From Solirubrobacteraceae bacterium (GTDB taxonomy: Bacteria; Actinomycetota; Thermoleophilia; Solirubrobacterales; Solirubrobacteraceae): a stretch of DNA of 64,000 nt. Shown one piece after another: positions 1 to 64,000 of the stretch. A model generated the notes under the pieces. That model was not told the DNA's origin, ran no database searches, and saw only the letters and a list, made by a program, of their open reading frames with translations. The position numbers were made by a program, and so were the translations under genes. The stretch's first letter is position 1. Every line of letters begins with the position of its first letter. The stretch spans positions 62,001 to 126,000 of the forward strand of contig JAJCYD010000033.1 in assembly GCA_029263125.1 (NCBI GenBank). Direction: 5' to 3'.

Positions 1-804
1 TGGCACCGCCGTGAACTTCCCGCGGCGCGCGAGCAGTGCCACCATCCGAGCGCTGGCCGCCAGGCGCTCGGCCTCCGCGTCGCTGTCGGCGCACAGCGCC
101 CAGACGGCCACGGCGGTCTGCGGTCGAGCCGAGCGCATGGAGGGCGCGAAGCGCTCGCGGTAGCGCTGCACGATGTCCACGCCGCCACCCGGGTTGATGA
201 AGTCGCCGAACGCGTAGGGCAGTCCGAGCTCGGCCGCCCAGATCGCGCTCTGCGGCGAGGATCCCAGCAGCCACGGCTCCGGGCCTCCGGGCCGCCCCGC
301 CAGGCGCGCCGGCAGTCCCGCGAACAGATGCCCGTCGGGCAGCCGGTCGTCGAGCAGCGCGAGCAGTTCGGAGAGCTGCTCGCCGAAGTCATCGGGCGCC
401 GGGTGGTTGCGATCGCGCTGCATCGCAAACTGCGTGACCGGATCGTCGGTTCCGTCCGTGCGGCCGATCCCGAGGTCGACGCGGCCGGGGAAGAGGGCGC
501 TGAGCACGCTGAAGGTCTCGGCGACCTTGAACGGGCTGTAGTGCGGGAGCATGACGCCGCCGCTGCCCACGCGCAGACGCGAGGTGATCGACGCGATCGG
601 ACCGATCAGGGCCTCGGGACTGGTTCCGGCGAGCATCGGGCTGGCGTGATGCTCGGCCAGCCAATAGCGGTGATAGCCGTGCTCGTCGGCGAGACGGGCG
701 AGGTCGAGCGTGTCGCGCAACGCCTGCGCGCCCGTCGAACCCAGCGCGATCGGGGATTGGTCCAGCACGCCGATGCGCAGCCGCGATGGCGCTGAAGCGC
801 TCAT
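1..804 (-). CDS. LLM-class (luciferase-like) flavin-dependent oxidoreductase, 3' end cut by window
   Basis: The minus-strand frame opens with ATG at 804 and runs off the left edge, giving about 268 residues without the C-terminus. The start reads RLRIGVLDQSPIALGST, followed by the block with YWLAEHHASPMLAGTSPE, LRVGSGGVMLPHYSP and GRVDLGIGRTDG. These are hallmarks of the bacterial luciferase-like monooxygenase family, which uses reduced FMN or F420 in a TIM barrel. The AEHH and GSGGVMLPH blocks place it with the MsnO8-type subgroup of the family. The substrate cannot be told from sequence. It faces away from the divergent MerR gene and shows no obvious link to the gas-oxidation genes. Confidence 0.85.
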   Translation of the reverse strand, partial: MSASAPSRLRIGVLDQSPIALGSTGAQALRDTLDLARLADEHGYHRYWLAEHHASPMLAGTSPEALIGPIASITSRLRVGSGGVMLPHYSPFKVAETFSVLSALFPGRVDLGIGRTDGTDDPVTQFAMQRDRNHPAPDDFGEQLSELLALLDDRLPDGHLFAGLPARLAGRPGGPEPWLLGSSPQSAIWAAELGLPYAFGDFINPGGGVDIVQRYRERFAPSMRSARPQTAVAVWALCADSDAEAERLAASARMVALLARRGKFTAVP

Positions 805-852
805 CGCGCGAACAGCCGGGGAGCGGGATCAGGCGAGCATGTGCCAAGCCGC

Positions 853-884
853 TTGACCTGACACCACGGTGGCAGGTGTACCTT
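853..884 (+). promoter_or_regulatory. MerR-type promoter/operator with near-leaderless start
   Basis: A TTGACC -35 box (853-858) is followed 18-20 bp later by a TGTACC/TACCTT -10 (877-884). The inverted half-sites ACCT (856-859) and AGGT (874-877) lie in the spacer. Long spacers carrying a dyad are typical of promoters bound by MerR proteins. The ATG of the MerR gene is at 891, only about 7-9 nt past the -10, so the transcript is probably leaderless or nearly so. Confidence 0.55.
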
Positions 885-890
885 CGATGC

Positions 891-1307
891 ATGGGACTCA
901 CCGTCAAGCAGGTAGCCGATCGTGTCGGGCTGCCGAGCCGCACCGTGCGCTACTACGACCACATCGGCCTGGTGCGCGCCGAGGACCGCAGCGGCACCGG
1001 ATATCGGCTCTACGGAGCGCAAGACGAAGGCCGGCTGCGGTTCGTGCGCAGCGCCAAGCGGCTCGGATTCTCGCTCGACGAGATTCGCGGCCTGATGGCG
1101 GCCGCGGAGAGCGGATGTGGTGGCACCGAACCGGAGCTCCAGCGGTTGCTGGAGCAGAAGGTGCGGGACATCGACACCACGATTATCGAGCTCACGGCCT
1201 TCCGCAGCCGTCTCGTCGAATACCGCGCGGACAGGCGCGTGTTCGAACACCGCCGTTGCGGTCATGGCGCGTTCTGCGGCTGCCTCGACGACGTCCCTGA
1301 CCCGTAG
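891..1307 (+). CDS. MerR family transcriptional regulator, probably metal-responsive
   Basis: 138 residues starting at ATG 891 (MGLTVKQVADRVGLPSRTVR), a classic winged-helix MerR N-terminus; upstream in-frame codons have no MerR character. The DNA-binding domain spans about residues 1-70, followed by a long dimerisation helix. Cysteines sit in ESGCGGTEPEL before that helix and in a C-terminal RRCGHGAFCGCLDD tail, consistent with thiolate metal sensing as in CueR/ZntR/MerR relatives. The metal cannot be predicted. A Cys-rich small protein follows 30 bp downstream and is the likely target, together with autoregulation through the overlapping promoter. Confidence 0.88.
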   Translation: MGLTVKQVADRVGLPSRTVRYYDHIGLVRAEDRSGTGYRLYGAQDEGRLRFVRSAKRLGFSLDEIRGLMAAAESGCGGTEPELQRLLEQKVRDIDTTIIELTAFRSRLVEYRADRRVFEHRRCGHGAFCGCLDDVPDP

Positions 1308-1337
1308 TACCAATCGAATCGACGAAAGGTGATCCAT

Positions 1338-1538
1338 ATGTCATGCCAATGCGCCACCCCGACGGCCTCCCCGAGCGACGCCGACAGCACGACCAGCGGA
1401 TGCGGCTGCGTCACGAGCTCGGCCGGCGGATGCCAGTGCGCGAGCTGCGCCCCGTCCCCGTCTGCTGATGCGCCGAGCATCGAGGAGATCGTCTCCGGTC
1501 TCGACGAGCGCCTGCGCAAGCTCGAGGCCGGCGTCTGA
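1338..1538 (+). CDS. Small cysteine-rich metallothionein-like protein
   Basis: 66 residues. The start is ATG 1338, with an AAAGG ribosome site at 1324-1328. The first 35 residues hold eight cysteines in C-x-C and C-x-x-C spacing (SCQCATP, SGCGCVTS, GGCQCASC) in a Ser/Thr/Gly linker. The C-terminal 25 residues look like a short amphipathic helix (IEEIVSGLDERLRKLEAG). The arrangement suggests metal binding or buffering in the cytoplasm, and the MerR gene immediately upstream supports a metal response. It is not a recognisable member of a named metallothionein family. A metallochaperone role is equally possible. Confidence 0.7.
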   Translation: MSCQCATPTASPSDADSTTSGCGCVTSSAGGCQCASCAPSPSADAPSIEEIVSGLDERLRKLEAGV

Positions 1539-1556
1539 GGCGCGGCGACCTGCCGA

Positions 1557-2231
1557 TCAGGCGGCAACGTCCGCTTGGGCACACGCCGGGCACAGCCTCC
1601 GGCCCGCCAGCTCGCGGATGCGCGGCTGCATCGTGCCCTCTCCGCATCCGTCGCAGACGACGGTCGGGTAGATCTGGGCCTTCTGGGGGATGTCGTCGAG
1701 CGCGACCTGCTCGACGCGTTGCACCTCGGGCTCGGGCGCGTCGAGGATCTCCTGCGAGCGGAGGCGCTGGAGCTCCTTGAAACGTGTCCGGTCGGCCTCG
1801 CCGGCGTCTCCCGATCTCACCTTCGCGAACAGCTCCAGGCGCTCGGGCTCTGATCCCTGCGTCGTCGGCCGGGCGACGATCCGCACCGCCTTGCCATCAG
1901 AACGCCGGACGAAGGTGTAGGCGTTCTTGCCGTGATCGACGTGGATCAGGTTGCCCTTGCCGAAGGTGCACCCCGTCACGAACTGGATCGCGTCGACCGC
2001 GCACATGTTCGTCTCGACGATGGCGACGACCTCCTCGTCGGCGGAATGCGGGCCGATCTCGCGCACCGCCGCCTCCGCCGCGCGGATGCCGAGCGCCAGC
2101 CCCGGACACATGTGGCCGTGGAAGCGGACGATCTCGTCGACCTGCCGGTTCACATCGCGGCGGCGGGCCTTTGGCGGTGGCGCCTCCATCGAGCAGGCGC
2201 AGGTGGAGTTCGTGGTGGACGTGCTCGTCAT
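1557..2231 (-). CDS. FmdE-family protein with C-terminal zinc ribbon
   Basis: 224 residues. The FmdE domain (about 28-185) begins with VDEIVRFHGHMCPGLALGIR and contains ETNMCAVDAIQFVTGCTFGKGN and an HVDHGKNAY segment, all typical of the family named after formylmethanofuran dehydrogenase subunit E. The C-terminus carries a two-CxxC zinc ribbon (VVCDGCGEG and LCPACAQA). The N-terminus has a short Cys pair (STCACSM). FmdE homologues outside methanogens are linked to molybdenum or tungsten enzymes, but the biochemical role is unsettled. No formylmethanofuran pathway is visible here. The neighbouring CobW GTPase and CooC-type ATPases suggest metal-cofactor handling. A GAAAGG ribosome site precedes the ATG. 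Confidence 0.82.
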   Translation of the reverse strand: MTSTSTTNSTCACSMEAPPPKARRRDVNRQVDEIVRFHGHMCPGLALGIRAAEAAVREIGPHSADEEVVAIVETNMCAVDAIQFVTGCTFGKGNLIHVDHGKNAYTFVRRSDGKAVRIVARPTTQGSEPERLELFAKVRSGDAGEADRTRFKELQRLRSQEILDAPEPEVQRVEQVALDDIPQKAQIYPTVVCDGCGEGTMQPRIRELAGRRLCPACAQADVAA

Positions 2232-2297
2232 GAGGATCCTTTCGTGCGTTCTGAAGCGCGGCGGGCGCGCTCGTCGGCCAGCGTCGACATGCGATCC

Positions 2298-2303
2298 ATT
2301 GTA
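2298..2303 (-). promoter_or_regulatory. Likely -10 box of the FmdE-family gene
   Basis: TACAAT on the minus strand, about 67 nt upstream of the ATG at 2231, is the best -10 in the gap. Just upstream on the same strand is TATGTGACAAACACCCC, a weak relative of the TATGTG...CACA elements at the hydrogenase and CooC promoters. No strong -35 is seen. Confidence 0.4.
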
Positions 2304-2360
2304 GGGGTGTTTGTCACATACCCACGCCGCCTTGGCCTCCGGGACATGACGGCTGCACGA

Positions 2361-3332
2361 TCAGCCGGCCACGCAGCGCTCGAGCTCCTCGCGCCAGCGC
2401 TCGCTCTCCAGATCCTTGCCGATGATGACGATGCGGCTGGTGCGGGGTTCGTCGTCCTCCCAGTCTCGCCCGGGGGCCGATTCGACATAGGTCTGCACGC
2501 CATGAACGATCTGGCGCCGGGACTCACCGGCCATCGCGAGGATCGCCTTGATCCGAAACAGGTCGGGAGCCTTGAGCATCAGCAACCCGCCCAGCCAGCC
2601 CTCGAAGCGTCCCTCGTCCAGGTCGCCTGCCAGCTCGACCGAGAAGATCTCGACGTCGAGATGTTCGTGTTCGTGCACGTGGTCGTCACCGGCCGCGCTC
2701 TCAGCCGCAGCGAGGGAGAAGCGGTCCAGCAGCAGGTCGCCGTCGAGCGTGTCGCGCGCGACGGCGATGACCTGCGCGGTCGGGTTCAGCGCCGCGACGC
2801 GTGCACGGACGCGCCGGACCGCGTCGTCGTCGGCGAGGTCGATCTTGCTGACGACGACATGGGTGGCGAGCTGCACCTGCTGGCGCGCCTCGGGGCTCTC
2901 ATGGCGGTCGAGCTGGTCGAGGGCGTGAACGGCGTCCATGACCGTGACCATGCTGTCCAGGCGCAGGACGTGGGTGATGCTCGCCAGCGCATCGAGGACG
3001 GGGCCCGGATCGGCGAGGCCGCTGGTCTCGACGATGATGCGGTCCAGCTTGCCGGCTGCCTGCTGCAGGCGCCGGATCGCGTCCAGCAGCTCGCCCTGGC
3101 TGGTGCAGCACACGCATCCGTCGGCGATCTCCACGACATCGTCGGTGGCGTCGCCGAGCAGGTCGCCGTCGAGGCCGATGTCGCCGGCCTCGTTGACGAC
3201 GATGCCGATGCGTTCACGACCCGCACGGCTCGTGACGAGTCGGTTGACCAGTGACGTCTTGCCCGCTCCCAGGAAACCGGTGATGACGGTGATCGGAATG
3301 GGTTCCTCGAGGGCCGGCGCCTGCTCGCTCAC
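2361..3332 (-). CDS. CobW/COG0523 family metal-trafficking GTPase
   Basis: 323 residues from a GTG at 3332 with an AAGGA ribosome site. The G1 P-loop is GFLGAGKTS (about 19-27), and the CxCC metal site is ADGCVCCTSQ. A SKIDLADDD segment supplies the guanine-binding region. A His-rich linker (DDHVHEHEHLD) joins the GTPase to a CobW C-terminal domain. Members deliver Zn, Co, Fe or Ni to client proteins at the cost of GTP. No hypB is present in the window, so a role in nickel supply to the hydrogenase is possible but unproven. It shares a transcription direction with the FmdE-like gene. Confidence 0.88.
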   Translation of the reverse strand: MSEQAPALEEPIPITVITGFLGAGKTSLVNRLVTSRAGRERIGIVVNEAGDIGLDGDLLGDATDDVVEIADGCVCCTSQGELLDAIRRLQQAAGKLDRIIVETSGLADPGPVLDALASITHVLRLDSMVTVMDAVHALDQLDRHESPEARQQVQLATHVVVSKIDLADDDAVRRVRARVAALNPTAQVIAVARDTLDGDLLLDRFSLAAAESAAGDDHVHEHEHLDVEIFSVELAGDLDEGRFEGWLGGLLMLKAPDLFRIKAILAMAGESRRQIVHGVQTYVESAPGRDWEDDEPRTSRIVIIGKDLESERWREELERCVAG

Positions 3333-3363
3333 GTGTTCCTTGGCTCCTTCTCGTCGTCGAGTC

Positions 3364-3395
3364 GATCCACCCAGCTAGGTGTGTGGATCATAGTG
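3364..3395 (-). promoter_or_regulatory. Candidate promoter and operator of the CobW gene
   Basis: On the minus strand a CACTAT element (3395-3390) resembling a -10 lies 58 nt upstream of the GTG. Directly after it is an inverted repeat with 7-bp arms GATCCAC and GTGGATC separated by 12 nt (3364-3389). The stretch 3376-3392 (TAGGTGTGTGGATCATA on the plus strand) matches 13872-13888 upstream of the small-membrane-protein cassette at 13 of 17 positions or better. Confidence 0.45.
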
Positions 3396-3462
3396 CCGCA
3401 TGCGCGAGGAGCTTCGCGCAGCCTGGATCACGGCGCCGAAGCGCTCGTGGTCGCTGCGGCCA

Positions 3463-4245
3463 CTACGCGTGCTCGTCGAGCGCGGTCGCCAGCGTCTCGA
3501 TCGCGTGAACCGCCGGGCCATCGGGCGCGCGGTCGAGAATCGACACCCCGGCCCGCTCCGCGTCGCGCACATCGTCGTCAGCGGGCACGATCGCGAGCAG
3601 CCCAACGCCGAGGAAGTCCTCGACGCGCTCGGCGTCGGAGGCGGCAGTCGCCTTGTTGACGACCAGCGAGAACGCGACGTCGTCGCGCATGTCCCTGGAG
3701 ATCCGGATGATGCGGCGTGCCGTCAGCATCGACTGCCATGTCGGCTCGACGACGAGCAGGAAGCGCCGGGCGTAGGGCGCCCAGTCAAACGCGGTCTGGC
3801 GCGGGCCGGCGGGCAGGTCACCAAGGATCACCCAATCGTCCAGCGAACGCACCTGGTCAAGGCGGTGGATGACCTGGTAGAAGGCGTTGTGGGATGCCCG
3901 GTTGGCGGCCAGGCCCTGCCTACCCGTCTTGCCGATCTGCAGCAGCCGCACCCCGTCCGGCGCATCCGTGGCGAATCGCTGCACGGCTCGAGCGGGACCG
4001 ATGCCCTTGACCAGCCGCCAGCGGCCGTCCTCGTCGCGTTCGGCGGCCGCGTTGAGGGGGGCATCGTCGGGGACGCCGGCGCCGAGGCTGAGCGACAACC
4101 CGGGCAGCGGATCGGAATCCAGCGCCAGGACGCGATGTCCTCGCCGCGCCAGTAGGCGGGCGAGCGTCGCCGAGATGACCGACTTGCCCGCTCCCCCCTT
4201 TCCGACGACCGCGAGGCGCATCGCCGCGGGCGTTGCCGGGCTCAT
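3463..4245 (-). CDS. CooC/MinD-type ATPase, member 1 of first pair
   Basis: 260 residues from ATG 4245; the upstream in-frame extension is Arg/Cys-rich shadow sequence from the PadR gene in another frame. A deviant Walker A (VVGKGGAGKSVIS) lies near residues 12-24, followed by ALDSDPLPGLSLSLGA and GDLPAGPRQTAF. This is the P-loop superfamily of MinD, ArsA and CooC. It lacks the CxC nickel motif seen in the partner encoded at 4993-5757. It is closely paralogous to the gene at 26415, sharing GRWRLVKGIGP versus GPWRLRSGIGP and DAPDGVRLLQIGK versus PAPDGVRLMQLGK. It probably acts with the CxC-bearing partner in metal insertion; that is inference. Confidence 0.83.
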   Translation of the reverse strand: MSPATPAAMRLAVVGKGGAGKSVISATLARLLARRGHRVLALDSDPLPGLSLSLGAGVPDDAPLNAAAERDEDGRWRLVKGIGPARAVQRFATDAPDGVRLLQIGKTGRQGLAANRASHNAFYQVIHRLDQVRSLDDWVILGDLPAGPRQTAFDWAPYARRFLLVVEPTWQSMLTARRIIRISRDMRDDVAFSLVVNKATAASDAERVEDFLGVGLLAIVPADDDVRDAERAGVSILDRAPDGPAVHAIETLATALDEHA

Positions 4246-4258
4246 GTGGCGGCTGTCC

Positions 4259-4804
4259 TCAACTACGTCGAGCGCGGGTGCGCTGCCCGGGTTCAAGCGA
4301 GACGAACTCCGAGTATCGGCTGAGGAAGACGCTGAGGATCTTGTCGGTCGTGACCAACGCCTGCGCGGATTCATGCAGGACCTCCATGCCCGCGCGCGTG
4401 ATCTCGTACATGCGCCGGTCGGGGCCGCTGTTGGACTTCTCCCAGACCGAGCGCACCAACTCGTCTGACTCCAGCGCGCGCAGGGCGCGGTACAGCCGGC
4501 CCGGATCGTCGCGACTGAACCCCAGGGGGCGCAGCCGCTCGAGCAAGTCGTAGCCGTGGGCGGGATGCTCGCGCAGCAGCAACAGCAGGCAGGGGCGCAG
4601 GAAGTTCTTCGGGAGAACCTGCGCCGGCGTTTGTGTCTGGTCAGTTGCGATGAGTCGACCCCGCGTGTTCGTGAAGGCATTCAGCCGCGGCTTCGGGTGA
4701 GTCGTGGCACCAGCAGTCAGCGTCGCACTCTCCGTGAGTCGGGCGAGTGAGGTCGGCCATCTCGTCAGCGAACGTTCGCTTGCCGTCCTCCATCCCTGTC
4801 CCAC
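4259..4804 (-). CDS. PadR family transcriptional regulator
   Basis: The PadR winged-helix part is clear: PKNFLRPCLLLLLREHPAH, then GYDLLERLRPLGF, PGRLYRALRALESDELV and PDRRMYEITRAG. The only ATG/GTG/TTG start in frame is ATG 4804, which would give 181 residues and overlap the upstream gene (stop at 4641) by 164 bp with a low-complexity N-terminus. Translation may really begin near 4640 from a non-standard codon coupled to that stop; I could not find one. PadR proteins are dimeric repressors that bind small dyads. Likely targets are the surrounding metal and hydrogenase promoters. A shorter relative and a remnant occur at 15776 and 40452. Confidence 0.8.
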   Translation of the reverse strand: MGQGWRTASERSLTRWPTSLARLTESATLTAGATTHPKPRLNAFTNTRGRLIATDQTQTPAQVLPKNFLRPCLLLLLREHPAHGYDLLERLRPLGFSRDDPGRLYRALRALESDELVRSVWEKSNSGPDRRMYEITRAGMEVLHESAQALVTTDKILSVFLSRYSEFVSLEPGQRTRARRS

Positions 4805-5006
4805 TCAGGCTATAGGAGTCGCCGGAGCGTTCCAACAGGGCATCGGCGACGAACCGATCGAGATACGCCGTCAAGAGGCTCTCGGGCACGGCCAGAAACC
4901 GGCCCAGCTCGACGGCGGTGGGTGTCGAGGAGATGCCCTCGCTGTGCATCCAGTACAGCGCCTGAAGCACCTCGTCGCGGATGCGGAGAACCTCAAGCTC
5001 GTCCAT
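4641..5006 (-). CDS. Hypothetical winged-helix-like protein with C-terminal Cys/His cluster
   Basis: 121 residues from ATG 5006, overlapping the end of the CooC-type gene by 14 bp, so translationally coupled. Residues 1-75 read like a helix-turn-helix unit (RDEVLQALYWMHSEG, TAVELGRFLAVPESLLTAYL, ALLERSGDSYSLSGTG). The tail holds four Cys and several His (HGECDADCWCHDSP, AECLHEHAGSTHR), a plausible metal site. I do not recognise a named family. Position inside a metal-ATPase operon makes a metal-sensing regulator a reasonable hypothesis. Confidence 0.65.
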   Translation of the reverse strand: MDELEVLRIRDEVLQALYWMHSEGISSTPTAVELGRFLAVPESLLTAYLDRFVADALLERSGDSYSLSGTGMEDGKRTFADEMADLTRPTHGECDADCWCHDSPEAAAECLHEHAGSTHRN

Positions 5007-5757
5007 TGGTCCCCCAGGTGTGCGCGAGCTCGTTGATCGGAGCGATCGCGGCCGACTCGGGATTGAAGTCCAGCGGAGCCGTGCCGGCCCGCTCGGCCAG
5101 CGCGAAGGTCTCGTCGAATGGCACCATCGCCGCGATCTCCAGGTCGTGGTTGGAGGCGAACGTCTGAACGGCCTCCATCTCGCGCTCGTCTCGGACCTTG
5201 TTGGCGACGAGGGCCACGCGCTCCAGGCCCAGGTCGTTGGCCAGCGCGGCCATCCGCCGCCCCGTCTCAAGCGACTTGAAGTACGGCTCGACGACGGCGA
5301 GCATGACGTCGGCGTAGCTCGCCGTGCCCCGCGAGAGATGCTCCGGGGAGGCCTCGGTATCGAGGATGCAGACATCGCGATCCTCGTCGGACGCCGCCTC
5401 GATGATCCGGCGCACGGTCGCGTGCATGCTGCACAGGCAACCGGTGTCGGCGTGCTGAGGATGCGCCATCACGAGCAGCTCGACACCGTCGGGGCCCGTG
5501 ACCGAATGCGAGGACTTGATCTCCTCGAGCGTGTGCGTCAGCTGCGCGCCGGCTTCGGTCCTGCGCAGCAGGTTGGACGGCAGCACCGGCATGTGGCTCA
5601 TGCGATCGGCGGGAATGCCGAGTGTCAGCGCGAGGTTCGGGTTTGAGTCCCCGTCGATCGCCAGGACGTTGTAACCGTCGCGGGCAAGTAGCCGCGCCAT
5701 TGTCCCCGAGATCGACGTCTTTCCCGAGCCACCCTTTCCAGCGATAGCGAGTTTCAT
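4993..5757 (-). CDS. CooC-type nickel-insertion ATPase, CxC-bearing member of first pair
   Basis: 254 residues from ATG 5757 (MKLAIAGKGGSGKTSISGT). The deviant Walker A is at residues 7-14. The switch region AIDGDSNPNLALTLG is followed by the CxC motif in DTGCLCSMHATVRRII (Cys107 and Cys109), then LDTEASPEHLSRGTA. CooC proteins dimerise around nickel through this CxC and drive nickel insertion into Ni-CODH. No cooS is present here and the CO dehydrogenase in the window is the Mo-Cu type, so the likely client is the [NiFe]-hydrogenase or an unseen enzyme. The paralogue at 27260 keeps Cys107, Cys109 and adds Cys110. Confidence 0.87.
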   Translation of the reverse strand: MKLAIAGKGGSGKTSISGTMARLLARDGYNVLAIDGDSNPNLALTLGIPADRMSHMPVLPSNLLRRTEAGAQLTHTLEEIKSSHSVTGPDGVELLVMAHPQHADTGCLCSMHATVRRIIEAASDEDRDVCILDTEASPEHLSRGTASYADVMLAVVEPYFKSLETGRRMAALANDLGLERVALVANKVRDEREMEAVQTFASNHDLEIAAMVPFDETFALAERAGTAPLDFNPESAAIAPINELAHTWGTNGRA

Positions 5758-5761
5758 ATCG

Positions 5762-5805
5762 ACCACAGTAGCCGACTTGATCTGTGGTTGCCACACATAG
5801 TGCGG
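5762..5805 (-). promoter_or_regulatory. Candidate promoter and operator of the CooC-type gene
   Basis: Minus strand: CACTAT (5802-5797) 40 nt upstream of the ATG, followed by the dyad TGTGG-N3-CCACA (5783-5795). A second inverted repeat has arms ACCACAG (5762-5768) and CTGTGGT (5782-5788). The architecture, a -10-like CACTAT then 7-bp arms 12-13 nt apart, repeats that of the CobW promoter. The 13-mer at 5791-5803 recurs exactly at 23728-23740 in front of the FtsH gene. Confidence 0.45.
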
Positions 5806-5814
5806 CGGGGGCCG

Positions 5815-6399
5815 TCAGGACGACGCCACCGCATCGTCGGGAGCCGGAATCTCCTCGCACGCCGCGACGAAGAAGCCGTACATCCAGGCGCGCTTGAGGT
5901 CGGCCGGATCGCCGTCGACGGGGTCCTCGCGATCCTGCAGGAGCTCCTCGATGCTGCGTCGCGCGACGTAGTGGCGCACGTGCCCGCCGGGTCCGGGGAC
6001 CTGCCAGCTCATCGCGGCCGGATCGTCGGGGCTGGGCTTGTTCACCGGCTCGGCATGTGCCAGCTCGGCGCAGAGCGCGGTCAAGGCCGTGTCGTGATCG
6101 GCGCCGTCGACACGGCGCTCCTCGATCATCTCCGTCAGCCGGTCACAACCGCGCCGCGCGGGCTCGAAGAGCTCGACCTCCACGCTTCGGGCGAGATACC
6201 CGGCGACACGAAGATCCTGGTCGAGCTCGGCCTCGTCGGCGCCCGCGAAGGACAGGTCGGGCGTCGTGAGCACCGCGGGTAGGCTCTGCACCGCTCCGGC
6301 CTCCAAGCGTTCCAGGATCTTCTCGTGAACCGCTTCGACGAGCGTCTGCAGCAGCACCGACGTGTTGACCGGGACGAAGCGGCCTTGATCAGTGGACAT
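5815..6399 (-). CDS. Hypothetical protein divergent from the hydrogenase operon
   Basis: 194 residues from ATG 6399, with a GAGG ribosome site; an in-frame upstream extension to 6495 is less likely because it would cross the promoter region. It is acidic and helical, with no signal peptide or TM segment. Recognisable stretches include ARRSIEELLQDRED, RAWMYGFFVAACEE and PGPGGHVRHYVARR. I do not recognise the family. It sits 57 bp upstream of the CooC-type gene in the same direction and is divergent from the hydrogenase, which suggests an accessory role, but nothing in the sequence shows a function. Confidence 0.68.
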   Translation of the reverse strand: MSTDQGRFVPVNTSVLLQTLVEAVHEKILERLEAGAVQSLPAVLTTPDLSFAGADEAELDQDLRVAGYLARSVEVELFEPARRGCDRLTEMIEERRVDGADHDTALTALCAELAHAEPVNKPSPDDPAAMSWQVPGPGGHVRHYVARRSIEELLQDREDPVDGDPADLKRAWMYGFFVAACEEIPAPDDAVASS

Positions 6400-6483
6400 T
6401 GATGAGGATCCTCGCTTCCCGGGGCCAGCCCGTCGGATGGTAGTGCGCCATCGTGCGTCCTGCGCTATGTTGCCGCCAGGGCC

Positions 6484-6528
6484 TATGTGTACCATTCACA
6501 CACCGGGTGTCCAGTCTGGAAGGGAGAG
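6484..6528 (+). promoter_or_regulatory. Hydrogenase operon operator-like dyad and ribosome site
   Basis: The dyad TGTGT-N7-ACACA (6486-6502) lies 35-50 bp ahead of the hydrogenase start, inside TATGTGTACCATTCACACAC. It resembles PadR-type dyads and the other TATGTG...CACA elements in this window. GAAGGGAGAG (6519-6528) is the ribosome site. A convincing -35/-10 pair could not be fixed. Confidence 0.4.
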
Positions 6529-6536
6529 CGCGGCCG

Positions 6537-7877
6537 ATGGCCAACGACGGCATGCATAACCAGAAGCTTCAGACGGTGCCCCACGCGGGCGGCGTGTTCG
6601 GTGCCGATGTCGATCCGGGAATCGGAGGGCGAGGCGGCAGCCCGGATGGGCCGCTGAACATCGTCCACGTCTTCTGGATCGCCGGTATGAGTTGCGACGG
6701 TTGCTCGATCGCCGCCACCGGCGCGACGAACCCGTCCGTCGAGGACCTGCTGCTGGGCAGGATCCCAAACCTGCCCAAGGTCGTGCTCCACCACCCGGTG
6801 CTCTCGCCCGGCGCGGGAACGGAGTTCATCCGGCCGTTCCAGGCCGCGGTGGAAGGCACGCTTGGCGCGCCGTACGTGGTCGTGCTGGAGGGCTCGGTGC
6901 CCGACGACCAGGCGTTCCCCGAGAACAACGGGTACTTCTCGGCGATGGGCGCGGGAGGCTTCGACCCGCTGTCTGACAGCGACCAGCCCAACCGCGTGAC
7001 CGACTGGCTGTGGAGGCTGGCCCCCGGCGCCGCGGCCTACGTCGCGATCGGCACATGCGCGACATGGGGCGGCATCCCAGCCGCCGCAGGCAACATCACC
7101 GGTTCGATGAGCCTCACGGACTTCCTCGGCAAGGACTACCGCTCGGCGCTCGGCGTGCCGGTCGTGAACATCCCCGGGTGCTCACCGGTCGGCGACAACT
7201 TCACCGAGACGGTGGCCGCGGTGCTGCTGTTCCTGCAGAACCTCGCGCCCGTGCCAAAGTTCGACGAGCTCGGACGGCCCGCGTGGCTGTTCAGCGAGAC
7301 GGTGCATCGCCACTGCCCGAAGGCCGGCTACTACGAGGAGGGCGTCTTCGCCGAGGAGCCGGGCGACAACCAGTGCCTCGTGGAGATCGGCTGCTGGGGG
7401 CCCGTCGTGCAATGCAACATCGTCGAGCGCGGCGCGATCAACCACATGGGCGGCTGCATGGTCGCCGGCGGCGCGTGCATCGGATGCACGATGCCCGGCT
7501 TCCCGGACAAGTTCAGCCCCTTCTACAAGGCGCCGCCCGGCTCGGCGATCTCCGGCGGCACGTCGAAGGTCACCGGCGCCGCGATCCGGCGCCTGCGGCG
7601 GATCTCGATGGCAAACGGCAACAGGACGCCGTTGTGGGACAACGCCGGCGAGGTCGCATCGGGGTGGGGCCGGGCCTCTGACATCGGCAACCCGATCAGC
7701 AAGGTGAACTCCTACTTCTACAAGAAGCTGCAGTACAGCGGCTCGGTGAACCACGCCAAGCGCAACAAGAAGCAGCCGCTGCCACAGAGCCGCGACATCC
7801 TGCGCCAGAAGGGCATCGACCTGGAGTCCAGCACCGATGTCCTGCAAGAGCATTTGATCACCCGGGAGGAGCTGTAA
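6537..7877 (+). CDS. hhyS: [NiFe]-hydrogenase small (electron-transfer) subunit, group 1h/1l-like
   Basis: 446 residues from ATG 6537. No twin-arginine signal peptide is visible, in contrast to exported group 1 enzymes. The Fe-S cluster ligands are evident: SCDGCS (Cys53, Cys56), AIGTCATWGG, NIPGCSPVGD, HRHCPKAGYY, IGCWGPVVQCN and GACIGCTMPGFPDK. It passes electrons from the Ni-Fe site toward the membrane through three clusters. The stop directly abuts the large-subunit ATG. Lack of a Tat signal, the NifU-Rieske neighbour and the actinobacterial setting suggest the oxygen-tolerant high-affinity types that consume atmospheric H2. Both subunits look longer than I expect for group 1h, so the subgroup and the symbol are provisional. 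Confidence 0.9.
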   Translation: MANDGMHNQKLQTVPHAGGVFGADVDPGIGGRGGSPDGPLNIVHVFWIAGMSCDGCSIAATGATNPSVEDLLLGRIPNLPKVVLHHPVLSPGAGTEFIRPFQAAVEGTLGAPYVVVLEGSVPDDQAFPENNGYFSAMGAGGFDPLSDSDQPNRVTDWLWRLAPGAAAYVAIGTCATWGGIPAAAGNITGSMSLTDFLGKDYRSALGVPVVNIPGCSPVGDNFTETVAAVLLFLQNLAPVPKFDELGRPAWLFSETVHRHCPKAGYYEEGVFAEEPGDNQCLVEIGCWGPVVQCNIVERGAINHMGGCMVAGGACIGCTMPGFPDKFSPFYKAPPGSAISGGTSKVTGAAIRRLRRISMANGNRTPLWDNAGEVASGWGRASDIGNPISKVNSYFYKKLQYSGSVNHAKRNKKQPLPQSRDILRQKGIDLESSTDVLQEHLITREEL

Positions 7878-9794
7878 ATGTGCTTTAAGAACCTGCCGAT
7901 CGAGTTCGACGCGCAGGGCAACGCGACGCTGAAGCCGGGCGCCGCGAACCCCTACTCGTACACCGAGACCCCCGCGCCGACGCCGATCGAGGACGACCCG
8001 GAGCGGATGCGAGAGCTGTTCGCCCGCAACGGCGCGGTTCGCCGCGTCGACTTCGATCCCGTGACCCGGGTCGCCGGCGCGCTGGCCTTCCACACGGTGG
8101 TGGACCTGGAGAACCGCCAGGTCATGGAGACGGCCTCCATGGCAACGCTGTTCCGCGGCTACGAGATCATCCTCAAGGGCCGCGATCCGCGTGACGCGAT
8201 CTTCATCTCAAGCCGCGCGTGCGGGGTGTGCGGAGGCGTCCACGCGACCTGTTCTGCGCTGGCCTGCGAGATGGCGTTCGGCATCCACCCGCCGCCGATG
8301 GGCGTCGTCGCCCGCAACATGCTGCTCGGCATCGAGTACCTCTACGACCACCCGATCCACCTGTCGCTGCTCGCGGGGCCCGACTTCTCCGAGCCGGCCA
8401 TCCGCGAGACCAACCCGGAGATCTGGGAGCGCGCCGAGCACACGCGTGCGCCGGGCCGCGCCACGCATGGCTATGAGTTCATGTCCGAGCTGATGACCGA
8501 TCTGACGCCGCTGACCGGCAAGCTGTACCTGGAGGGGCTGCACTACACGCGTCTGGCCCGCGAGGCCTACGTGCTGATCGGCGGCAAGTACCCGCACCCG
8601 CAGACGGTCGTTCCCGGCGGCGTCAGCACGACGATCGATGCGTCAGATCTCAACGAGATCATGCTGCGCGTCGTCAAGTACTTCGACTACGGGCGCAAGA
8701 CCGCCGCGATCTGGGATGACCTCGCGGACTTCTTCTATGAGGTCAACCCCAAGTACCAGGACATCGGCACGCGCCCCAAGAGCATGATCGAGCCCGGTCA
8801 GTGGGACGATCCGTACGCCTACGACGGCACGTTCAAGAACTGCGACGACTGGGGCCGCAAGCGCTGGGCGCCGCCCGGCGTGATCGTTGACGGCGAGCTG
8901 GTCACGACGAGCCTGCAGATGCTCAACGCCGGCGTCGAGGAGTTCGTCGAGCACGCGTTCTATGAGGAGTGGACGGGCGACGGCCAGAACCAGCGCTTCC
9001 CAACCGACCCCGCCGGCAACCCGTTGTCGCCCTATCACCCATGGAACAAGGACACGGTCCCCAAGCCGACCGCGACCAACTGGAAGGAGAAGTACTCCTG
9101 GTCGACGGCGCCGCGCTGGGACCGCCAGGCGATGGAGACCGGTGCCTACTCGCGCATCTGGGCGGCCGCGCAGACGGGCGCGGCGAACTTCCGTGACTCC
9201 GACTACATGAACTCCACGGGCCACAGCCTGGAGATCCACCTGCCCAAGGCCGATCTGCCCAACACGCCGATCGAATGGAGCATTCCCGAGACCTGGGGAG
9301 CCTTCGAGCGCAACAGGGCGCGTGCGTACTGCATCCTCTACACGGCCGCGATCGCCTACGACAACCTCATGATGGCGTACGACCTCCTGCGCAAGGGCGG
9401 ACCGGACGCCAAGATGTCCACGCCATACAAGATCCCCAAGGACCACCAGATCGGGGTCGGCCTGTGGAGCGCCGGACGCGGCTACCTCACGCACCACATG
9501 GAGATGGACAAGGGCGTGATCGAGAACTACCAGATCCTCACGCCCTCCACGTGGATGGCATCGCCGAAGGATCCGTTCGGCAACCCGGGTCCCTACGAGG
9601 AGGCCGTTCTGGCGACGCCGCTGCTGGAGAACTACGAGAAGCCCGAGGACTTCAAGGGCATCGACGTGCTTCGGGCGATCCGCAGCTTCGACCCGTGCAT
9701 GCCGTGCACGACCCACATGCACACCGACGATCGGACGATCACTCGCGAGATCATCAGCTGTGCGTGTGGTGCCGAAGGCCCGCATGAGCACTGA
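7878..9794 (+). CDS. hhyL: [NiFe]-hydrogenase large (catalytic) subunit
   Basis: 638 residues. The L1 motif is RACGVCGGVH (Cys115, Cys118, His122) and the L2 motif is SFDPCMPCTTH (Cys607, Cys610, His613), the four cysteines that hold Ni and Fe. The 25-residue tail after His613 contains further Cys (SCACGAEGPHEH) and would be removed if the family's usual endoproteolytic maturation applies. The N-terminus also starts with a Cys (MCFKNLP). No signal peptide. Two candidate maturation proteases follow. The enzyme oxidises H2 and delivers electrons to the small subunit. Confidence 0.93.
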   Translation: MCFKNLPIEFDAQGNATLKPGAANPYSYTETPAPTPIEDDPERMRELFARNGAVRRVDFDPVTRVAGALAFHTVVDLENRQVMETASMATLFRGYEIILKGRDPRDAIFISSRACGVCGGVHATCSALACEMAFGIHPPPMGVVARNMLLGIEYLYDHPIHLSLLAGPDFSEPAIRETNPEIWERAEHTRAPGRATHGYEFMSELMTDLTPLTGKLYLEGLHYTRLAREAYVLIGGKYPHPQTVVPGGVSTTIDASDLNEIMLRVVKYFDYGRKTAAIWDDLADFFYEVNPKYQDIGTRPKSMIEPGQWDDPYAYDGTFKNCDDWGRKRWAPPGVIVDGELVTTSLQMLNAGVEEFVEHAFYEEWTGDGQNQRFPTDPAGNPLSPYHPWNKDTVPKPTATNWKEKYSWSTAPRWDRQAMETGAYSRIWAAAQTGAANFRDSDYMNSTGHSLEIHLPKADLPNTPIEWSIPETWGAFERNRARAYCILYTAAIAYDNLMMAYDLLRKGGPDAKMSTPYKIPKDHQIGVGLWSAGRGYLTHHMEMDKGVIENYQILTPSTWMASPKDPFGNPGPYEEAVLATPLLENYEKPEDFKGIDVLRAIRSFDPCMPCTTHMHTDDRTITREIISCACGAEGPHEH

Positions 9795-9811
9795 GTGCCG
9801 GTAGCACCCCT

Positions 9812-10285
9812 ATGCGGGTTCTCGTCTGCGGCGTCGGCTACCGATTCCTCCGTGACAACGCGGTCGGGGTGTGGATCATCGACACCCTCGCGCCGCAGGC
9901 GAGCAACGGGGTCGAGTTCGAGGATCTCGGCTACCACCCCGTGGGGTTCACGCAGAATCTTCAGGAACGACCCCCCTACGATCGCATCGTGTTCGTGGGG
10001 GCGGTCGCGCGCGAACGGACCCCCGGGGCCGTGACGACCTATCGCTACGACCACGTCCTTCCGGACGTCACGGAGATCCAGGAACGCGTCGCGGACTCGG
10101 TCACGGGATCGATCTCCCTGGATAACCTGGTGATCGTGGCCGAGGCGTTCAAGGCACTGCCCGAGGACGTGTGGGTCGTGGAGATCGAGCCCGCCGACGA
10201 GACGTGGGGCGACGGCTTCAGCCCAGAGATCGAGGCCGGCCTGCCCAAGATCATGGAGACGGTATGGAGTTTGACCAAGCCGTAA
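9812..10285 (+). CDS. Degenerate hydrogenase maturation protease-like protein
   Basis: 157 residues. The N-terminus MRVLVCGVGYRFLRDNAVG aligns with the HybD/HycI (M52) nickel-protease start, normally G-x-G-N-x-L-x-x-D-(D/E)-x-x-G. The usual Asn of GN is Tyr and the acidic Ni-binding residue is Asn (RDNAVG). Later segments RIVFVGAVARERTPGAV and VVEIEPADETWGDGFSPE resemble the fold's later strands. Loss of the metal ligand argues against protease activity; a scaffold or chaperone for the large subunit is possible. It overlaps the next gene by 22 bp. An ordinary protease is encoded at 11121. Confidence 0.7.
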   Translation: MRVLVCGVGYRFLRDNAVGVWIIDTLAPQASNGVEFEDLGYHPVGFTQNLQERPPYDRIVFVGAVARERTPGAVTTYRYDHVLPDVTEIQERVADSVTGSISLDNLVIVAEAFKALPEDVWVVEIEPADETWGDGFSPEIEAGLPKIMETVWSLTKP

Positions 10286-11124
10286 CGCAGCTCGCGACGC
10301 TCGTCGAGACGCTCGAGCGCGATGGTGACGAGCGAGCGCTGCTGCTGCTCGCGCTCGTCGACGACGTGCACCGCCCCGGCATCGAGCAGATCGTCGCCGG
10401 CGAGTTCGAGCGTCCCGAGGCGCTCGCGCTGCGGTCGATGTACGGGCTGGCGCCGGTCGACCAGACGACCGAGGCCGAGGAGGCGCTCGACGAGATCAGG
10501 CCGTACATCGAATCCCACGGCGGCGCGCTGGAGCTCGTGGAGGTGCGCGACGGGGTCGTCAGCGTGCGGATGACCGGGTCCTGCAACGGCTGCGCGGCTT
10601 CGGCGATGACGCTTCGGCGCGGGATCGAGGAGAAGCTTCGCGAACGGCTGGACTGGTTTGAAGAGGTGGTGGCGCTGGAGCCCGAGCCCCAGGACGACGA
10701 CGGGTCGCTGCCGCTGTTGCAGATCCAGCAGGTTCCCAAGCCGGCGGCGAGCAACGGCGCGGCGGACTCCCAGCTGCTGCAGATCGGCAAGCTCAAGAAG
10801 CCGGTCTTCGTCGACGTCGGACGGCTTGACGAGCTGCCGCCGGGCACGTCCAAGGCCGTGGACGTCGACGGCAACTCCGTCCTGATCTTGAACATCGATG
10901 ACGAGCCATACGCCTTCGCCAACGTCTGCCCGGCGGCGGGGGGGCGCTTGCCGCTGGAGGGCGCTCGCCTCACCGACGGCGTGCTCGTATGCCCGTGGCA
11001 CAACTGCGCCTACGACGCCCGCTCCGGCAAGCGCGTCGACGACGAGCCCGGCGAGCCGGCGCTGGCGGTGCTGCCGATCGCCGTTCGCGACGGCGTCCTC
11101 AAGGTCGCCGCCAACGCCTCGTGA
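10264..11124 (+). CDS. NifU C-terminal domain fused to an atypical Rieske domain
   Basis: 286 residues from ATG 10264. After an N-terminal helical region, residues 75-135 form a NifU-type scaffold (IRPYIESHGGALELVEV, then SCNGCAASAMTLRRGIEEKL) with the CxxC that binds a transient Fe-S cluster. The C-terminal 100 residues are Rieske-like: NVCPAAGGRLPLEG and LVCPWHNCAYDARSG. The first Rieske ligand pair, normally C-x-H, reads C-P-A, so one histidine is missing while C-x-x-H in the second half is kept. NifU/Rieske-type genes are, to my recollection, common next to group 1h hydrogenases. It may load or relay clusters of the small subunit. Confidence 0.83.
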   Translation: MEFDQAVTQLATLVETLERDGDERALLLLALVDDVHRPGIEQIVAGEFERPEALALRSMYGLAPVDQTTEAEEALDEIRPYIESHGGALELVEVRDGVVSVRMTGSCNGCAASAMTLRRGIEEKLRERLDWFEEVVALEPEPQDDDGSLPLLQIQQVPKPAASNGAADSQLLQIGKLKKPVFVDVGRLDELPPGTSKAVDVDGNSVLILNIDDEPYAFANVCPAAGGRLPLEGARLTDGVLVCPWHNCAYDARSGKRVDDEPGEPALAVLPIAVRDGVLKVAANAS

Positions 11125-11612
11125 GCACGGCGCCACCCTTCGAGCCGGCTGACGTTCGATCGACGCGGGTGCTCGTCGCCGGCGTGGGAAACGTGTTGCG
11201 CGGCGACGACGGGTTCGGGCCCGCGGTCGCCGAGCTGCTGGTCGGGCTTCCCGAGGGCGTGGAGGTCATCGAAACCGGGACGGGCGGCATCGCGCTCCTG
11301 CAGGAGCTCATGGTCGGCTGCTCCGGCCTGATCGTGATCGACGCGGTAGAGCGGGGAGCTGAGCCGGGAACGCTCTTCTACATCGAGCCCGAGATCGAGG
11401 AGACCGGACATGTGCCCGATGTCCATCTCGCCAACCCGGCTCGCGTGCTGTCGATGGCCAAGACGATGGGCCTGCTGCCCGAGCGCGTCGTGATCATCGG
11501 CTGTCAGCCGCTGGACACCGAAGAGCTGTGCCAGGGGCTCTCGCCCCCAGTGCAGCATGCGCTGCACATCGCCGTCAACAGGATCGAGGAGACAGTACAT
11601 GCCTGGCTATAA
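11121..11612 (+). CDS. Hydrogenase maturation protease (peptidase M52)
   Basis: 163 residues from GTG 11121, overlapping the previous stop (GTGA). The family start VLVAGVGNVLRGDDGFGPAVAE is intact, including the GN and the acidic Ni-sensing residue. VIDAVERGAEP gives the central Asp and PDVHLANPARV the His ligand. These endopeptidases sense nickel in the large subunit and cut its C-terminal extension after the last metal-binding His/Arg. The 25-residue tail of the large subunit here is a plausible substrate. Confidence 0.9.
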   Translation: MSTAPPFEPADVRSTRVLVAGVGNVLRGDDGFGPAVAELLVGLPEGVEVIETGTGGIALLQELMVGCSGLIVIDAVERGAEPGTLFYIEPEIEETGHVPDVHLANPARVLSMAKTMGLLPERVVIIGCQPLDTEELCQGLSPPVQHALHIAVNRIEETVHAWL

Positions 11613-12489
11613 CTCGATCGAGGAGCTGCGCACGGCGCTCACGAATGAGTGCTATCTCACCGACGACGGTCTCGCCACCGTGGTGTTCCTCGCGTTGCGA
11701 TTGCGAAAGCCCTTGCTCGTCGAGGGCGAACCGGGGGTTGGCAAGACCGAGCTGGCCAAGGCGCTGTCGGCGGCGACCGGAGCGCCTCTGATCCGCCTGC
11801 AGTGCTACGAGGGCATCGACGTCCATCACGCGCTCTATGACTGGGACTATCCGCGCCAGCTGCTGCAGCTTCGAGCGGGCGGGTCGACTCCGCTGTACTC
11901 CGAGGAGTTCCTGCTGCGCCGACCCCTGCTGGAGGCGCTCGCCCAGCCCGGGGCGGTCCTGCTGATCGACGAGCTCGATCGCGCCGACGACGAGTTCGAA
12001 GCGTTCCTGCTGGAGTTCCTGTCGGACTTCCAGGTGACCGTCCCCGAGATCGGGGTCATCCGCGCGCAGGAGCCGCCGATCGTGATCATCACGTCCAACC
12101 GCACGCGCGACCTGCACGAGGCGCTCAAGCGGCGCTGCCTCTACCACTGGATCGACCATCCTGACCTGCAGCGAGAGGTCGCGATCGCGCGGGCGCGCCT
12201 GCCGCATGTGGGCCAGCAGCTCGCAGACCAGGTCTGCGCGTTCGTGCAGGATCTCCGCTGGCTGGACCTCTACCGTTCGCCCGGCGTCGGCGAGACGCTG
12301 GACTGGGTCGAGGCGTTCCATGCGCTCGGGCGCTACGAGATCGACGCCCAGACCGCCAGCAGCACGCTTGGCACGCTGCTCAAGGAGCGCGACGACCTCG
12401 AGCGCATCCGCTCGGGAGGCGGTCTGGACGCGCTGATCGCACGATCCGCCGAGCGCGCTCGCAGCGCGCGACAGGGGAACTTCGGATGA
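11599..12489 (+). CDS. MoxR/CoxD-type AAA+ ATPase of the hydrogenase operon
   Basis: 296 residues from ATG 11599, overlapping the protease gene. Walker A is VEGEPGVGKTELAKAL, Walker B is AVLLIDELDRADDEFEAFL, and sensor/arginine-finger segments are IITSNRTRDLHEALKRRC. It closely resembles the CoxD gene at 54518 (identical blocks IRLQCYEGID, LLIDELDRADD and TSNRTRDLH). CoxD unfolds apo-CO dehydrogenase so that Mo-Cu can be completed. Having a copy translationally coupled to a vWA partner inside a hydrogenase operon suggests a parallel remodelling step for the hydrogenase. Confidence 0.9.
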   Translation: MPGYNSIEELRTALTNECYLTDDGLATVVFLALRLRKPLLVEGEPGVGKTELAKALSAATGAPLIRLQCYEGIDVHHALYDWDYPRQLLQLRAGGSTPLYSEEFLLRRPLLEALAQPGAVLLIDELDRADDEFEAFLLEFLSDFQVTVPEIGVIRAQEPPIVIITSNRTRDLHEALKRRCLYHWIDHPDLQREVAIARARLPHVGQQLADQVCAFVQDLRWLDLYRSPGVGETLDWVEAFHALGRYEIDAQTASSTLGTLLKERDDLERIRSGGGLDALIARSAERARSARQGNFG

Positions 12490-13763
12490 TCGTGGGAGCG
12501 CACAGGCGCACACCTGAGCAGGCCATCGTCGTGGCTGCCGTCGGACTGGCTCGCGCGCTACGCGAGCTCGGGCTCTCGGCGAGCGTCGACGCCGAGCACA
12601 CGTTCCTGCGAGCTCTGACCCTGATCGACGTTCGCGACCGTACCCAGATGTTCTGGGCGGGGCACTGCGCCTTCGTGCACACGCCCGAGGAACTGGCGGT
12701 CTTCGAGGTCGTCTTCGAACGCTTCTGGGAGGGCCGGCCGCTGATCCTGCAGGAGGCCGGCTCCGAGCACGGCGAGAGCGACGCGCGCATGCAGGGCTCC
12801 CATCACGGTGGCGAGGCGTTGCCGCAGTTCGGCGGCGAGGCCCGCACCGCGGTCCCGCTGGACGGCGCCGGCAACCGCGCGATCCAGGACATCCCGACGG
12901 CCGAAGGGGACACCGGGACCAGCCACCAGGAACGTGGCATCCTCGCCGCGTGGAGCGACGAGGAAGCGCTGAGCCGGCGCGAGAACCTCGAATATCAGCC
13001 CGACGAACTGCTCGCCCTGCGCCTGCTCGCACACGAGATCAGGCGTCAGGCTCCCGCCCGGCGCTCACGCCGCGCCAGGCCATCCCATCACGGCAATCGC
13101 TTTGACGTGCGCGGGACGGTGCGAGAATCGCTCGCCACCGAAGGCGAGACCTTTCGGCTCGCGTTCAGCGCCCCGACGCTGCGACCGCGCCGGCTGCTGT
13201 TCATCTGCGACGTCTCGGGCTCGATGGAGCGCTATTCGCGGGTGCTGCTGGCCACGCTGAAGGCGGCGATCGGCGCCGCCCGCAAGGCGGAGGCGTTCGT
13301 CTTCGCGACGCGGCTGACGCGCTTGACGAAGTCCCTGCACGGCCAGGATCTCGAGCGCTCGCTCGAGAAGGCGCGCGCGGCCGTCCCGGACTGGTCGGGC
13401 GGCACGCGGATCGGCGCGGCGCTGGCGGACTTCAACGCCAGCTACGGCCGCCGCGGGTTTGCGCGCGGTGCGATCGTGCTGGTCGTCAGCGACGGCTGGG
13501 ACCGCGGCGATCCGAAGATCCTCGCGGGCGAGGTCGAGCGCCTGCAGATGCAGGCCCGGCGGCTGGTCTGGATCAACCCGCGGCCGATGAGCGTCGACCG
13601 GCAGCCGCTGGCCATCGGCATGCGTGCCGCGATGCCGTACATCGACGACTTCGTGCCCGGGCACGATCCGCGCGCGGTCGCTGGACTCGCGCAGCTGATC
13701 GGCGGTCTGGCGGGCGAACGACCGGCGCGCAGAGCCGTCGCGCCAGCAACCGCCGGCGGCTGA
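12486..13763 (+). CDS. vWA-domain CoxE-like protein of the hydrogenase operon
   Basis: 425 residues, ATGA overlap with the MoxR gene. The C-terminal half is a von Willebrand A domain with the MIDAS motif ICDVSGSMERYS, then AFVFATRLTRLTKSL and VVSDGWDRGDPKIL. The N-terminal half is helical with a low-complexity linker. It is the paralogue of CoxE at 55476 (shared FVFATRLTRLTK and SDGW-RGDP blocks). MoxR-vWA pairs work together as metal-insertion or remodelling chaperones. The gene ends 177 bp before cassette A. Confidence 0.88.
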   Translation: MIVGAHRRTPEQAIVVAAVGLARALRELGLSASVDAEHTFLRALTLIDVRDRTQMFWAGHCAFVHTPEELAVFEVVFERFWEGRPLILQEAGSEHGESDARMQGSHHGGEALPQFGGEARTAVPLDGAGNRAIQDIPTAEGDTGTSHQERGILAAWSDEEALSRRENLEYQPDELLALRLLAHEIRRQAPARRSRRARPSHHGNRFDVRGTVRESLATEGETFRLAFSAPTLRPRRLLFICDVSGSMERYSRVLLATLKAAIGAARKAEAFVFATRLTRLTKSLHGQDLERSLEKARAAVPDWSGGTRIGAALADFNASYGRRGFARGAIVLVVSDGWDRGDPKILAGEVERLQMQARRLVWINPRPMSVDRQPLAIGMRAAMPYIDDFVPGHDPRAVAGLAQLIGGLAGERPARRAVAPATAGG

Positions 13764-13871
13764 GCGGCGCGCCGTGACCGTTGCTCGCAACCTGCTTGTG
13801 AGCAGGCAAGAAGGTCCGTCGGCCGACGCGGCTTCGGCCCACCTGTGGCAGCCGCCAGAGCTGGCGCGCAA

Positions 13872-13888
13872 TAGGTGTGCGGGACATA
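13872..13888. promoter_or_regulatory. Shared regulatory motif upstream of cassette A
   Basis: TAGGTGTGCGGGACATA here and TAGGTGTGTGGATCATA at 3376-3392 differ at only three or four positions. It lies about 55 bp upstream of the first cassette A gene in the 13764-13940 gap, which otherwise contains a short CCTGC-N6-GCAGG hairpin (about 13791-13806) that may end the vWA transcript weakly. Confidence 0.4.
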
Positions 13889-13940
13889 CAGTCTTGTGTT
13901 ACGCTCAATCCATGTTCAACGTCGTCTCTGGGGGTCTCAA

Positions 13941-14192
13941 ATGATGGCTTCGACCGGCGGGTGGTACCTCGGTCTGGGAATCGGTGTGAGCATCGTGGTC
14001 GTCGTGGTCGTTCTCGTGTGCATGATCATCGGGTACGCGGCGAAGATCGCCGGTCAGGCGAAGAAGGGAACCGAGGCGATGGATGCGGCATTCGCCAACA
14101 CCGACTCGGTCTGGCGCATTCGCGATATCAATCGATCGACTACGGGCATTTGGCGGGCCGCCGAATCCGCCCGCAAGTCCCTGGGGGGTTAG
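13941..14192 (+). CDS. Cassette A protein 1: small single-TM membrane protein
   Basis: 83 residues from ATG 13941 (a second ATG follows at once). A short polar start (MMASTGGWYLG) leads into one very hydrophobic segment (GIGVSIVVVVVVLVCMIIGY, about residues 12-31), then a basic-amphipathic cytosolic-looking tail (AKIAGQAKKGTEAMD, IRDINRSTTGIWRA). No known domain. It matches cassette B protein 1 (43496): both have a W-Y start, a Val/Ile-rich TM and an AxxIAxQA stretch straight after it. Nothing indicates enzymatic function. Confidence 0.72.
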   Translation: MMASTGGWYLGLGIGVSIVVVVVVLVCMIIGYAAKIAGQAKKGTEAMDAAFANTDSVWRIRDINRSTTGIWRAAESARKSLGG

Positions 14193-14198
14193 GCCGGC

Positions 14199-14453
14199 AT
14201 GACAGAGATCGAAATCTGGCAGACGAGTCTCCTGATCGGAGGGATCGTGCTCGTTGCCGTCGTCGCGCTGCTTTCCGTGCTCCTGTACGTCGTGCGCGAC
14301 GTCAACCGCAACGTCTTTGACCTGTGGACCGCCACCAAGCGCGTGGCGACGAACACGACGGGCCTGTACCAGCTCGCGGGCACGGCTTCGATCGTTCGCG
14401 CGTTGCGCGAAGAGCTGCTGCGCCAGGAAAAGCTGCTGGGTGGCGGACGATGA
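14199..14453 (+). CDS. Cassette A protein 2: small single-TM membrane protein
   Basis: 84 residues, 6 bp after protein 1. One TM (SLLIGGIVLVAVVALLSVLL, about 10-29) is followed by YVVRDVNRNVFDLWTATKRVA and an amphipathic helix ending in EELLRQEKLLGG. The counterpart in cassette B is 43756-44061: W-Q near the start, the same TM length, then a V-x-D-(V/I) turn and an A-T-x-T/H-T-S region. Function unknown; probably a structural subunit of a membrane assembly. Confidence 0.72.
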   Translation: MTEIEIWQTSLLIGGIVLVAVVALLSVLLYVVRDVNRNVFDLWTATKRVATNTTGLYQLAGTASIVRALREELLRQEKLLGGGR

Positions 14454-14731
14454 GCGCCCCGCTTCTCGGCACGAGCATCCCGCTGCTGTACGTCATCTCG
14501 GTGATCGAGGTCGTGCTCTTGGTCGCCATCCTGGGCGCGTTCCTGCTGGTCGTCGCGAAGTATCTGCGCGCCACGGCATCAACGCTCGCCGAGGTCACGT
14601 GGGGCGCGCGCGCCGTCGAGCGCCAGCTGCGCGCGGTCGGCTCCAATATCCGCCACGTCAACGCGGGTCTGACCGACGCGGCAACAGTGCTTCCGAAGGT
14701 CATCGAGCGTGCGGGTGGAGGTCCGGCATGA
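14450..14731 (+). CDS. Cassette A protein 3: small single-TM membrane protein
   Basis: 93 residues from ATG 14450, ATGA overlap with protein 2. The TM (LLYVISVIEVVLLVAILGAF, about 11-30) has a Glu inside the membrane span, matching the YIEAALLVVILSIGL span of cassette B protein 3 (44058). After the TM come VAKYLRATASTLAEV and a long helix that ends with VLPKVIERAG; cassette B has VLPGIAAKAALVVRK in the same place. The conserved acidic residue within a TM is unusual and suggests helix packing in a complex. Confidence 0.72.
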   Translation: MSAPLLGTSIPLLYVISVIEVVLLVAILGAFLLVVAKYLRATASTLAEVTWGARAVERQLRAVGSNIRHVNAGLTDAATVLPKVIERAGGGPA

Positions 14732-14976
14732 GTCTCTGGTGGGTCGTGAACATCGTTCTGATCGCGGTGATCATCCCCGTGGTGGTCGGCATCCTGCTCC
14801 AGGTGCTCACACCGCTCTTTCAGATCAAGAAATACGCGGACGACATCCTGGAGTACGGCGGGAAGCTGCCGGAACACCTCGACCAGCTTGGCGAGCTCGC
14901 CAAGACCCGGGATCTCGTCAAGCAGGCCGGTGCCGGCCTCGGCCGCTATGTCAGCGCGCTCGACAACATTCGCTAG
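14728..14976 (+). CDS. Cassette A protein 4: small single-TM membrane protein
   Basis: 82 residues, ATGA overlap with protein 3. The start MSLWWVVNIVLIAVIIPVVV is hydrophobic from the first residues; the matching gene in cassette B (44339) begins MIYLWVMDIILVASLFLLGG. After the TM is a Gln/Lys turn and a helix with LDQLGELAKTRDLVKQAGAG. No signal-peptidase site is obvious, so it is likely retained as a signal anchor. Confidence 0.72.
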   Translation: MSLWWVVNIVLIAVIIPVVVGILLQVLTPLFQIKKYADDILEYGGKLPEHLDQLGELAKTRDLVKQAGAGLGRYVSALDNIR

Positions 14977-14985
14977 GAGGACAAG

Positions 14986-15336
14986 ATGGCAGCTGGCCCC
15001 CTCGTCACACTGATCATCGTGTGCGTCGCGATCCTCGTGATCGCGGCATTCCTGATCACCGTCGTCATCCTCCTGCATATGGTGGGAGAGCGTCTCACGA
15101 AAATTCTCGGTGCTGTCGGACAGGTCGTGGAGAAGACCGACGGCATCGAGCCGATCATCAGCGAGATCGCGGCGGACCTCCAGGCCGGCGACCGGGCACT
15201 CACGGCCTGCGCTCAGCGCGTCTCGAACCGCTACCCCTCCGAGGAGGAGCTCGACGAGCGCTCCCGGACCCCGGTCGGCGTCGGCGGAGTCAGCTGGCCC
15301 GAGACCAAGCAGGCGCCGTCCTTCCGGAACTACTGA
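14986..15336 (+). CDS. Cassette A protein 5: small single-TM membrane protein
   Basis: 116 residues with a GGAGG ribosome site ending 6 nt before the ATG. The N-terminal TM (LVTLIIVCVAILVIAAFLIT, about 6-25) is followed by a helix GAVGQVVEKTDGIEPIISEI and a charged C-terminal tail. Cassette B protein 5 (44603) has the same TM plus GSVGEIVAKSAPVNGVVDAI, but carries a further ~150-residue low-complexity tail. hypC starts 53 bp downstream, tying the cassette to the hydrogenase operon. Confidence 0.72.
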   Translation: MAAGPLVTLIIVCVAILVIAAFLITVVILLHMVGERLTKILGAVGQVVEKTDGIEPIISEIAADLQAGDRALTACAQRVSNRYPSEEELDERSRTPVGVGGVSWPETKQAPSFRNY

Positions 15337-15388
15337 CGAACGGACGGGCCGGCCGACCCTTGTCATTTCCCGATCGAATGGTGAAGCG

Positions 15389-15667
15389 ATGTGCCTAGCA
15401 ATTCCCGGTCAGATCGTCGAATGGATCGACGTGGAACTGAATATCGCGATGGCGGAGGTGGCCGGCGTGCGGCGCAACGTCAACGTCGCGCTGCTGTCGG
15501 GCACCGAGGATGCGGTGGGGGTCGGCGACTGGGTCCTGATCCACGTGGGCTTTGCGATGTCGAAGATCGACGAGGCCGAGGCTGACGCCACCCGCGAGTT
15601 CCTCGAGGAGCTTGGCGATCCGTACCGCGAGGAGCTCGAAGAGCTTCGCGCAAGCACGATCGAGTAA
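15389..15667 (+). CDS. hypC: HypC, [NiFe]-hydrogenase assembly chaperone
   Basis: 92 residues from ATG 15389. MCLAIPGQIVEW has the essential Cys2 that carries the Fe(CN)2CO unit with HypD. The core AEVAGVRRNVNVALL and GDWVLIHVGFAMSKID are standard. A second, very similar hypC is at 61617, next to hypD and hypE. Two HypC copies may serve different steps or hydrogenases. A candidate SD is weak, so expression may depend on upstream translation. Confidence 0.95.
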   Translation: MCLAIPGQIVEWIDVELNIAMAEVAGVRRNVNVALLSGTEDAVGVGDWVLIHVGFAMSKIDEAEADATREFLEELGDPYREELEELRASTIE

Positions 15668-15775
15668 GGGCCCGAGCATGCAGGCTGCGGTGTCCGGCCG
15701 CCGTCTCGCGGCGCCCGACGCCGCACGCGATGCTCGACGGGTTGGCGCCCGCGTGCGCGCGCGCGTCGGCTGGCA

Positions 15776-16210
15776 TCACGATCCGGCGGCCGGGCCGGCC
15801 TCGCCCTCCTCGCCCTCCTCGCCATCCTCGCCATCCTCGCGTGACTCGGCGGGGCGTGGCCTACGCGTGTAAGCCTGCAGGAACACGTCGTGGACGTCCC
15901 GCGTGGCAGCGATCAGACCCGCGGTCTCGGCGAGCATCCTGCGGCCCTGGGCGGTGAGCCGGTACAGGCGCCGCGGCGGTCCCGCCCTAGCCGGCATCCA
16001 GCGGGATTCGACCCACGCATTGCGCTCGAGCCTTCTCAGCGTTCGGTACACCGCTGAGGAGTCGATGGCGACGCGGTGGCGTTCCAATGCACGCTGCAGC
16101 TCATACCCGTACGTGGCGTTCCCGTCGAGCAAGAGGAGCAACCAGGCTGTCACCAGCTGCTTGTGCGGTCTCAGCGATCGCTGCTCAGGAGGCGGGGGTG
16201 GCAAGTCCAT
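15776..16210 (-). CDS. PadR family transcriptional regulator with acidic repeat tail
   Basis: 144 residues from ATG 16210. The winged helix is evident: HKQLVTAWLLLLLDGNATYG, YELQRALERHRVAIDSSAVY, RTLRRLERNAWVESR and RRLYRLTAQGRRML. The last residues are a Gly-Glu-Asp repeat (EDGEDGEEGEEGEAG) encoded by a 9-bp tandem repeat. It ends 108 bp from hypC, convergent with the hydrogenase operon. It could repress that operon or its own promoter at 16353-16383; no target is proven. Confidence 0.85.
   Translation of the reverse strand: MDLPPPPPEQRSLRPHKQLVTAWLLLLLDGNATYGYELQRALERHRVAIDSSAVYRTLRRLERNAWVESRWMPARAGPPRRLYRLTAQGRRMLAETAGLIAATRDVHDVFLQAYTRRPRPAESREDGEDGEEGEEGEAGPAAGS
15801..15840. repeat. 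9-bp tandem repeat encoding an acidic tail
   Basis: Four and a half copies of TCGCC(C/A)TCC. It lies inside the 3' end of the PadR gene and encodes the Gly-Glu-Asp run. Such repeats are prone to copy-number change. Confidence 0.8.
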
Positions 16211-16352
16211 GGTCGGAGGGTCGGCGCGACGGTCACGCAAGCGAACGAACGTGCGCGGTTCACGGCCCGTGGCACAGCGTGAACCACGGGCCGCGACCAC
16301 GCTCCCAACGCCATGGCGTGCGCTGGATCGGGGGAGGGGGGGGAGCCACATA

Positions 16353-16383
16353 CATATATGCCAAAAACATCTACCGAGGTCAA
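16353..16383 (-). promoter_or_regulatory. Promoter of the PadR gene
   Basis: On the minus strand TTGACC (16383-16378) is followed 18-19 bp later by ATATAT/TATATG (16359-16353). It sits in an AT-rich island in the otherwise GC-rich 16211-16522 gap, about 145 bp upstream of the PadR start. The island also holds a CACATACATATATG block. The rest of the gap shows no gene. Confidence 0.55.
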
Positions 16384-16522
16384 GGGCAACACCCGAAGAA
16401 CCCCGATGCTCTCGCAGGAGGCGAGACGGTCTTGTGCGCACCTCGTGCCGACCCTGGGTGCGTTGGCCGGCGCGCCTCGCGGGCTGACCGGGCGGGCCCG
16501 TGAGGCCGGCGTTCGTCGCACG

Positions 16523-18121
16523 TCAAGCCGCGCGCTTGCGCCCTATCGCCTGGCGCAGCGCCACGCCGCCACCGAGCAGGATCAGGACGATGCCGCCGGC
16601 CAGCAGTCCGGTCTTCGCGGCGCTCGACAGGCGCGGGGGATCATTGAACGCCACGACCCCGCGTGCGAGATCCTGCTTGGCCGTCTTGACGCTGCCTCCC
16701 CGGGTGTCCGTCCAGACGGCGTACGCACGGGTGTCGGTGGACAGCAGGCCCAGCCTGCTGCCGATGTCCGGCAGCTTGCGCTCGACGCCGGTCCCGATCC
16801 TCGAGCTGAACGCTCGGTCGGAAACGGTCACGTGGGGCTCGAACGTCTTGCCCGCGTCAAATGACGACTGCATCGACACCTGGTTGAGGACGTTCGTGCG
16901 GTCCGCGCGGCGGTCGTAGTAGACGACGTCCAGACGTCCGTCGGATGCGACGGACAGCTGTGGCAGGTACTGCGCCGTCCCGTCACCCTTGGCCGTGTCG
17001 TTGACGCGTACCGGGGCACTCCAGGTGTCGGCCTTCTGCGGCAGCGACCAGAGGCGCACATCGGCGTCACCGTCGCGACCGTCCTGGAAGGCAACGTATA
17101 CCTCGCCGCTGTCCCGATCGACGGCCAGCGCGGGAGACGGCGGCGTGAAGACGACGAATCGCTCGGTGGGCGTGATCGCGTCGTCGACGACCGACTCCTT
17201 CCACGTCGCGCCATTGTCGGTCGATCGGGCGAGCACGAGCTGCCACGTGCCGTCATACGGCGGGCCACCCTGGCCACGGTGCCCGCCGCCATAGTCGAGC
17301 GCGTCATCGCCGAGATCGAGATACAGGACGTTCAGCTCGCCTGGCTCCTTGCCGACGGCCGCGGACGGGGCGACGACGCGCTGGCGCGACGAGCTGCTGA
17401 CGCGAGACGGCTCGGTCCAGTTGACACCGCCGTCGTCGGAGCGCACGGCCATGATCGGGTTGCCGGTGTTTGAGAACTGGTACAGGCCGAGCTCGTCGGC
17501 CTTCACCCACGTCAGGAAGATGCGCTTCGGTGCGGTCGGATCCGCCGTCAGCCGGACCTGGAAGGCCCTGCGGCCCAGCGGGGTCTGCACCGGCGCCTGG
17601 AGGGTCTTGCCGCCGTCGGTCGAGCGGCTGATCCAGACGGCGTCCGGTGCGTTGGCGCGACCCTTGAGCGTCACGTAGGAGACGAACAGCGAGCCGTCGG
17701 CAGAGAACGCGGCGTCGGGGGCGAAGCACGCGCCGGTGTCTCCCGGCGGCGCGGGAATCGGCGTCTGCGTCCAGCGGCCGCCGCCGTCGAAGGAGACATG
17801 CAGCGAGCAGGAGTACGCGGGGGAGTCGATGCGGGCCGCGGTGGCAAGGTTGTTCTCGTCGACGGGGTTGCGGATCAGCGTCGGCGAGTTGTTGGCGCTC
17901 AGATCGCGCGGGTTGGAGGCGCCGTCGTTGATGGCGATGTTGGCTCCCAGAGCCCGTGCCTCGCGCGGCGTGTCATAGGAGGAGGAGACGATGATCGCCC
18001 CGATCCCCGCCGCGATCAGCGCGACCGCGACGACCAGCAGCGGCAGCATCTGTCCGCCGCCGCTGGATCCGCTGCGCTGCTGCTTGTTGGATGTCGGTCG
18101 CCACCGGGACGTAGTGCTCAT
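16523..18121 (-). CDS. Membrane-anchored BNR/sialidase-like beta-propeller protein
   Basis: 532 residues from ATG 18121, overlapping the upstream stop by 4 bp. An N-terminal signal anchor (LPLLVVAVALIAAGIGAIIV) follows a basic start. The body has repeated Asp-box-like units (SFDGGGRW, STDGGKT, SDDGGVNW, STDNGATW and SSFDAGKTF), the mark of the exo-sialidase/BNR propeller fold. A C-terminal TM (LLAGGIVLILLGGGVALRQA) with a Lys/Arg tail anchors it again. Asp boxes are structural, so glycosidase activity cannot be assumed. It probably acts on the cell surface with the FG-GAP/RTX protein encoded just upstream. Confidence 0.82.
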   Translation of the reverse strand: MSTTSRWRPTSNKQQRSGSSGGGQMLPLLVVAVALIAAGIGAIIVSSSYDTPREARALGANIAINDGASNPRDLSANNSPTLIRNPVDENNLATAARIDSPAYSCSLHVSFDGGGRWTQTPIPAPPGDTGACFAPDAAFSADGSLFVSYVTLKGRANAPDAVWISRSTDGGKTLQAPVQTPLGRRAFQVRLTADPTAPKRIFLTWVKADELGLYQFSNTGNPIMAVRSDDGGVNWTEPSRVSSSSRQRVVAPSAAVGKEPGELNVLYLDLGDDALDYGGGHRGQGGPPYDGTWQLVLARSTDNGATWKESVVDDAITPTERFVVFTPPSPALAVDRDSGEVYVAFQDGRDGDADVRLWSLPQKADTWSAPVRVNDTAKGDGTAQYLPQLSVASDGRLDVVYYDRRADRTNVLNQVSMQSSFDAGKTFEPHVTVSDRAFSSRIGTGVERKLPDIGSRLGLLSTDTRAYAVWTDTRGGSVKTAKQDLARGVVAFNDPPRLSSAAKTGLLAGGIVLILLGGGVALRQAIGRKRAA

Positions 18122-20667
18122 CGCTTCGTCCCCCTGCTGGTGGTCGATGTGCTGCGCTGCGTGCTGCGGGTAGCCTTCTTCGGAAGCGTGGATCGATACT
18201 TGATCTTGCCCCCGAACGTGACGATCTCGCACCCGTTGAGCCGGTCATAGCTGTCGGCCCGCACACGGTCGCGACCGCGGCCGCAGATGATCCGGTCTCG
18301 CTCACCGTCGCGTGCGTCGATCGAGTCGTTGCCGGCGCCGCCGTCGATGACGTCACGGCCGCCGCTGCCGACCAGGCGATCCTTGCCCGACTCGCCGAAG
18401 AGCCGATCGGCGTCCGGGCCGCCGTAGAGGCCATCGTTGCCCGGTCCTCCGGCGAGCAGATCGCGACCGTGACCGCCCCTGAGCCTGTCGTTCCCCGTTC
18501 CGCCGTAGAGCTTGTCGCGCTCGTCGTTGCCGTCGAGGCGGTCGGCGCCCGAACCTCCCACGAGGGTGTCGTTGTCGTCTCCGCCATACAGGCGGTCGTT
18601 GCCCTTGCCGCCGTCGATGCAGTCGACGCCCTGAAAGCCCGAGATGCTGTCGTTGCCGCCGAAGCCGAAGATCTCGTCACCGGCGATCGTTCCTCGGATG
18701 CGTTCCCCGTTGTCGGTACCAATCGTCCGGTTGACGCAGTCGCCTGGCGCCAGCGCGACGTCGGCCGCGGCGGCTGGTGGGCCGGCCGCCGGGGCGGCGG
18801 GCGGGGCGGCAGGCCCGGTCACCACCGGCGCGGGCGCGGTCGGCGGCGCCGGCGGGGCGGAGTTGTCGCTGCGGAAGATCCACGCGCGACCTCCCCCGCC
18901 GTAGGAGACCCCGTCAATCTCGACGTCGGCGATGTACGCCGAGGACGCGAAGTCGATGAAGCCGTCGCGGTTGAGGTCGCCCATCGGGATCAACCCGACT
19001 CCGAATCCGTCACCGCGCACACCGTCAGGGTGGGGGATCGTCATGAGGTTCGTCCCCGTCTGGATGTTCACGAAGTGCAGGTCGGCGAGGACGTTGTTGG
19101 CCGCCTCGGTGAACGGATCGAAGCGGAAACCGCCGACGAGCAACTCGTTGGCGGGGGCGCTGGGCCCGTCGACCAAGTTGCCGACGCCCGTGAACGCTCC
19201 GCCGAAGTTGCCGCCGACCTCGGGTGTCGGATCGGTCATGCTCGCGAACTGCCAGCTGCCGCTGGCGCCGCCGCCGCCGCCGACGGCGTTGAAGGCCCAG
19301 ATCTTGCCGTCATCGGTCTTGCGGGCGTTCTGCAGCGCTGCCGGCAGCAAAATGTCCGGTGCGGTCGACGCGCCGAGGTCGCCGACCGCGCGGCCACCGT
19401 TGAAGGAGCCGCTGAACTGCGTCAGCTTCTGAACCTCGGGGTGCGTGACCGCGACCGTGCCGCTGCGGGTCTGGTGGATCGCACCTGTGGCTCCCTTGAA
19501 GACGAAGGCCGCCCCGACGTTGTCAAAGCCGATCCCCGGTGAGCCGAGCGGGTAGTCCATGTTGCGCGCGGCGATCGTGAACTCCGGCGCACAGGACGCC
19601 GCCCCCGGGGTCGCGAAGCAGTCCACCTTGGTGACGTCGGTGTCGACGTCGCCAAGACGGTAGAGGTTGCCGCCGAACTCGCCGCTGCTCGTCTGCGAGA
19701 GCGGGTTCTGCATCGCGTAGAGGGCCTCGTCGAGAATCGCCTTCGGGTCCGTGCCGGCGATCTTGCCGCTGTACGCCCAGGCCTTGCCGCTCCTGCACGA
19801 TGCCACTGAGGACTCCGCGCAGACCGAGCCCGCGACCGCCTGGGCGGGCGTCTCAGCAAAGTTGCGTGCCGTCACGACGATGTCCGCGACGCCGTCGCCG
19901 TTGAGATCGCCGATACGGCTGGCCAGCGGCGTGGCGGGACACGGCCCGACGCCGTTGTTGTTGTTCTCTGCGGCCGATCCGGCGCACGGCGCCATCGACT
20001 GCGGCGAGGCCATCACGCGGCCGAAGTGCGAGCCGGCCTCCAGGGTCTTCTGGGCGATGCGGTCTGCCTTGGGCATGTCGACGCGCTTGAGGACCGCTCG
20101 CGTCTTGCCGTCGATGATGTAGCCGCGACCGAGCGCCGGATCGTCGTTGGTGGCCTCGATCGAGGGATCGTCGGCGTTGACGCGCTTGCTGCGTGAGCCG
20201 ACGATGATCTCGGGAATCCCGTCCGGCTCGCCGACCGCCGCCGCGTCGCAGATCGCATCGGCGTCGTTGCCGTCACCGCCTGGGCAGCTGCCGATGTCGG
20301 GCATGGTCTCGACGTACACGAATGCGAGGATCGGGTCGGAGCCACCGGGATTGAGCTCGGGCGGCCTGATCGTGTCGATATGGGCGCCGGTCGCGCCGTC
20401 GAAGACGAAGACACCGGTCTGCGTTGGGTCCTGAGACTGGGCGACGAGCAGGTCGAGCTTGCCGTCGCCGGTGAGGTCGGCGCTGGCGATGCCCCAGCCG
20501 AACGACCCGCCGTCCCGTGGCGCCGGCGAGTCGATGGTCTGGGCATTGAACGTGCGCGGCAGGCCGGGGGCCTGAGCGGCGCTCGTGGCGACCGGAAGCG
20601 CGACGAGGACGAGTGCGGCGACGGGAAGAAGGCTCAACCGTCGGCGAATTCCGTTTCGAGTGGGCAT
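18118..20667 (-). CDS. Secreted FG-GAP repeat protein with C-terminal RTX (hemolysin-type) calcium repeats
   Basis: 849 residues from ATG 20667. A signal peptide (LSLLPVAALVLVALPVATSA) is followed by FG-GAP/integrin-alpha-like blades with calcium-binding loops such as SADLTGDGKLDLLVA, GDLNGDGVADIVVTA and GDLNRDGFIDFASSA. A Pro/Ala linker then leads to about ten RTX-type nonapeptides (GGKGNDRLYGG, GGSGADRLDGN, GGAGNDSIDA). Pairing an integrin-like propeller with RTX repeats in one secreted protein suggests a calcium-stabilised surface adhesin or sensor. No type I secretion genes are in the window. Confidence 0.85.
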   Translation of the reverse strand: MPTRNGIRRRLSLLPVAALVLVALPVATSAAQAPGLPRTFNAQTIDSPAPRDGGSFGWGIASADLTGDGKLDLLVAQSQDPTQTGVFVFDGATGAHIDTIRPPELNPGGSDPILAFVYVETMPDIGSCPGGDGNDADAICDAAAVGEPDGIPEIIVGSRSKRVNADDPSIEATNDDPALGRGYIIDGKTRAVLKRVDMPKADRIAQKTLEAGSHFGRVMASPQSMAPCAGSAAENNNNGVGPCPATPLASRIGDLNGDGVADIVVTARNFAETPAQAVAGSVCAESSVASCRSGKAWAYSGKIAGTDPKAILDEALYAMQNPLSQTSSGEFGGNLYRLGDVDTDVTKVDCFATPGAASCAPEFTIAARNMDYPLGSPGIGFDNVGAAFVFKGATGAIHQTRSGTVAVTHPEVQKLTQFSGSFNGGRAVGDLGASTAPDILLPAALQNARKTDDGKIWAFNAVGGGGGASGSWQFASMTDPTPEVGGNFGGAFTGVGNLVDGPSAPANELLVGGFRFDPFTEAANNVLADLHFVNIQTGTNLMTIPHPDGVRGDGFGVGLIPMGDLNRDGFIDFASSAYIADVEIDGVSYGGGGRAWIFRSDNSAPPAPPTAPAPVVTGPAAPPAAPAAGPPAAAADVALAPGDCVNRTIGTDNGERIRGTIAGDEIFGFGGNDSISGFQGVDCIDGGKGNDRLYGGDDNDTLVGGSGADRLDGNDERDKLYGGTGNDRLRGGHGRDLLAGGPGNDGLYGGPDADRLFGESGKDRLVGSGGRDVIDGGAGNDSIDARDGERDRIICGRGRDRVRADSYDRLNGCEIVTFGGKIKYRSTLPKKATRSTQRSTSTTSRGTKR

Positions 20668-20802
20668 GGTGATGACAGTATTCCGATCTAGGTGTCGACG
20701 CAATAGAGTCTGACAACAGTTACCGCGGGACTCGGGTCACGGGAGGGCGGAGAAGGCTGAGGATCCGGCGGCCGGGAGCTCGCGACGTAGCAGCGGAACG
20801 AC

Positions 20803-20829
20803 GCGGGGCCGGCGAAACGCCGGCCCCGC
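20803..20829 (-). terminator. Strong GC hairpin after the surface-protein gene
   Basis: A perfect 12-bp stem (arms at 20803-20814 and 20818-20829) with an AAA loop, 27 bp beyond the stop of the gene ending at 20856. Only a few T residues follow on the minus strand, so it is an imperfect intrinsic terminator. Confidence 0.55.
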
Positions 20830-20855
20830 TGAACGTCGAGCTATCGCAGCATCGG

Positions 20856-21806
20856 TCAGGCGGGACGACGCCTGCGGACCTCTGCGGCCGTGAGGCCGGC
20901 GACGAGCGAGACCAGGCCGAAGGCCAGCAGCCCGATGCCCAGCCCGAGGCCCGATCCGGCGCCACCCTGCGGAGCGCCCGCGACGGCGCCCATCAGGGAC
21001 GGCGTGCGACCCGGCTCGTAGTTGCTGAACAGGTCGCTCAGCGCTGCCTGCTCGGCCGGAGCCGCAACGGGCGGTGTGGTGGCGGTCCGCTTCGTCGAAC
21101 CCGAACCCGAACCCGAACGCGACGTGCCAGTGGCCGCGGCCGGCGCGGGTGCGAACGTCGTGGACGGCGCCGCCTGAGCGGTTGAGCCCGAGAACACCTG
21201 CTGGCCGCCGGAGGACGTCGCCGTCGTCGTGGCGGTGCTCCTCGAAGCGCGAGGCGAAGCCGTCGAGGGCGTTGCCCGGGTGGAGCGCTCGCCCGACGCC
21301 GGCGCCTGGCTGCGAGCGATGCTCGGCGCCTTGAACTTCGGCGCTGTCGCCTTCGTCGCCGGGCCCGCGGGTGCGGACGCTGCCGGCGCGCTCGGCGCGG
21401 CGGCAGTAGGCGCCGCTGCCGCGGAGGGAGCCGGTTGGGCCGGGGCGGCGACCGAGAAGGACGTCGGCGCGAAGCCACCGGTCGGACGCGATGCGGTGAT
21501 CGTGTAGTTGCCCGGGGCCGAAGGCGCGACGAGGCCCTTGTAGACGAATCCGCCGCCTCCGGAGGCCTTGACGGTTCCAGAGCCCGAAGGCCCGCTCACC
21601 GCGATGTTGGCGTTGGGCACGAAGTAGGAGCCGTAGACCGTGATGGCGGCTCCGGGCTGGTAGGTCGACTTGTCCAACGACACGTGCGCCTGTGGATTGC
21701 AGGCGTAGGCAATGGCTGCCGGCACGACGAACAGCGCCGCCACCATCGTGATGATGCTGGCGCGGCGTCTGCGCACCACGCCTGAGAACCCGGCTGACGG
21801 GGACAC
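20856..21806 (-). CDS. Secreted Ala/Ser/Pro-rich surface protein with C-terminal membrane anchor
   Basis: 316 residues from GTG 21806 with an AGAGGAG ribosome site. A signal peptide (ASIITMVAALFVVPAAIAYA) precedes a single Cys (ACNPQAHV) and an Ig-like region (VSLDKSTYQPGAAITVYGSY, ASGGGGFVYKGLV). The middle 150 residues are a low-complexity Ala/Pro/Ser/Thr stalk, and the end has a TM (LGLGIGLLAFGLVSLVAG) plus RRRRPA. The design is that of a stalked wall-spanning protein. No enzyme motif. Confidence 0.75.
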   Translation of the reverse strand: MSPSAGFSGVVRRRRASIITMVAALFVVPAAIAYACNPQAHVSLDKSTYQPGAAITVYGSYFVPNANIAVSGPSGSGTVKASGGGGFVYKGLVAPSAPGNYTITASRPTGGFAPTSFSVAAPAQPAPSAAAAPTAAAPSAPAASAPAGPATKATAPKFKAPSIARSQAPASGERSTRATPSTASPRASRSTATTTATSSGGQQVFSGSTAQAAPSTTFAPAPAAATGTSRSGSGSGSTKRTATTPPVAAPAEQAALSDLFSNYEPGRTPSLMGAVAGAPQGGAGSGLGLGIGLLAFGLVSLVAGLTAAEVRRRRPA

Positions 21807-22004
21807 GGCACACTCCTCTGTGGAAGAACCCGATTGATCGCCCGATGGGCGGACCTCAAGCGAACATACAGCAACATGTGGGCAACATCTAGTCTTAATG
21901 TATGTAGCGTCGCATCAGCTATCCGTCGGGAGGTGGCCGCACACGTCGTGGGCGGACGTCGCTCCCGTGCTTGAGGAGCACGAGCCGGGCTATCGTGCTC
22001 GCCC

Positions 22005-23690
22005 GTGATGCGCCGCCGGCTCACCCTTCTCGCCGTGGCGCTGCTCTGTGCTCTGGGTGGCGCGCACAGTGCTTCGGCGCAGTCGACCTCGACGCTGCGC
22101 ATCGCCATTCCGGGCGAGGACGGCAGCCTGACGCCGTACACCTTCGAGTCCGGCTATGCGCTCATGTCGCTCGTCTACGACACGCTGACCTGGCGCGATG
22201 CCAGCGGTGTCGCGCGGCCGTGGCTCGCGCGGAGCATCAAGCGAGACCCGGCCAACAGGTTCGTCGACGTGCGGCTGCGCTCAGGCGTGCGCTGGCATGA
22301 CGGCAGGCCCCTGACGGCCGGCGACGTCGCCTTCACGTACGCGTTCATGGCGCGGCGTCGCAATCCACGCTTCACGCCGCAGCTCCAGGACATCCAGGAC
22401 GTCAAGGCCATCGGGGAGCTGAGCGTGCGTTTCACGCTTCGTCGCGCCTCGCTCGGGTTCAGCGATCAGCCGCTCGCCGACGTGCCGATCCTGCCGCGCC
22501 ACCTGTGGGAGGGCCTGGCGCAAGGGCGGCTCGCGCCGGCCGGCCTACCTGTCGGCACCGGCCCCTACCGGTTGGTGAGCCATGAGCGGGGGGCGAGCTA
22601 CCGCTTGCAGGCCAACTCCCGCTACTTCCGCGGCGCGCCGACCGTCCGGCGGATCGACGTGCCGATCATCGGCAGCGAGGATGGGCTCTTCACCGCGCTG
22701 CGCCGTGGCCAGATCGATGCCGCGCCGGTCACGGTGCCACCGGGCAGGAGCCCGCGAAGCCCGCCCGGCGTGCGGTTCTCCGACGAGATCTCCTACTCGG
22801 GGACCATGCTGCTGTTCAACGTGCGCCGGCCGCCGTTCAGTCGCGGCCCGGCGCGGCGCGCCGTCGCGCGCGCTCTGGATCTCAAGGCGATCACGGGCAA
22901 CGCGGCGGGTGTCGACGGCGCCTCGGTGCCGGCCGACCGCGGCGTCCTGCACCCGAGGTCGCGGTGGGCCGGCGCCGGCGTCCTGCACCGCTTCGATCCC
23001 GACGCCGCCCGCCTCGCGTTCTCCGAGCAGGGGATCGGCGCGTTTCGCGTCGCCGCGCCGCGCAACGATCCGGTGCGTCTCGCCGCCGGGGAGCGCGTGG
23101 TGCGCGCCCTGGTAGCCGCCGGCGCCTCCGCCCGCCTGGTCACGCTCGCTCCGGCCGAGCTCGACCGAGCGCTTGGGCGCGGCGGGTCACCGGCGACCTT
23201 CGACGCAGCGATCGTCGGCATTCCGGCGCTGGCATCCGACGACCCCGCATATCTGCGGGCGGTCTTCGGTGACTTGAGTGGTGCACCGCTCAACGACGGC
23301 GGCTACCGCAGTTCGGCGTTCGACGATCTCGCGTCGCGCGCCGCCTCCGCCACGACCGACCGCCGCCGGCGCGACCTCGTAAACCAGCAGCTGCGGCTGC
23401 TTGCCCGCGAGCTGCCCGCCGTGCCGCTGCTGTTCGGGGGCGGCACGTTCGCGTATCGCCCGGTGGCGTATGACCGCTGGGTCAGCATCCGCGGAAGCGG
23501 CATCCTCGACAAGCGCTCGTTCCTCTCGGGCGAGGTCGTTCCGGGGCGACAAGCACCGGCGAGCGCCGCACCGCGGGACCTGCTCGACCGAAGCCCGGAT
23601 GAGAACTTCTCGCTGCTGCCGCTGATCATCGGCGTTCTCGTGCTGTTGATCGCGGGGGCCGGCTGGTGGGTTCGCCGCACCCGCCGATGA
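22005..23690 (+). CDS. ABC transporter solute-binding protein, family 5 (peptide/nickel type), C-terminally anchored
   Basis: 561 residues from GTG 22005 (ATG 22008 is the alternative). A signal peptide (LTLLAVALLCALGGAHSASA) is followed by the family 5 fold: SLVYDTLTWRD, VRLRSGVRWHDGRPLTAGDV, ILPRHLWEG, GTGPYRLVSHERG and YFRGAPTVRRIDV. Unusually, a TM segment (LLPLIIGVLVLLIAGAGWWV) with an Arg tail ends the protein, so it is membrane-tethered rather than a lipoprotein. Ligands of this family include oligopeptides and nickel chelates. No permease or ATPase genes are adjacent, so the ligand is unknown. Nickel would fit the neighbourhood but is speculative. Confidence 0.87.
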   Translation: MMRRRLTLLAVALLCALGGAHSASAQSTSTLRIAIPGEDGSLTPYTFESGYALMSLVYDTLTWRDASGVARPWLARSIKRDPANRFVDVRLRSGVRWHDGRPLTAGDVAFTYAFMARRRNPRFTPQLQDIQDVKAIGELSVRFTLRRASLGFSDQPLADVPILPRHLWEGLAQGRLAPAGLPVGTGPYRLVSHERGASYRLQANSRYFRGAPTVRRIDVPIIGSEDGLFTALRRGQIDAAPVTVPPGRSPRSPPGVRFSDEISYSGTMLLFNVRRPPFSRGPARRAVARALDLKAITGNAAGVDGASVPADRGVLHPRSRWAGAGVLHRFDPDAARLAFSEQGIGAFRVAAPRNDPVRLAAGERVVRALVAAGASARLVTLAPAELDRALGRGGSPATFDAAIVGIPALASDDPAYLRAVFGDLSGAPLNDGGYRSSAFDDLASRAASATTDRRRRDLVNQQLRLLARELPAVPLLFGGGTFAYRPVAYDRWVSIRGSGILDKRSFLSGEVVPGRQAPASAAPRDLLDRSPDENFSLLPLIIGVLVLLIAGAGWWVRRTRR

Positions 23691-23736
23691 GCGAGGCTTG
23701 CCCGCCGCCGACCCCAGTACGTATTCTCCACACATA

Positions 23737-26418
23737 GTGCCGATCACCACCGACGACGGAGCGAAGAAGAAGGGCGCCCGCGACGCTCGTCAAGGACGGG
23801 GCCTGACGCGCTCGCTGGGCTTCTGGTGCGTCGTGGCGATCTCGGTGCTCGTCGTCGTCTACCTCGTGGCGCTGCAGGCCTCCCGGCCGCACCTCGTCGG
23901 CGACAAGCTGCGGCTGGACTCGTTCAATGGGCTTGTCGCGGACGGCAAGGTCAACAACGCGACGGTGCAGGACGTCGATCGTGTCGTCACCGGCGTCTAC
24001 GACGCTCCGGACGGATCGCGCCGCCGCTACTACCTGCCCTTCTCGCGCAACGTGACGACATCGGTCGACAACCTCATCGACCTGCTCGTGTCAAGCGGCG
24101 TACCGACGACCGTCGACCAGCAGCTGCTCAAGCGGATCGTCGGGCCGGCGACGACGTTGCTGCCCGCGCTGATCCTCGTGATCGTCTTCCTGTACTTCAT
24201 CCTGTCGATCCGCAGCGGGGATGGGCTGTTCGCCCGCAGCCGGGAGTCCGCCCGCGTGGAGGACGGCGAGGTGACCTTCGCCGACGTCGCCGGACAGGAG
24301 GCGGCGGTGACCGAGCTGCGCGAGATCTCCGACTTCTTGTCTCACAGCGAGCGCTACGCCGAGCTCGGCGCGCAGATCCCCCGCGGGATCCTGCTCTACG
24401 GGCCGCCCGGCTGCGGCAAGACGCTGATGGCCCGCGCGCTGGCCGGCGAGGCGGGCGCGGCCTTCTTCTCGATCTCCGGCTCGGACTTCGTGGAGATGTA
24501 CGTGGGCATCGGCGCGCGCCGTGTGCGCGACCTCTTCAAGGAGGCGCGCGAGAACGCGCCCGCGATCGTGTTCATCGACGAGCTGGACTCCGTCGGGCGC
24601 CGGCGCGCCGGCTCGGGTCCGGGCAGCACGGGAGCGGCCGAGGAGCAGGGTCAGGCGCTGAACCAGATCTTGACCGAGATCGACGGCTTCACGCCCGCCC
24701 AGGGGGTCATCGTCGTCGGGGCGACCAACCGCCCCGACGTGCTCGATCCGGCGTTGCTGCGTCCCGGCCGCTTCGATCGCGCGGTCGGGCTGGAGCTGCC
24801 CGACGAGCGCGGCCGCGCCGGAGTGCTCGCCGTTCACGCACGTGGCAAGCCGCTCGGGGACGGCATCGACCTGGCATCGATCGCGCGGCGGACGGTCGGC
24901 ATGACCGGCGCCGACCTCGCGAGCCTCTTCAACGAGGCCGCGCTGCTCACCGCGCGAGCCCGCCGTTCGCAGATCCTGCCCGACGATCTCGAGCACGCGC
25001 TCGAGCGCGTCCGCGATGCGCCGGAGCGCCAGCGACGCCTGTCGATGCGCGACCGCCGGATGGGCCAGTCCTTCCTGGACCGCGAACGCCTGACCTTCGC
25101 CGACGTGGCGGGCCTTGACCACGTCATCGAGGAGCTTGCGGAGGTTCGCGAGTATCTCGCCGATCGCGAGCGATTCGATCGCATCGGGGCGCGCGTACCG
25201 ATGGGCTACCTGCTCGACGGCCCGCCCGGCACCGGCAAGACGCTGCTCGCGCACGCGCTCGCCGGCGAGTCCAACGCCGCCTTCATCTCCGTCGCGGCGA
25301 CGGAATTCGTCGAGACCTACGTCGGCGAGGGCGCCTCGCGGGTACGCGATCTCTTCGCCCAGGCGCGCGGTGTGGCGCCCGCGATCATCTTCATCGACGA
25401 GATCGATGCGATCGGCGGACACCGCGGCGGCGGCGGAGGCGACAACAGCGAACGCGCGCAGACGCTCAACCAGCTGCTCGTCGAGCTCGACGCCTCCAGT
25501 CGCAACGCCTCGACGGTCATCGTCATGGCGGCGACCAACCGGCCCGACATGCTCGACCCGGCGCTGACACGGCCCGGGCGCTTTGACCGCAAGCTCACGA
25601 TGGAGCTCCCCGACCTGCAGGCGCGCAAGGACATCCTCGCGCTGCACGCTCGCCGCCGGCAGATGGGCGCCGGGATCGACCTCGACGCCATCGCGCGGCT
25701 GACCTACGGGCTGGCGGGCGCCGATCTGAACAACCTCCTCAACGAGGCCGCGCTGCTCGCCGCGCGCCGCGGACATGAGCGCATCGACCAGCCGCTGATC
25801 GAGGACGCGCTGGACCGCGTCGGCGTCGGGATCGCCAACGCGCGACCGCTGTCGGCCGAGGATCGCCTCGTCGTCGCCTACCACGAGGCCGGCCACGGCC
25901 TCGTGGCGCGTGCGCTGCCGGGCGGGCGGGTGCTGCACAAGATCAGCATCGTCGCGCGCGGCGCCGTCGCGGGCGTGACCTGGATCCCGGAGTCCGGCGA
26001 CCGCCGGCTGCGCTCGCGGACCGTCCTGATCGAGCGCATGGCGACGCTGCTCGGAGGCCGCGCCGCCGAGCAGCTGATCTTCGGCGAGCCCTCCGACGGC
26101 GCGGCGAACGATCTCGCCCAGGTCGGCATGATCGCGCGGCGGATGGTGACCGTGCTTGGCATGAGCGAGGTCGTCGGGCCGCTGAACTACGCCAGCGAGA
26201 CCGGCCATGACGGCGTCGCATACTCCGAGGACACCGCGCAGCTCATCGACGCCGAGGCGCGGCGCTTGGTCAGCGAGGCCGAGGAGCTCGCGCGGCAGGT
26301 GCTGCGAGAGGACCGCGTGAAGCTCGAGCGCGTCGCCGAGGCGCTGCTGGAACGCGAGACGCTGACGCTCGACGACATCTTCGCGATCGTCGGGCCGGCC
26401 ACGGTAGCGGGCGTATGA
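23737..26418 (+). CDS. FtsH-type membrane metalloprotease with two AAA+ domains
   Basis: 893 residues from GTG 23737. TM segments at about 25-43 and 142-160 flank a 100-residue extracytoplasmic domain, as in FtsH. AAA domain 1 has Walker A GPPGCGKT (about 222) and [16 protein letters not shown] domain 2 has Walker A GPPGTGKT (about 496) and [13 protein letters not shown]. The M41 protease follows with HEAGH (716-720) and the third zinc-ligand region DGAANDLAQ. Ordinary FtsH has a single AAA domain of about 640 residues in total, so this is an internal duplication with both P-loops intact. It overlaps a CooC-type gene pair (ATGA), suggesting a specialised role. GTG 23737 would be nearly leaderless, with TATTCT at 23722-23727. 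Confidence 0.9.
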
Positions 26419-27263
26419 CTCCCGCGGCCGCGCCCGAGACCAAGCCGCCGCTGTGGCCCGTGGACATGCCACTGCGCCCGCGTCCCGCCGGGCCGCTGTG
26501 GATGGGCGTCGCCGGCAAGGGCGGCGCAGGCAAGTCGGTGCTGTCGGGCACGCTGGCCCGCGTGCTCGCGCGCCGCGGCCATCGCGTGCTGGCGATCGAT
26601 ACCGATCCGATGCCCGGGATGGCGCACTCGCTCGGCGTCACGGAGCCCGCCATCCCGCTGCTGATGGGGGCGGTGCACAAGCCCGAGAAGGGACCGTGGC
26701 GGCTGCGATCGGGCATCGGCCCGGTCTGCGTCGTGCGCCACTACACGACGCCGGCGCCCGACGGCGTGCGGCTCATGCAGCTCGGCAAGGCCGACAAGGA
26801 CGGGCTGGCGTCCGTCAACGGCTCGGTCAGCGCCTTCCTGCAGATCGTCCGCCGGCTGCACGAGGCGCGCTCGCTGCATGACTGGGCGATCGTCGGCGAC
26901 CTCGCCGCCGGGCCGCGCCAGCCGGCGGCGGGCTTCTCGCCGTACGCCAGCCTGTACGTCGTCGTCGTCGAGGCCACGAGCCAGTCGGCCATGACGGGCC
27001 GGCGCGTCGCGCGGATCGCGCGCGGACCGCTGGGGGCGGACGTCATCTTCGTGGCGAGCAAGGTCGGCGGCCGCGAGGAACGCCTGCGAGTCGAGCGGCT
27101 GCTGGGTGAGCCCGTCGACATCGAGATCCCGGCCGACCCGGCCGTGCGCGACGCCGAGAACCGTCATCTGGCGGTCGTGGACGTGGCACCGACATCGGCC
27201 CTCGTGCAGGCCGTCGAGCATCTGGCAGACCTCATCGAACGGCGACGGATGGAGGCATCATGA
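26415..27263 (+). CDS. CooC/MinD-type ATPase, member 1 of second pair
   Basis: 282 residues, ATGA overlap with the FtsH gene. After a Pro-rich N-terminal tail, GVAGKGGAGKSVLSGT is a deviant Walker A and AIDTDPMPGMAHSLGV the switch. RLRSGIGPVCVVRHY, DGVRLMQLGKADKDGL and GDLAAGPRQPA align with the gene at 3463-4245. No CxC. It is the paralogue of that gene and, like it, is paired with a CxC-bearing ATPase. It probably forms a functional unit with the next gene. Confidence 0.83.
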   Translation: MTPAAAPETKPPLWPVDMPLRPRPAGPLWMGVAGKGGAGKSVLSGTLARVLARRGHRVLAIDTDPMPGMAHSLGVTEPAIPLLMGAVHKPEKGPWRLRSGIGPVCVVRHYTTPAPDGVRLMQLGKADKDGLASVNGSVSAFLQIVRRLHEARSLHDWAIVGDLAAGPRQPAAGFSPYASLYVVVVEATSQSAMTGRRVARIARGPLGADVIFVASKVGGREERLRVERLLGEPVDIEIPADPAVRDAENRHLAVVDVAPTSALVQAVEHLADLIERRRMEAS

Positions 27264-28003
27264 AGATCGCGGTGTCCGGCAAGGGCGGGGCGGGAAAGAC
27301 GACGATCTCGGGAACGCTCGCTCGCGCGCTGGCGCGCGCGGGTCACGACGTCACGGCGATCGATGCCGACGTCAACCCGATGCTCGGCATCTCGCTTGGC
27401 CTCGGCATGGACGGCACCGACCGGCTCGTCGGGATGCGCCAGGAGCTCAGCGAGGGCACGTCCGACGACGCGGTCCACGAGTACACGATCGACGGGCTGA
27501 TCGAGCGCTTCGGCGAGGATGCGCCGGACGGCGTGCGCGTGGTCGTCGCGTCGCGCGTGGACATGCCCGACCACGGCTGCCTGTGCTGCGGCGTCAGCGC
27601 CGACCGGCTGCTGCGCGAGATGGCCGGCGACGGCCGCACCGTGCTCGGTGACCTGGAGGCCGGGATCGGCGTGCTGACGCGCATGGAGCCCGGCAGCCTC
27701 GACGTCGTGCTGGTCGTCGCCAACCCGACGCCGAAGTCGATCGAGGTCGCACGCCGTGCCGTCGAGGCGGCGATGGCCCGCGAGATCAAGGTGCTCGTCG
27801 TCGCCAATCGCATCGCCTCCGAGGAGGATCTGGAGATGATTCGCGAGGTGCTCGGCGAGCAGGACATGGCGATCATCCCCGACGATCCGAGCATCGCTCG
27901 CGCCGACGCCGAGGGTCTCGCGCCGATCGACCTCGACGATGAATCGCCCGGCGTGCGAGCGATCGTCGAGATCAGCCGGCGCCTTGTCGCACTGCCCGTG
28001 TGA
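27260..28003 (+). CDS. CooC-type ATPase, CxC-bearing member of second pair
   Basis: 247 residues, ATGA overlap. MKIAVSGKGGAGKTTISGTL holds the deviant Walker A (7-14), followed by AIDADVNPMLGISLG and PDHGCLCCGVSADRLL with Cys107, Cys109 and Cys110. LGDLEAGIGVLTRMEPG and VVANPTPKSIEVAR are standard CooC/MinD segments. The CxC-C cluster suggests nickel or another soft-metal site. With no Ni-CODH visible, the client may be the hydrogenase or an enzyme elsewhere in the genome. Confidence 0.86.
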   Translation: MKIAVSGKGGAGKTTISGTLARALARAGHDVTAIDADVNPMLGISLGLGMDGTDRLVGMRQELSEGTSDDAVHEYTIDGLIERFGEDAPDGVRVVVASRVDMPDHGCLCCGVSADRLLREMAGDGRTVLGDLEAGIGVLTRMEPGSLDVVLVVANPTPKSIEVARRAVEAAMAREIKVLVVANRIASEEDLEMIREVLGEQDMAIIPDDPSIARADAEGLAPIDLDDESPGVRAIVEISRRLVALPV

Positions 28004-28016
28004 GGCGGAGCGTCGC

Positions 28017-28925
28017 GTGCGTCTCCTGCTGAGGGCACTCGCGCTGCCGATCGGGGTCGGGGTCGGGGTCGGGGTCGCGGCGTGTGGTGGCGAGGACGTG
28101 GTCGTGCAGGAGGCTCCGAAGGATGCGACGCCGCGGTTCGCGCCCGCGGCGGGCGGCACGAGCCGCGTCGATCCCCTGCGAAACCGCGCCCTGCCGACGG
28201 GTCGCCTGACGATCACCGTCGACGACAGCGCTCCCGGCCGCTTTCGCTACCGCGCGCCGGCATCCGTTCGGGGCGGCCTCGTGGAGATCCGCCTGCGCAA
28301 CGTCGGCGACGCCCCCCACAAGGCGCAGCTGTGGCGCATCACCGGCGATCACACGGTCAAGGAGGCGCTGCGCATCCGCCGGCCACAGCCCGACTGGCTG
28401 CGCACCGCCGGCGGGGTGAGCCTGACCGAGCCCGGATCGACGAGCCGCACCCTGCAATCGCTGCCGGCGGGCAGGTACTACGTCGCCGCCACGCTCGATC
28501 AGCCCGGAACCGTGGCCGCGTTCACCGTGACCGCGGCGAGGAAGGCGACCCAACCGCCGCGCGCGCCGGCGCGTGTCGAGGCACGCGACTTCTCCTTCCG
28601 GGTGTCCGCGCTGCGGGCAGGTCGCAACAGCGTCGACTTCGACAACACCGGCACCCAACCTCACCACGCCTTCTTCACGCCGATGCGCGCGGGGTCCACG
28701 CTGTCCCAGGTGCGCAAGTTCTTCTCCAGCAGCACGTCGACGGGCCCTCCGCCGATCGACGCGGCAGGGACACGCGAAACGGTGGTGCTCGAGGGTGGCG
28801 AGCGCCAGGTCACGCAACTCGACCTGGAGGCGGGGAGGTACGCGCTGATCTGCTTCGTCCGGGGACGCCAGGGCGGCCCTCGCCACCTCGAGCTGGGCAT
28901 GATCAACGAGGTACGCGTGCGCTGA
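28017..28925 (+). CDS. Lipoprotein with cupredoxin-like domains
   Basis: 302 residues from GTG 28017, 13 bp after the ATPase gene. The signal peptide is built largely of a Gly-Val repeat and ends in a lipobox-like GVAACGGED. Two beta-sandwich domains follow, each with an IRLRNVGDAPHKAQLW or VDFDNTGTQPHHAFFTPM strand and an AGRY(Y/A) strand. A C-terminal YALICFVRG with Cys and the upstream His residues look like a type 1 copper site remnant, though the usual Met ligand is not obvious. It would sit on the outer face of the membrane. Co-transcription with the FtsH and ATPase genes hints at metal homeostasis. Confidence 0.72.
   Translation: MRLLLRALALPIGVGVGVGVAACGGEDVVVQEAPKDATPRFAPAAGGTSRVDPLRNRALPTGRLTITVDDSAPGRFRYRAPASVRGGLVEIRLRNVGDAPHKAQLWRITGDHTVKEALRIRRPQPDWLRTAGGVSLTEPGSTSRTLQSLPAGRYYVAATLDQPGTVAAFTVTAARKATQPPRAPARVEARDFSFRVSALRAGRNSVDFDNTGTQPHHAFFTPMRAGSTLSQVRKFFSSSTSTGPPPIDAAGTRETVVLEGGERQVTQLDLEAGRYALICFVRGRQGGPRHLELGMINEVRVR
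28051..28077. repeat. Hexanucleotide repeat in a signal peptide
   Basis: Four copies of TCGGGG encode the Gly-Val run of the lipoprotein signal peptide. A variable copy number would change the length of the hydrophobic core. Confidence 0.7.
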
Positions 28926-29068
28926 GCCCCACCCGGCTTCGGGGCAGATCGATCGGCGAGTCGGAGCGAGCTACGCCTTGCCGCGGTGCTTGTCCTCCCT
29001 CTCCCGAGGGCAGATGTCGTCCGTTCAGCGCCGACCCCAAAACACCCGGCCTTGCAGCCGCCTCCCAA

Positions 29069-29099
29069 TGGAGCCAGCCTGCCGGTCTCGAACCGGCGA
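29069..29099 (-). repeat. Fragment resembling the 3' end of tRNA-Ala, possible old attachment site
   Basis: On the plus strand it starts TGGAGCCAGC, as does the tRNA at 30349. After a short insertion, GCCGGTCTCGAACCGGCGA matches the T-arm of that tRNA. No matching 5' acceptor or anticodon arm is found beside it, so it is not a complete tRNA. It brackets the debris region up to the intact tRNA. The stretch 28926-29178 holds no other recognisable gene. Confidence 0.55.
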
Positions 29100-29178
29100 G
29101 GGAGCCTCCCCGGCACCCCGGACTGTGCCGTGAGCACGCCCATCAGACTCGTTGGTTCTCAGGGGGCTTCCCGGGCGA

Positions 29179-29322
29179 TCAAGGTGGCGACATGTCGACA
29201 TCGCGCGTCGCATGCTCGTAACCGTGGGCCGCGACGGCGTGTCCGCCGATCACGACGAAGTCGACGCGGGCGCGGGCAAGGGCGGTCAGCAGCGCACGTT
29301 GGCCTGGTGCAGCCTCACTCAC
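29179..29322 (-). pseudogene. Remnant of a nucleotidyltransferase (MNT/AbiEii-type) gene
   Basis: 47 codons from GTG 29322, overlapping the small gene upstream. The reading RALLTALARARVDFVVIGGH, then AVAAHGYEHATRDVD, is the start of a MNT-fold nucleotidyltransferase, normally 150-300 residues long. It stops right after the first catalytic Asp pair (DVD). The remainder is missing, so it is a truncated remnant of a toxin-type or housekeeping nucleotidyltransferase. Confidence 0.6.
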
Positions 29323-29494
29323 CTGGCTGGAGCCCGGCGCGCAGTTCGCTGGCCAGTGAGCTGAGGTCCAAGGCGCTCTCCAGCCGCTCGCCCGGTGTCG
29401 TCTCGCGGAAGCGCCGCCTGGCCTCCTCGTGCTTGACCTGCTCAAGCTGGGCGAAGGTCTCCCGCTGGCGCACATCGTCGGTGGCACCGCTCAT
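29315..29494 (-). CDS. Small helical protein upstream of the nucleotidyltransferase remnant
   Basis: 59 residues from ATG 29494. It is charged and helical (FAQLEQVKHEEARRRFRETT, SLASELRAG) and overlaps the following remnant by 8 bp, as in two-gene modules where a small protein precedes an MNT nucleotidyltransferase. No DNA-binding motif is visible. It may be a leftover of the same decayed module. Confidence 0.45.
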   Translation of the reverse strand: MSGATDDVRQRETFAQLEQVKHEEARRRFRETTPGERLESALDLSSLASELRAGLQPGE

Positions 29495-29538
29495 GGGATC
29501 ACCGTACCGCGTCCAGGCGCCGTGCTCACGAGGCATGA

Positions 29539-29703
29539 TCCGTCGAGCGGATTGCCGCACGATCCGGTATCGAAGATCTCGTCGATCCAAGCAAGTATCG
29601 CCGACTGGAGCAGCGCTTCGCCGACGCAGGCGGTGAGCTGATCATTCGACGGCGACCCGTTGCCAGCGGTGCGGTCGGCCGTGTCTTCGCCGTCGATTAC
29701 CCC
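29539..29703 (+). pseudogene. Coding-like fragment without a start
   Basis: After a TGA at 29536-29538 the frame reads GIEDLVDPSKYRRLEQRFAD, then AGGELIIRRRPVASG and VGRVFAVDYPKG, which looks like real protein. It has no start codon and loses coding character after about 29703. Likely a decayed gene piece; family not recognised. Confidence 0.35.
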
Positions 29704-29752
29704 AAGGGCGCGCGGGGTCGACGACCGCGGTCGGCTAAACGTCCAACCGGGC

Positions 29753-30319
29753 ATGGGCGGGCCAGTGACCGTAACGGTCTGCGTGCCCAGCCATACGCCC
29801 ACCACCGCAGGGCAGACGATCTACGAAACACTGCCTGACCTGTGCTCGCTGGTCAGTCCCAGCGACGCGCCGGCGACCGTCAGGGCGCTCAGGGACGCCG
29901 GCTACCGCGTAGACGTCAAGCAGATCACCTTCACGAATCCCGGCGCCCGGGCTCGCGACGTAGAGGATGCCCCCGCAGGGACGCTGGTCATCGGCGTCCT
30001 CAACGCCAAGGGCACATCGCTCGACATCCCGCCGGAAACCAAGCACCTGATTGTGGAAGTCGGTCAGCTCGCTGAGGGACTCGACGACGAGCTCACCAGT
30101 CGGGCAGGAGTGAGGGAGCCCGCTGCCCGTTGCGCCGCCGAGCGGAGAATCCTGATGGGCCAGCGCGGCTCGCCGCCGGGCCGCGGTGGAGGTCCGACGC
30201 GCGGCACAAGTCTTGGCGTCCGAGCAGCAATGACAATGCGTCGCCGACGAGGTTTAGGCCATCGAAAAGGCCATCGGGCCATTCTGCGGATGTTGCCGGC
30301 TGTCGACAGCCGGCGTTGA
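29753..30319 (+). CDS. Hypothetical protein, doubtful C-terminus
   Basis: 188 residues from ATG 29753. The first ~105 residues look like a folded beta-alpha protein (VTVTVCVPSHTPTTAGQTIY, ATVRALRDAGYRVDVKQITF and PPETKHLIVEVGQ), while the rest is Arg/Gly-rich and probably non-coding. It may be a 3'-truncated gene running into neutral sequence. No family recognised. It lies between the tRNA fragment and the intact tRNA, consistent with a degraded island. Confidence 0.35.
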   Translation: MGGPVTVTVCVPSHTPTTAGQTIYETLPDLCSLVSPSDAPATVRALRDAGYRVDVKQITFTNPGARARDVEDAPAGTLVIGVLNAKGTSLDIPPETKHLIVEVGQLAEGLDDELTSRAGVREPAARCAAERRILMGQRGSPPGRGGGPTRGTSLGVRAAMTMRRRRGLGHRKGHRAILRMLPAVDSRR

Positions 30320-30348
30320 AACCATCCGTTTCCAGCATCTTCCTTCAG

Positions 30349-30421
30349 TGGAGCCAGCCGGTCTCGAACCGGCGACCTCCTGCTTGCAAAGCAGGCGCTC
30401 TCCCAACTGAGCTATGGCCCC
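30349..30421 (-). tRNA. tRNA-Ala(TGC)
   Basis: A 73-nt cloverleaf on the minus strand. The acceptor GGGGCCA pairs with TGGCTCC, the D-arm contains AGCTCAGTTGGGAGAGC, and the anticodon loop CTTTGCAAG carries TGC (plus-strand 30386-30388). The T-arm is GCCGGTTCGAGACCGGC. The 3' CCA is not encoded. It is the probable integration target for the debris region upstream. Confidence 0.97.
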
Positions 30422-30444
30422 TCGACCGGGCAGTTTAGAACGAC

Positions 30445-31566
30445 CTATGCGCCAGCCAGCAGCTCGCCAGCCACACGGTCGGTCGCATCGCCGAGGCCGC
30501 CGAGCAGCCGCCGCGACAGCTGGGCACGCCGAAAGAACAGCGGCGCGTCGTGCTCCCAGGTCGCGCCCAGGCCGCCGTGGACGGAGATCAACGCACGGCT
30601 GGCGTAGTCCAGCGCGTGTCCCGCAGCGGCGCGGGCGGCGCTGGCGGCCAGCGGGAACTCGTCGGGCGCGTCCTCATATGCCCAGCCCGCGTACACCAGC
30701 AAGGAATAGGCGTTCTCGCGCAGCCGCAGGATCTCCACGAGGCTGTGCTTGACTGCCTGATAGGACCCGATCGCGCGGCCGAAGGTGAAGCGCTCCTTCG
30801 CGTAGGCCACGCTCGTCTCAAGCGCTGTCTCGACCGAGCCCAACGACTCCGCTGCAAGCAGCGCCTGCGCGAGGTACCAGGCGCTGGCGCATTGATCGGC
30901 GCCGACATCATCCAAGACGGACACCGACGCGCCGGCAAACGTCACGTGTCCCAGCGACCGCGTCGCGTCGAAGCGCATCACCGGCTCCACCGAGACGCCC
31001 GAGTCGTCCCCGTCGACGACCACCGCCACCGGCCCACCGCCGCCGGCCTGCGTCGCGACGACGACGAACACGCCCGCCGACGACGCATCCGGAACCCAGC
31101 ACACGCGACCGTCCAGCCGGCCGTCCTCGCCGAGCTCGGGGGCTTCGACGCGCACCGACCCCGCCGACGCCTCGACCGTCCATGTCGACACCACATCGCC
31201 CGGCGGCCGCGCGGCAACCAAGCACGCGCGCACCGACCCCTCCGCCACGTCGCCCGTCACCGAAGATCCGCCGCGATCCAGCAGCTCAGAAGCCGGCAGG
31301 TGCCCGAGCAGCGCCACGCCCGCCAGCACCCTCCCCGCCTCCATCATCACGAGCATCGCGTCGAACACGCCGAGGCCGGCGCCGCCGGACGCCTCGCCGA
31401 CCAGCAGCCCCGCCCACCCGGCCGCACAGGCCGTCGGCCACAGGTCCGGCAGCGACGCCGGATCTTCGATCGCCGAGCGCGCCGCGGCCACGGTGTCGAC
31501 CCGCGACAGCGCGTCACGCGCGGCGTCGCGCAGGAAGACCTGCTCATCGGTCAACTCGAGGTTCAT
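30445..31566 (-). CDS. Acyl-CoA dehydrogenase, smaller partner
   Basis: 373 residues from ATG 31566, overlapping the partner gene by 4 bp. The start LELTDEQVFLRDAARDALSR, the flavin-site region near VRMRFDATRSLGHVTF-like sequence (here EPVMRFDATRSLGHVTFA), and SYQAVKHSLVEILRLRENAY are family features. It has few of the canonical catalytic residues. Actinobacterial ACADs encoded as adjacent unequal pairs (as in FadE26-FadE27) form alpha2beta2 enzymes on sterol side chains or bulky acyl-CoAs; this pair fits that pattern. Substrate unknown. Confidence 0.86.
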   Translation of the reverse strand: MNLELTDEQVFLRDAARDALSRVDTVAAARSAIEDPASLPDLWPTACAAGWAGLLVGEASGGAGLGVFDAMLVMMEAGRVLAGVALLGHLPASELLDRGGSSVTGDVAEGSVRACLVAARPPGDVVSTWTVEASAGSVRVEAPELGEDGRLDGRVCWVPDASSAGVFVVVATQAGGGGPVAVVVDGDDSGVSVEPVMRFDATRSLGHVTFAGASVSVLDDVGADQCASAWYLAQALLAAESLGSVETALETSVAYAKERFTFGRAIGSYQAVKHSLVEILRLRENAYSLLVYAGWAYEDAPDEFPLAASAARAAAGHALDYASRALISVHGGLGATWEHDAPLFFRRAQLSRRLLGGLGDATDRVAGELLAGA

Positions 31567-32795
31567 GACCGCGATCCCGACTTCGCCGCCGCAACCGCCG
31601 CTCGCTCGGCGGCTCGCAGCTCGGAGAACGCAATCCCCTTGTCAAGGCGCGGCTCGGGCGGCAGGCCCAGGACCCGCTCCCCGATCGTGTTGCGCAGGAT
31701 CTCCTCGGTCCCGCCGGCGGACTTCAGCCCCGGCAGGTAGCTGATCATGTGTGACCACTCGCTGTCGGCCTCCAACGCCTCCGGTCCGAGCACGTCGGCG
31801 ATCAGGTCGCCCGCCTCGATCGCGGCCCGCACCGTCGTGATCTTCGCCAGGCCCGACTCCGGTCCCGGGATCTGCCCCTGCTGCAGGGCACTCAACGTGC
31901 GATAGCCGGAGAACTTCACGGCCAGCAGCTCGAGCGACACCTCGCCCAGCCGACGGCGCACCTCCGGATCACGACGCGCGTGCGCGTCGGCCGCGATGGC
32001 CTGCGCGAAGCGCTCGGCGCGGTAGCCCATCGCCTCCGAGCCCAGGCCGATCGTCAGGCGCTCGAACATCAGCGTCGTCATTGCCGTGCCCCAACCGCCG
32101 CCCACCGGACCGCACACCGCGTCGGCGTCCAGCGCCACGTCGTCGAAGAAGACCTCGTTGAAGTCGGGCTCGCCGGACAGCTTGCGCAACGGGCGGACCG
32201 TGACGCCTTCGCCGTCCATCGGGACGATGAACATCGTCAGGCCCTTGTGCTTGGGCACCGATGGATCGGTGCGCGCCAGCAGCAGTCCGAACGACGCGAA
32301 GTGCGCGTTGGTCGTCCACACCTTCTGGCCCGACAGCCGCCAGCCGCCGTCCTCCTGCAACACGGCGCGCGCCTGCACCGCCGCGAGATCCGACCCGGCA
32401 GCAGGCTCCGAGAACAGCTGGCACCAGACCTCGTCGGCATGCAGCATCGGGCCGAGGTAGCGATGCTTCTGCTCGTCGGTGCCGTGAGCGATGAGCGTCG
32501 GCCCGAGCATGCCGACGCCGATCACGTCGAGGATGCCCGGCACCCCCGCGCGGGCGATCTCCTGGTTGACGATCACCTGCTCGACCGCCCCGAGGCCCTG
32601 CCCGCCGAGCTCTACGGGCCAGGTCACGCCCGCCAGCCCCGCCTCGGCCAGCGTGCCCTGCCACTCGCGGCGCGCGGCGATGCTCTCCTGCTCGTCCTGA
32701 CCGGAGAACACGGGCGCCTCGGACCGGTGCTCCTGCAGCCATGAGCGCACCTTCGCGCGGTACTGCGCCTGCTCGGGACTGTCGTTCAAGTCCAC
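31563..32795 (-). CDS. Acyl-CoA dehydrogenase, larger partner
   Basis: 410 residues from GTG 32795 with a CAAAGGAG ribosome site; the frame upstream has no ACAD character. It contains VTWPVELGGQGLGAVEQVIV, CQLFSEPAAGSDLAAV (flavin-binding), WRLSGQKVWTTNAH and the C-terminal SAGGTEEILRNTIGERVLGL. The enzyme transfers electrons from acyl-CoA to ETF through FAD. With the overlapping smaller ACAD it probably forms a heterotetramer. Confidence 0.9.
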   Translation of the reverse strand: MDLNDSPEQAQYRAKVRSWLQEHRSEAPVFSGQDEQESIAARREWQGTLAEAGLAGVTWPVELGGQGLGAVEQVIVNQEIARAGVPGILDVIGVGMLGPTLIAHGTDEQKHRYLGPMLHADEVWCQLFSEPAAGSDLAAVQARAVLQEDGGWRLSGQKVWTTNAHFASFGLLLARTDPSVPKHKGLTMFIVPMDGEGVTVRPLRKLSGEPDFNEVFFDDVALDADAVCGPVGGGWGTAMTTLMFERLTIGLGSEAMGYRAERFAQAIAADAHARRDPEVRRRLGEVSLELLAVKFSGYRTLSALQQGQIPGPESGLAKITTVRAAIEAGDLIADVLGPEALEADSEWSHMISYLPGLKSAGGTEEILRNTIGERVLGLPPEPRLDKGIAFSELRAAERAAVAAAKSGSRS

Positions 32796-32846
32796 CGCGT
32801 GCTCCTTTGGCTGACCTCCGGGGCGGGAGGGGCCACCATACAGGCG

Positions 32847-33953
32847 ATGCGACCGACCCCATTCACGCTGATTCAGGGCGCCGCGACCGCCGCGGTGCTC
32901 ACTCGCCTCGCCCGCGGTCGCACCCGCCGTGAGCCCCTCAAGGCGGGTCGATCGCCGGCGCCGCGGGACACGATCAGCGTGGTGATCCCCGCTCGCGACG
33001 AGGAACACCGCATCGCTTCCTGCCTCGTCGCGCTCACGCGGGACCCCGACATCGCCGAGGTCCTCGTCGTCGACGACTGCTCGACCGACGCCACCGCCGA
33101 TGTTGCACGCGACGGTGGCGCGCGCGTCATCGCCGGCGAGCCGCTGCCCGACGGCTGGTGTGGCAAGGCGTGGGCGCTACAGCAGGGTCTGGATGAAGCG
33201 ACGGGCGACGTCGTCGTCTTCATCGACGCCGACGCCGCGCCGCGCACCGGGCTGGCGCGGGAGCTGACGGCGCTCCTGGAGGAGGTCGACCTCGTCACGG
33301 CGGGACCGCGATTTCATTGCGCCAAGGCGGGCGAGCGGCTCCTGCACCCGTCGATGGCCGTGACGATCCCCTACCGCACGGGTCCGGGCGACGCCGTCGG
33401 CTGGCAGCCCCAGGCGAGCCGGGCGATCGCCAACGGCCAGTGCCTGGCGATCCGCCGCGACACCATCGAGCGGGCCGGCGGCTGGACCCGCGTGAAGGCG
33501 AACATGACCGAGGACGTCGCGCTCGCCCGCGCCCTGCGCGCCGACGGCCTGACGATGACCTTCGTCGACGCCTGCGACCTGCTCGAGGTGAAGATGTACG
33601 AGTCCGCGCGCGAGACGTGGAACGGCTGGGGACGCTCGCTGATGGCACCCGACAGCTCCACCCCGCTGCGCCAGATAGAGGACCTCGCCGTCCTCTGGCT
33701 CACGCTCGCGCTGCCGCTGCCGCGCCTGCTGACCCGAACGGGCACCCCGCTGGACGGCGTGCTGCTGGCGATCAGGTGTGCCATGCACGCGGCGCTCGCC
33801 CGAAGCTACGCGCCGCGCGGCGCCGCGTTCTGGCTGAGCCCGCTTGCCGACGTTCCCGTGATGGCACGCCTCACGTGGTCGGTGCTTCGTCCGTCGCGCT
33901 CGTGGCGCGGCCGGACCTACTCGCGAGAAAACGCGCACCGATCAGGCACATGA
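32847..33953 (+). CDS. Family 2 glycosyltransferase, probably for carotenoids
   Basis: 368 residues from ATG 32847. The GT-A fold shows SVVIPARDEEHRIASCLVAL, VLVVDDCSTDATADVARDGG, VVFIDADAAPRTGLARE and, later, NMTEDVALARALRADGLTMT. C-terminal hydrophobic helices suggest membrane association. GT2 enzymes of this type next to cruF and crtA-like genes resemble CruC-like carotenoid glycosyltransferases. Its last 83 bp overlap the plsY 3' end on the other strand. Confidence 0.85.
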   Translation: MRPTPFTLIQGAATAAVLTRLARGRTRREPLKAGRSPAPRDTISVVIPARDEEHRIASCLVALTRDPDIAEVLVVDDCSTDATADVARDGGARVIAGEPLPDGWCGKAWALQQGLDEATGDVVVFIDADAAPRTGLARELTALLEEVDLVTAGPRFHCAKAGERLLHPSMAVTIPYRTGPGDAVGWQPQASRAIANGQCLAIRRDTIERAGGWTRVKANMTEDVALARALRADGLTMTFVDACDLLEVKMYESARETWNGWGRSLMAPDSSTPLRQIEDLAVLWLTLALPLPRLLTRTGTPLDGVLLAIRCAMHAALARSYAPRGAAFWLSPLADVPVMARLTWSVLRPSRSWRGRTYSRENAHRSGT

Positions 33954-34449
33954 GCCCGCCGGTCGCGGCGACGTGCTCGACCGGCGAGGTCGCGAGCTGC
34001 AGCAGCGGGAACGCGAACACCCCCACGCGCGCGCCCAGCGCGAAGCCGCCTCGCGTCGGTGTCAACACGGCCAGCAGCGCGAGCGCGATCGCACCGGCAA
34101 GCGGCGCCAGCACGAGCGCGCCGCCGACGAACGTCATCACCGACTTGCCGCCGCGCAACCTGGCGAACGCCGGGAACGCATGGCCGATCATCGCTGCCGC
34201 CACCGCCGCGTACGCCACCCAGACGTCGCCGGCGACAAGGCCCGCGATCCCGGCCAGCAACCCTTTCAGCCCGTCGCCGATGAACGCCGGCCATGCTCGC
34301 GCCCAGCCGAGCTGCTCGAGCGCGTTCCACGCGCCGGGGTTGGCGTCGCCGGTCGCGTACAGGTCGACGCCGTGGCCGCGGGCCACGAGCACCGACACCG
34401 GCACCGAACCCAGCAGGTAGCCCACAATGCAGGCCACCACGTACTCCAT
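33871..34449 (-). CDS. plsY: PlsY-type glycerol-3-phosphate acyltransferase
   Basis: 192 residues from ATG 34449. Several TM helices, with the motifs [36 protein letters not shown] and [20 protein letters not shown] typical of PlsY, which acylates glycerol 3-phosphate from acyl phosphate. Here the usual GSGN-G-TN is GDANPGAWN, a variant. It may be a paralogue specialised for carotenoid or glycolipid acylation given its place in the carotenoid cluster. Its start codon overlaps the crtA-like start head to head by two bases. Confidence 0.87.
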
Positions 34450-35152
34450 GCCGCCGCTCGCCTCCTTTCACCTCATCCGCTACCCGCGCTCGACCGCGCC
34501 ACAGGGATTGTCGCGGATGGGCCTGGACCGCCCCGAGCTCAAGCGGACGCCGGGCCTGCGCTTCTGGCGCATGCTCGGGACCGGGCGCGGCGCCACGATG
34601 ACGATCGGCGCCGACCTGCGCCGCTGGGCGCTGTTCGCCGTCTGGGAGGACGAGTCCGCGCTCGACGCGTTCCTGCGGTCCAGCCCGGTCGCCATGCGCT
34701 GGGAGCGGCTGGCGCGGGAGCGCTGGCACGTACGCCTGGCATGCGTGCGCGCTCATGGCGCGTGGGGCGGCAGCAACCCGCTCACCCAGACCCAGCCCGC
34801 CACGGCCGGCGCACCGATCGCGATTCTCACGCGCGCCACGATCCGCCCGACCCGCCTGCTGGCGTTCTACAACGCGATCGAGCCCCCGGCGACCCGCCTC
34901 ACCGCGAGCCCGGGCCTGCTCGCGTCGGTCGGCGTCGGCGAGTGGCCGATCGCCCGCCAGGCGACGTTCTCGCTGTGGCAGTCGCTGGCAGACGCCCAGG
35001 CATACGCGTACGGCTCGGAGGCTCACAAGGAGGTCGTGCGCCGGACGCGGGCGGAGGCGTGGTACTCCGAGGAGCTCTTCGCCCGCTTCACGCCCTACGG
35101 ATCGGCCGGCACGTGGGACGGCGCCGATCCGCTCGCCGCGACCGATCGCTAA
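34448..35152 (+). CDS. CrtA-like (spheroidene monooxygenase-type) protein
   Basis: 234 residues from ATG 34448. It contains [40 protein letters not shown] and [20 protein letters not shown], the conserved start of the spheroidene monooxygenase family. CrtA introduces keto groups at C-2 of acyclic carotenoids. Actinobacterial homologues are common but their reaction is less clear. Expression must start from within plsY, because the two ATGs overlap on opposite strands. Confidence 0.8.
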
Positions 35153-35973
35153 CCGCTCGACAAGAGCCGATCCAGCGGCGCCCAGAACGTCCGCCGCGCG
35201 GCGGAGGACGAGCGCTGCGGCGCGCCGTGCATGTCGACCGTTCGGTCGCGCACGATGCGCAGCGTGGTCGTCGCGCGCGTCGCGGTCCGGGCGATCGTCC
35301 GCGCGACCCCGCTGCCCACCACCCTGTCGCGCGCACCGGCGAGGACGAGCACGCGTGTGCCCGCGGGGATGTTGCGGGCGTCGACCGCGGGGATGCGCAG
35401 CGAGATCCCGCGCAGTGAGCGCCCCGGATAGACGCTGAAGACGGCGTCGGGAGCAGGCAGCTCGGCCGCTGCCGCCGATGCCGCATAGTCGGCCGCAAGC
35501 GCCCCGCCCGCCGAGTGCCCGGCGACGACGAGCCGCCGACCGCTCGCCGGCACTCGCTCGAAGGCCAGCCGCAGCGCGACGAGCGTGTCGGCCAGCGGCG
35601 TGACGGTGTCGAGGTACGGCGCGACCTGGTAGGCCGGGTAGATCACGGTCGCGCCGCCGCGCACGAGATGCGTGATCCACGCGCCGTAGAACGCGGGATC
35701 GACGGCGAACCAGCCGTGCAGGAACACGACGACCGGGCCGGCCTCCCCGGCGTCGCGAGACCGGAAGATCGCGGCGCTCGCCGCGTCGCGGCCGACGTCG
35801 ACGCGCTGCGCGCCGCGCGGCACGAACGCCTGCGCGCCCGCGGGAGCCGGGTATCGGGCCGTACGCGGCGGACGGTCGTTGCCGTCGCCGCGCAGCGCGG
35901 CTGAGACGAGCAGCACGACGACGATCACCAGCGGCACGGCGGCCGCGAGCAGCAGGGCCCGCGTGCGGTTCAT
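35149..35973 (-). CDS. Membrane-anchored alpha/beta hydrolase (lipase/esterase-like)
   Basis: 274 residues from ATG 35973. An N-terminal signal anchor ([20 protein letters not shown]) is followed by the oxyanion region [13 protein letters not shown], the nucleophile elbow [14 protein letters not shown], and the Asp region [12 protein letters not shown] His near DMHGAPQR could complete the triad. It overlaps the crtI-like gene by 4 bp. It may act on acylated glycolipids or carotenoid esters; substrate unknown. Confidence 0.82.
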
Positions 35974-37397
35974 GCCTCGCCGATGAGGTCGGCGACGACC
36001 CGTCCACCGAGCGCCACCAGCGGCAGCCCGCCGCCGGGATGCGCGGTGCCGCCGGCCCGGTACAGCCCGCCGACGCCGCGAACCACGGGTCCGGGCCGGC
36101 GCAGCGTGCCCAGTCGTCCGTGCGGGGCGGCGCCGTAGATCGCTCCGCGCGCCGCGCCGGTCAGCCGCTCAAGGTCAGCCGGTGTGCGCCGTCCGGCGCA
36201 GACGATCCGCGACTCGACGCCGAGCCGCTCGATCAGCCGCGACTCGTAGGCGTCGGCCTCGGCCTCGGACTCCGGGGCGCCCGCCGGGGCGTTGACGAGC
36301 ACGAACCAGTTCTCCGCGCCGACCGGCGCTTCGGAGGCGTCGGTCGCACACGAGGCGCTGACGTACACCGTCGGATCGCGGACGAGCCGGCGCGCGACGA
36401 AGACGTCGTCGAACTCCGCGTCGTAGTCCTGCGGGAACGTGATCTCGTGATGGGTGAGCCCCTCGGTGCGCCCGCGCAGGCCGAGCATCAACGCGAACCC
36501 CGACAGCGAGCGCTCGGTCTCGGGCTGGGACGGTCGGCCGAGCAGCCGGTCGAGCATCAGCGCGTCGCCGGCCCACACGACGGCGTCGGCAGCCAGCGGT
36601 CCGGCGGCGGTGCTCACGCCCGCCACCCGAGCACCGTCAAGCAGCAACGCGTCCACGCGCTGCTCGTAGCGCACGTCGCCGCCGAGCGACAGCAAGCGGT
36701 CCTCGATCGCGCAGACGAGGCGATGGATCCCGCCGCGCACGTGCCATGCGCCGAAGGCGTGCTCGACGTAGCCGGCGACCGCCAGCGCCGCGGGTGCGCG
36801 CCGCGGGTCGGCCCCCGCGTATGTCGCGAAGCGCTCGATGACCATGCGCAGCCGTGGCTCGCGCGTGTGGGCGCGTGCGAGCGAGCGCAACGTGTGCCAC
36901 GGGCGCACGCGCAGGAAGTCGCGCGGATCCGGGGGCGGCGCGCCGGGCGCCGGCCGGCGCGGCGGCCACGGCGGTGGCCCTGACAGGAACGGCACGGAGG
37001 CGCGCCACATCGCCGCGCATGTCGCGAGGAATGCCACCCAGTCGCCGCCGGTGCCGGGAGACCATGCTTCCAGCGCCGAGATCGTCCGCGGCAGGTCGGC
37101 GCTGAGCTCGACCCTGCTGCCGTCCGCGAAGCGATAACGAGTGACGGGCTCCACGCGCACGAGCTCGACGCTCTGCGACAGCGCCGCCCCCGTGTCGGCG
37201 AACAGCTGCTCGAACACCCACGGCATCGTCAGCAGCGACGGGCCGGTGTCGAACACGAAGCCGTCGGACTCCCAGCGGCCGGCCTTGCCGCCGGCGACCG
37301 CATGCTCTTCGAGCACGGTCACGCTGTGTCCGGTCGCGGCCAGCCGCACCGCGGCGGACAGCCCGCCGACGCCGGCTCCGACGACGACGATCCTCAT
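35970..37397 (-). CDS. CrtI/CrtN-type carotenoid desaturase or oxidase, second copy
   Basis: 475 residues from ATG 37397. The FAD dinucleotide-binding start is MRIVVVGAGVGGLSAAVRLA, then FDTGPSLLTMPWVFEQLFAD. The family C-terminus is RAGGTAHPGGGLPLVALGGR. It differs from the main crtI (38939) by a long Pro-rich insert (GPPPWPPRRPAPGAPPPDP). A second copy alongside cruF suggests 3,4-desaturation (CrtD-like) of hydrated acyclic carotenoids, which is an inference from context. Confidence 0.88.
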   Translation of the reverse strand: MRIVVVGAGVGGLSAAVRLAATGHSVTVLEEHAVAGGKAGRWESDGFVFDTGPSLLTMPWVFEQLFADTGAALSQSVELVRVEPVTRYRFADGSRVELSADLPRTISALEAWSPGTGGDWVAFLATCAAMWRASVPFLSGPPPWPPRRPAPGAPPPDPRDFLRVRPWHTLRSLARAHTREPRLRMVIERFATYAGADPRRAPAALAVAGYVEHAFGAWHVRGGIHRLVCAIEDRLLSLGGDVRYEQRVDALLLDGARVAGVSTAAGPLAADAVVWAGDALMLDRLLGRPSQPETERSLSGFALMLGLRGRTEGLTHHEITFPQDYDAEFDDVFVARRLVRDPTVYVSASCATDASEAPVGAENWFVLVNAPAGAPESEAEADAYESRLIERLGVESRIVCAGRRTPADLERLTGAARGAIYGAAPHGRLGTLRRPGPVVRGVGGLYRAGGTAHPGGGLPLVALGGRVVADLIGEA

Positions 37398-38131
37398 CGT
37401 GATTCGCGGTGGCAGCGTGCCAGCAGCCCCGGTACGGCGAACGCCCCCATCGCGGCTGCACCTGCGAGCGCCACGCGCGGCCGGCGCCAGATGAAGACGT
37501 TCGCGACGAGCTCTCCGACCCACGTCCACGTGTACAGCGCCAGCGCCCCGTCGCCGTCGTGCAGCGGATCGTCGTCGCCGTCGACGAGCGCCCAGACCGC
37601 GAAGACCCCGGCGCTCGTGACCAGCCAGCCGAGGAAGTTGGATGCCGGGACGTTCTCATAGCGCCCGCCCTGCGGCCACGACCAGTAGCCCTCGCGCACC
37701 ATCCGCGGATCCAGGAAGACGTCCCACGCCGTTAGCGCGCCCGCGGCCAGCATGACGCGCGCGGCTCGCCGACGGGAGATCAGGCCGGCCACGACCCACG
37801 ACGGCCGCGCCATCATCGACCAGGCTGCTGCCGCCGCGAGCGGCACGCCGCCGACCTTGCGCCCGAGCAGCGAGGAGTACGTGTAGTGCCCGAAGGGCTT
37901 GCCGGTCGCGACGCCGGCGAGCTCGGTCGCGAAGCCCAGCGTGGCCGCGCTGCCCAGCAGCGCCGATGCGCGTGCGGGGCCGCGGGCGGCGACCGCGTCG
38001 GCGCTCGATGCACCCCACAACAGCCCGACGATCGCCTTGGTCCCCGCGGGCGTGCGCAGCTTGGCGACCTTGCCGTAGACCATCTGCGTCACGACGAGCG
38101 CGCCGAACAGCGACCCGAAGGCGCGCCTCAT
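37394..38131 (-). CDS. cruF: CruF-like carotenoid 1',2'-hydratase
   Basis: 245 residues with at least six TM segments. Family motifs include ATGKPFGHYTYSSLLG, KVGGVPLAAAAAWSMMARPS and LTAWDVFLDPRMVREGYWSW. CruF (DUF422) adds water to the psi end of lycopene-like carotenoids. It is overlapped on both sides by crt genes, so it belongs to the same transcript. Together with the glycosyltransferase it predicts hydroxylated, glycosylated acyclic carotenoids. Confidence 0.86.
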   Translation of the reverse strand: MRRAFGSLFGALVVTQMVYGKVAKLRTPAGTKAIVGLLWGASSADAVAARGPARASALLGSAATLGFATELAGVATGKPFGHYTYSSLLGRKVGGVPLAAAAAWSMMARPSWVVAGLISRRRAARVMLAAGALTAWDVFLDPRMVREGYWSWPQGGRYENVPASNFLGWLVTSAGVFAVWALVDGDDDPLHDGDGALALYTWTWVGELVANVFIWRRPRVALAGAAAMGAFAVPGLLARCHRESR

Positions 38132-38958
38132 GTGCGCTGCTGGGGGGTACGCGCCCGCGCGGCGACGAGCAGCTTGCGCCTGCGACCGACGATCGCGCGG
38201 CCGGCCTGCGCGCCGTACCCGTCGCGCTCGATCTGGCGCAGGATCTCGCGGTACATCGCGCCCGCCGCGACGATCGCCCGCCGGCCGCAGGGCAGCATCG
38301 AGATGCCCGCCGCGCCCTGGTCGTAGAGCGCGTCGGCGCGGGCGATCTGGTCGCGCAGCAGCGTCTCGCGCTGCGACGGAGGGGGAACGGTGCTGCAGCC
38401 GAAGTGCTCGAGCGTCTCGCGCGCCAGGTAGACGCGCCCGGCCTCCAGGTCCTCGTCGATGTCGCGCAGGATGTTCGTGCGCTGCATCGCCTGACCGAGC
38501 GCGGACGCGTGGCCCGGCGCCGCCGGGTCGCTCGCGCCGAGCACGGCGGCCATGACCACGCCGACGGTGCCGGCGACGCGGTGGCAGTAGACGTCCAGCT
38601 CGGCCTCGGTGGCGATCGGCACCTCGCCGAGATCGTGGCGCATGCCCGCGCAGAACTCCGCGAACGCGTCGCGCGGCAGCTCGTGCCGGCCTTCCAGGTC
38701 GTGCAGCAGCGCCACCTCGCGAGACTCCGCCGCCTCACCGGCGCACCAGGCCTCGACCGCATCCAGCCGCTCGGAGGCACGCTCGTCGCCGTGGTCGACG
38801 AGATCGTCGAGCGTGCGGAAGACGAGATACAGGCGGTAGACGTCGTCGCGCAGCTCGCGCGGCAGCAGCCGGCACGCAAGCGCGAACGTGCGTGCGACGC
38901 GCTTGGTCGTCGCCCGCGCCTCGACCAGGTCGCGGTCCTCAGACCGGTGCAGCAGCAT
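38128..38958 (-). CDS. crtB: Phytoene synthase
   Basis: 276 residues if ATG 38958 is used; it has a GAGGGGCG ribosome site, while the in-frame ATG at 38982 does not. The first Asp-rich motif is DDLVD (residues 51-55) and the second is RTNILRDIDEDLEAGR. TKRVARTFALACRLLP and GISMLPCGRRAIVAA are family blocks. It condenses two GGPP to phytoene. It overlaps crtI by 20 bp and cruF by 4 bp. Confidence 0.93.
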   Translation of the reverse strand: MLLHRSEDRDLVEARATTKRVARTFALACRLLPRELRDDVYRLYLVFRTLDDLVDHGDERASERLDAVEAWCAGEAAESREVALLHDLEGRHELPRDAFAEFCAGMRHDLGEVPIATEAELDVYCHRVAGTVGVVMAAVLGASDPAAPGHASALGQAMQRTNILRDIDEDLEAGRVYLARETLEHFGCSTVPPPSQRETLLRDQIARADALYDQGAAGISMLPCGRRAIVAAGAMYREILRQIERDGYGAQAGRAIVGRRRKLLVAARARTPQQRT

Positions 38959-40417
38959 GAGCGCCCCTCCCCGCGGCGGCATGGTCGCGCGCGATCATCC
39001 CCGTCGTGACCTCGGCGCCGAGCAGAACCCCGGGGATGCCGGCGCCCGGATGGGTGCCCCCGCCGACGTAGTACAGGCCGCGCAGCGTCTTGTCGCGGTT
39101 GGGCGGACGCAGCCACGCGGACTGCTGGAGCGTCGGCTCGACGGCGAACGCGTTGCCCCAGGCAGCGCCGAGATCGCGCTCGAAGTCATCCGGCGTCATG
39201 CGGTGCTCGACGATCGTCGCGGCGTCCAGGCCACCGAGGCCGAAGGTCGTCTCCAGGTCCTCGACGAGCGCGTCGCGCACGCGGTCGGATTCGCTGTCCC
39301 AGTCGATGCGGTGGCGGCGCTGGTTGGGTACCGGCAGCAGCACGCACAGCGAGTCGCCGCCGGCCGCGGCCATCCCCGGTTCGCTGCGCGCCGGCGCGTG
39401 GACGTAGGTCGAGAACGTCGGCGCGAGGCGACCGCGGCGCGTGACGTCGCGGATGAAGCGCCGGTAGCCGCTGCCGACGAGCAGCGTGTGGTGCAGCAGC
39501 GAGTCGAACGTGCGGTCGGTTCCCAGGTACAGCAAAAAGCACGACATCGTCGGCGTGAGCCGGCGCACCGGCGCGCGCTGGCCGGTGAGCTCGTGCGTTC
39601 GCAGAACGTCGGCGTTTGACACCACGACGTCGGCGTCGATGCGGCCGGCGCCCTCGAGCACGACGCCCGTGACCTTGCCCTGGCGATGCTCGATGCGCTC
39701 GACGCGCTCGCCGCAGCGCATGTCGAGGCCGCGGGCCATCGCCTCGACGATCGCGTACACGCCGCCCTGCGCGTACCAGACCTCGTCGAGGAACTGCAGG
39801 TAGACGAGCGCTCCATAGATAGCTGGTACGCGAAACGGGTCTCCACCGATGAACAGCGAGTGAAACGAGAACGCCTCGCGCACGCGCGGGTGCTCGAAAT
39901 GCGAGCACACCGTGCGCCACAGCGGCAGCGCGGCGCCCAGGCGCAGCATCGAAGGCGTGAAGGCGACGAGATCGCGCGCGCGCTCGAACGGTCGCCGCCC
40001 GGCGCCGAGGATTCCCTGCTCGTAGATCGGCTTCATCGCGGCCATGAAGCCATCGAACGCCGCGGCGTCGCGTGCGGAGAACTTCGCGAGCTCCGCGCGC
40101 ATCCGCTCGCGGTCGCCGGTGAAGTCCAGGTGCTCCTCGGACTGCGCCCAGCGGATGCGGTAGAACGGATCCAGGCGCCGCAGCTGCACGTGATCGTGCA
40201 GATTGAGTCCCGCGGCCTCGAAGGTCTCCTCCAGCACCCATGGCATCGTCACGAGCGATGGGCCGGTGTCCCAGGTGAACCCCGCGTCGCGCAGCTGATA
40301 GGCGCGGCCACCGGGACGAGCGCGGGCCTCGAGGACAATCACGTCATGTCCGGCTCCCTGGAGGCGCATCGCCGCTCCGAGTCCGCCGAGTCCGGCACCG
40401 ACGACGACGACCCTCAT
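38939..40417 (-). CDS. crtI: Phytoene desaturase
   Basis: 492 residues from ATG 40417, first gene of the carotenoid operon. MRVVVVGAGLGGLGAAMRLQ binds FAD, WDTGPSLVTMPWVLEETFEA is the conserved second block, and YVGGGTHPGAGIPGVLLGAE is the C-terminal signature. It converts phytoene to lycopene in the membrane. No obvious promoter dyad precedes it. Confidence 0.93.
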   Translation of the reverse strand: MRVVVVGAGLGGLGAAMRLQGAGHDVIVLEARARPGGRAYQLRDAGFTWDTGPSLVTMPWVLEETFEAAGLNLHDHVQLRRLDPFYRIRWAQSEEHLDFTGDRERMRAELAKFSARDAAAFDGFMAAMKPIYEQGILGAGRRPFERARDLVAFTPSMLRLGAALPLWRTVCSHFEHPRVREAFSFHSLFIGGDPFRVPAIYGALVYLQFLDEVWYAQGGVYAIVEAMARGLDMRCGERVERIEHRQGKVTGVVLEGAGRIDADVVVSNADVLRTHELTGQRAPVRRLTPTMSCFLLYLGTDRTFDSLLHHTLLVGSGYRRFIRDVTRRGRLAPTFSTYVHAPARSEPGMAAAGGDSLCVLLPVPNQRRHRIDWDSESDRVRDALVEDLETTFGLGGLDAATIVEHRMTPDDFERDLGAAWGNAFAVEPTLQQSAWLRPPNRDKTLRGLYYVGGGTHPGAGIPGVLLGAEVTTGMIARDHAAAGRGAHAAAPV

Positions 40418-40451
40418 TGCTGGAGGCCCACGACGCCGGGCTGTCCGCGTG

Positions 40452-40655
40452 TCAGCTCGACCCGTGCACGGCCAGCTGCGGGCCGCCGGGCCGGACTGAA
40501 TCGAAGCAGCTGCGGCCGTCGCGGTTGAACCCCGGCGGCCGCAGCCGCTCGCGCAGGTCGTAGCGGTGCTCGGCGCTCTGGTGGTGCAGCAGCAGGCATG
40601 CGCGCAGGACGTTCTTCAAAAGCACCACTCCGGCGAGATCGGAATCAACCGCCAT
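40452..40655 (-). pseudogene. Truncated PadR-type regulator remnant
   Basis: 67 residues. LLKNVLRACLLLHHQSAEHR, then YDLRERLRPPGFNRDG, aligns with the start of the PadR gene at 4259 (KNFLRPCLLLLLREH, YDLLERLRPLGFSRD), but the recognition helix and wing are missing and the reading turns random after that. It sits just upstream of crtI in the same direction. Either a decayed regulator of the crt operon or a small standalone peptide. Confidence 0.5.
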
Positions 40656-40789
40656 CTACCGAGGACCGTACTCCAGCAGGCTCTCCCCCGCCATCGGCAT
40701 TCGCGCCAGATCGGGCCAGGAGAGGCCTCGGGGCGAGCGTCCCCGCGCCGCTGGCGCGGCTGATCGGACCATGACCGGCGCCGACGCGC

Positions 40790-40888
40790 TATTAATGCTG
40801 GCTAAAGACCACCTCAGCCGCCGATATGGGGACACGGCCTCGGGACTTGGAATCGTCCACTGGACATTCCGGGGCGCGGTGTACTAAT
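40790..40888 (+). promoter_or_regulatory. Candidate promoters of the repeat-protein operon
   Basis: In the 377-bp gap 40656-41032, TGGACA (40861-40866) is followed 15-16 bp later by TACTAA/ACTAAT (40882-40888), and a second AT-rich -10-like TATTAA lies at 40790-40795. The transcript would carry a leader of about 140 nt. The rest of the gap shows no gene. Confidence 0.45.
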
Positions 40889-41032
40889 GTCGGCACGTAG
40901 ATCGGCCGGATCGGGCAGAGGGAGACGTACCGGGATCCGGACCGGGACCATTAGGGAGCGAGCAACTGACGTGCGCGGCATGCCAAGCCTTGCGCGGCCA
41001 GGAGCGAAACAGAGGGGAGCCACAGTGCTTAG

Positions 41033-41884
41033 ATGTCCCGGCGCATCGGCGCCACAACGGCGGAGCGTTCAGTGCCGACGCTAACTCGAAACAAGCGTAA
41101 GTCGGCGTCGCCGCAGTCCGCGCAGCCCACCGGCCCGAGTCGGTCCAGTGGCAGCAGAGGTGGCGTCCAGGGCGTCAACCTGATCATTCTGATCCTCGTT
41201 GCCGCGTCGGTGACCATCGCGGCGGGCCTGCTCGCCAAGACGGTCAACACCGCGCGCAGCATCGACGGCAAGGCGAAGAGCATCAGCAGCACGGGCGGCA
41301 CGATCAACGCCTCGACTGATGCCATCGGCGAGCTCGTCCAGACCAACAAGATCGCTCGCTCGATTCTCAAGACGGCCTCTCCGCTTGACGGGGTCCTCAC
41401 GAAGATCGTCCAGCGCGCGTCCTCGATCAACCGCGACGCGGCATCGATTGACGGGCTGGCCAGCTCGATCACCAACACGGCCGGCACGATCAACACCACA
41501 GCGAAGTCGATCGGCGGCTCAGCAACCGCGATTCTCGGTGTTGGCGGGACGATCAACGGCACGGCCAAGGAGATCAACGGCACCGCCGGGTCCATCGACA
41601 CCGTCGCAGGCGGCATCAACAGCACCGCCAGCGCGATCAACCGCACCGCGCGGACGATCAACACGACCGCAGGCACGATCCTCGGTACGGCACGGACGAT
41701 CGACAACGACGCCACGACGATCATCTCCGGCCTGAGCGCCACCGATGGCATCGCCAAGTCGATCAAGGTCGACTCGGGGAACATCCTGGTCGTGTCCGAT
41801 CGCATCCTGGACACCGCCGGCTGCATCGACAAGTCGCTGCCGGGCAGCGGCAAGCCGGCCGATTCGTGTCAGGGCAAGCCATGA
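41033..41884 (+). CDS. Single-TM protein with strict Ile/Ala heptad repeats, number 1
   Basis: 283 residues from ATG 41033; GTG 41075 has a better ribosome site (GGAG, 6 nt spacing) and is a real alternative. A basic, Ser-rich N-tail precedes one TM (about 48-69, VNLIILILVAASVTIAAGLL). Ile then recurs at exactly every seventh position from 132 to 230 (15 in a row), with Ala four residues later in almost every repeat (unit I-N-x-T-A-x-x). This predicts a long, regular coiled coil or helical rod of about 15 nm. Two Cys near the end (AGCIDKSLP, DSCQGKP) could make a disulphide. No known family. First gene of an eight-gene operon. Confidence 0.8.
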   Translation: MSRRIGATTAERSVPTLTRNKRKSASPQSAQPTGPSRSSGSRGGVQGVNLIILILVAASVTIAAGLLAKTVNTARSIDGKAKSISSTGGTINASTDAIGELVQTNKIARSILKTASPLDGVLTKIVQRASSINRDAASIDGLASSITNTAGTINTTAKSIGGSATAILGVGGTINGTAKEINGTAGSIDTVAGGINSTASAINRTARTINTTAGTILGTARTIDNDATTIISGLSATDGIAKSIKVDSGNILVVSDRILDTAGCIDKSLPGSGKPADSCQGKP

Positions 41885-41924
41885 GCCGCACGATGAGCAA
41901 CGACGAGACACTGCGGAGGTCCCT

Positions 41925-42677
41925 ATGCCACGCCTAGCATCCGACACAAGGTGGACATGGATCTTCGCCACCATCCTGATCCTGGTCGTCGTCGTGGTGA
42001 TCGGCTTTTTGTCCGGCATCACGAGCGCCCTGAGCTCGATCGACAAGGCTCTGGGCACGACGGACAAGACGCTGGTCGACGTCAACAAGGACGCCGACCC
42101 GCTGCCCGACTACGTCAAGACGATCAACGGCAACCTGACGGCGATCGACAAGGCGCTGAAGCCGGTTCCCGGCCAGGGCATCGCGATCCTCGGCTCGCTG
42201 ACCTCGATCAACAGCCTGACCGGGCGGGTCGACTCCGCTCTGAAGACGACGGACTCGTCGTTGCAGGACACGTCGTCCTCGCTGGTCAACACCGGCGGAG
42301 ACCTCGGGACGATCACCGGCTCGCTGCAGGACACGTCGGGGTCGCTGACCGACACGTCCAACGCGCTGAAGGGCACGACCAACGTCTTGGTGACGATCCG
42401 CGGCACGCTGCGGACGATCTCGGGCACGCTGGTCAACGTCAACACGCGCGCCTCGCAGATCAGCCAGGAGCTCAAGGACATCCAGTCCCCGGGTAGCTCG
42501 GGCACGGGCGCTGTTCCGGGTCTCGTCACCCAGATCAACGCTGACCTGACGGCCGTCAACCGCGACACCACGCCGATCAACGTGGGCCTGAACAAGACCC
42601 ATGCTCACCTGAACAGCGCGTGCGAGTCGATCGTCGTCGGCCTCCTGAGCCTCATCCTGGCGGAGAACAAGTGCTAG
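41925..42677 (+). CDS. Single-TM heptad-repeat protein, number 2
   Basis: 250 residues from ATG 41925 with a CGGAGG ribosome site. One TM (about 12-31, IFATILILVVVVVIGFLSGI) is followed by a heptad array built on Leu (units such as SLQDTSS, SLVNTGG, SLTDTSN and TLVNVNT), and the end carries two Cys (NSACESIVV, ENKC). It shares the layout of numbers 1 and 3: short cytosolic end, one TM, long heptad rod, Cys near the C-terminus. Not recognised as any named family. Confidence 0.8.
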   Translation: MPRLASDTRWTWIFATILILVVVVVIGFLSGITSALSSIDKALGTTDKTLVDVNKDADPLPDYVKTINGNLTAIDKALKPVPGQGIAILGSLTSINSLTGRVDSALKTTDSSLQDTSSSLVNTGGDLGTITGSLQDTSGSLTDTSNALKGTTNVLVTIRGTLRTISGTLVNVNTRASQISQELKDIQSPGSSGTGAVPGLVTQINADLTAVNRDTTPINVGLNKTHAHLNSACESIVVGLLSLILAENKC

Positions 42678-42710
42678 GAACTCAGCTAACAATGCGAGGG
42701 GGGCGCAGCC

Positions 42711-43499
42711 ATGCGTAACATCCTCAGCGGGGCACGAGGGATGAGTCCTGTGGTCCTCGTCATCCTGATCGCGTGGGCACTGCTCTCGGTGATCTTCCTG
42801 ACGGGAACCCTGCTGGCCGCCCGGTCTATTGACCGGTCGGTGAGCGGCGTGACCAACAGGACCGATGACAGTGGCAAGCCCGAGAAGAACATCGGCCAGA
42901 CGGTCGAGGAGATCGGCGCGGAGGCCAAGTTCATCGACGAGGCCCGCAAGACCGTTCAGATCTCCACGGCGATCCGGAAGGCGGCAGACCCGCTCTCCGG
43001 CCGGATGGCGACGACGCTCGAGGTGGCTGACAAGGGCATCAAGCCCAAGCTCGGCTCGATCCTCAAGAAGGTCGGCGTGATCAACGGTGTTGCGACCGAG
43101 ATCAACGGAACCGTCAAGACGATCGGCGGCACCGTCGACCAGATCCTTGCGGCGGTCCTCGAGATCAACGGCAGCGCCACGTCGATCAACTCCAAGGTGC
43201 GGAACATCGGGCGAAACGTCCGGACGATCGACACCTCGGCGAGTCAGATCAACGGCAGCGCCCGCAGCATTCTCGGGCGGTTGTCGTCGGTCCTGTCGGC
43301 AGCTCAGCGGATCGACACCAAGGTCGAGACGATCAATGGCCAGGCGAAGGGCGTTCTCGCCACCACCGGGCCGATCCTCTCGGACTTCAACGGGATCCTC
43401 GCGAACGTGGGTACGGAGAACAACACGAACACCGTCACCGGTCACGCCAATGGCGTCGACTGTTCCACGCTGATCAGCGGAGCGGGGTGCAACAAGTGA
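42711..43499 (+). CDS. Single-TM heptad-repeat protein, number 3
   Basis: 262 residues from ATG 42711. TM at about 13-36 (PVVLVILIAWALLSVIFLTG). Ile recurs every seven residues from 124 to 208 with one Val substitution at 194 (units VINGVAT, EINGTVK, TIGGTVD, EINGSAT, QINGSAR). Two Cys close the protein (VDCSTLIS, GAGCNK). Its stop overlaps the GTG of the first cassette B gene, so rod proteins and cassette are translated together. Confidence 0.8.
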   Translation: MRNILSGARGMSPVVLVILIAWALLSVIFLTGTLLAARSIDRSVSGVTNRTDDSGKPEKNIGQTVEEIGAEAKFIDEARKTVQISTAIRKAADPLSGRMATTLEVADKGIKPKLGSILKKVGVINGVATEINGTVKTIGGTVDQILAAVLEINGSATSINSKVRNIGRNVRTIDTSASQINGSARSILGRLSSVLSAAQRIDTKVETINGQAKGVLATTGPILSDFNGILANVGTENNTNTVTGHANGVDCSTLISGAGCNK

Positions 43500-43759
43500 T
43501 TCTCGGAGCCACCTACACCGATTGGTACATCGGCTTCTCGTTGGCGTTCATCGTCATCGTGGTAGTCGTGATCATCGTGTCGACGATCCTCACCCTGGCG
43601 GCGCGCATCGCCGACCAGGCGCGAGCAGCGGCGGCGGGAGTGGACGTCGTCCGCGCCCAGACGACGAGTCTGGACGCGGGTGTTGAGCTCGTGAACGACT
43701 GTGCCGTGCGGATCCTCCACATGGCGCGGGCGCTCAGAAAGATCGCGGTGGGCAAATGA
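43496..43759 (+). CDS. Cassette B protein 1: small single-TM membrane protein
   Basis: 87 residues from GTG 43496 (GTGA overlap). TDWYIGFSLAFIVIVVVVII is the N-terminal TM region, followed by LAARIADQARAAAAGVD and a helix ending MARALRKIAVGK. It matches cassette A protein 1 in length, W-Y start and the A-x-x-IA-x-QA block after the TM. Function unknown. Confidence 0.72.
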   Translation: MILGATYTDWYIGFSLAFIVIVVVVIIVSTILTLAARIADQARAAAAGVDVVRAQTTSLDAGVELVNDCAVRILHMARALRKIAVGK

Positions 43760-44061
43760 CTTCCATCATGGCCGCATTCGACACGCACGCGCTGTGGCAG
43801 ATCGCCGTCGGCATGGGCGCGGTCGTTCTGATCGTGGTCGTCATCCTGCTGATGCTCCTGCTGAGCTTCGTCAAGGACATTCAGCAGAGCGTGGCGATCC
43901 TGCTCGAGACGGCTCCGATCGTCGCGAAGCACACATCGAAGATCCCGCTGCTGGCGTTGACGCCGGCAGTGCTGAACCTCGTCATCGAGGAGGCCATCAT
44001 TCAGGACGGATACATGAACGCCCTGACCGACGGTTACACGGGAGCGGGTGAGTCACTGTGA
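43756..44061 (+). CDS. Cassette B protein 2: small single-TM membrane protein
   Basis: 101 residues, ATGA overlap. DTHALWQIAVGMGAVVLIVV leads into the TM, with SFVKDIQQSVAILLETAPIV after it. A C-terminal helix reads LNLVIEEAIIQDGYM. The matching cassette A gene is 14199. The overlap of starts and stops across the whole block implies one stoichiometrically expressed unit. Confidence 0.72.
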   Translation: MTSIMAAFDTHALWQIAVGMGAVVLIVVVILLMLLLSFVKDIQQSVAILLETAPIVAKHTSKIPLLALTPAVLNLVIEEAIIQDGYMNALTDGYTGAGESL

Positions 44062-44336
44062 GCAGAGAGCTCCTGATTCTCATCAGCTACATCGAGGCTG
44101 CGCTGCTCGTCGTGATCCTCTCGATCGGGCTCAACCAGGTGCGCAAGCGCCTGATCATCATCTCCAACGGGCTCGGCGAGCTGGGCGGGATGTTGGCGAC
44201 GGTCGAGTCCCAGCACCTGCGGGGGCTGGCCAAGTGGGTGGCCGACATCAACGGCCCACTCCAGGTCATCACGGGCGTTCTTCCCGGCATCGCCGCGAAG
44301 GCCGCGCTCGTCGTCCGCAAGGCAACGGGGGGCTGA
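44058..44336 (+). CDS. Cassette B protein 3: small single-TM membrane protein
   Basis: 92 residues from GTG 44058 (GTGA overlap). SRELLILISYIEAALLVVIL is the TM with an intramembrane Glu, as in cassette A protein 3. It continues with NQVRKRLIIISNGLGELGGM and ends VLPGIAAKAALVVRKATGG. No known domain. Confidence 0.72.
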   Translation: MSRELLILISYIEAALLVVILSIGLNQVRKRLIIISNGLGELGGMLATVESQHLRGLAKWVADINGPLQVITGVLPGIAAKAALVVRKATGG

Positions 44337-44338
44337 CG

Positions 44339-44593
44339 ATGATCTACCTATGGGTCATGGACATCATCCTGGTCGCGTCGCTGTTTCTGCTCGGAGGGCT
44401 GCTCAAGGGCGTCCTCGGTGCGGCGAAGAGCATCGTGCCCAGGATCGATGCGATCGCCGGCGTCGCCGCTGCCGCGTCGAAGGATCTCGACGCGGTCGTG
44501 GTCCTGCTGACGACGCAGAACTACATCAGCCAGATCGTGGGATCTGTCGCCAACTACGGGGGCTCTCTTGACATCGCCCTCCCGGACGCATAA
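44339..44593 (+). CDS. Cassette B protein 4: small single-TM membrane protein
   Basis: 84 residues from ATG 44339. MIYLWVMDIILVASLFLLGG starts directly in the membrane, like cassette A protein 4 (MSLWWVVNIVLIAVIIPVVV). The tail has a helix SKDLDAVVVLLTTQNYISQI. Function unknown. Confidence 0.72.
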   Translation: MIYLWVMDIILVASLFLLGGLLKGVLGAAKSIVPRIDAIAGVAAAASKDLDAVVVLLTTQNYISQIVGSVANYGGSLDIALPDA

Positions 44594-44602
44594 GGAGACC
44601 TG

Positions 44603-45409
44603 ATGTCACTTGCATTGGCAGTCATGATCCTCCTGATCACGCTGATCATCGCGGCGCTTGCGATCTACCTGATCTCGACGATTGCCGAGCTCATCAAGAT
44701 CAACAGGGGCCTGGCCGTGGTCATCGGCTCGGTCGGCGAGATCGTGGCGAAGAGCGCGCCGGTCAACGGCGTGGTCGACGCGATCAACAGCAACCTCGTC
44801 GCCGGACGCAACCTGCTGGAGAACCTGTTCCTCAAGAAGGGTGGCGACGACTGCGGCGGACTCGTCGAGTCGCTGTTCCCCGGTGAGGGCGCGAAGTTCC
44901 TGCAGCGGGTCGGTCGCAGAGGCTCGGTCGTCAACACCGGCATCGTGTACACGCGCGGAACGCAGATCCTGGCGTCGTTGGGTCGAGGCGCGCCGATCGG
45001 CGCGGCGCATGCCCGCGGTCCCGCGGTGCGCGACCCGAAGTACGCGACGACCGCTGCGTCGATGCTGTACCCGCGTCCGGGCGGCGACCCCAAGGCGCGC
45101 CCGAAGTCACCGGTCGTCGGTGGCAACTCGCCGCGTCAGTTCGAAGCGGCGCTCACCCCGGGCACACGCCCGCGGCTGCGCGACGGTTCGGAGGCGCCTC
45201 CGCCGTCAGCCGCTCCGGACATGCCCATGGGCGGCTCGACAGGCAACGTGCCGATGCCATCGTTCGGTGGCGGGCCCAGCGCACCGACCGGTCGGGTGGA
45301 GATCGCGACGCCGCCTCCGGCGGCGGCCGCACCCCCTCCGGCCGAGGATGCCGGTGGCGACGAGCCCGGAAGGTTGAATGTGAAGGGCAAGCGTCCCTGG
45401 GAACGCTGA
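44603..45409 (+). CDS. Cassette B protein 5: single-TM protein with long disordered tail
   Basis: 268 residues with a GGAGA ribosome site. Residues 1-70 match cassette A protein 5 (TM, then GSVGEIVAKSAPVNGVVDAI). From about residue 110 the protein is Pro/Gly/Ala-rich and probably disordered (MPMGGSTGNVPMPSFGGGPS), ending in basic KGKRPWER. The extra tail is the main difference between the cassettes and might tether a partner. It closes the operon, directly before a terminator. Confidence 0.75.
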   Translation: MSLALAVMILLITLIIAALAIYLISTIAELIKINRGLAVVIGSVGEIVAKSAPVNGVVDAINSNLVAGRNLLENLFLKKGGDDCGGLVESLFPGEGAKFLQRVGRRGSVVNTGIVYTRGTQILASLGRGAPIGAAHARGPAVRDPKYATTAASMLYPRPGGDPKARPKSPVVGGNSPRQFEAALTPGTRPRLRDGSEAPPPSAAPDMPMGGSTGNVPMPSFGGGPSAPTGRVEIATPPPAAAAPPPAEDAGGDEPGRLNVKGKRPWER

Positions 45410-45420
45410 TCGTTGGATGA

Positions 45421-45453
45421 GAGAGCCCGGCTTCGGCCGGGCTCTCTCTTTCG
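45421..45453 (+). terminator. Intrinsic terminator of the repeat-protein/cassette B operon
   Basis: A perfect 11-bp stem (45421-45431 with 45436-45446) and a TTCG loop, followed by TCTTTC. It lies 12 bp after the stop at 45409. The stable tetraloop and T-rich tail make it the clearest terminator in the window. Confidence 0.9.
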
Positions 45454-45474
45454 ACGCGAGACGGATGTGAAGCC

Positions 45475-46056
45475 GTGAATCGCAAGCTGCTGGGCCTTGT
45501 CGCAGTCGCCGCGGTGCTTGCGCTCATCGTCGGGGTCTCGGTCGGGCGCAACCTCATCTCCTCCGAGGCCGCGCTTCCCCAGAAGCCCGACGTCATTCGC
45601 GTCAAGGACGCGGCGTCGGGAACGTCGATCGCCTACCCGGGGGCATGGACGGCGTTGCCGCGGCCCGAGGGCGATGGCGATCTGGTCTTGAGCGTCAAGC
45701 GCGACGACGATGTCGCATCATTTCTCGTGCGCACGAGCAAGACGGACTTTGCGGAGGAGGTCACGCTCGCGGGGCTTCCCGTCGTGCGCCAGCTGACCGA
45801 CGACCTGCTGGCAGCCGACGATCGCGTGAAGCTGCTTCGCCAGCCGAACACCGTCGAGCTCGGCGGCCTGCCGGGCTGGCGATACCAATACACCTTCGGG
45901 TCCGCCGCCAGCGGTGGCGCGCATGACCACTACTTCCTGTTCAAGAAGGGCCTGCTGATTCAGATCGTGTTCCAAGCGCAGCCAAAGGAGCGCCTGAAGG
46001 GTCTGCTGCCGGACTTCGAGAGGATCGCTGCGACCTTCCGCGGCAACGACGCGTAG
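45475..46056 (+). CDS. Secreted or anchored PsbP/LpqN-like domain protein
   Basis: 193 residues from GTG 45475. The N-terminal hydrophobic segment (LLGLVAVAAVLALIVGVSVG) is a signal anchor. The remainder resembles PsbP/DUF1795-type folds: GTSIAYPGAWTALPRPEGDG, LVLSVKRDDDVASFLVRT and, near the end, HYFLFKKGLLIQIVFQAQP. Such domains bind lipids, metals or partner proteins, and no catalytic motif is seen. It is separated from the previous operon by the terminator. Confidence 0.65.
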   Translation: MNRKLLGLVAVAAVLALIVGVSVGRNLISSEAALPQKPDVIRVKDAASGTSIAYPGAWTALPRPEGDGDLVLSVKRDDDVASFLVRTSKTDFAEEVTLAGLPVVRQLTDDLLAADDRVKLLRQPNTVELGGLPGWRYQYTFGSAASGGAHDHYFLFKKGLLIQIVFQAQPKERLKGLLPDFERIAATFRGNDA

Positions 46057-46062
46057 TCCGCG

Positions 46063-47061
46063 TCAGCCGCCGATCTGCGACATCGTGCGCTCGGGCTGAC
46101 GGAACCCGGGCTCGTTGACGCCGTGCTTGAGCTCCTTGCGCCAGACGGCGTCGCGGATGATCTCGCGCAATCCGTCATCGCTGATGCCGTCGCGCATCGG
46201 CGTCCGCAGATCGGTCTCGTGCAGGCTGAACAGGCAGGTGCGCAGCTTTCCCTCGGCCGTCACGCGGATGCGATCGCAGTCGCCGCAAAACGGCTCTGAG
46301 AGCGGGTTGATGAACCCGATCTTGCCCTTGCCGTCCTTGAAGGCGTAGGTGCGAGCGGTCGCGCTCGGGTCGCGCGGCAGGGCTTCCAAGGGGAACACCG
46401 CGTCGATCTCCCGGCGGATCTCGTCGCCGGTGAGCACGAGCTTCGGATCCCACGAATGGTCGGCGTCCAGCGGCATGAACTCGATGAACCGCACCTCGTA
46501 GGGGTGCTCGCGTGCGAACTCCGCGAACGGCAGGATCTCGGTCTCGGTGAACCCGCGCATGCCGACGGCGTTGATCTTGATCGGGTGCGCGTCGGGGAAC
46601 GTCGCGAGGGCCTCCAGGCCGCGCAGGACGCGCGGCAGCGCATCGCGGCGGGTCATCTCGAAGAAGCGGTCGCGCTGGAGGGAGTCGACGGACACGTTGA
46701 AGCGGTTGATGCCGGCCTCGACGAGCTTGCCGGCGTCGCGCTCGAGCAGAAAGCCGTTGGTCGTCACGCTGAGGTCGGCGACGCCGTCGACGTCGGCGAG
46801 CATCTTGGCCAGGCGGGGGAAGTCGCGCCGCACGAGCGGCTCGCCTCCGGTCAGGCGGATGTCGCACACGGCCATCGACGCCAGCACTCCGACGAGGCGC
46901 TCGAGCTCTTCGAAGCCCAGGACCTGGTCGCGTTCGAGCCAGGGCAGGCCCTCCGCGGGCATGCAGTACTGGCAGCGGAAGTTGCAGCGATCGGTGACCG
47001 ACACCCGCACGTCGCGGATGAAGCGTCCGTGGCCATCCTTCAACGGCTCAATCTTCGTCAT
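46063..47061 (-). CDS. moaA: GTP 3',8-cyclase MoaA
   Basis: 332 residues from ATG 47061, overlapping moaC by 14 bp. The radical-SAM cluster motif is CNFRCQYC (Cys26, Cys30, Cys33). The C-terminal cluster lies in EPFCGDCDRIRVTAEGKLRTC, and the essential C-terminal Gly-Gly tail is present (SQIGG). It makes the first intermediate of molybdopterin synthesis and so supplies the CO dehydrogenase. Confidence 0.95.
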   Translation of the reverse strand: MTKIEPLKDGHGRFIRDVRVSVTDRCNFRCQYCMPAEGLPWLERDQVLGFEELERLVGVLASMAVCDIRLTGGEPLVRRDFPRLAKMLADVDGVADLSVTTNGFLLERDAGKLVEAGINRFNVSVDSLQRDRFFEMTRRDALPRVLRGLEALATFPDAHPIKINAVGMRGFTETEILPFAEFAREHPYEVRFIEFMPLDADHSWDPKLVLTGDEIRREIDAVFPLEALPRDPSATARTYAFKDGKGKIGFINPLSEPFCGDCDRIRVTAEGKLRTCLFSLHETDLRTPMRDGISDDGLREIIRDAVWRKELKHGVNEPGFRQPERTMSQIGG

Positions 47062-47584
47062 TACGCCTCCAGGTACCTGATCTGCCACCACGTTTCTCGA
47101 GCAGCTCCACGCGCTCGAGCACGACTCCTCGCTCAATCCCCTTGACCATGTCATACACGCACAGCGCGCCTGCGGCGCAGCCGACCATGGCCTCCATCTC
47201 GACTCCGGTGCGGGCGCGCACCCGTGCGGTTGTGACGACGCTGACCGCGCCGGCCGGCGCGTCGACCTCGATGTCGACGTCGACGGCATCCAGCGGCAGC
47301 GTGTGCGCGAGCGGAATCCACTCGTCGGTGCGCTTCGCGGCTTGGATCGCCGCCAGCCGCGCCGTCCCGATGACGTCGCCCTTGGGGGCGTCGCCGGCGA
47401 CAATGGCCGCCGCAGTCGCTGGCGACATCCGGACAACGGCCTTGGCGACCGCGACGCGATCGGTCCGCGGCTTCTCGCCGACATCGACCATGTGTGCCCG
47501 GCCTTGGGCGTCAAGATGCGTCAGCAGAGGACTGCCCATGGACACTGTGTCGTTGTCGGTGGCATCGTGGTTCATCAGGGTCAT
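47048..47584 (-). CDS. moaC: Cyclic pyranopterin monophosphate synthase MoaC
   Basis: About 178 residues from ATG 47584; ATG 47539 (GSPLLTHLDAQG) is an alternative because the family usually starts near that point. LTHLDAQGRAHMVDVGEKPR, the RMSPATAAAI block, GTARLAAIQAAKRTDEWIPL and VGCAAGALCVYDMVKGIER are diagnostic. It completes cPMP after MoaA. The two genes form an operon. Confidence 0.92.
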   Translation of the reverse strand: MTLMNHDATDNDTVSMGSPLLTHLDAQGRAHMVDVGEKPRTDRVAVAKAVVRMSPATAAAIVAGDAPKGDVIGTARLAAIQAAKRTDEWIPLAHTLPLDAVDVDIEVDAPAGAVSVVTTARVRARTGVEMEAMVGCAAGALCVYDMVKGIERGVVLERVELLEKRGGRSGTWRRNDED

Positions 47585-47751
47585 CAGTCGGGCGCGTAGA
47601 CGCTTGCGCCCTCGCTTCAGTATGCCCAACTCCGAGCATTCCGATCGGCATGAGCGTTGTTGCGCCAGGTCATGCGCCGAAAACGACGTTGCTACGTTTA
47701 GCCCTAAGTGGCCGGCGATCTGCCGGCGGGACGAACGCGAGGAGGACGGAC

Positions 47752-47937
47752 ATGAGCGAGAGCGAGACGGAGCCGGAGACCGAGACGGTTTCCTGCCTGT
47801 ACCCCGGGTGCGAGAGCCCTGCGGTGCCTCCGCCCAAGCACGGCGGTCCCCCGCCGCGCTACTGCGACAACGAGGAGCACAACGCCAGCTCGGCCTATCA
47901 GGCGATGAAGAAGCTGGAGGAGGAAGCCGCGAGCTGA
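47752..47937 (+). CDS. Small zinc-binding-like protein
   Basis: 61 residues from ATG 47752 with a GGAGG site. Cys and His are spaced as C-x4-C ... C-x4-H (SCLYPGCESP and RYCDNEEHN), a possible single zinc site, followed by a short helix (AYQAMKKLEEEAAS). The acidic N-terminus is low complexity. Family not recognised. Confidence 0.7.
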   Translation: MSESETEPETETVSCLYPGCESPAVPPPKHGGPPPRYCDNEEHNASSAYQAMKKLEEEAAS

Positions 47938-47958
47938 GGCCGGCGTCTTCCCCGATCG

Positions 47959-48924
47959 CTATCGCTCCCGGCGCGTGTGGATGGCCGGCCGGGAGCGCTC
48001 GTCCGGGACGCCGCCGGATCGCGTGAGCATCGCCCGAGTCGCCTCGGGAAGCGTCGCGAACCGCCTCAGCGCCTCGGCGGGCGCACTGCGGCGATTGGGG
48101 ACCGGAAGGTTTGCGTGCCAGACGCCTCGGATCGGCGTCCCGCGAACGTCGAGCACGACCAGCGCCCCCCGCTCGAGCTCGTCTCGGACCGTGTGCGCCA
48201 CCGCCATCGTGACGCCGCGTCCGGCGAGGACCTGAGTCAGGGCCGCCGCGATGTTCGGGAACGTCCTCGAGCGCTGGGGCGCGATCGCCTGACGCGACAG
48301 GAACACCCCGGTCTCCGTGGCCGGGTCGGCGCCCGAAGGGCCGAGCAGCCAGGGCGTGCCTACGAGGGCGGCGGGCGAGACGGCGTGAGAGCCGGCAAGC
48401 GCATGGCCGGGAGCCGCCACGACGACGAGCGTGTATCGCAGGAACGGATCGGACTCGATGACCGGTGCCTCGTGGCGCTCGGCGCGGGGGCCGAGCGCGA
48501 TGTCCACGTGATCGTCGGCCAGCAGGGATGCGAACTCGTGCCCACGGGCGATGCGCAACTCGATCCCGATCCCGGGGTGGCGGCGCGCAAACGCGTCCAG
48601 CAGCGGCCCGGCGGCGAGCTCGGCGAAGCTCGCGGTCGCAGCGACCCGCAGCGTCGCCTGCTGTGCGCCCGCATCGCGGACCGCCCGCTTGGCATCGTCG
48701 GCGAGGGTGAGGATCTCCGCGGCCGCGCTCGCCAAGCGCCGTCCGCCCGGGGTGAGTTCCAGCGTGCCACCCGCACGGGCGTACAGCGGATCGCCGAGCT
48801 CGCGACGCAATGCTCCAACTGCGCCAGAAACCGCGGGCTCGGAAACCTCCAGCGCGCGCGCTGCGGACTTGACGGAGCCCAACCGCGCGACGGTCAGGAA
48901 GGAGCGCAACTGGGACAGAGTCAA
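47959..48924 (-). CDS. LysR family transcriptional regulator of the cox cluster
   Basis: 321 residues from TTG 48924. The HTH is TLSQLRSFLTVARLGSVKSA, with AARALEVSEPAVSGAVGALR and the effector domain beginning TLRVAATASFAELAAGP. It is divergent from coxM with an 86-bp gap that contains a perfect palindrome (48927-48938). LysR proteins of this arrangement usually control the divergent operon, here the CO dehydrogenase. Confidence 0.9.
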   Translation of the reverse strand: MTLSQLRSFLTVARLGSVKSAARALEVSEPAVSGAVGALRRELGDPLYARAGGTLELTPGGRRLASAAAEILTLADDAKRAVRDAGAQQATLRVAATASFAELAAGPLLDAFARRHPGIGIELRIARGHEFASLLADDHVDIALGPRAERHEAPVIESDPFLRYTLVVVAAPGHALAGSHAVSPAALVGTPWLLGPSGADPATETGVFLSRQAIAPQRSRTFPNIAAALTQVLAGRGVTMAVAHTVRDELERGALVVLDVRGTPIRGVWHANLPVPNRRSAPAEALRRFATLPEATRAMLTRSGGVPDERSRPAIHTRRER

Positions 48925-48926
48925 TT

Positions 48927-48938
48927 AAGCGATCGCTT
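48927..48938. promoter_or_regulatory. Palindromic operator candidate between lysR and coxM
   Basis: AAGCGATCGCTT is a perfect 12-bp palindrome, 3 bp from the LysR start codon and about 75 bp from coxM. The position suits autoregulation and control of the divergent cox operon. A T-N11-A LysR box was not pinned down. Confidence 0.5.
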
Positions 48939-49010
48939 CATGCGGTTGCCCCACGAGCGTAGCGCGCATAGGATCAATCGTCGGTCCACTCTCGGAAGGA
49001 GCGTCCCACC

Positions 49011-49889
49011 TTGGCAATGCAGACCCCTGCACCGGTTGAGTATTCGCGCGCAACCAGTGTCGATGACGCCATCACACAGATGGCGAGCCACAATGGCAAC
49101 GCCCGATTCCTCGCCGGCGGCCACAGCTTGATCCCGATGATGAAGCTGCGCCTTGCCGATCCGGGCCACCTCATCGACATCAATCCGATCGAGGCCGAGC
49201 TCAACTACATTCGCGAGGAAGGCGGCGAGATCCGCATCGGTGCCATGACGCGGCACCGCAACATGCTCGAGAGCGACGTGCTCGCCAAGCACTTCCCGAT
49301 CTTCTTCGAGGCCGAGCACGTGCTCGCCGACCCGGTCGTGCGCAACCGCGGCACGATGGGCGGGTCGCTGTGCCAGGCCGACCCGGCTGAGGACCTCTCA
49401 GGCGTCGTCACCGCGCTCAAGGGCGAGGCCGTCCTGCGTGGACCCGGTGGCGCCGAGCGCGTCGTCGGCATGGAGGAGTTCCACATCGGGCCGTACATGA
49501 CGGCCGTCCAGCCCGACGAGCTGCTCATCGAGGTGCGCTTCAAGGTCAAGCCGGGCGGTGGCAGCGCGCACGAGAAGGTCGAGCGTCGCGCGGGAGACTT
49601 CGCCATCGTGGCCGCATCTGCCGCACTGTGGATCGAGGGCGGCGTGATCAAGGACTGCGGACTGGCATGCAGCGCCGTCGGCCCCACCACGATGCACATC
49701 GGGCGTGCAGAAGCTGCCGTGATCGGGAAGGCCCCCTCCGAGGAGCTCTTCGCCCAGGCCGGCGCGATGGCATCGCAGGACTGCTCGCCAAGCGCCGACG
49801 GTCGCGGACCGGTCGATTACAAGCGTCACGTCGCGGGCGTCCTCAGCAAGCGAGCCCTCAGCCGCGCTGCCGCCAGCGCGCTGCGATAG
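49011..49889 (+). CDS. coxM: Aerobic CO dehydrogenase medium (FAD) subunit
   Basis: 292 residues from TTG 49011, chosen because GGAAGGA (48994-49000) is well spaced for it; ATG 49017 is the alternative. FAD-binding motifs are FLAGGHSLIPMMKLRLADP and VRNRGTMGGSLCQADPAEDL. It takes electrons from CoxS and hands them to the respiratory chain. First gene of the cox operon. Confidence 0.95.
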   Translation: MAMQTPAPVEYSRATSVDDAITQMASHNGNARFLAGGHSLIPMMKLRLADPGHLIDINPIEAELNYIREEGGEIRIGAMTRHRNMLESDVLAKHFPIFFEAEHVLADPVVRNRGTMGGSLCQADPAEDLSGVVTALKGEAVLRGPGGAERVVGMEEFHIGPYMTAVQPDELLIEVRFKVKPGGGSAHEKVERRAGDFAIVAASAALWIEGGVIKDCGLACSAVGPTTMHIGRAEAAVIGKAPSEELFAQAGAMASQDCSPSADGRGPVDYKRHVAGVLSKRALSRAAASALR

Positions 49890-49901
49890 GAGATTTGACG
49901 A

Positions 49902-50393
49902 ATGCTAGTTTCAATGTCGATCAATGGCCAGACGCACTCGCACGATGTCGAGCCGCGCATGCTGCTCGTGCATTACATCCGCGAGATGGCCGAGCTGCAC
50001 GGCACCCACTGGGGCTGCGACACGTCCAACTGCGGCATCTGCGTGGTGCTGATGGACGGCGACCCGATCAAGTCGTGCACCACGCTCGCAGCCATGGCCG
50101 AGGGCCACGAGATCACCACCGTCGAGGGCCTCGAGAAGAACGGCGTCCTCGATCCGATCCAGCAGGGCTTTCATGAGATGCATGCCCTGCAGTGCGGCTT
50201 TTGCACCCCCGGGATGATGGTCACCGGCCGCGCGCTGATCGACCAGCATCCCAACCCGACCCAAATGACCGACTACGAGATCCGTGAAGCGATCTCTGGA
50301 GGCCTGTGTCGCTGCACTGGCTACGTGAACATCGTCAAGGCGATCAGGTGGGCTGCCGCATACGAGGCAGCCGCCGCCACCGGAGGTAATTGA
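49902..50393 (+). CDS. coxS: Aerobic CO dehydrogenase small (2Fe-2S) subunit
   Basis: 163 residues. The plant-ferredoxin type cluster is in GCDTSNCGICVVLMDG, continuing to SCTTLA. The second cluster is in LQCGFCTPGMMVTG and GGLCRCTGYVNIVKAI. Both are complete. It links the Mo-Cu site in CoxL with FAD in CoxM. 4 bp from coxL. Confidence 0.96.
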   Translation: MLVSMSINGQTHSHDVEPRMLLVHYIREMAELHGTHWGCDTSNCGICVVLMDGDPIKSCTTLAAMAEGHEITTVEGLEKNGVLDPIQQGFHEMHALQCGFCTPGMMVTGRALIDQHPNPTQMTDYEIREAISGGLCRCTGYVNIVKAIRWAAAYEAAAATGGN

Positions 50394-50396
50394 TTC

Positions 50397-52813
<2,417 letters not shown>

Positions 52814-52817
<4 letters not shown>

Positions 52818-53920
52818 GAAACCCCGCTCTGGCGCGGCGAGCTGAAGAGCTCGCCGCGCAGGGCGCGGCCTACGTGACCGCGACCGTCGTCCGCGCACAG
52901 CGGCCGACGAGCGCGCACGCGGGCGACGTCGCCCTCGTCACCAGCGATGGGACCATCCAGGGCTTCGTCGGCGGAATCTGTGCCGAGCACAGCGTTCGCC
53001 TCTTCTCCTGGACGGCGATGCAGACCGGCGAGCCGGTGCTGCTCAAGATCCTTCCGACGGCCCCCGAGGACGTCAAGGACCAGCCAACCGAAGAGGGTGC
53101 GGTGACCGTCTTGAACACCTGTCTCTCCGGTGGAGCGATCGAGGTCTTTCTCGAGCCGACGCTCCCGACTCCTCGCGTGAACGTCGTGGGCTCCAAGCCG
53201 ATCGCCGCGCACATCGAGCGGCTCGGGCCGGAGTTCGATCTGGACATCGTGGCCGTTGGCGACGCGCCGGCGGACGTCCGGGAGGGCGACCTGGGATTGA
53301 TCGTGGCCGCTCACGGCAAGGGTGAGCTGGAAGCGCTGCGAGCCGGCTTGGAGGCCGGCCTGCCGTATGTCGGCTTGGTCGCGAGCCCCAAGCGCGGCGC
53401 GGCGATCGTCGCGGAACTGCGCACCGCCGGGATGCCCGAAGAGCAGCTGCAGCGCGTCGAATGCCCGGCCGGCCTGGACATCAACGCCAAGATGCCGCCG
53501 GAGGTCGCGCTGTCGATCATCGCGCGGCTGATCGAGCGACGCCACAGCAAGGACTACTCGCCACCATTGCGCGCGCCCAGTGACCAGGAGGCTCCGACGT
53601 TCGCGGTCGACCCGATCTGCGGGATGACCGTCACGGCTGACGCCAACGCGCTGCAGGTGCGACACGACGGCGAGACGATCTACTTCTGCGCTCCGGGGTG
53701 TAAGAAGACCTACGAGCGCGAGCACATGGGCGCGGGCGCTTCTGAGCCCGCGGCGGGCAAGGCATCAAAGCCCAAGACCGCGGTGGATCCCATCTGCGGG
53801 ATGACGGTGCTGGCCACGGACGACACCCCCCATCTCGAACACCACGGCGAGACCGTCTATTTCTGTTGCGACGGATGCAAGGCGAAGTTCGAGGAGCAGC
53901 ATGCCGTCCCCGCCGGCTGA
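52814..53920 (+). CDS. XdhC/CoxF-type protein fused to two YHS metal-binding domains
   Basis: 368 residues from GTG 52814 (GTGA overlap with coxL). The XdhC-type N-terminal half shows RPTSAHAGDVALVTSDGTIQ, then GFVGGICAEHSVR. A Rossmann-like middle ends in GLDINAKMPPEVALSIIARL. Two YHS units follow, DPICGMTVTADANALQV...YFCAPGC and DPICGMTVLATDDTP...YFCCDGC, each with the Cys pattern for a soft metal such as Cu(I). XdhC proteins insert sulfurated Mo-cofactor, and attached copper-type domains would be a natural source of the Cu in the CODH active site. That link is inference. Confidence 0.85.
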
Positions 53921-54521
53921 CGGCTTCGTTGCGGGCCTCGTGCTCGGCGCCGGAGGGTCGCGGAGGCTGGGACGGCCAAAGCAGCTGCTGCCCTATGGCG
54001 ACGGCACGCTGCTGCACCATGTCCTGACGACGGCGCGCTCATGCCCCTTCAATCAGCGGCTCGTGGCGCTCGGCGGTTCGGCCGACGGCGTTCGCGAGCA
54101 GGTTGACCTGCGTGGGTTCGATGTCGTCATCAACGAATCGTTCGGCAGCGGATGCTCGTCGTCGATCGCCGCTGCACTCGGTCAGGTTGACGAGCGGGCC
54201 GACATCCTGGTGCTCATGCTCGGCGACCAGCCGGGCGTCACCGCGCAGACCGTGCGTGCGCTGCTCGCCGCTCGCGGCGACGCGCCGATCGCCGTCTGTG
54301 GATACGACGACCAGCGCGGGCATCCGTTTGCGTTCTCCCGTCGTATATTCGAAGAGCTCGCGAATCTCCACGGAGACAAAGGCGTGTGGCGCTTGTTGGA
54401 TCAGCGCGCCGCCGAGGTCGTGGAAGTCGCGATTCCAGGTCCGGTCCCGCTCGACGTGGACACCCCCGAAGACTACGAGGCAGTCCTGGCCGCGGCCGGG
54501 TTTATGGAGGTACGTGCATGA
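53901..54521 (+). CDS. mocA: MocA-type molybdenum cofactor cytidylyltransferase
   Basis: 206 residues, overlapping the previous gene by 20 bp. The nucleotidyltransferase signature is LVLGAGGSRRLGRPKQLLPY, with LMLGDQPGVTAQTVRALLAA and RGHPFAFSRRIFEEL downstream. It attaches CMP to molybdopterin, giving the MCD form used by CO dehydrogenase. MobA (guanylyl) is less likely in this setting. Confidence 0.88.
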   Translation: MPSPPADGFVAGLVLGAGGSRRLGRPKQLLPYGDGTLLHHVLTTARSCPFNQRLVALGGSADGVREQVDLRGFDVVINESFGSGCSSSIAAALGQVDERADILVLMLGDQPGVTAQTVRALLAARGDAPIAVCGYDDQRGHPFAFSRRIFEELANLHGDKGVWRLLDQRAAEVVEVAIPGPVPLDVDTPEDYEAVLAAAGFMEVRA

Positions 54522-55444
54522 GCCGATTGGGACGGAGCGAGGAGCTCGACGAAGAGATGCGCCGGCTGGTGCCGAGCGTCGAGAAGCTCGGCCAGATGCT
54601 GGGAGACATCGACTACCTCGCAGACGAGGGGCTGGCGACGTCGGCCTTCCTGGCGCTGCGCCTTCCGCAGCCGTTGCTGCTGGAGGGTGAGGCCGGCGTC
54701 GGCAAGACCGAGCTTGCCAAGGCGCTCGCCCAGGTCCTGGACACGCCGCTGATTCGTCTGCAGTGCTACGAGGGCATCGATGCCGCCGAGGCGCTGTACG
54801 AGTGGAACTATCCCAAGCAGCTGCTGAGCATCCGGGTGGCCGATACGAAGGGCTCAGAGCTTGGCGAGGAGGAGCTCTTCGGCCCCGACTACCTCATCCG
54901 CCGCCCGCTCCTGCGCGCGCTGGAGCACCCCGGCCCGCGGCCGGCGGTCCTCCTGATCGACGAGCTCGACCGCGCCGATGACGACTTCGAGGCCTTCCTG
55001 CTGGAGCTGCTCGCCGAGGCGACGGTCACGATCCCGGAGATCGGCACGATCAGGGCAACCCATCCGCCGATCGTCATCCTGACCTCCAACCGCACGCGCG
55101 ACCTGCACGACGCGGTCAAGCGTCGTTGCTTGTACCAGTGGATCGACTACCCCGGCGCCAAGCGCGAGGTCGAGATTGTCCGCCGGCGCGTCAAGGGCGC
55201 GTCGTCGGTGCTCACCGTCCAGGTCGCCAACGCCGTCTCGCGGATGCGCAAGTCCGACGTCCAGAAGCCGCCTGGCATCGCCGAGGCGATCGACTGGGTG
55301 TCGGCTTTGGGTATGCTCGGAATCGAGACGCTCGACGCCGAAAGCGCGGACAGGACCCTGGGCTCGGTGCTGAAGTACAGCGAGGATCAGGAGGTGATCC
55401 GCGCGTCGGGGCTCGAGGAGCTGATCGCGCTGGAGGAGAGCTAA
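54518..55444 (+). CDS. coxD: CoxD AAA+ ATPase for CO dehydrogenase maturation
   Basis: 308 residues, ATGA overlap. Walker A LEGEAGVGKTELAKALAQ, the shared IRLQCYEGIDAAEALYEWNY, Walker B LLIDELDRADDDFEAFLLEL, and TSNRTRDLHDAVKRRCLYQW. CoxD works with CoxE to complete the Mo-S-Cu centre. Its paralogue at 11599 is in the hydrogenase operon. Confidence 0.95.
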   Translation: MSRLGRSEELDEEMRRLVPSVEKLGQMLGDIDYLADEGLATSAFLALRLPQPLLLEGEAGVGKTELAKALAQVLDTPLIRLQCYEGIDAAEALYEWNYPKQLLSIRVADTKGSELGEEELFGPDYLIRRPLLRALEHPGPRPAVLLIDELDRADDDFEAFLLELLAEATVTIPEIGTIRATHPPIVILTSNRTRDLHDAVKRRCLYQWIDYPGAKREVEIVRRRVKGASSVLTVQVANAVSRMRKSDVQKPPGIAEAIDWVSALGMLGIETLDAESADRTLGSVLKYSEDQEVIRASGLEELIALEES

Positions 55445-55449
55445 TGCTC

Positions 55450-55467
55450 CCTCCAACACGTTGGAGG
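55450..55467 (+). promoter_or_regulatory. Inverted repeat that can hide the coxE ribosome site
   Basis: A perfect 18-nt inverted repeat (arms 55450-55457 and 55460-55467) whose 3' arm contains the GGAGG used by the GTG start of coxE at 55476. In the mRNA this hairpin would compete with ribosome binding unless coxD translation (stop at 55442-55444) opens it. The natural 2-nt loop means one or two closing pairs must open. Confidence 0.6.
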
Positions 55468-55475
55468 AACCACTA

Positions 55476-56936
55476 GTGGCTGACAACGGCTCTCCGGTAG
55501 ACAAGGTCAGGAGGGACGACTCCTACGCGGTCGAGGACATCGATCTGGACCTCCCCGCCGTCGTCGGGGCGTTCAGTCAGCGCCTGCACGCGGCCGGCAT
55601 GCCCGTCACGCCGTCGCAGACCCAGCAATACGCTCGTTCGCTGAAGCTGACCAAGCCCGTGTCGCGTCGCCGCCTGTACTGGGCGACGCGCGCGATCTTC
55701 GTGACCGGCTTCCTGCAGGTGCCAGCGTTCGACCGCGTCTTCCGCGAGGTGTTCGGCTCCTCGGCCAAGAGCGACTTCGACGACTCCGAGGTCGAGCTGG
55801 AAGCCGCTCCGCCGTCTGACTCCACCGAGACGCCAGAGTCCGAGCGCGACGACGAGTTCGACGCGCCGGAATCCTCTGGCGGCTCGGATCTCAGCCAGCC
55901 CAGCACGGGCAAGGGCGGGGACGACGACGAAGAGGGCGAGGAGATCGAGATCCCGATCCTCTCGGCCAGCGAGGAGGAGGAGCTGTCCGAGAAGCACTTC
56001 GCCGCCCTGCAATCCCACGAGCTTGCCGCGCTGTACCGGCTGATGGTGCGCCTGGACCTGGCAACGCCACTGCGGCGCACGCGCCGGCGCCAGCGCGGCC
56101 GCCACGGTGAGCACATGGACATGCGCCGCACGCTGCGCAACAGCCTGCGCACCGGCGGAGATCCGATCAAGCTCGCTCGCCGTCGCCGGCGTGTGCACAA
56201 GCGCCGGCTCGTGCTGCTGTGCGACATCTCAGGCTCGATGGAGCCGTATGCGCGCGCGTACCTGCAGTTCCTGCACTGTGCCCGCGCGAGTGGGCCCGAC
56301 GCCGAGGCGTTCGTCTTCGCGACACGACTGACACGCTTGACCAAGCAGCTCGCCGGGCGCAACCCGCAGCGAGCCATCCGTCGTGCCACCGAGGCCGCGC
56401 CGGACTGGTCGAGCGGCACGCGTATCGGCGACGCGCTGAAGGCATTCAACGACCTCCATGGCCGGCGCGGCATGGCCCGCGGCGCGGTCATCGTGATCCT
56501 GTCGGATGGATGGGAGCGAGGGGACCCCGAGGTCGTCGCGACGGAGATGGAGCGCCTGGCGCGCTTCGCCTACCGGATCGTGTGGGTGAACCCGAGGGTG
56601 AGCGCCCCCGGCTTCGCACCCAAGGCCGGAGGCCTGGTCGCGGCGTTGCCGTATTGCAACGCACTGGTCAGCGGCCACAGCCTCAATTCGCTCGACGAGG
56701 TCGCCGACGCGATCGGGGCCGACCTCGCGAAGGACGCGCTCGGACTCGCCAATTGGAAGCCGCCGTCGCTGGATGGCGACGAGGAGGAGGAGCAGACCTG
56801 GGGCGTGGCGGGCTCGGGCACCGTCGGTGCTGCGATGCCCAGCAACCTGCTCGGCATGGTGCCTTCGAAGGGCAAGACGGCGCCTGGCCGCAGCTGGTCA
56901 GACGTCGACGACGAGGGCTACGCGACGGACCGCTGA
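55476..56936 (+). CDS. coxE: CoxE vWA-domain protein
   Basis: 486 residues from GTG 55476. A long acidic linker (ESERDDEFDAPESSGGSD, then GGDDDEEGEEIEIPILSASE) precedes the vWA domain with MIDAS LLCDISGSMEPYARA, AFVFATRLTRLTKQLAG and ILSDGWERGDPEVVA. CoxE is membrane-associated and pairs with CoxD. The gene matches the hydrogenase-operon vWA protein. Confidence 0.93.
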   Translation: MADNGSPVDKVRRDDSYAVEDIDLDLPAVVGAFSQRLHAAGMPVTPSQTQQYARSLKLTKPVSRRRLYWATRAIFVTGFLQVPAFDRVFREVFGSSAKSDFDDSEVELEAAPPSDSTETPESERDDEFDAPESSGGSDLSQPSTGKGGDDDEEGEEIEIPILSASEEEELSEKHFAALQSHELAALYRLMVRLDLATPLRRTRRRQRGRHGEHMDMRRTLRNSLRTGGDPIKLARRRRRVHKRRLVLLCDISGSMEPYARAYLQFLHCARASGPDAEAFVFATRLTRLTKQLAGRNPQRAIRRATEAAPDWSSGTRIGDALKAFNDLHGRRGMARGAVIVILSDGWERGDPEVVATEMERLARFAYRIVWVNPRVSAPGFAPKAGGLVAALPYCNALVSGHSLNSLDEVADAIGADLAKDALGLANWKPPSLDGDEEEEQTWGVAGSGTVGAAMPSNLLGMVPSKGKTAPGRSWSDVDDEGYATDR

Positions 56937-57085
56937 TGGCTCCGCTCGCCCACATCGCCGGCATCCCGTTGGAGGAGACCATCGCCATGGCCGCCCCCGT
57001 CCTGGGTGCCACCTGCGCCGCGCTCATGGCGACGCTGCGCAACCGCGGTCGCCGCCCGTGGCGCCGCGGCGACGACAAGCCGTAG
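56936..57085 (+). CDS. Small hydrophobic protein at the end of the coxDE block
   Basis: 49 residues from ATG 56936 (TGATG overlap with coxE). One moderately hydrophobic segment (IPLEETIAMAAPVLGATCAA) is followed by an Arg-rich tail (NRGRRPWRRGDDKP). It is probably a small membrane peptide translated with CoxE, a known membrane protein. Function unknown. Confidence 0.6.
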   Translation: MAPLAHIAGIPLEETIAMAAPVLGATCAALMATLRNRGRRPWRRGDDKP

Positions 57086-57299
57086 ATCGCGGCTCCCGCA
57101 GCAGACGACGCGCGCTTCGGCGTCGGCGTGCGCGAACGGGCGCGGCGCGGCGATTCGCATCGCGCTCAGGACTGCGGAGAAGACTGCGGAGAACGATCAA
57201 CTGCCGTCGACGACCAGCGGCCCGGTGTGCGGGTCGCCGTCGCCGACGGCAATGATCGGCGCAGCCTGGATCGGCTACGCCTTGCGGCGTACGAGAGCG

Positions 57300-57752
57300 C
57301 TAGTCGCGATACGCCGTCTGCGCGTCGAGCGAGCCCTCGAGGCCTGCCGGAAGCTCGATAGCTCCCGCATGCGCGTACAGCGCGATCTCCTCGATTCGCT
57401 TTCCCGCCGACGGGTCGCGGCCCGGAGACCATGCGCCGTTGCCCCATGTGAGGCTCTGTGGGCTGGTGCCCAGCATCCCCGATGCAAGGATCTGCGCCTT
57501 CTCGCGGATCTTGCGACAGGTCGCGGCCACAGCGTTGGCGGTGCCGTTGCTCGGACTCGTCAGGAACCCGTGCCCATCTCCGAAACGGTCGTAGTCCTGT
57601 GGGACGACTTCCGTATCGTCGAGCGGGATCCCCAACTCGTCGGTCACGATCTGCTGCAACTGACGCTGCTGCCCGCCAGCGTCGCAGCTCAGGCTGAGGA
57701 CCGTCTTGCCCGTCGGATGCACGCGCAGGAAGACGGCTCTATACGCGCCCAT
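57300..57752 (-). CDS. Stand-alone CoxL/xanthine dehydrogenase-like domain fragment
   Basis: 150 residues from ATG 57752 with a strong GAGGAGGGA ribosome site. HPTGKTVLSLSCDAGGQQRQ, IVTDELGIPLDDTEVVPQDY, and SPSNGTANAVAATCRKIREK align with the middle-to-C-terminal third of CoxL (HPSGKAVVSISAQTQGQGHE, IVAEELGISPNDITVRHGDT). Similarity ends at LEGSLDAQTAY where the stop occurs. Lacking all other domains, it cannot be a working Mo enzyme alone. Either a remnant of a CoxL-like gene with a preserved start, or a repurposed domain. Confidence 0.65.
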   Translation of the reverse strand: MGAYRAVFLRVHPTGKTVLSLSCDAGGQQRQLQQIVTDELGIPLDDTEVVPQDYDRFGDGHGFLTSPSNGTANAVAATCRKIREKAQILASGMLGTSPQSLTWGNGAWSPGRDPSAGKRIEEIALYAHAGAIELPAGLEGSLDAQTAYRD

Positions 57753-57958
57753 AGTCCCTCCTCGGGCTGACCGAGCGGCGCCCTTCGGCGGCGCTCGGAG
57801 AGCAGTACTCGAATGGTGCCGATACCTGCACAGTCACGCTCCTTCCCAGGGGTCTTAGCGGCCACCGATCAGCCGCTTGACAGCCGGCGCAGTATGACAG
57901 TTCCGGCGCGGCGACGCCCGGAAAGTGGCGCCGCGAAGCGCTCGGGAGGGCCGCACGC

Positions 57959-58489
57959 CTAGATGCTGCCGTCGACCTCGACGGTCACGTCATCGTTGAC
58001 CTTCAGGGCGCCGAACAGGGCGGAGTAGGGCTTGATGCCCCAATCGCTCTGCTTGACCGCCGCGCTGCCGGTGACCTTGCCGCCGTCCCCGCTGACGACG
58101 AAGTCCACGGGCTTGCTCTTGCCGCCCATCGACAGGTCTCCGCTGACCGCGAGCCGGCCGCCGTCATCGGCGATGCTGCTGGACGTGAACTCGATCGCCT
58201 TCTTCTTGAGGACATCCTTGTCGATCGTCTTGCGGATGTCCGCCTTGTCGTCATCGCCGAGCGCCTGCATGCCGCCGACGCCTTCGATGACATGCAGCGA
58301 CGTCGCGTCCGCGGTGAGCTGAAGCGAGCTCTGGCCGACGTCCTCGGCGACGTTCAGCGTGGCCTCCCACGACTGCACCTCGATCACAAGATCGTGCCCC
58401 GCTTTCGCCGCCGCTCCATGGCGGCCCGTCTTCACTCTGAGAGTGGCGTTGTCCGGTCCCAGCTTGTAGTTCCCTGCCTGAATCGCCAT
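57959..58489 (-). CDS. YceI-family lipid-binding protein
   Basis: 176 residues from ATG 58489. NYKLGPDNATLRVKTGRHGA, KAGHDLVIEVQSWEATLNVA and SGDLSMGGKSKPVDFVVSGD fit the YceI lipocalin-like barrel, which binds isoprenoids or quinone-like lipids. No signal peptide is seen, so it is cytoplasmic. Position between cox genes suggests a link to quinone or membrane electron flow, but that is speculative. Confidence 0.85.
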   Translation of the reverse strand: MAIQAGNYKLGPDNATLRVKTGRHGAAAKAGHDLVIEVQSWEATLNVAEDVGQSSLQLTADATSLHVIEGVGGMQALGDDDKADIRKTIDKDVLKKKAIEFTSSSIADDGGRLAVSGDLSMGGKSKPVDFVVSGDGGKVTGSAAVKQSDWGIKPYSALFGALKVNDDVTVEVDGSI

Positions 58490-58712
58490 GGGCGCGATTG
58501 TATGCGCGCGTGCGCCACGATGGCGTGCCCGGCACGGCGCGTTCGGCTCGCCAGCACCGCGAGGGCATCCCACGGACGGAAACTGGCATACTGCACGCGC
58601 TGCACGGCGGCTCATACCCTCGCGGCCCGCCCCGGCAGTTGCTCGGTCGCGCGTGCGGACGCGGTCGGCACGACGCTGCCGCCATGTTTTCGATCCGCAC
58701 AGGAGGAGACCT

Positions 58713-59132
58713 ATGCCGACATTGAACGAGTCGTTTTCAGTTCCCAATGGCCAGCAGAGCTGGGCCGTTGTCACCGACCTCAACAAGCTCATCCCGTGCG
58801 TCCCGGGCGCCAAGGTGCTGTCAGCCGACAGCCCGAGCAAGGCGCAGGCCGAGATCACCGTGAAGATGGGCTCGATGGGCATGGTCTTCACGGGTCCCGT
58901 CGAGATCCTGTCCCAGGACGGGACGACCGCCAAGATCAAGGCCAACACGCGCGAGAAGGGCGGACAGAGCAACGCCTCGGGCGACGTCACGATCTCCGTG
59001 TCGGGCAACAACGTCAGCATCAGCGCCGACGCTCAGGTGAGCGGCAAGGCTGCATCGATGGGCGAGGGCACGATCGTCGCCGTCCTCACGCAGCTCGTAA
59101 AGTCCTTCGCGGGCAACCTCGCGACGGCCTAG
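58713..59132 (+). CDS. coxG: CoxG-type SRPBCC protein
   Basis: 139 residues from ATG 58713 with AGGAGGAGA. NESFSVPNGQQSWAVVTDLN, the CVPGAK motif and GSMGMVFTGPVEIL are typical of carbon monoxide dehydrogenase subunit G. CoxG is thought to recruit the enzyme to the membrane or shuttle quinone. It lacks the C-terminal membrane tail some homologues have. Confidence 0.92.
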   Translation: MPTLNESFSVPNGQQSWAVVTDLNKLIPCVPGAKVLSADSPSKAQAEITVKMGSMGMVFTGPVEILSQDGTTAKIKANTREKGGQSNASGDVTISVSGNNVSISADAQVSGKAASMGEGTIVAVLTQLVKSFAGNLATA

Positions 59133-59147
59133 TAGGCGACGTCGTTC

Positions 59148-59178
59148 GCTGGCCGGAGGGCACCAAGCACCGGCCAGC
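59148..59178 (+). terminator. Stem-loop after coxG
   Basis: Perfect 9-bp arms GCTGGCCGG and CCGGCCAGC with a 13-nt loop, 16 bp past the coxG stop. No T-run follows, so it may slow or end transcription only partly. Confidence 0.45.
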
Positions 59179-59309
59179 ACCGCACGCGCGCCAGCTTGCG
59201 TCCCAGAGGTGGGGGCCGGCGCGCACCCCCGGGTAAGGTTGTTCGACATGGGCACGGCCGGCACGCGCCGGCCTGCTCGGGTCAGCATTTCCTGGGAAGG
59301 AGCAACGCG

Positions 59310-59624
59310 ATGAAGGACGTAATCGAGGACGTCGATCGCTGGATCGAACGCGGCGACAAGGTGGCGCTCGCGACGGTGGTCGGTCTGCGCCGCTCGGCAC
59401 CGCGCCCGCCCGGCTCGAAGATGGCGATCAACGACAAGGGCGAGATCTCCGGCATGGTGTCCGGCGGCTGCGTCGAGGGCGCCGTCATCGAGATCGCCGA
59501 CGGCGTCATCGGTGGCGATGAGCCGCAGTTGCTGACGTTCGGGATCACCGACGACATGGCCTTCGACGTCGGGCTGCCGTGCGGCGGCGAGATCGACGTG
59601 TGGGTCGAGCGGTACGAGCCATGA
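59310..59624 (+). CDS. XdhC N-terminal domain protein
   Basis: 104 residues from ATG 59310 with GGAAGGAG. VALATVVGLRRSAPRPPGSK, then EISGMVSGGCVEGAVIEIAD, and FDVGLPCGGEIDVWVERYEP form the first XdhC_CoxI unit, including the conserved Cys residues. The second half is a separate gene with a 4-bp overlap, so the usual single XdhC is split in two. These proteins bind and sulfurate Mo-cofactor for insertion. Confidence 0.87.
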   Translation: MKDVIEDVDRWIERGDKVALATVVGLRRSAPRPPGSKMAINDKGEISGMVSGGCVEGAVIEIADGVIGGDEPQLLTFGITDDMAFDVGLPCGGEIDVWVERYEP

Positions 59625-60385
59625 GCAGCGTCCAGGCGGCATTTGCCGAGATCGCTCGCAACGACGGACGCGCGGCGCTCGTGACGGCGCTCAAGGGCGA
59701 CCACGCCGGCGAGCGCATGCTCGTCCAGGTCGATGGCGGCACCGAGGGAACGCTCGGCGACGCGGACCTCGACGCCGAGGGCGTCGCGGGCGCGCAGGAG
59801 CTGATGTGGTCCGACAAGTCCGAGGTGCGCGGCGACCTGTTCATCGACATCACGTCACCGCCGCCGCGGCTGGTGATCTTCGGTGCCGTCGAGTTCGCGA
59901 CGCACCTGTCGGCCATCGCGAAGGTCGTGGACTGGCGCGCATACGTCGTGGATCCGCGTGCCCGGTTCGCGACGCGCGAGCGCTTCCCGGACGCCGTCGA
60001 CGTCGTCGCCGGCTGGCCGGATGACGCGTTTGAGAAGCTCGGCGCGATCGACCCGGCGACCTACCTCGCGGTGCTGACGCACGATCCCAAGCTCGACGAC
60101 GCCGTCCTGCTGATGGCGCTGCGCTCCGACGCGCCGTACATCGGGGCGATGGGCTCCAAGCGGGCGCAGGCCGAGCGCCGCGAACGGCTCATGGGCCATG
60201 GCGTCACCGACGAAGATCTCACGCGGATCAGCGCTCCCGTCGGCCTGGACCTCGGCGCCAAGGGTGCTCGTGAGACCGCACTCTCGATCATGGCCGAGTG
60301 CGTCGCCGTGCGCTACGGGCGCGACGGCGGGCGGCTGTGTCAGAAGGGCGCGGACCGCAAGCGCATCCACGCAGAGGCGGGGTAA
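59621..60385 (+). CDS. XdhC Rossmann-domain protein
   Basis: 254 residues, ATGA overlap. PRLVIFGAVEFATHLSAIAK and YVVDPRARFATRERFPDAVD form the Rossmann unit, with AVLTHDPKLDDAVLLMALRS, YIGAMGSKRAQAERRERLM and PVGLDLGAKGARETALSIMA as the C-terminal XdhC signature. It completes the split XdhC with the previous gene. A third XdhC-type protein is the YHS fusion at 52814. Confidence 0.9.
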   Translation: MSSVQAAFAEIARNDGRAALVTALKGDHAGERMLVQVDGGTEGTLGDADLDAEGVAGAQELMWSDKSEVRGDLFIDITSPPPRLVIFGAVEFATHLSAIAKVVDWRAYVVDPRARFATRERFPDAVDVVAGWPDDAFEKLGAIDPATYLAVLTHDPKLDDAVLLMALRSDAPYIGAMGSKRAQAERRERLMGHGVTDEDLTRISAPVGLDLGAKGARETALSIMAECVAVRYGRDGGRLCQKGADRKRIHAEAG

Positions 60386-60416
60386 GGCGGCCGCGACCTG
60401 CCGGCCGGTGGGCCCC

Positions 60417-60483
60417 GTGCACCCCGCCGACTCCGGTGGGCGTGCACCCCGCCGACGGGCCTGCTCCGGGGATCCGGAGCAGG
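60417..60483. repeat. Direct repeat and perfect hairpin between convergent genes
   Basis: GTGCACCCCGCCGAC occurs at 60417-60431 and again at 60442-60456. It is followed by a hairpin with 10-bp arms (60460-60469 and 60474-60483) and a GGAT loop. The site lies between convergent genes and is a likely bidirectional terminator, although T-runs are poor. Confidence 0.55.
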
Positions 60484-60499
60484 CGAGCCTGCAACTGCG

Positions 60500-60991
60500 C
60501 TACTTGAAGACCTTGTCCAGGACGCCGCTGCTCTCGAGCATGGCCTGTCCCTGAGCTGCGAGGGCTTGTGCCTGTTCGACCATCGCCTGGCGCTCATCCG
60601 GCTCGGCGGTCATGTAGCGGAAGCCCGCGGCGGCGATTCCGAGTGGCACCACTCGCCACATGATGTTCCGACGCGACCCGACGAGACCGAGCAGCTGCTG
60701 GTTGGTCGCGGCCAGCGACATCATCGCCGGCGCCAGCTGCGCGTTGAGCTTGGAATTCCGCATTCTCTTGCCTTTCCACGCTGGTGTGCGAGATCCGATA
60801 CCGATCGCCCTCAGGGGCAGACCGACGGTTGCACCGAGTCCTCCGCCGGCGATGAATCCGGCCGCGACGGCGGCGCGGTTGCGTCCGGCTTCACGGGCCG
60901 TGACGATACTGCGCTGCTCTGGCGCTCGCTCCAGATCCTGGTTCTGCGGCGAGGCGCCGGCAGGCTGGACGTCGTCGGGTACAGCGCTCAT
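60500..60991 (-). CDS. Hypothetical protein with glycine-rich hydrophobic stretch
   Basis: 163 residues from ATG 60991. An acidic start, then AAVAAGFIAGGGLGATVGLP (likely a membrane-associated hairpin), a basic linker and a second weak hydrophobic stretch (MWRVVPLGIAAAGFRYM). The tail is helical (RQAMVEQAQALAAQGQAMLE). It may be a membrane-peripheral protein. No family recognised. It is co-oriented with the 101-residue gene upstream. Confidence 0.6.
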   Translation of the reverse strand: MSAVPDDVQPAGASPQNQDLERAPEQRSIVTAREAGRNRAAVAAGFIAGGGLGATVGLPLRAIGIGSRTPAWKGKRMRNSKLNAQLAPAMMSLAATNQQLLGLVGSRRNIMWRVVPLGIAAAGFRYMTAEPDERQAMVEQAQALAAQGQAMLESSGVLDKVFK

Positions 60992-61051
60992 GGACACATC
61001 CCTCTCGCGTGCGTGCGAGTGCCTTTCGCGCCATCTGCGAGGCACGATGCC

Positions 61052-61357
61052 CTAGCGGACAATCCACCTCACCACCCGGGCGCCCACGAAGCCGGCCGCG
61101 AGCATCAACGGCACGCGCAGAGCGGGGTCGAGCGCTTCGAACTTCTCCTTGGCCTCGCCCACCATCGCGCTGACATCCAGCTGCTTGGGGTCGATGGAGC
61201 CGATCTGCTCCATAACCTCGTTCGGATCGAGCGAGCCGAGTTGGCCGACGAGGCCACCGACACGCTCCCCGATCTCGTTGACGGGCACGCCAAACGATCC
61301 GAGCTTCTCGATCGCCTGCTCAATGGGGTCCTGCGTCACCGATCGTCCTGAAGACAC
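61052..61357 (-). CDS. Hypothetical tail-anchored protein
   Basis: 101 residues from ATG 61357. Helical and acidic, with internal repeats around GQLGSLDPNEVMEQIGSIDP, ending in a C-terminal hydrophobic segment (RVPLMLAAGFVGARVVRWIV). The layout suggests a tail-anchored membrane protein. No family recognised. The 260 bp upstream (61358-61616) contain no gene. Confidence 0.62.
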   Translation of the reverse strand: MSSGRSVTQDPIEQAIEKLGSFGVPVNEIGERVGGLVGQLGSLDPNEVMEQIGSIDPKQLDVSAMVGEAKEKFEALDPALRVPLMLAAGFVGARVVRWIVR

Positions 61358-61616
61358 GCGGAGTCAACCCTCCTTTTCCCGGTCCGACACAGCAGCAATT
61401 TCGACGTGTTCGTTGGTACCACGGCAACGAGCGCGGGCACAAGGTGATCTGAGCACCTAGCTGGCGGGACACCAGCGCCCCCCAGACCGCGCATTGGCGG
61501 CCCTCCACAACGTGATTCCTACATCTAGCGCGGAGCGTGCGGGAGTGGTACGACTCCTCCTGCTGTGAAAACCCTGCTGTCGTGCCGTACCTAGAACGGG
61601 GGCTTGAAGACCAGAC

Positions 61617-61895
61617 ATGTGCTTGGCGATCCCAGGTCAGATCCTCGAAGTTGTCGATGAGACGAACCGCCTCGCGAAGGTCGACGTTGCCGGCGTTCAA
61701 CGCAACGTCAACATCGGCCTGCTCGATGAGGACGGCGAAAGCGCCGGACCCGGGGACTGGGTCCTCATCCACGTCGGTTTCGCAATGTCCAAGATCGACG
61801 AGGGCGAAGCGCTGGAGACGCGTCGAATGCTCGAGAGCATGGGCGCGGACTACGAGCAGGAGCTCGAAGACCTCAAGGCGAGCATCATCGAATGA
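61617..61895 (+). CDS. hypC: HypC, second copy
   Basis: 92 residues. MCLAIPGQILEVVDETNRLA with Cys2, VDVAGVQRNVNIGLLDEDGE and GDWVLIHVGFAMSKIDEGEA. It is nearly collinear with the copy at 15389, including the C-terminal helix (LEDLKASIIE versus LEELRASTIE), so it is a true paralogue. First gene of the hyp block. Confidence 0.95.
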   Translation: MCLAIPGQILEVVDETNRLAKVDVAGVQRNVNIGLLDEDGESAGPGDWVLIHVGFAMSKIDEGEALETRRMLESMGADYEQELEDLKASIIE

Positions 61896-62164
61896 CGCGC
61901 CTGGTCGCCAACGCCGCGGCTGCCTTCGCTCCGACCGCACCGGTCTGCGATCACACGACCGGTTGCATCACCTGCGGCGACGTCGCGATCCCGATGAACA
62001 TCGTGCGCATGGACGAGGAGCGCGGTCTCGCGCTCTGCGCGGACGACGACGGGAACTCGGAAACGGTAGAAACCGACTTAGTCGCCCCGGTGGCGCCGGG
62101 GGATAGGCTCCTGGTACACGCCGGCACGGCGATCGCACGGCTCACCGAGGAGGGCCCCGCATGA
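61892..62164 (+). CDS. HypC/HupF-like protein with an internal Cys motif
   Basis: 90 residues, ATGA overlap with hypC. A leader of about 20 residues precedes TTGCITCGDVAIPMNIVRMD and a HypC-like end VAPVAPGDRLLVHAGTAIAR. The catalytic Cys2 of HypC is absent; instead C-I-T-C lies in the chain. Actinobacterial hyp operons often carry such HupF-type partners. It may bind the HypC-HypD complex or a metal. Confidence 0.8.
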   Translation: MTRLVANAAAAFAPTAPVCDHTTGCITCGDVAIPMNIVRMDEERGLALCADDDGNSETVETDLVAPVAPGDRLLVHAGTAIARLTEEGPA

Positions 62165-63276
62165 AGCACGTAGACGAATTCCGCGACCCTGCTCTTGGTC
62201 AGGCGCTGGCCGGCGAGATCCTAGGTCTCGTCGAACCCGGCCGCCACTACAAGTTCATGGAGGTCTGCGGCGGGCACACGCACTCGATCTACAAGTTCGG
62301 GATCGATGACCTGCTTCCCGCCAACGTCGAGCTCGTACACGGGCCCGGCTGCCCCGTCTGCGTCATCCCGATGGGACGCGTCGACGACGCGATCGCCTTG
62401 GCGCACGAGGACAACGTGATCTTCACGTGCTTCGGGGACATGCTGCGCGTCCCGGGCTCCGACGGCACGCTGCTGGACGCCAAGGCCGAAGGTGCCGACA
62501 TCCGCATGGTCTACTCGCCGCTGGACGCCCTGCGCATCGCCAAGGCCAATCCCGAACGCGACGTCATCTTCATGGCGATCGGCTTCGAGACCACCGCGCC
62601 GTCGACCGCACTGACGCTCAAGCGCGCCAAGACCGAGGGCGTCACGAACTTCTTCTGCATGTGCAACCACGTCACGATCGTGCCGCCGCTGCGCGCGCTG
62701 CTGGACTCGCCGGACCTGCGCTTGGACGGCTTCATCGGCCCGGGCCATGTGTCGACGGTCGTCGGCGTCCGCCCGTTCGAGTTCATCCCGGCCGAGTACG
62801 GCAAGCCGATCTCCGTCGCCGGCTTCGAGCCGCTGGACGTGCTGCACGCGATCCACATGATCCTCACCCAGCTGAAGGAGGGTCGCTGCGAGGTCGAGAA
62901 CCAGTACGCCCGCGTGGTCCCCTACGAGGGCAACCCGCGCGCGCTGAAGGTCATGTCCGAGGTCTTCGAGCTGCGCCCGCACTTCGAGTGGCGGGGCATG
63001 GGATTCATCTCCCAGAGCGGCCTGAAGCTGTCCAAGGCCTACGCCGACCTCGACGCCGAGATCCGTTACTCGGTTCCCGGCGTGCGCGTCGCCGATCCCA
63101 AGGCCTGCCAGTGCGGCGAGGTGCTCAAGGGCGTCATCAAGCCCTGGGAGTGCAAGGTCTTCGGCTCCGGCTGCACGCCCGAGCGCCCGATCGGCACCTG
63201 CATGGTGTCCAGCGAGGGCGCCTGCGCCGCGTACTACAACTACGGGCGCTTTGCCCGCGAGCGCGAGGTCGTCTAA
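62161..63276 (+). CDS. hypD: HypD, Fe(CN)2CO assembly scaffold
   Basis: 371 residues, ATGA overlap. CGGHTHSIYKFGIDDLLPAN, HGPGCPVCVIPMG, IGFETTAPSTAL and FIGPGHVSTVVG are intact. The C-terminal 4Fe-4S motif is in CQCGEVLKGVIKPWECKVFG and GSGCTPERPIGTCMVSSEGA. HypD holds iron while cyanide and CO are added, then passes it via HypC to the large subunit. Confidence 0.97.
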   Translation: MKHVDEFRDPALGQALAGEILGLVEPGRHYKFMEVCGGHTHSIYKFGIDDLLPANVELVHGPGCPVCVIPMGRVDDAIALAHEDNVIFTCFGDMLRVPGSDGTLLDAKAEGADIRMVYSPLDALRIAKANPERDVIFMAIGFETTAPSTALTLKRAKTEGVTNFFCMCNHVTIVPPLRALLDSPDLRLDGFIGPGHVSTVVGVRPFEFIPAEYGKPISVAGFEPLDVLHAIHMILTQLKEGRCEVENQYARVVPYEGNPRALKVMSEVFELRPHFEWRGMGFISQSGLKLSKAYADLDAEIRYSVPGVRVADPKACQCGEVLKGVIKPWECKVFGSGCTPERPIGTCMVSSEGACAAYYNYGRFAREREVV

Positions 63277-64000
63277 GTGCCGTCGGAGGTCTCAGAGCGC
63301 GAGCAGAAGGTGCTCAACATCATCGAGACCGCGCGCGCCAAGCGCCAGAAGTTCCGCGACACGCAGATCACGATGGCCCATGGTGCCGGCGGCAAGGCGA
63401 CCCAGGGCCTGATCGAGGGCCTGCTGGTCCCGGCGTTCGCCAACGACACGCTCGAGGCGATGGCCGACGCGGGCACCGTCTCGGTCCTGGGTGGCCAGGT
63501 GGCGATGACGACCGACAGCTTCGTCGTCAACCCGATCGACTTTCCCGGCGGCACGATCGGCGAGCTCGCCGTCAACGGCACCGTCAACGACCTCGCGATG
63601 GCCGGAGCACAGCCGCTCGCGCTGACGCTCTCGCTGATCCTCGAGGAGGGTCTGCCGTCCGAGACGCTCAAGTACCAGGTAGCCGCGATCGCCGCAGCCG
63701 CCCAGTCGGCCGGTGTGCCGATCGTCGCCGGTGACACGAAGGTCGTCGAGCGCGGCCAGTGCGACGAGATGTACATCTGCACCACGGGGCTCGGACTGAT
63801 CGACGACCGGGCGAGCCTGTCCCCCGCGGGCCTGAGCCCCGGCGACAAGATCCTCGTGTCCGGGAAGATCGGCGATCACGGCACCGCGATCATGCTCGCG
63901 CGCGGCGAGTTCGAGCTCGACGCCGACATCCGCTCCGACACCCAATGCCTTTGGCCGATGGTCGACAAGCTGCTGCAGGAGGTCGGTCCGTCGCTGCGCT
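63277..64000 (+). CDS. hypE: HypE, thiocyanate-forming maturation protein, 3' end cut by window
   Basis: From GTG 63277, one base after hypD, running off the right edge (241 residues visible). An N-terminal extension of about 30 residues precedes ITMAHGAGGKATQGLIEGLL. TDSFVVNPIDFPGGTIGELA, VNGTVNDLAMAGAQPLAL and PIVAGDTKVVERGQCDEMYI are HypE ATP-binding and dimer motifs. The C-terminal PRIC end lies outside. It makes the cyanide ligands with HypF, which is not in the window. Confidence 0.95.
   Translation, partial: MPSEVSEREQKVLNIIETARAKRQKFRDTQITMAHGAGGKATQGLIEGLLVPAFANDTLEAMADAGTVSVLGGQVAMTTDSFVVNPIDFPGGTIGELAVNGTVNDLAMAGAQPLALTLSLILEEGLPSETLKYQVAAIAAAAQSAGVPIVAGDTKVVERGQCDEMYICTTGLGLIDDRASLSPAGLSPGDKILVSGKIGDHGTAIMLARGEFELDADIRSDTQCLWPMVDKLLQEVGPSLR

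What the first reader, a model, noticed from the sequence alone, without database searches (positions are those of the whole stretch)
41033..43499. Three adjacent single-TM proteins carry exact seven-residue rods
In the first protein Ile falls at every seventh residue from 132 to 230 without a break, with Ala at +4 in nearly every unit. The third does the same from 124 to 208. The second uses Leu-based heptads. All have one N-terminal TM and paired Cys at the end. This predicts long extracytoplasmic coiled-coil rods anchored at the membrane, co-translated with cassette B. The function and family are unknown to me.
Basis: partly seen in the sequence, partly recalled or inferred. Interest (0 to 1): 0.88.

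Follow-up and report, generated by a model that had tools for sequence, protein, structure and literature searches.

The report
Matched rod trio beside gas-scavenging enzymes
Three neighbouring genes encode membrane-anchored helical rods whose lengths change together across species and which nearly always sit beside enzymes that oxidise hydrogen or carbon monoxide, so they are probably part of the missing membrane scaffold for these gas-scavenging enzymes.

Summary
Genes A (41033-41884), B (41925-42677) and C (42711-43499) each encode one N-terminal TM, a seven-residue rod and a tail Cys pair. A has Ile at 16 consecutive heptad positions (shuffles reach at most 6). No Pfam, NCBIfam or PHROGs family matches them.

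The trio is a conserved A-B-C module in Solirubrobacterales MAGs and other Actinomycetota classes. In 16 of 19 genomes, high-affinity [NiFe]-hydrogenase or form I CO dehydrogenase lies on the same contig, 15 times within 13 kb. The other three sit on short contigs with hyp or CoxG-like genes. In the window the trio shares an operon with five short TM genes (D-H) beside coxMSL. D-H resemble the published HylTM1-5 of group 1l hydrogenase clusters.

Rod lengths of A, B and C covary after phylogenetic correction (r 0.85-0.96). A conserved proline sits about 49 residues above the membrane in all three. D-H face inward by charge; B and C face outward, A is undecided. A PsbP-like partner (gene I) accompanies the trio.

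Best reading: A, B and C form one hetero-oligomeric outward rod of the membrane scaffold of trace-gas oxidation. Module membership is well supported; the mechanism is inferred. The trio appears undescribed; HylTM1-5 are known.

The parts
41033..41884 (+). Protein A (283 aa): basic N-terminal tail, TM 50-68, Ile/Ala heptad rod, Cys264/Cys279 (start may be GTG 41072)
41925..42677 (+). Protein B (250 aa): TM, Leu/Ser-Thr heptad rod, Cys233/Cys250
42711..43499 (+). Protein C (262 aa): TM, Ile/Val heptad rod, Cys251/Cys260; carries a 14-residue (two-heptad) insert near the membrane not seen in close relatives
43487..43759 (+). Short TM protein D (HylTM-like), C-terminus predicted cytosolic
43756..44061 (+). 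Short TM protein E (HylTM-like)
44058..44336 (+). Short TM protein F (HylTM-like)
44333..44593 (+). Short TM protein G (HylTM-like)
44603..45409 (+). TM protein H (HylTM-like N-terminus with Pro-rich tail), last gene of the operon
45419..45448 (+). Terminator-like hairpin after H
   Evidence: -37.5 kcal/mol, z -6.5
45475..46056 (+). Protein I: signal anchor plus PsbP-like domain; accompanies the ABC trio
   Evidence: some homologues pass the Pfam PsbP cut-off; the window protein itself does not
49017..52817 (+). coxM-coxS-coxL: form I aerobic CO dehydrogenase (CoxL active-site loop AYRCSFR)
6537..9794 (+). [quoted passage not shown] no TM predicted in the small subunit
13941..15336 (+). The other five-gene short TM cassette ('cassette A'), in the hydrogenase operon, without ABC

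Best explanation
A, B and C are three paralogous single-span proteins that assemble side by side into one hetero-oligomeric, outward-pointing coiled-coil rod, kinked at a shared proline about 49 residues above the membrane and capped by tail disulfides. Through their TM helices they join the inward-facing short TM proteins D-H (HylTM-like) to form a membrane scaffold that docks the soluble, cytosolic gas oxidases (high-affinity [NiFe]-hydrogenase or form I CO dehydrogenase) next to the menaquinone pool; the outer rod, with the PsbP-like protein I, fixes this island in the cell wall. Shown here: the heptad rods, conservation, operon layout, association with the enzymes, and length matching. Supported by sequence signals only: the two opposite topologies and the relation to the short TM proteins. 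Inferred: physical complex, docking, quinone supply, wall attachment, disulfides.
For: Association: in 16 of 19 trio-bearing genomes a hydrogenase large subunit or CoxL lies on the same contig at 4.7-31 kb, 15 within 13 kb; the other three trios are on contigs of 7-28 kb that carry hyp genes (G005, G387) or a CoxG-like gene (G579). CoxL passes its NCBIfam cut-off. The trio sits beside CODH in two separate branches (window genus; G491/G579/G559) and beside hydrogenase in the others, so it most likely serves a step shared by both enzymes, and membrane coupling is the obvious one. Length matching: TM-to-Cys distances of A, B and C covary (PIC r 0.96/0.85/0.88, n=16; 0.95/0.92/0.94 without one ambiguous locus; gene I length shows no correlation). 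Shared proline at +47 to +52 in nearly all loci (window C is at +62 because of its insert). Topology: 76 of 78 short cassette proteins carry more Lys/Arg after the TM and none more before it; B and C show the reverse. One-pass profiles: the B profile searched in whole genomes hits, besides trios, mainly short cassette genes. Open need: group 1h hydrogenase lacks a known anchor although membrane association matters for affinity (PMC7174314; PMC6883350); Huc uses a coiled-coil stalk (PMC10017518).
Against: No experiment and no multimer prediction. A's charge pattern does not decide its side. B's AlphaFold model is low confidence. In L021, L023 and L024 the trio has no short cassette beside it, and cassette-only clusters exist without the trio (L075-L077, L080, L081), so the trio is an optional addition. 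Matched length could reflect wall thickness rather than direct contact. The rods are low-complexity, so similarity between trio and cassette could be partly convergent. Window C is two heptads longer than A and B would predict.
Confidence: 0.5

Rival explanations
1. The rods form a quinone conduit or stalk that works like HucM: a coiled-coil tube carrying menaquinone between membrane and enzyme, with the rods on the cytosolic side.
For: Huc's HucM is a coiled-coil stalk of a hydrogenase (PMC10017518); the rod profiles match coiled coils including designed helical barrels.
Against: B and C are predicted outward by charge, tail Cys pairs fit an oxidising side, the A profile gave no HucM hit and the B profile only E 0.4, and alternate core positions are Ala in A and Ser/Thr in B, which does not make an obviously greasy bore.
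Confidence: 0.15
2. The trio is an envelope sensor or assembly factor that adjusts or protects the gas oxidases, for example reporting wall or starvation state, rather than a permanent scaffold.
For: Rod profiles resemble chemoreceptor coiled coils; a PsbP-like partner could be an assembly factor, as PsbP relatives are elsewhere (own knowledge).
Against: No signalling domain, kinase or regulator is consistently linked; the short cassette members have no output domain.
Confidence: 0.15
3. The trio has an unrelated surface role (wall attachment or cell-cell contact) and is a neighbour of the gas-oxidation genes by hitchhiking.
For: In L021, L023 and L024 the trio is not next to the short cassette; the enzyme can be 31 kb away (G011).
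Against: The association recurs across several families and classes with varied gene order; hitchhiking would not predict this.
Confidence: 0.12

Closest known systems
HylTM1-5 of group 1l [NiFe]-hydrogenase clusters (PMC9561532)
   Same: Five short single-TM proteins in hydrogenase clusters; in L075 and L081 the cassette lies between small and large subunit as described; window D-H and 13941-15336 are the same kind by profile and layout.
   Different: A, B and C are 250-283 aa with long rods, tail Cys pairs and (B, C) opposite topology; the cassette and trio also occur with CO dehydrogenase.
HucM stalk of Mycobacterium smegmatis Huc (PMC10017518)
   Same: A coiled-coil part linking a high-affinity hydrogenase to the membrane.
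   Different: HucM is peripheral, on the cytosolic side, one gene, homotetrameric; no significant sequence match (E 0.4 with the B profile, none with A).
MCE family proteins (TIGR00996)
   Same: One TM plus a long extracytoplasmic helix; weak rod match (E 0.0025 to 0.0053).
   Different: Far below the cut-off (16-17 bits against 140) and no MCE domain hit in Pfam.
DUF948 (PF06103)
   Same: TM plus heptad helix; weak match.
   Different: Scores 14-20 bits against a cut-off of 37.

Membership tests
HylTM1-5-type short TM cassette (for D-H) | Five consecutive short single-TM proteins | tested here: met
   43487-45409 and 13941-15336; H is longer because of a Pro-rich tail
HylTM1-5-type short TM cassette (for D-H) | Encoded in a high-affinity hydrogenase cluster | tested here: met
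   Of 31 cassette genomes in the phylum sample 25 have HhyL or CoxL within 8.1 kb (counted by hand); in the window D-H sit beside CODH and the second cassette in the hydrogenase operon
HylTM1-5-type short TM cassette (for D-H) | Position between small and large subunit genes | tested here: not met
   Not in the window (subunits adjacent at 6537-9794); met in L075 and L081. D-H are therefore called HylTM-like, not HylTM1-5
HylTM1-5-type short TM cassette (for A-C) | Short (about 80-120 aa), C-terminus inside | tested here: not met
   250-283 aa; B and C predicted outside. A-C are treated as probable relatives, not members
HucM | Sequence match to HucM | tested here: not met
   E 0.4 with the B profile, absent with the A profile
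MCE proteins | MCE domain after the TM | tested here: not met
Phage tape measure proteins | Significant tape-measure family match or phage neighbourhood | tested here: not met
   PHROGs tape-measure hits only at E 0.026 or worse; neighbours are metabolic genes
Coiled-coil rod | Continuous heptad core and helical model | tested here: met
   for A; B's model is helical but low confidence, C not modelled
Coiled-coil rod | Oligomeric state (trimer or other, homo or hetero) | not testable with these tools
   only single-chain prediction is offered

The most novel reading that the evidence does not exclude
A-B-C with D-H and I form one envelope-spanning machine, interchangeable between hydrogenase and CO dehydrogenase, that holds these soluble enzymes at the menaquinone pool; a three-chain rod with matched lengths projects 20-30 nm into the wall. 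This would be a new kind of respiratory-enzyme anchor.
Probability: 0.3. Interest if true: 0.85.

Novelty: new variant of a known kind. Interest (0 to 1): 0.7.

Why it matters
Bacteria that oxidise atmospheric H2 and CO are a major sink for these gases, yet how several of their soluble high-affinity enzymes are held at the membrane is described as unresolved (PMC6883350, PMC7174314). This finding names a small, testable set of genes (trio, short cassette, PsbP-like partner) that accompanies both enzyme types, and shows length-matched rods that predict a specific three-part structure.

Tried and rejected
Known families: Pfam, NCBIfam and PHROGs gave only sub-threshold coiled-coil hits for A-C; tape-measure, MCE, DUF948 and chemoreceptor readings were rejected for that reason. 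Iterated profiles seeded with D-H pulled in A-C as well, but the five families lost their identity in the process, so I rely on the one-pass searches instead. Fold searches were not run: a single long helix matches any coiled coil. The original group 1l paper (PNAS 2021) is not held, so I could not check whether it mentions the rod trio. Tail Cys in protein C of locus L068 are ambiguous (four Cys), so the length results are given with and without it.

Full report
Observation. The three genes are real and as described. A (41033-41884), B (41925-42677) and C (42711-43499) have one N-terminal TM, a heptad rod and two tail Cys. Ile recurs 16 times at +7 in A and 12 times in C, Leu 10 times in B; shuffled sequences gave Ile runs of at most 6. 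C has a Val at 194, so its run is not pure Ile to 208. Gene spacing and overlaps and a strong hairpin after H indicate one operon A-H. Pfam, NCBIfam and PHROGs have no family for A-C.

Conservation. A search of relatives with C found the trio in the same order in the genus, other genera of the family and another family of the order. Alignments show mostly whole-heptad indels in the rods and invariant tail Cys pairs. A scan of a public genome collection with the B profile found 15 loci, all actinobacterial MAGs, mostly Solirubrobacterales/Thermoleophilaceae. Searches at class and phylum level found further full trios in other classes. In every complete locus A, B and C are together on one strand; L030 and L036 show only A and B because their contigs end there.

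Neighbourhood. The window is a gas-oxidation island: a hydrogenase operon with a five-gene short TM cassette (6537-15667), the trio with a second short TM cassette (41033-45409), moaA/moaC, coxMSL with accessory genes (49017-56936), then hyp genes. CoxL passes TIGR02416 and carries AYRCSFR; the hydrogenase large subunit is closest to 5AA5 among solved structures. In 16 of 19 trio genomes a hydrogenase large subunit or CoxL lies on the trio's contig, 15 within 13 kb. In the three others the contig is short and carries hyp genes or a CoxG-like gene. The CoxG-like call rests on sequence resemblance I recognised, not on a family search. In the phylum sample all 8 trio genomes have one of the enzymes.

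The short cassette. Published work names five short TM proteins, HylTM1-5, between the group 1l hydrogenase subunit genes (PMC9561532). L075 and L081 have that layout. Of 31 cassette genomes in the phylum sample, 25 have HhyL or CoxL within 8.1 kb (my hand count). So D-H are HylTM-like, and in the window and some relatives they accompany CO dehydrogenase. I did not assign the window hydrogenase to subgroup 1h, 1l or 1m.

Matched rods. The distance from TM to first tail Cys is similar in A, B and C and changes together: for example 147/148/145 in L072, 162/170/173 in L070, 192/197/202 in L025 and 217/253/243 in L032. Phylogenetic contrasts give r 0.96, 0.85 and 0.88 with 16 loci; without the ambiguous L068, 0.95, 0.92 and 0.94; gene I length gives no correlation. 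One control, the spacing of the two tail Cys in B, does correlate with rod A (r 0.71), so not every control is flat. The tree came from the proteins' own membrane-near parts. A conserved proline sits at +49 in most A, +47 to +51 in B and +48 to +52 in C, except window C, which carries a two-heptad insert. Three chains in register would explain this best; a shared wall distance is the alternative.

Structure and topology. AlphaFold2 gives A as TM helix, break at 87-95, then one helix 96-267 with pLDDT mostly 84-92. B is all-helical but low confidence. C was not modelled. Charges put the short cassette C-termini inside (76 of 78) and B and C outside; A is undecided. If A continues as one helix its rod is roughly 25 nm (172 residues at 0.15 nm, inference).

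Mechanism. Because the trio accompanies hydrogenase in some lineages and CO dehydrogenase in at least two separate branches, it most likely serves what these enzymes share: coupling a soluble enzyme to the membrane and quinone pool. The literature calls this coupling unresolved for group 1h and shows a coiled-coil stalk for Huc. I therefore favour a membrane scaffold with an outer rod. This step is inference.

Limits. Most loci are MAG contigs, gene calls outside the window are from a simple script, the null for proximity was not simulated, the genomes are not phylogenetically independent, and no complex was predicted or tested.

Noticed in passing
window 43487-45409; L077:7676-9444; also G044, G073, G470, G539, G549, G613, G646: HylTM-like cassettes also occur beside CO dehydrogenase, which the paper read here describes only for hydrogenase.
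   Followed up: partly
window 45475-46056; L069:7856-8509; L073:11129-11848: A PsbP-like protein with conserved GGLPG and HxHYF motifs accompanies the trio in 16 of 20 loci and none of five cassette-only loci.
   Followed up: partly
G000:C33:127499-129202 (about 1.5 kb beyond the window end): A second hydrogenase large subunit, 42% identical to the window one, follows the hyp genes at the window end.
   Followed up: no
L073 (G559): 6849-8653 and 15178-16504: A second B-like and C-like gene and a second PsbP-like gene suggest a duplicated module in one genome.
   Followed up: no
L022:6474-6905; similar at L019:4342-4779, L020:2444-2893, L082:7705-8139: A small membrane protein (DUF4383 in L022) recurs near the trio.
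   Followed up: partly
window 35970-40417: Carotenoid-type genes (two desaturase-like, CrtB-like, CarF-like; recognised by eye) lie between the hydrogenase and CODH parts of the island.
   Followed up: no

Follow-up and report, generated by a model that had tools for sequence, protein, structure and literature searches.

We show here that the fusion of an XdhC-type protein with YHS domains is a conserved architecture specific for form I CO dehydrogenase (CODH) loci. The fusion was studied in a Solirubrobacteraceae window, the whole analysed stretch of 64,000 nucleotides, where we assign the gene at positions 52814-53920 of the forward strand as an orthologue of coxF. Judged from sequence comparison, CoxF would act as a form-I-specific copper-delivery factor with its C-terminal soft-metal tail as the copper carrier, and we give this reading a probability of roughly 0.6. 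The finding bears on the route by which Cu(I) is brought to the Mo-S-Cu site of the aerobic enzyme. CoxF itself is already a known factor, and the protein is best regarded as a new variant.

Results

The gene was identified from the ORF listing, from Pfam and from its place in the CoxF clade of a tree, and encodes a protein of 368 amino acids with the order XdhC-YHS-YHS. Its GTG start codon (52814-52816) overlaps the TGA of coxL (52815-52817), and its stop codon, read from the ORF, ends at 53920. The N-terminal XdhC_CoxI domain (PF02625, residues 14-78, 52853-53047) scores 49.7 bits against a cut-off of 24.3 and contains Cys56 (52979-52981) of an invariant GGxC motif. It is followed by the CoxF motif C-x-S-x-G (CLSGG with Cys103, 53120-53134), at whose place CoxI and XdhC proteins carry PCGG, and by a Rossmann-like XdhC_C domain (PF13478, residues 124-238, 53183-53527; 71.6 bits, cut-off 29.7). 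Two YHS domains complete the protein, one at residues 266-304 (53609-53725) and one at residues 323-361 (53780-53896), all on the plus strand. Both were recovered by Pfam (PF04945, two stretches, 56.0 bits against a gathering score of 30.3), by pattern and in the structural model, and each has an Asp and three Cys as ligand set. The arrangement D-x2-C...C-x3-C is kept in both copies, with DPICGM at 266 and 325 and the second and third Cys in YFCAPGC at 290 and YFCCDGC at 349. Hence, the original prediction of an XdhC protein that starts on the coxL stop and carries two Cys-bearing YHS units is confirmed by Pfam, by the reading of the ligands and by the GTG/TGA overlap.

An AlphaFold2 model built from the window protein and 52 homologues (53 sequences) has a mean pLDDT of 90.4 and predicts both YHS domains to be folded, with strands and a helix at high pLDDT. 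The body of the model matches the solved XdhC structures 2we8 and 3on5 in profile and fold searches. In the VIA-align/Foldseek comparison the XdhC Rossmann part dominates, and no YHS chain was present among the matches listed. At the profile level the protein matches the YHS of phenol hydroxylase (E 1e-4), and plasmid matches to its tail are mostly heavy-metal P-type ATPases.

The gene is embedded in a cox cluster with the order coxM-coxS-coxL-coxF-mobA-coxD-coxE ... coxG-coxI, all on the plus strand. The enzyme subunits, coxM (FAD subunit, 49011-49889) and coxS (2Fe-2S subunit, 49902-50393), both recognized by Pfam, and coxL (50397-52817), precede it. That the adjoining coxL is of form I, as had been claimed, holds true: it scores 1214 bits against TIGR02416 (cut-off 991) and has the active-site loop AYRCSFR with Cys385. 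Downstream, a MobA/MocA-like nucleotidyltransferase gene (53901-54521), which shares its first 20 bases with the end of coxF, is followed by coxD, encoding a MoxR-type AAA ATPase (54518-55444), by coxE, encoding a VWA protein (55461-56936, Pfam), and by coxG (58710-59132, Pfam). The cluster also encodes its ordinary XdhC chaperone, coxI (59310-60385), which has no YHS domain and is split into two ORFs for the N part (59310-59624) and the C part (59624-60385). The two halves overlap at an ATGA; L274 and L275, both of form II, and several other loci have the same split, while CoxI of O. carboxidovorans is a single protein. Behind coxE lies, on the minus strand (57300-57752), a stand-alone ORF of about 150 amino acids that resembles part of the second Mo-binding domain of CoxL, with the motifs HPTGK, DRFGxGH and SLDAQ. 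It is kept in three relatives, from the genus, the order and the class of the window organism (L042 4404, L043 5171, L048 5924), where it lies on the coxE strand, in contrast to the opposite orientation in the window. A second coxD/coxE-like (MoxR/VWA) pair is encoded outside the cox cluster, at about 11494-13500 on the plus strand.

Several observations support the assignment as CoxF. The nearest relative for which genetics is available is CoxF of O. carboxidovorans, with 32.9% identity over residues 20-249. In a quick tree of 74 CoxF and 3 CoxI rows the window protein groups with the CoxF of strain OM5 and apart from CoxI (SH-aLRT 97), and it combines the XdhC_CoxI and XdhC_C domains with a location in a form I cox cluster. 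The profile used to label CoxF contained the window protein, so that its profile score is by itself circular. GGxC was found in 78/78 CoxF proteins and C-x-S-x-G in 75/78, while a stricter pattern of the latter was absent from all 63 control XdhC/CoxI proteins and from the 49 CoxI of form I loci. RGD, in contrast, is present in only 8/78 and RHGxR in 3/78. The published CoxF model, in the available sections of its source, relies on a single alphaproteobacterium and on two kinds of CoxF motif, RGD and phytase (PMC4240915), which are thus poorly conserved. Public annotation labels CoxF proteins merely as 'XdhC family protein'.

We surveyed 296 genomes of the window's phylum, which is probably Actinomycetota by the closest named CoxF sequences in the tree, taking matches with E up to 1e-17 as CoxF-type and CoxL identities of 53% or more as form I; the CoxL matches fall into two groups, one at or above 53% and one at 38-44% identity. 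A CoxF-type match was present in 47/47 form I genomes and in 3/249 of the others; the Fisher test of this contrast takes related genomes as independent. In two of the three exceptions, G127 and G103, a coxL fragment lies at the end of a contig (L074, L088). The third, G221, contains an orphan C-terminus of CoxF with YHS (135 amino acids, L089, G221:C11, 2642-3049) that has no cox genes in its vicinity; apparently a relic, it is the one clear exception to the form I restriction. The 50 loci around strong matches (the window and L042-L090) contain 49 CoxF ORFs above 60 bits, among which 44 have YHS, one has no tail (L057) and four are ended by the contig. XdhC-type ORFs below 60 bits were dropped from the tail counts, which removed L089 as a fragment without coxL.

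Across phyla, loci were collected with form I coxL alone as query, a scan blind to CoxF; this query was chosen because no part of the CoxF alignment was sufficiently conserved to scan genomes with. Among the best 80 named form I loci listed, 75 have a CoxF ORF, and 70 of these loci have an intact CoxF tail: 49 YHS, six CC-type with at least two Cys in CC motifs, one CHGHG and 14 neither. The tail-less proteins (14 of 70 among the best 80 listed) come from eight Alphaproteobacteria, five Actinomycetota and one gammaproteobacterium. As they include the alphaproteobacterial clade, to which the sole CoxF with genetic data belongs, the tail is not essential everywhere. Ten of the 80 loci have no intact tail: in four, no CoxF was found within the DNA fetched around coxL (L234, L235, L250, L260), in one the contig ends in coxE (L262), in one CoxF is broken (L248) and in four CoxF is ended by the contig (L193, L209, L228, L254). 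In L250 and L260, form I coxL is clustered with the genes for CoxD, CoxE and MobA, but CoxF, which their relatives have, is missing.

The fusion with a single YHS recurs in about 15 phyla among the matches listed, and is thus not a chance event. Record titles of YHS-bearing CoxF name Chloroflexota, Acidobacteriota, Armatimonadetes, Gemmatimonadetes, Neomarinimicrobiota, Bacteroidota, Thermoplasmata, Nitrososphaerota, Bacillota, Actinomycetota, Eremiobacterota, Dormiibacterota, Gammaproteobacteria, Burkholderiales and Halobacteria, and such proteins are also encoded on Thermomicrobium and Deinococcus plasmids. One YHS copy is usual. Two copies were seen in 2/97 YHS-bearing CoxF among the matches listed, both from the window's genus; a fusion peculiar to this genome was considered and rejected, since the single-YHS form is widespread and it is the duplication that is local.

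Form II loci give the opposite picture. Neither CoxF nor an XdhC-YHS fusion was found in 38 form II loci, 30 from the window's phylum (including two with an unclassified active-site loop) and eight from plasmid records (two archaea, five Alphaproteobacteria and one Rubrobacter). CoxD, CoxE and CoxI are kept together in 22/38 (18/30 from the phylum and 4/8 from plasmids), indicating that CoxF is an accessory of the copper enzyme. The original prediction had named a fusion located mainly away from form I coxL as evidence against itself, and the distribution favours the prediction: CoxF-type matches occur in all 47 form I genomes against 3/249 others, and none of the 38 form II loci has CoxF or the fusion.

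The tails themselves were read by pattern. Among 54 YHS-type CoxF, 43 have the ligand set D/C/C/C, ten N/C/C/C and one is degenerate. YHS was absent from 63 control XdhC/CoxI ORFs, two or more tail Cys were absent from the 27 controls with a delimitable tail, and neither feature was found in 49 CoxI of form I loci. In several lineages the YHS domain is replaced by other thiol tails. SCCGG-type tails take its place in five Burkholderiales CoxF (L227, L239, L241, L265, L267), with the motif repeated in three of them, an HCCG tail is found in Actinomadura CoxF and CHGHG in M. elephantis CoxF. CC motifs also stand side by side with YHS, in L195 (Acidobacteriota), in L219 and in L036 (Natronorubrum). 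When the tails are removed before tree building, the YHS label requires at least six changes and the CC-type tails three, and the thiol tails replacing YHS have at least three origins. The five Burkholderiales proteins with SCCGG form one group inside YHS-bearing gammaproteobacterial sequences, among which is L219. Twelve CoxF rows that were truncated, broken, paralogous or without a trimming anchor were left out of the tree, and the paralogues L200 (first ORF), L218b and L219b were excluded from both the tree and the motif counts. That unfolded thiol motifs can stand in for a folded metal site suggests that selection may act on the capacity of the tail to hold a soft metal and not on its fold. 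We also considered that YHS might be supplied in trans in tail-less, notably alphaproteobacterial, loci. A search of 19 tail-less loci for ORFs of at least 30 amino acids gave no candidate, with no YHS above the inclusion threshold and no copper-chaperone motif GM[TSHK]CxxC.

Discussion

The available sections of the O. carboxidovorans study describe that CODH from coxE and coxF mutants lacks copper and some of the sulfur but is otherwise complete, and that maturation of the Mo-S-Cu cluster takes place in an apoenzyme already folded and loaded with cofactor (PMC4240915). Each of the two mutants is described there as being without both the CoxE and the CoxF protein. The copper phenotype is therefore not that of CoxF alone, since the coxF mutant also has no CoxE. 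CoxE occurs with both enzyme forms and CoxF with form I alone, hence the comparison of genomes separates the two proteins where genetics cannot. For YHS domains, the accessible part of the work on an adenylyl cyclase from M. phlei reports that the domain confers a response to Cu, which activates the enzyme, while six other metal ions, among them Zn, Fe, Cr, Co and Ni, are ineffective (PMC4626032). Copper delivery by CoxF is suggested by these three lines together: the loss of Cu in the mutants, the restriction of CoxF to form I and the Cu response of the cyclase YHS.

From distribution and ligands we infer a Cu(I) chaperone role for the CoxF of the window, with Cu(I) binding by the tail, docking on CoxL and a transfer path as its putative steps. 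The YHS tail would take up Cu(I) through its Asp and three Cys. The XdhC-like body, descended from chaperones that dock on molybdo-subunits, would bind the folded apo-CoxL, and Cu would be passed to the Mo-bound sulfido ligand and to Cys385 of CoxL, perhaps via Cys56 and Cys103 of the body. The Mo-cofactor would be handled by CoxI, while CoxD and CoxE would help to open the apoenzyme and to handle sulfur. A wider proposal, to which we give slightly better than even odds, is that CoxF serves as dedicated copper chaperone of form I CODH throughout bacteria and archaea. Its soft-metal tail, usually YHS and in some lineages repeated SCCGG, would hold the copper and would have gone unnoticed owing to its loss in the model organism; as it has been replaced several times, any Cu(I)-holding sequence might do.

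A first alternative is that the YHS tail is not a carrier, but senses copper or the thiol redox state and thereby gates CoxF, which would be active only with copper. The sole YHS fusion studied biochemically, in the sections of PMC4626032 available, is indeed such a Cu-responsive switch, and the tail is dispensable in Alphaproteobacteria. We nevertheless regard a sensor as unlikely, because the unstructured CC tails that replace YHS in several lineages look suited to holding metal and do not resemble an allosteric domain.

Even less probable is that the YHS domains are structural, zinc-finger-like contact modules for dimerization or for docking to CoxL or CoxE, with Zn or nothing bound. This would be in line with a flexible tail (the linker has a median of 19 residues, and residues 310-316 of the window protein fall below pLDDT 50 in the AlphaFold2 model), with the weak ribosomal L24e hits (E 0.011) that are the tail's best PDB sequence matches, and with some YHS/TRASH folds being known with Cd or without metal. 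However, it leaves the restriction to the copper enzyme and the replacement by CC tails unexplained.

The original prediction went further than copper delivery and proposed that one protein brings both the sulfurated Mo-cytosine-dinucleotide cofactor, on its XdhC part, and Cu(I), on its YHS part, which we consider very improbable and rejected as main reading: XdhC proteins do bind and protect the Mo-cofactor (available sections of PMC2997495) and XdhC_N and XdhC_C are intact in the window protein, but CODH of the coxF mutant is described as retaining a partly sulfurated Mo-cofactor and its cluster as maturing after cofactor loading (PMC4240915, in part), a separate CoxI is encoded in the cluster and CoxI, not CoxF, also serves form II clusters, and CoxF has C-x-S-x-G where PCGG would be expected. 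The proposal is thus strengthened in its copper half, by the form I restriction, the Cu-free mutants and the cyclase, but not in its Mo half.

A ligand tail on CoxF in most lineages, together with its absence from form II clusters, singles out CoxF as copper-specific, and a metal-binding tail that is common on CoxF yet missing in the model organism is a good candidate for the long-sought copper carrier. The tail lends itself to expression and titration as an isolated domain, and CoxF with its tail would mark copper-type CODH in genomes. In the open-access journal literature we found no paper joining XdhC or CoxF with YHS, and none joining YHS with 'carbon monoxide dehydrogenase', which is weak evidence for the novelty of CoxF-YHS.

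Compared with known systems, the closest is CoxF of O. (Afipia) carboxidovorans OM5 (pHCG3, WP_013913733). It shares with the window protein the XdhC_N and XdhC_C body, the location in a form I cox cluster and both GGxC and C-x-S-x-G (CPSHG in OM5). It differs in that it has 280 amino acids and stops after XdhC_C, without YHS and without a Cys tail, and the gene order is coxL-D-E-F in OM5 compared to coxL-F-mobA-D-E in the window. The wider XdhC family (PF02625/PF13478), with XdhC of R. capsulatus, PaoD of E. coli and CoxI, has both domains and the fold of 2we8 and 3on5; an earlier report likened CoxF to the XdhC of other putative CODH operons and CoxI to PaoD and, in its accessible part, left their functions open (PMC2997495). 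CoxF is set apart from this family by C-x-S-x-G in place of PCGG, by its restriction to form I CODH and by its frequent soft-metal tail. With YHS/TRASH proteins (PF04945), such as the M. phlei adenylyl cyclase and heavy-metal P-type ATPases, the window protein shares the Asp and three Cys ligands, but in contrast to these its YHS domains are fused to an XdhC-type maturation factor.
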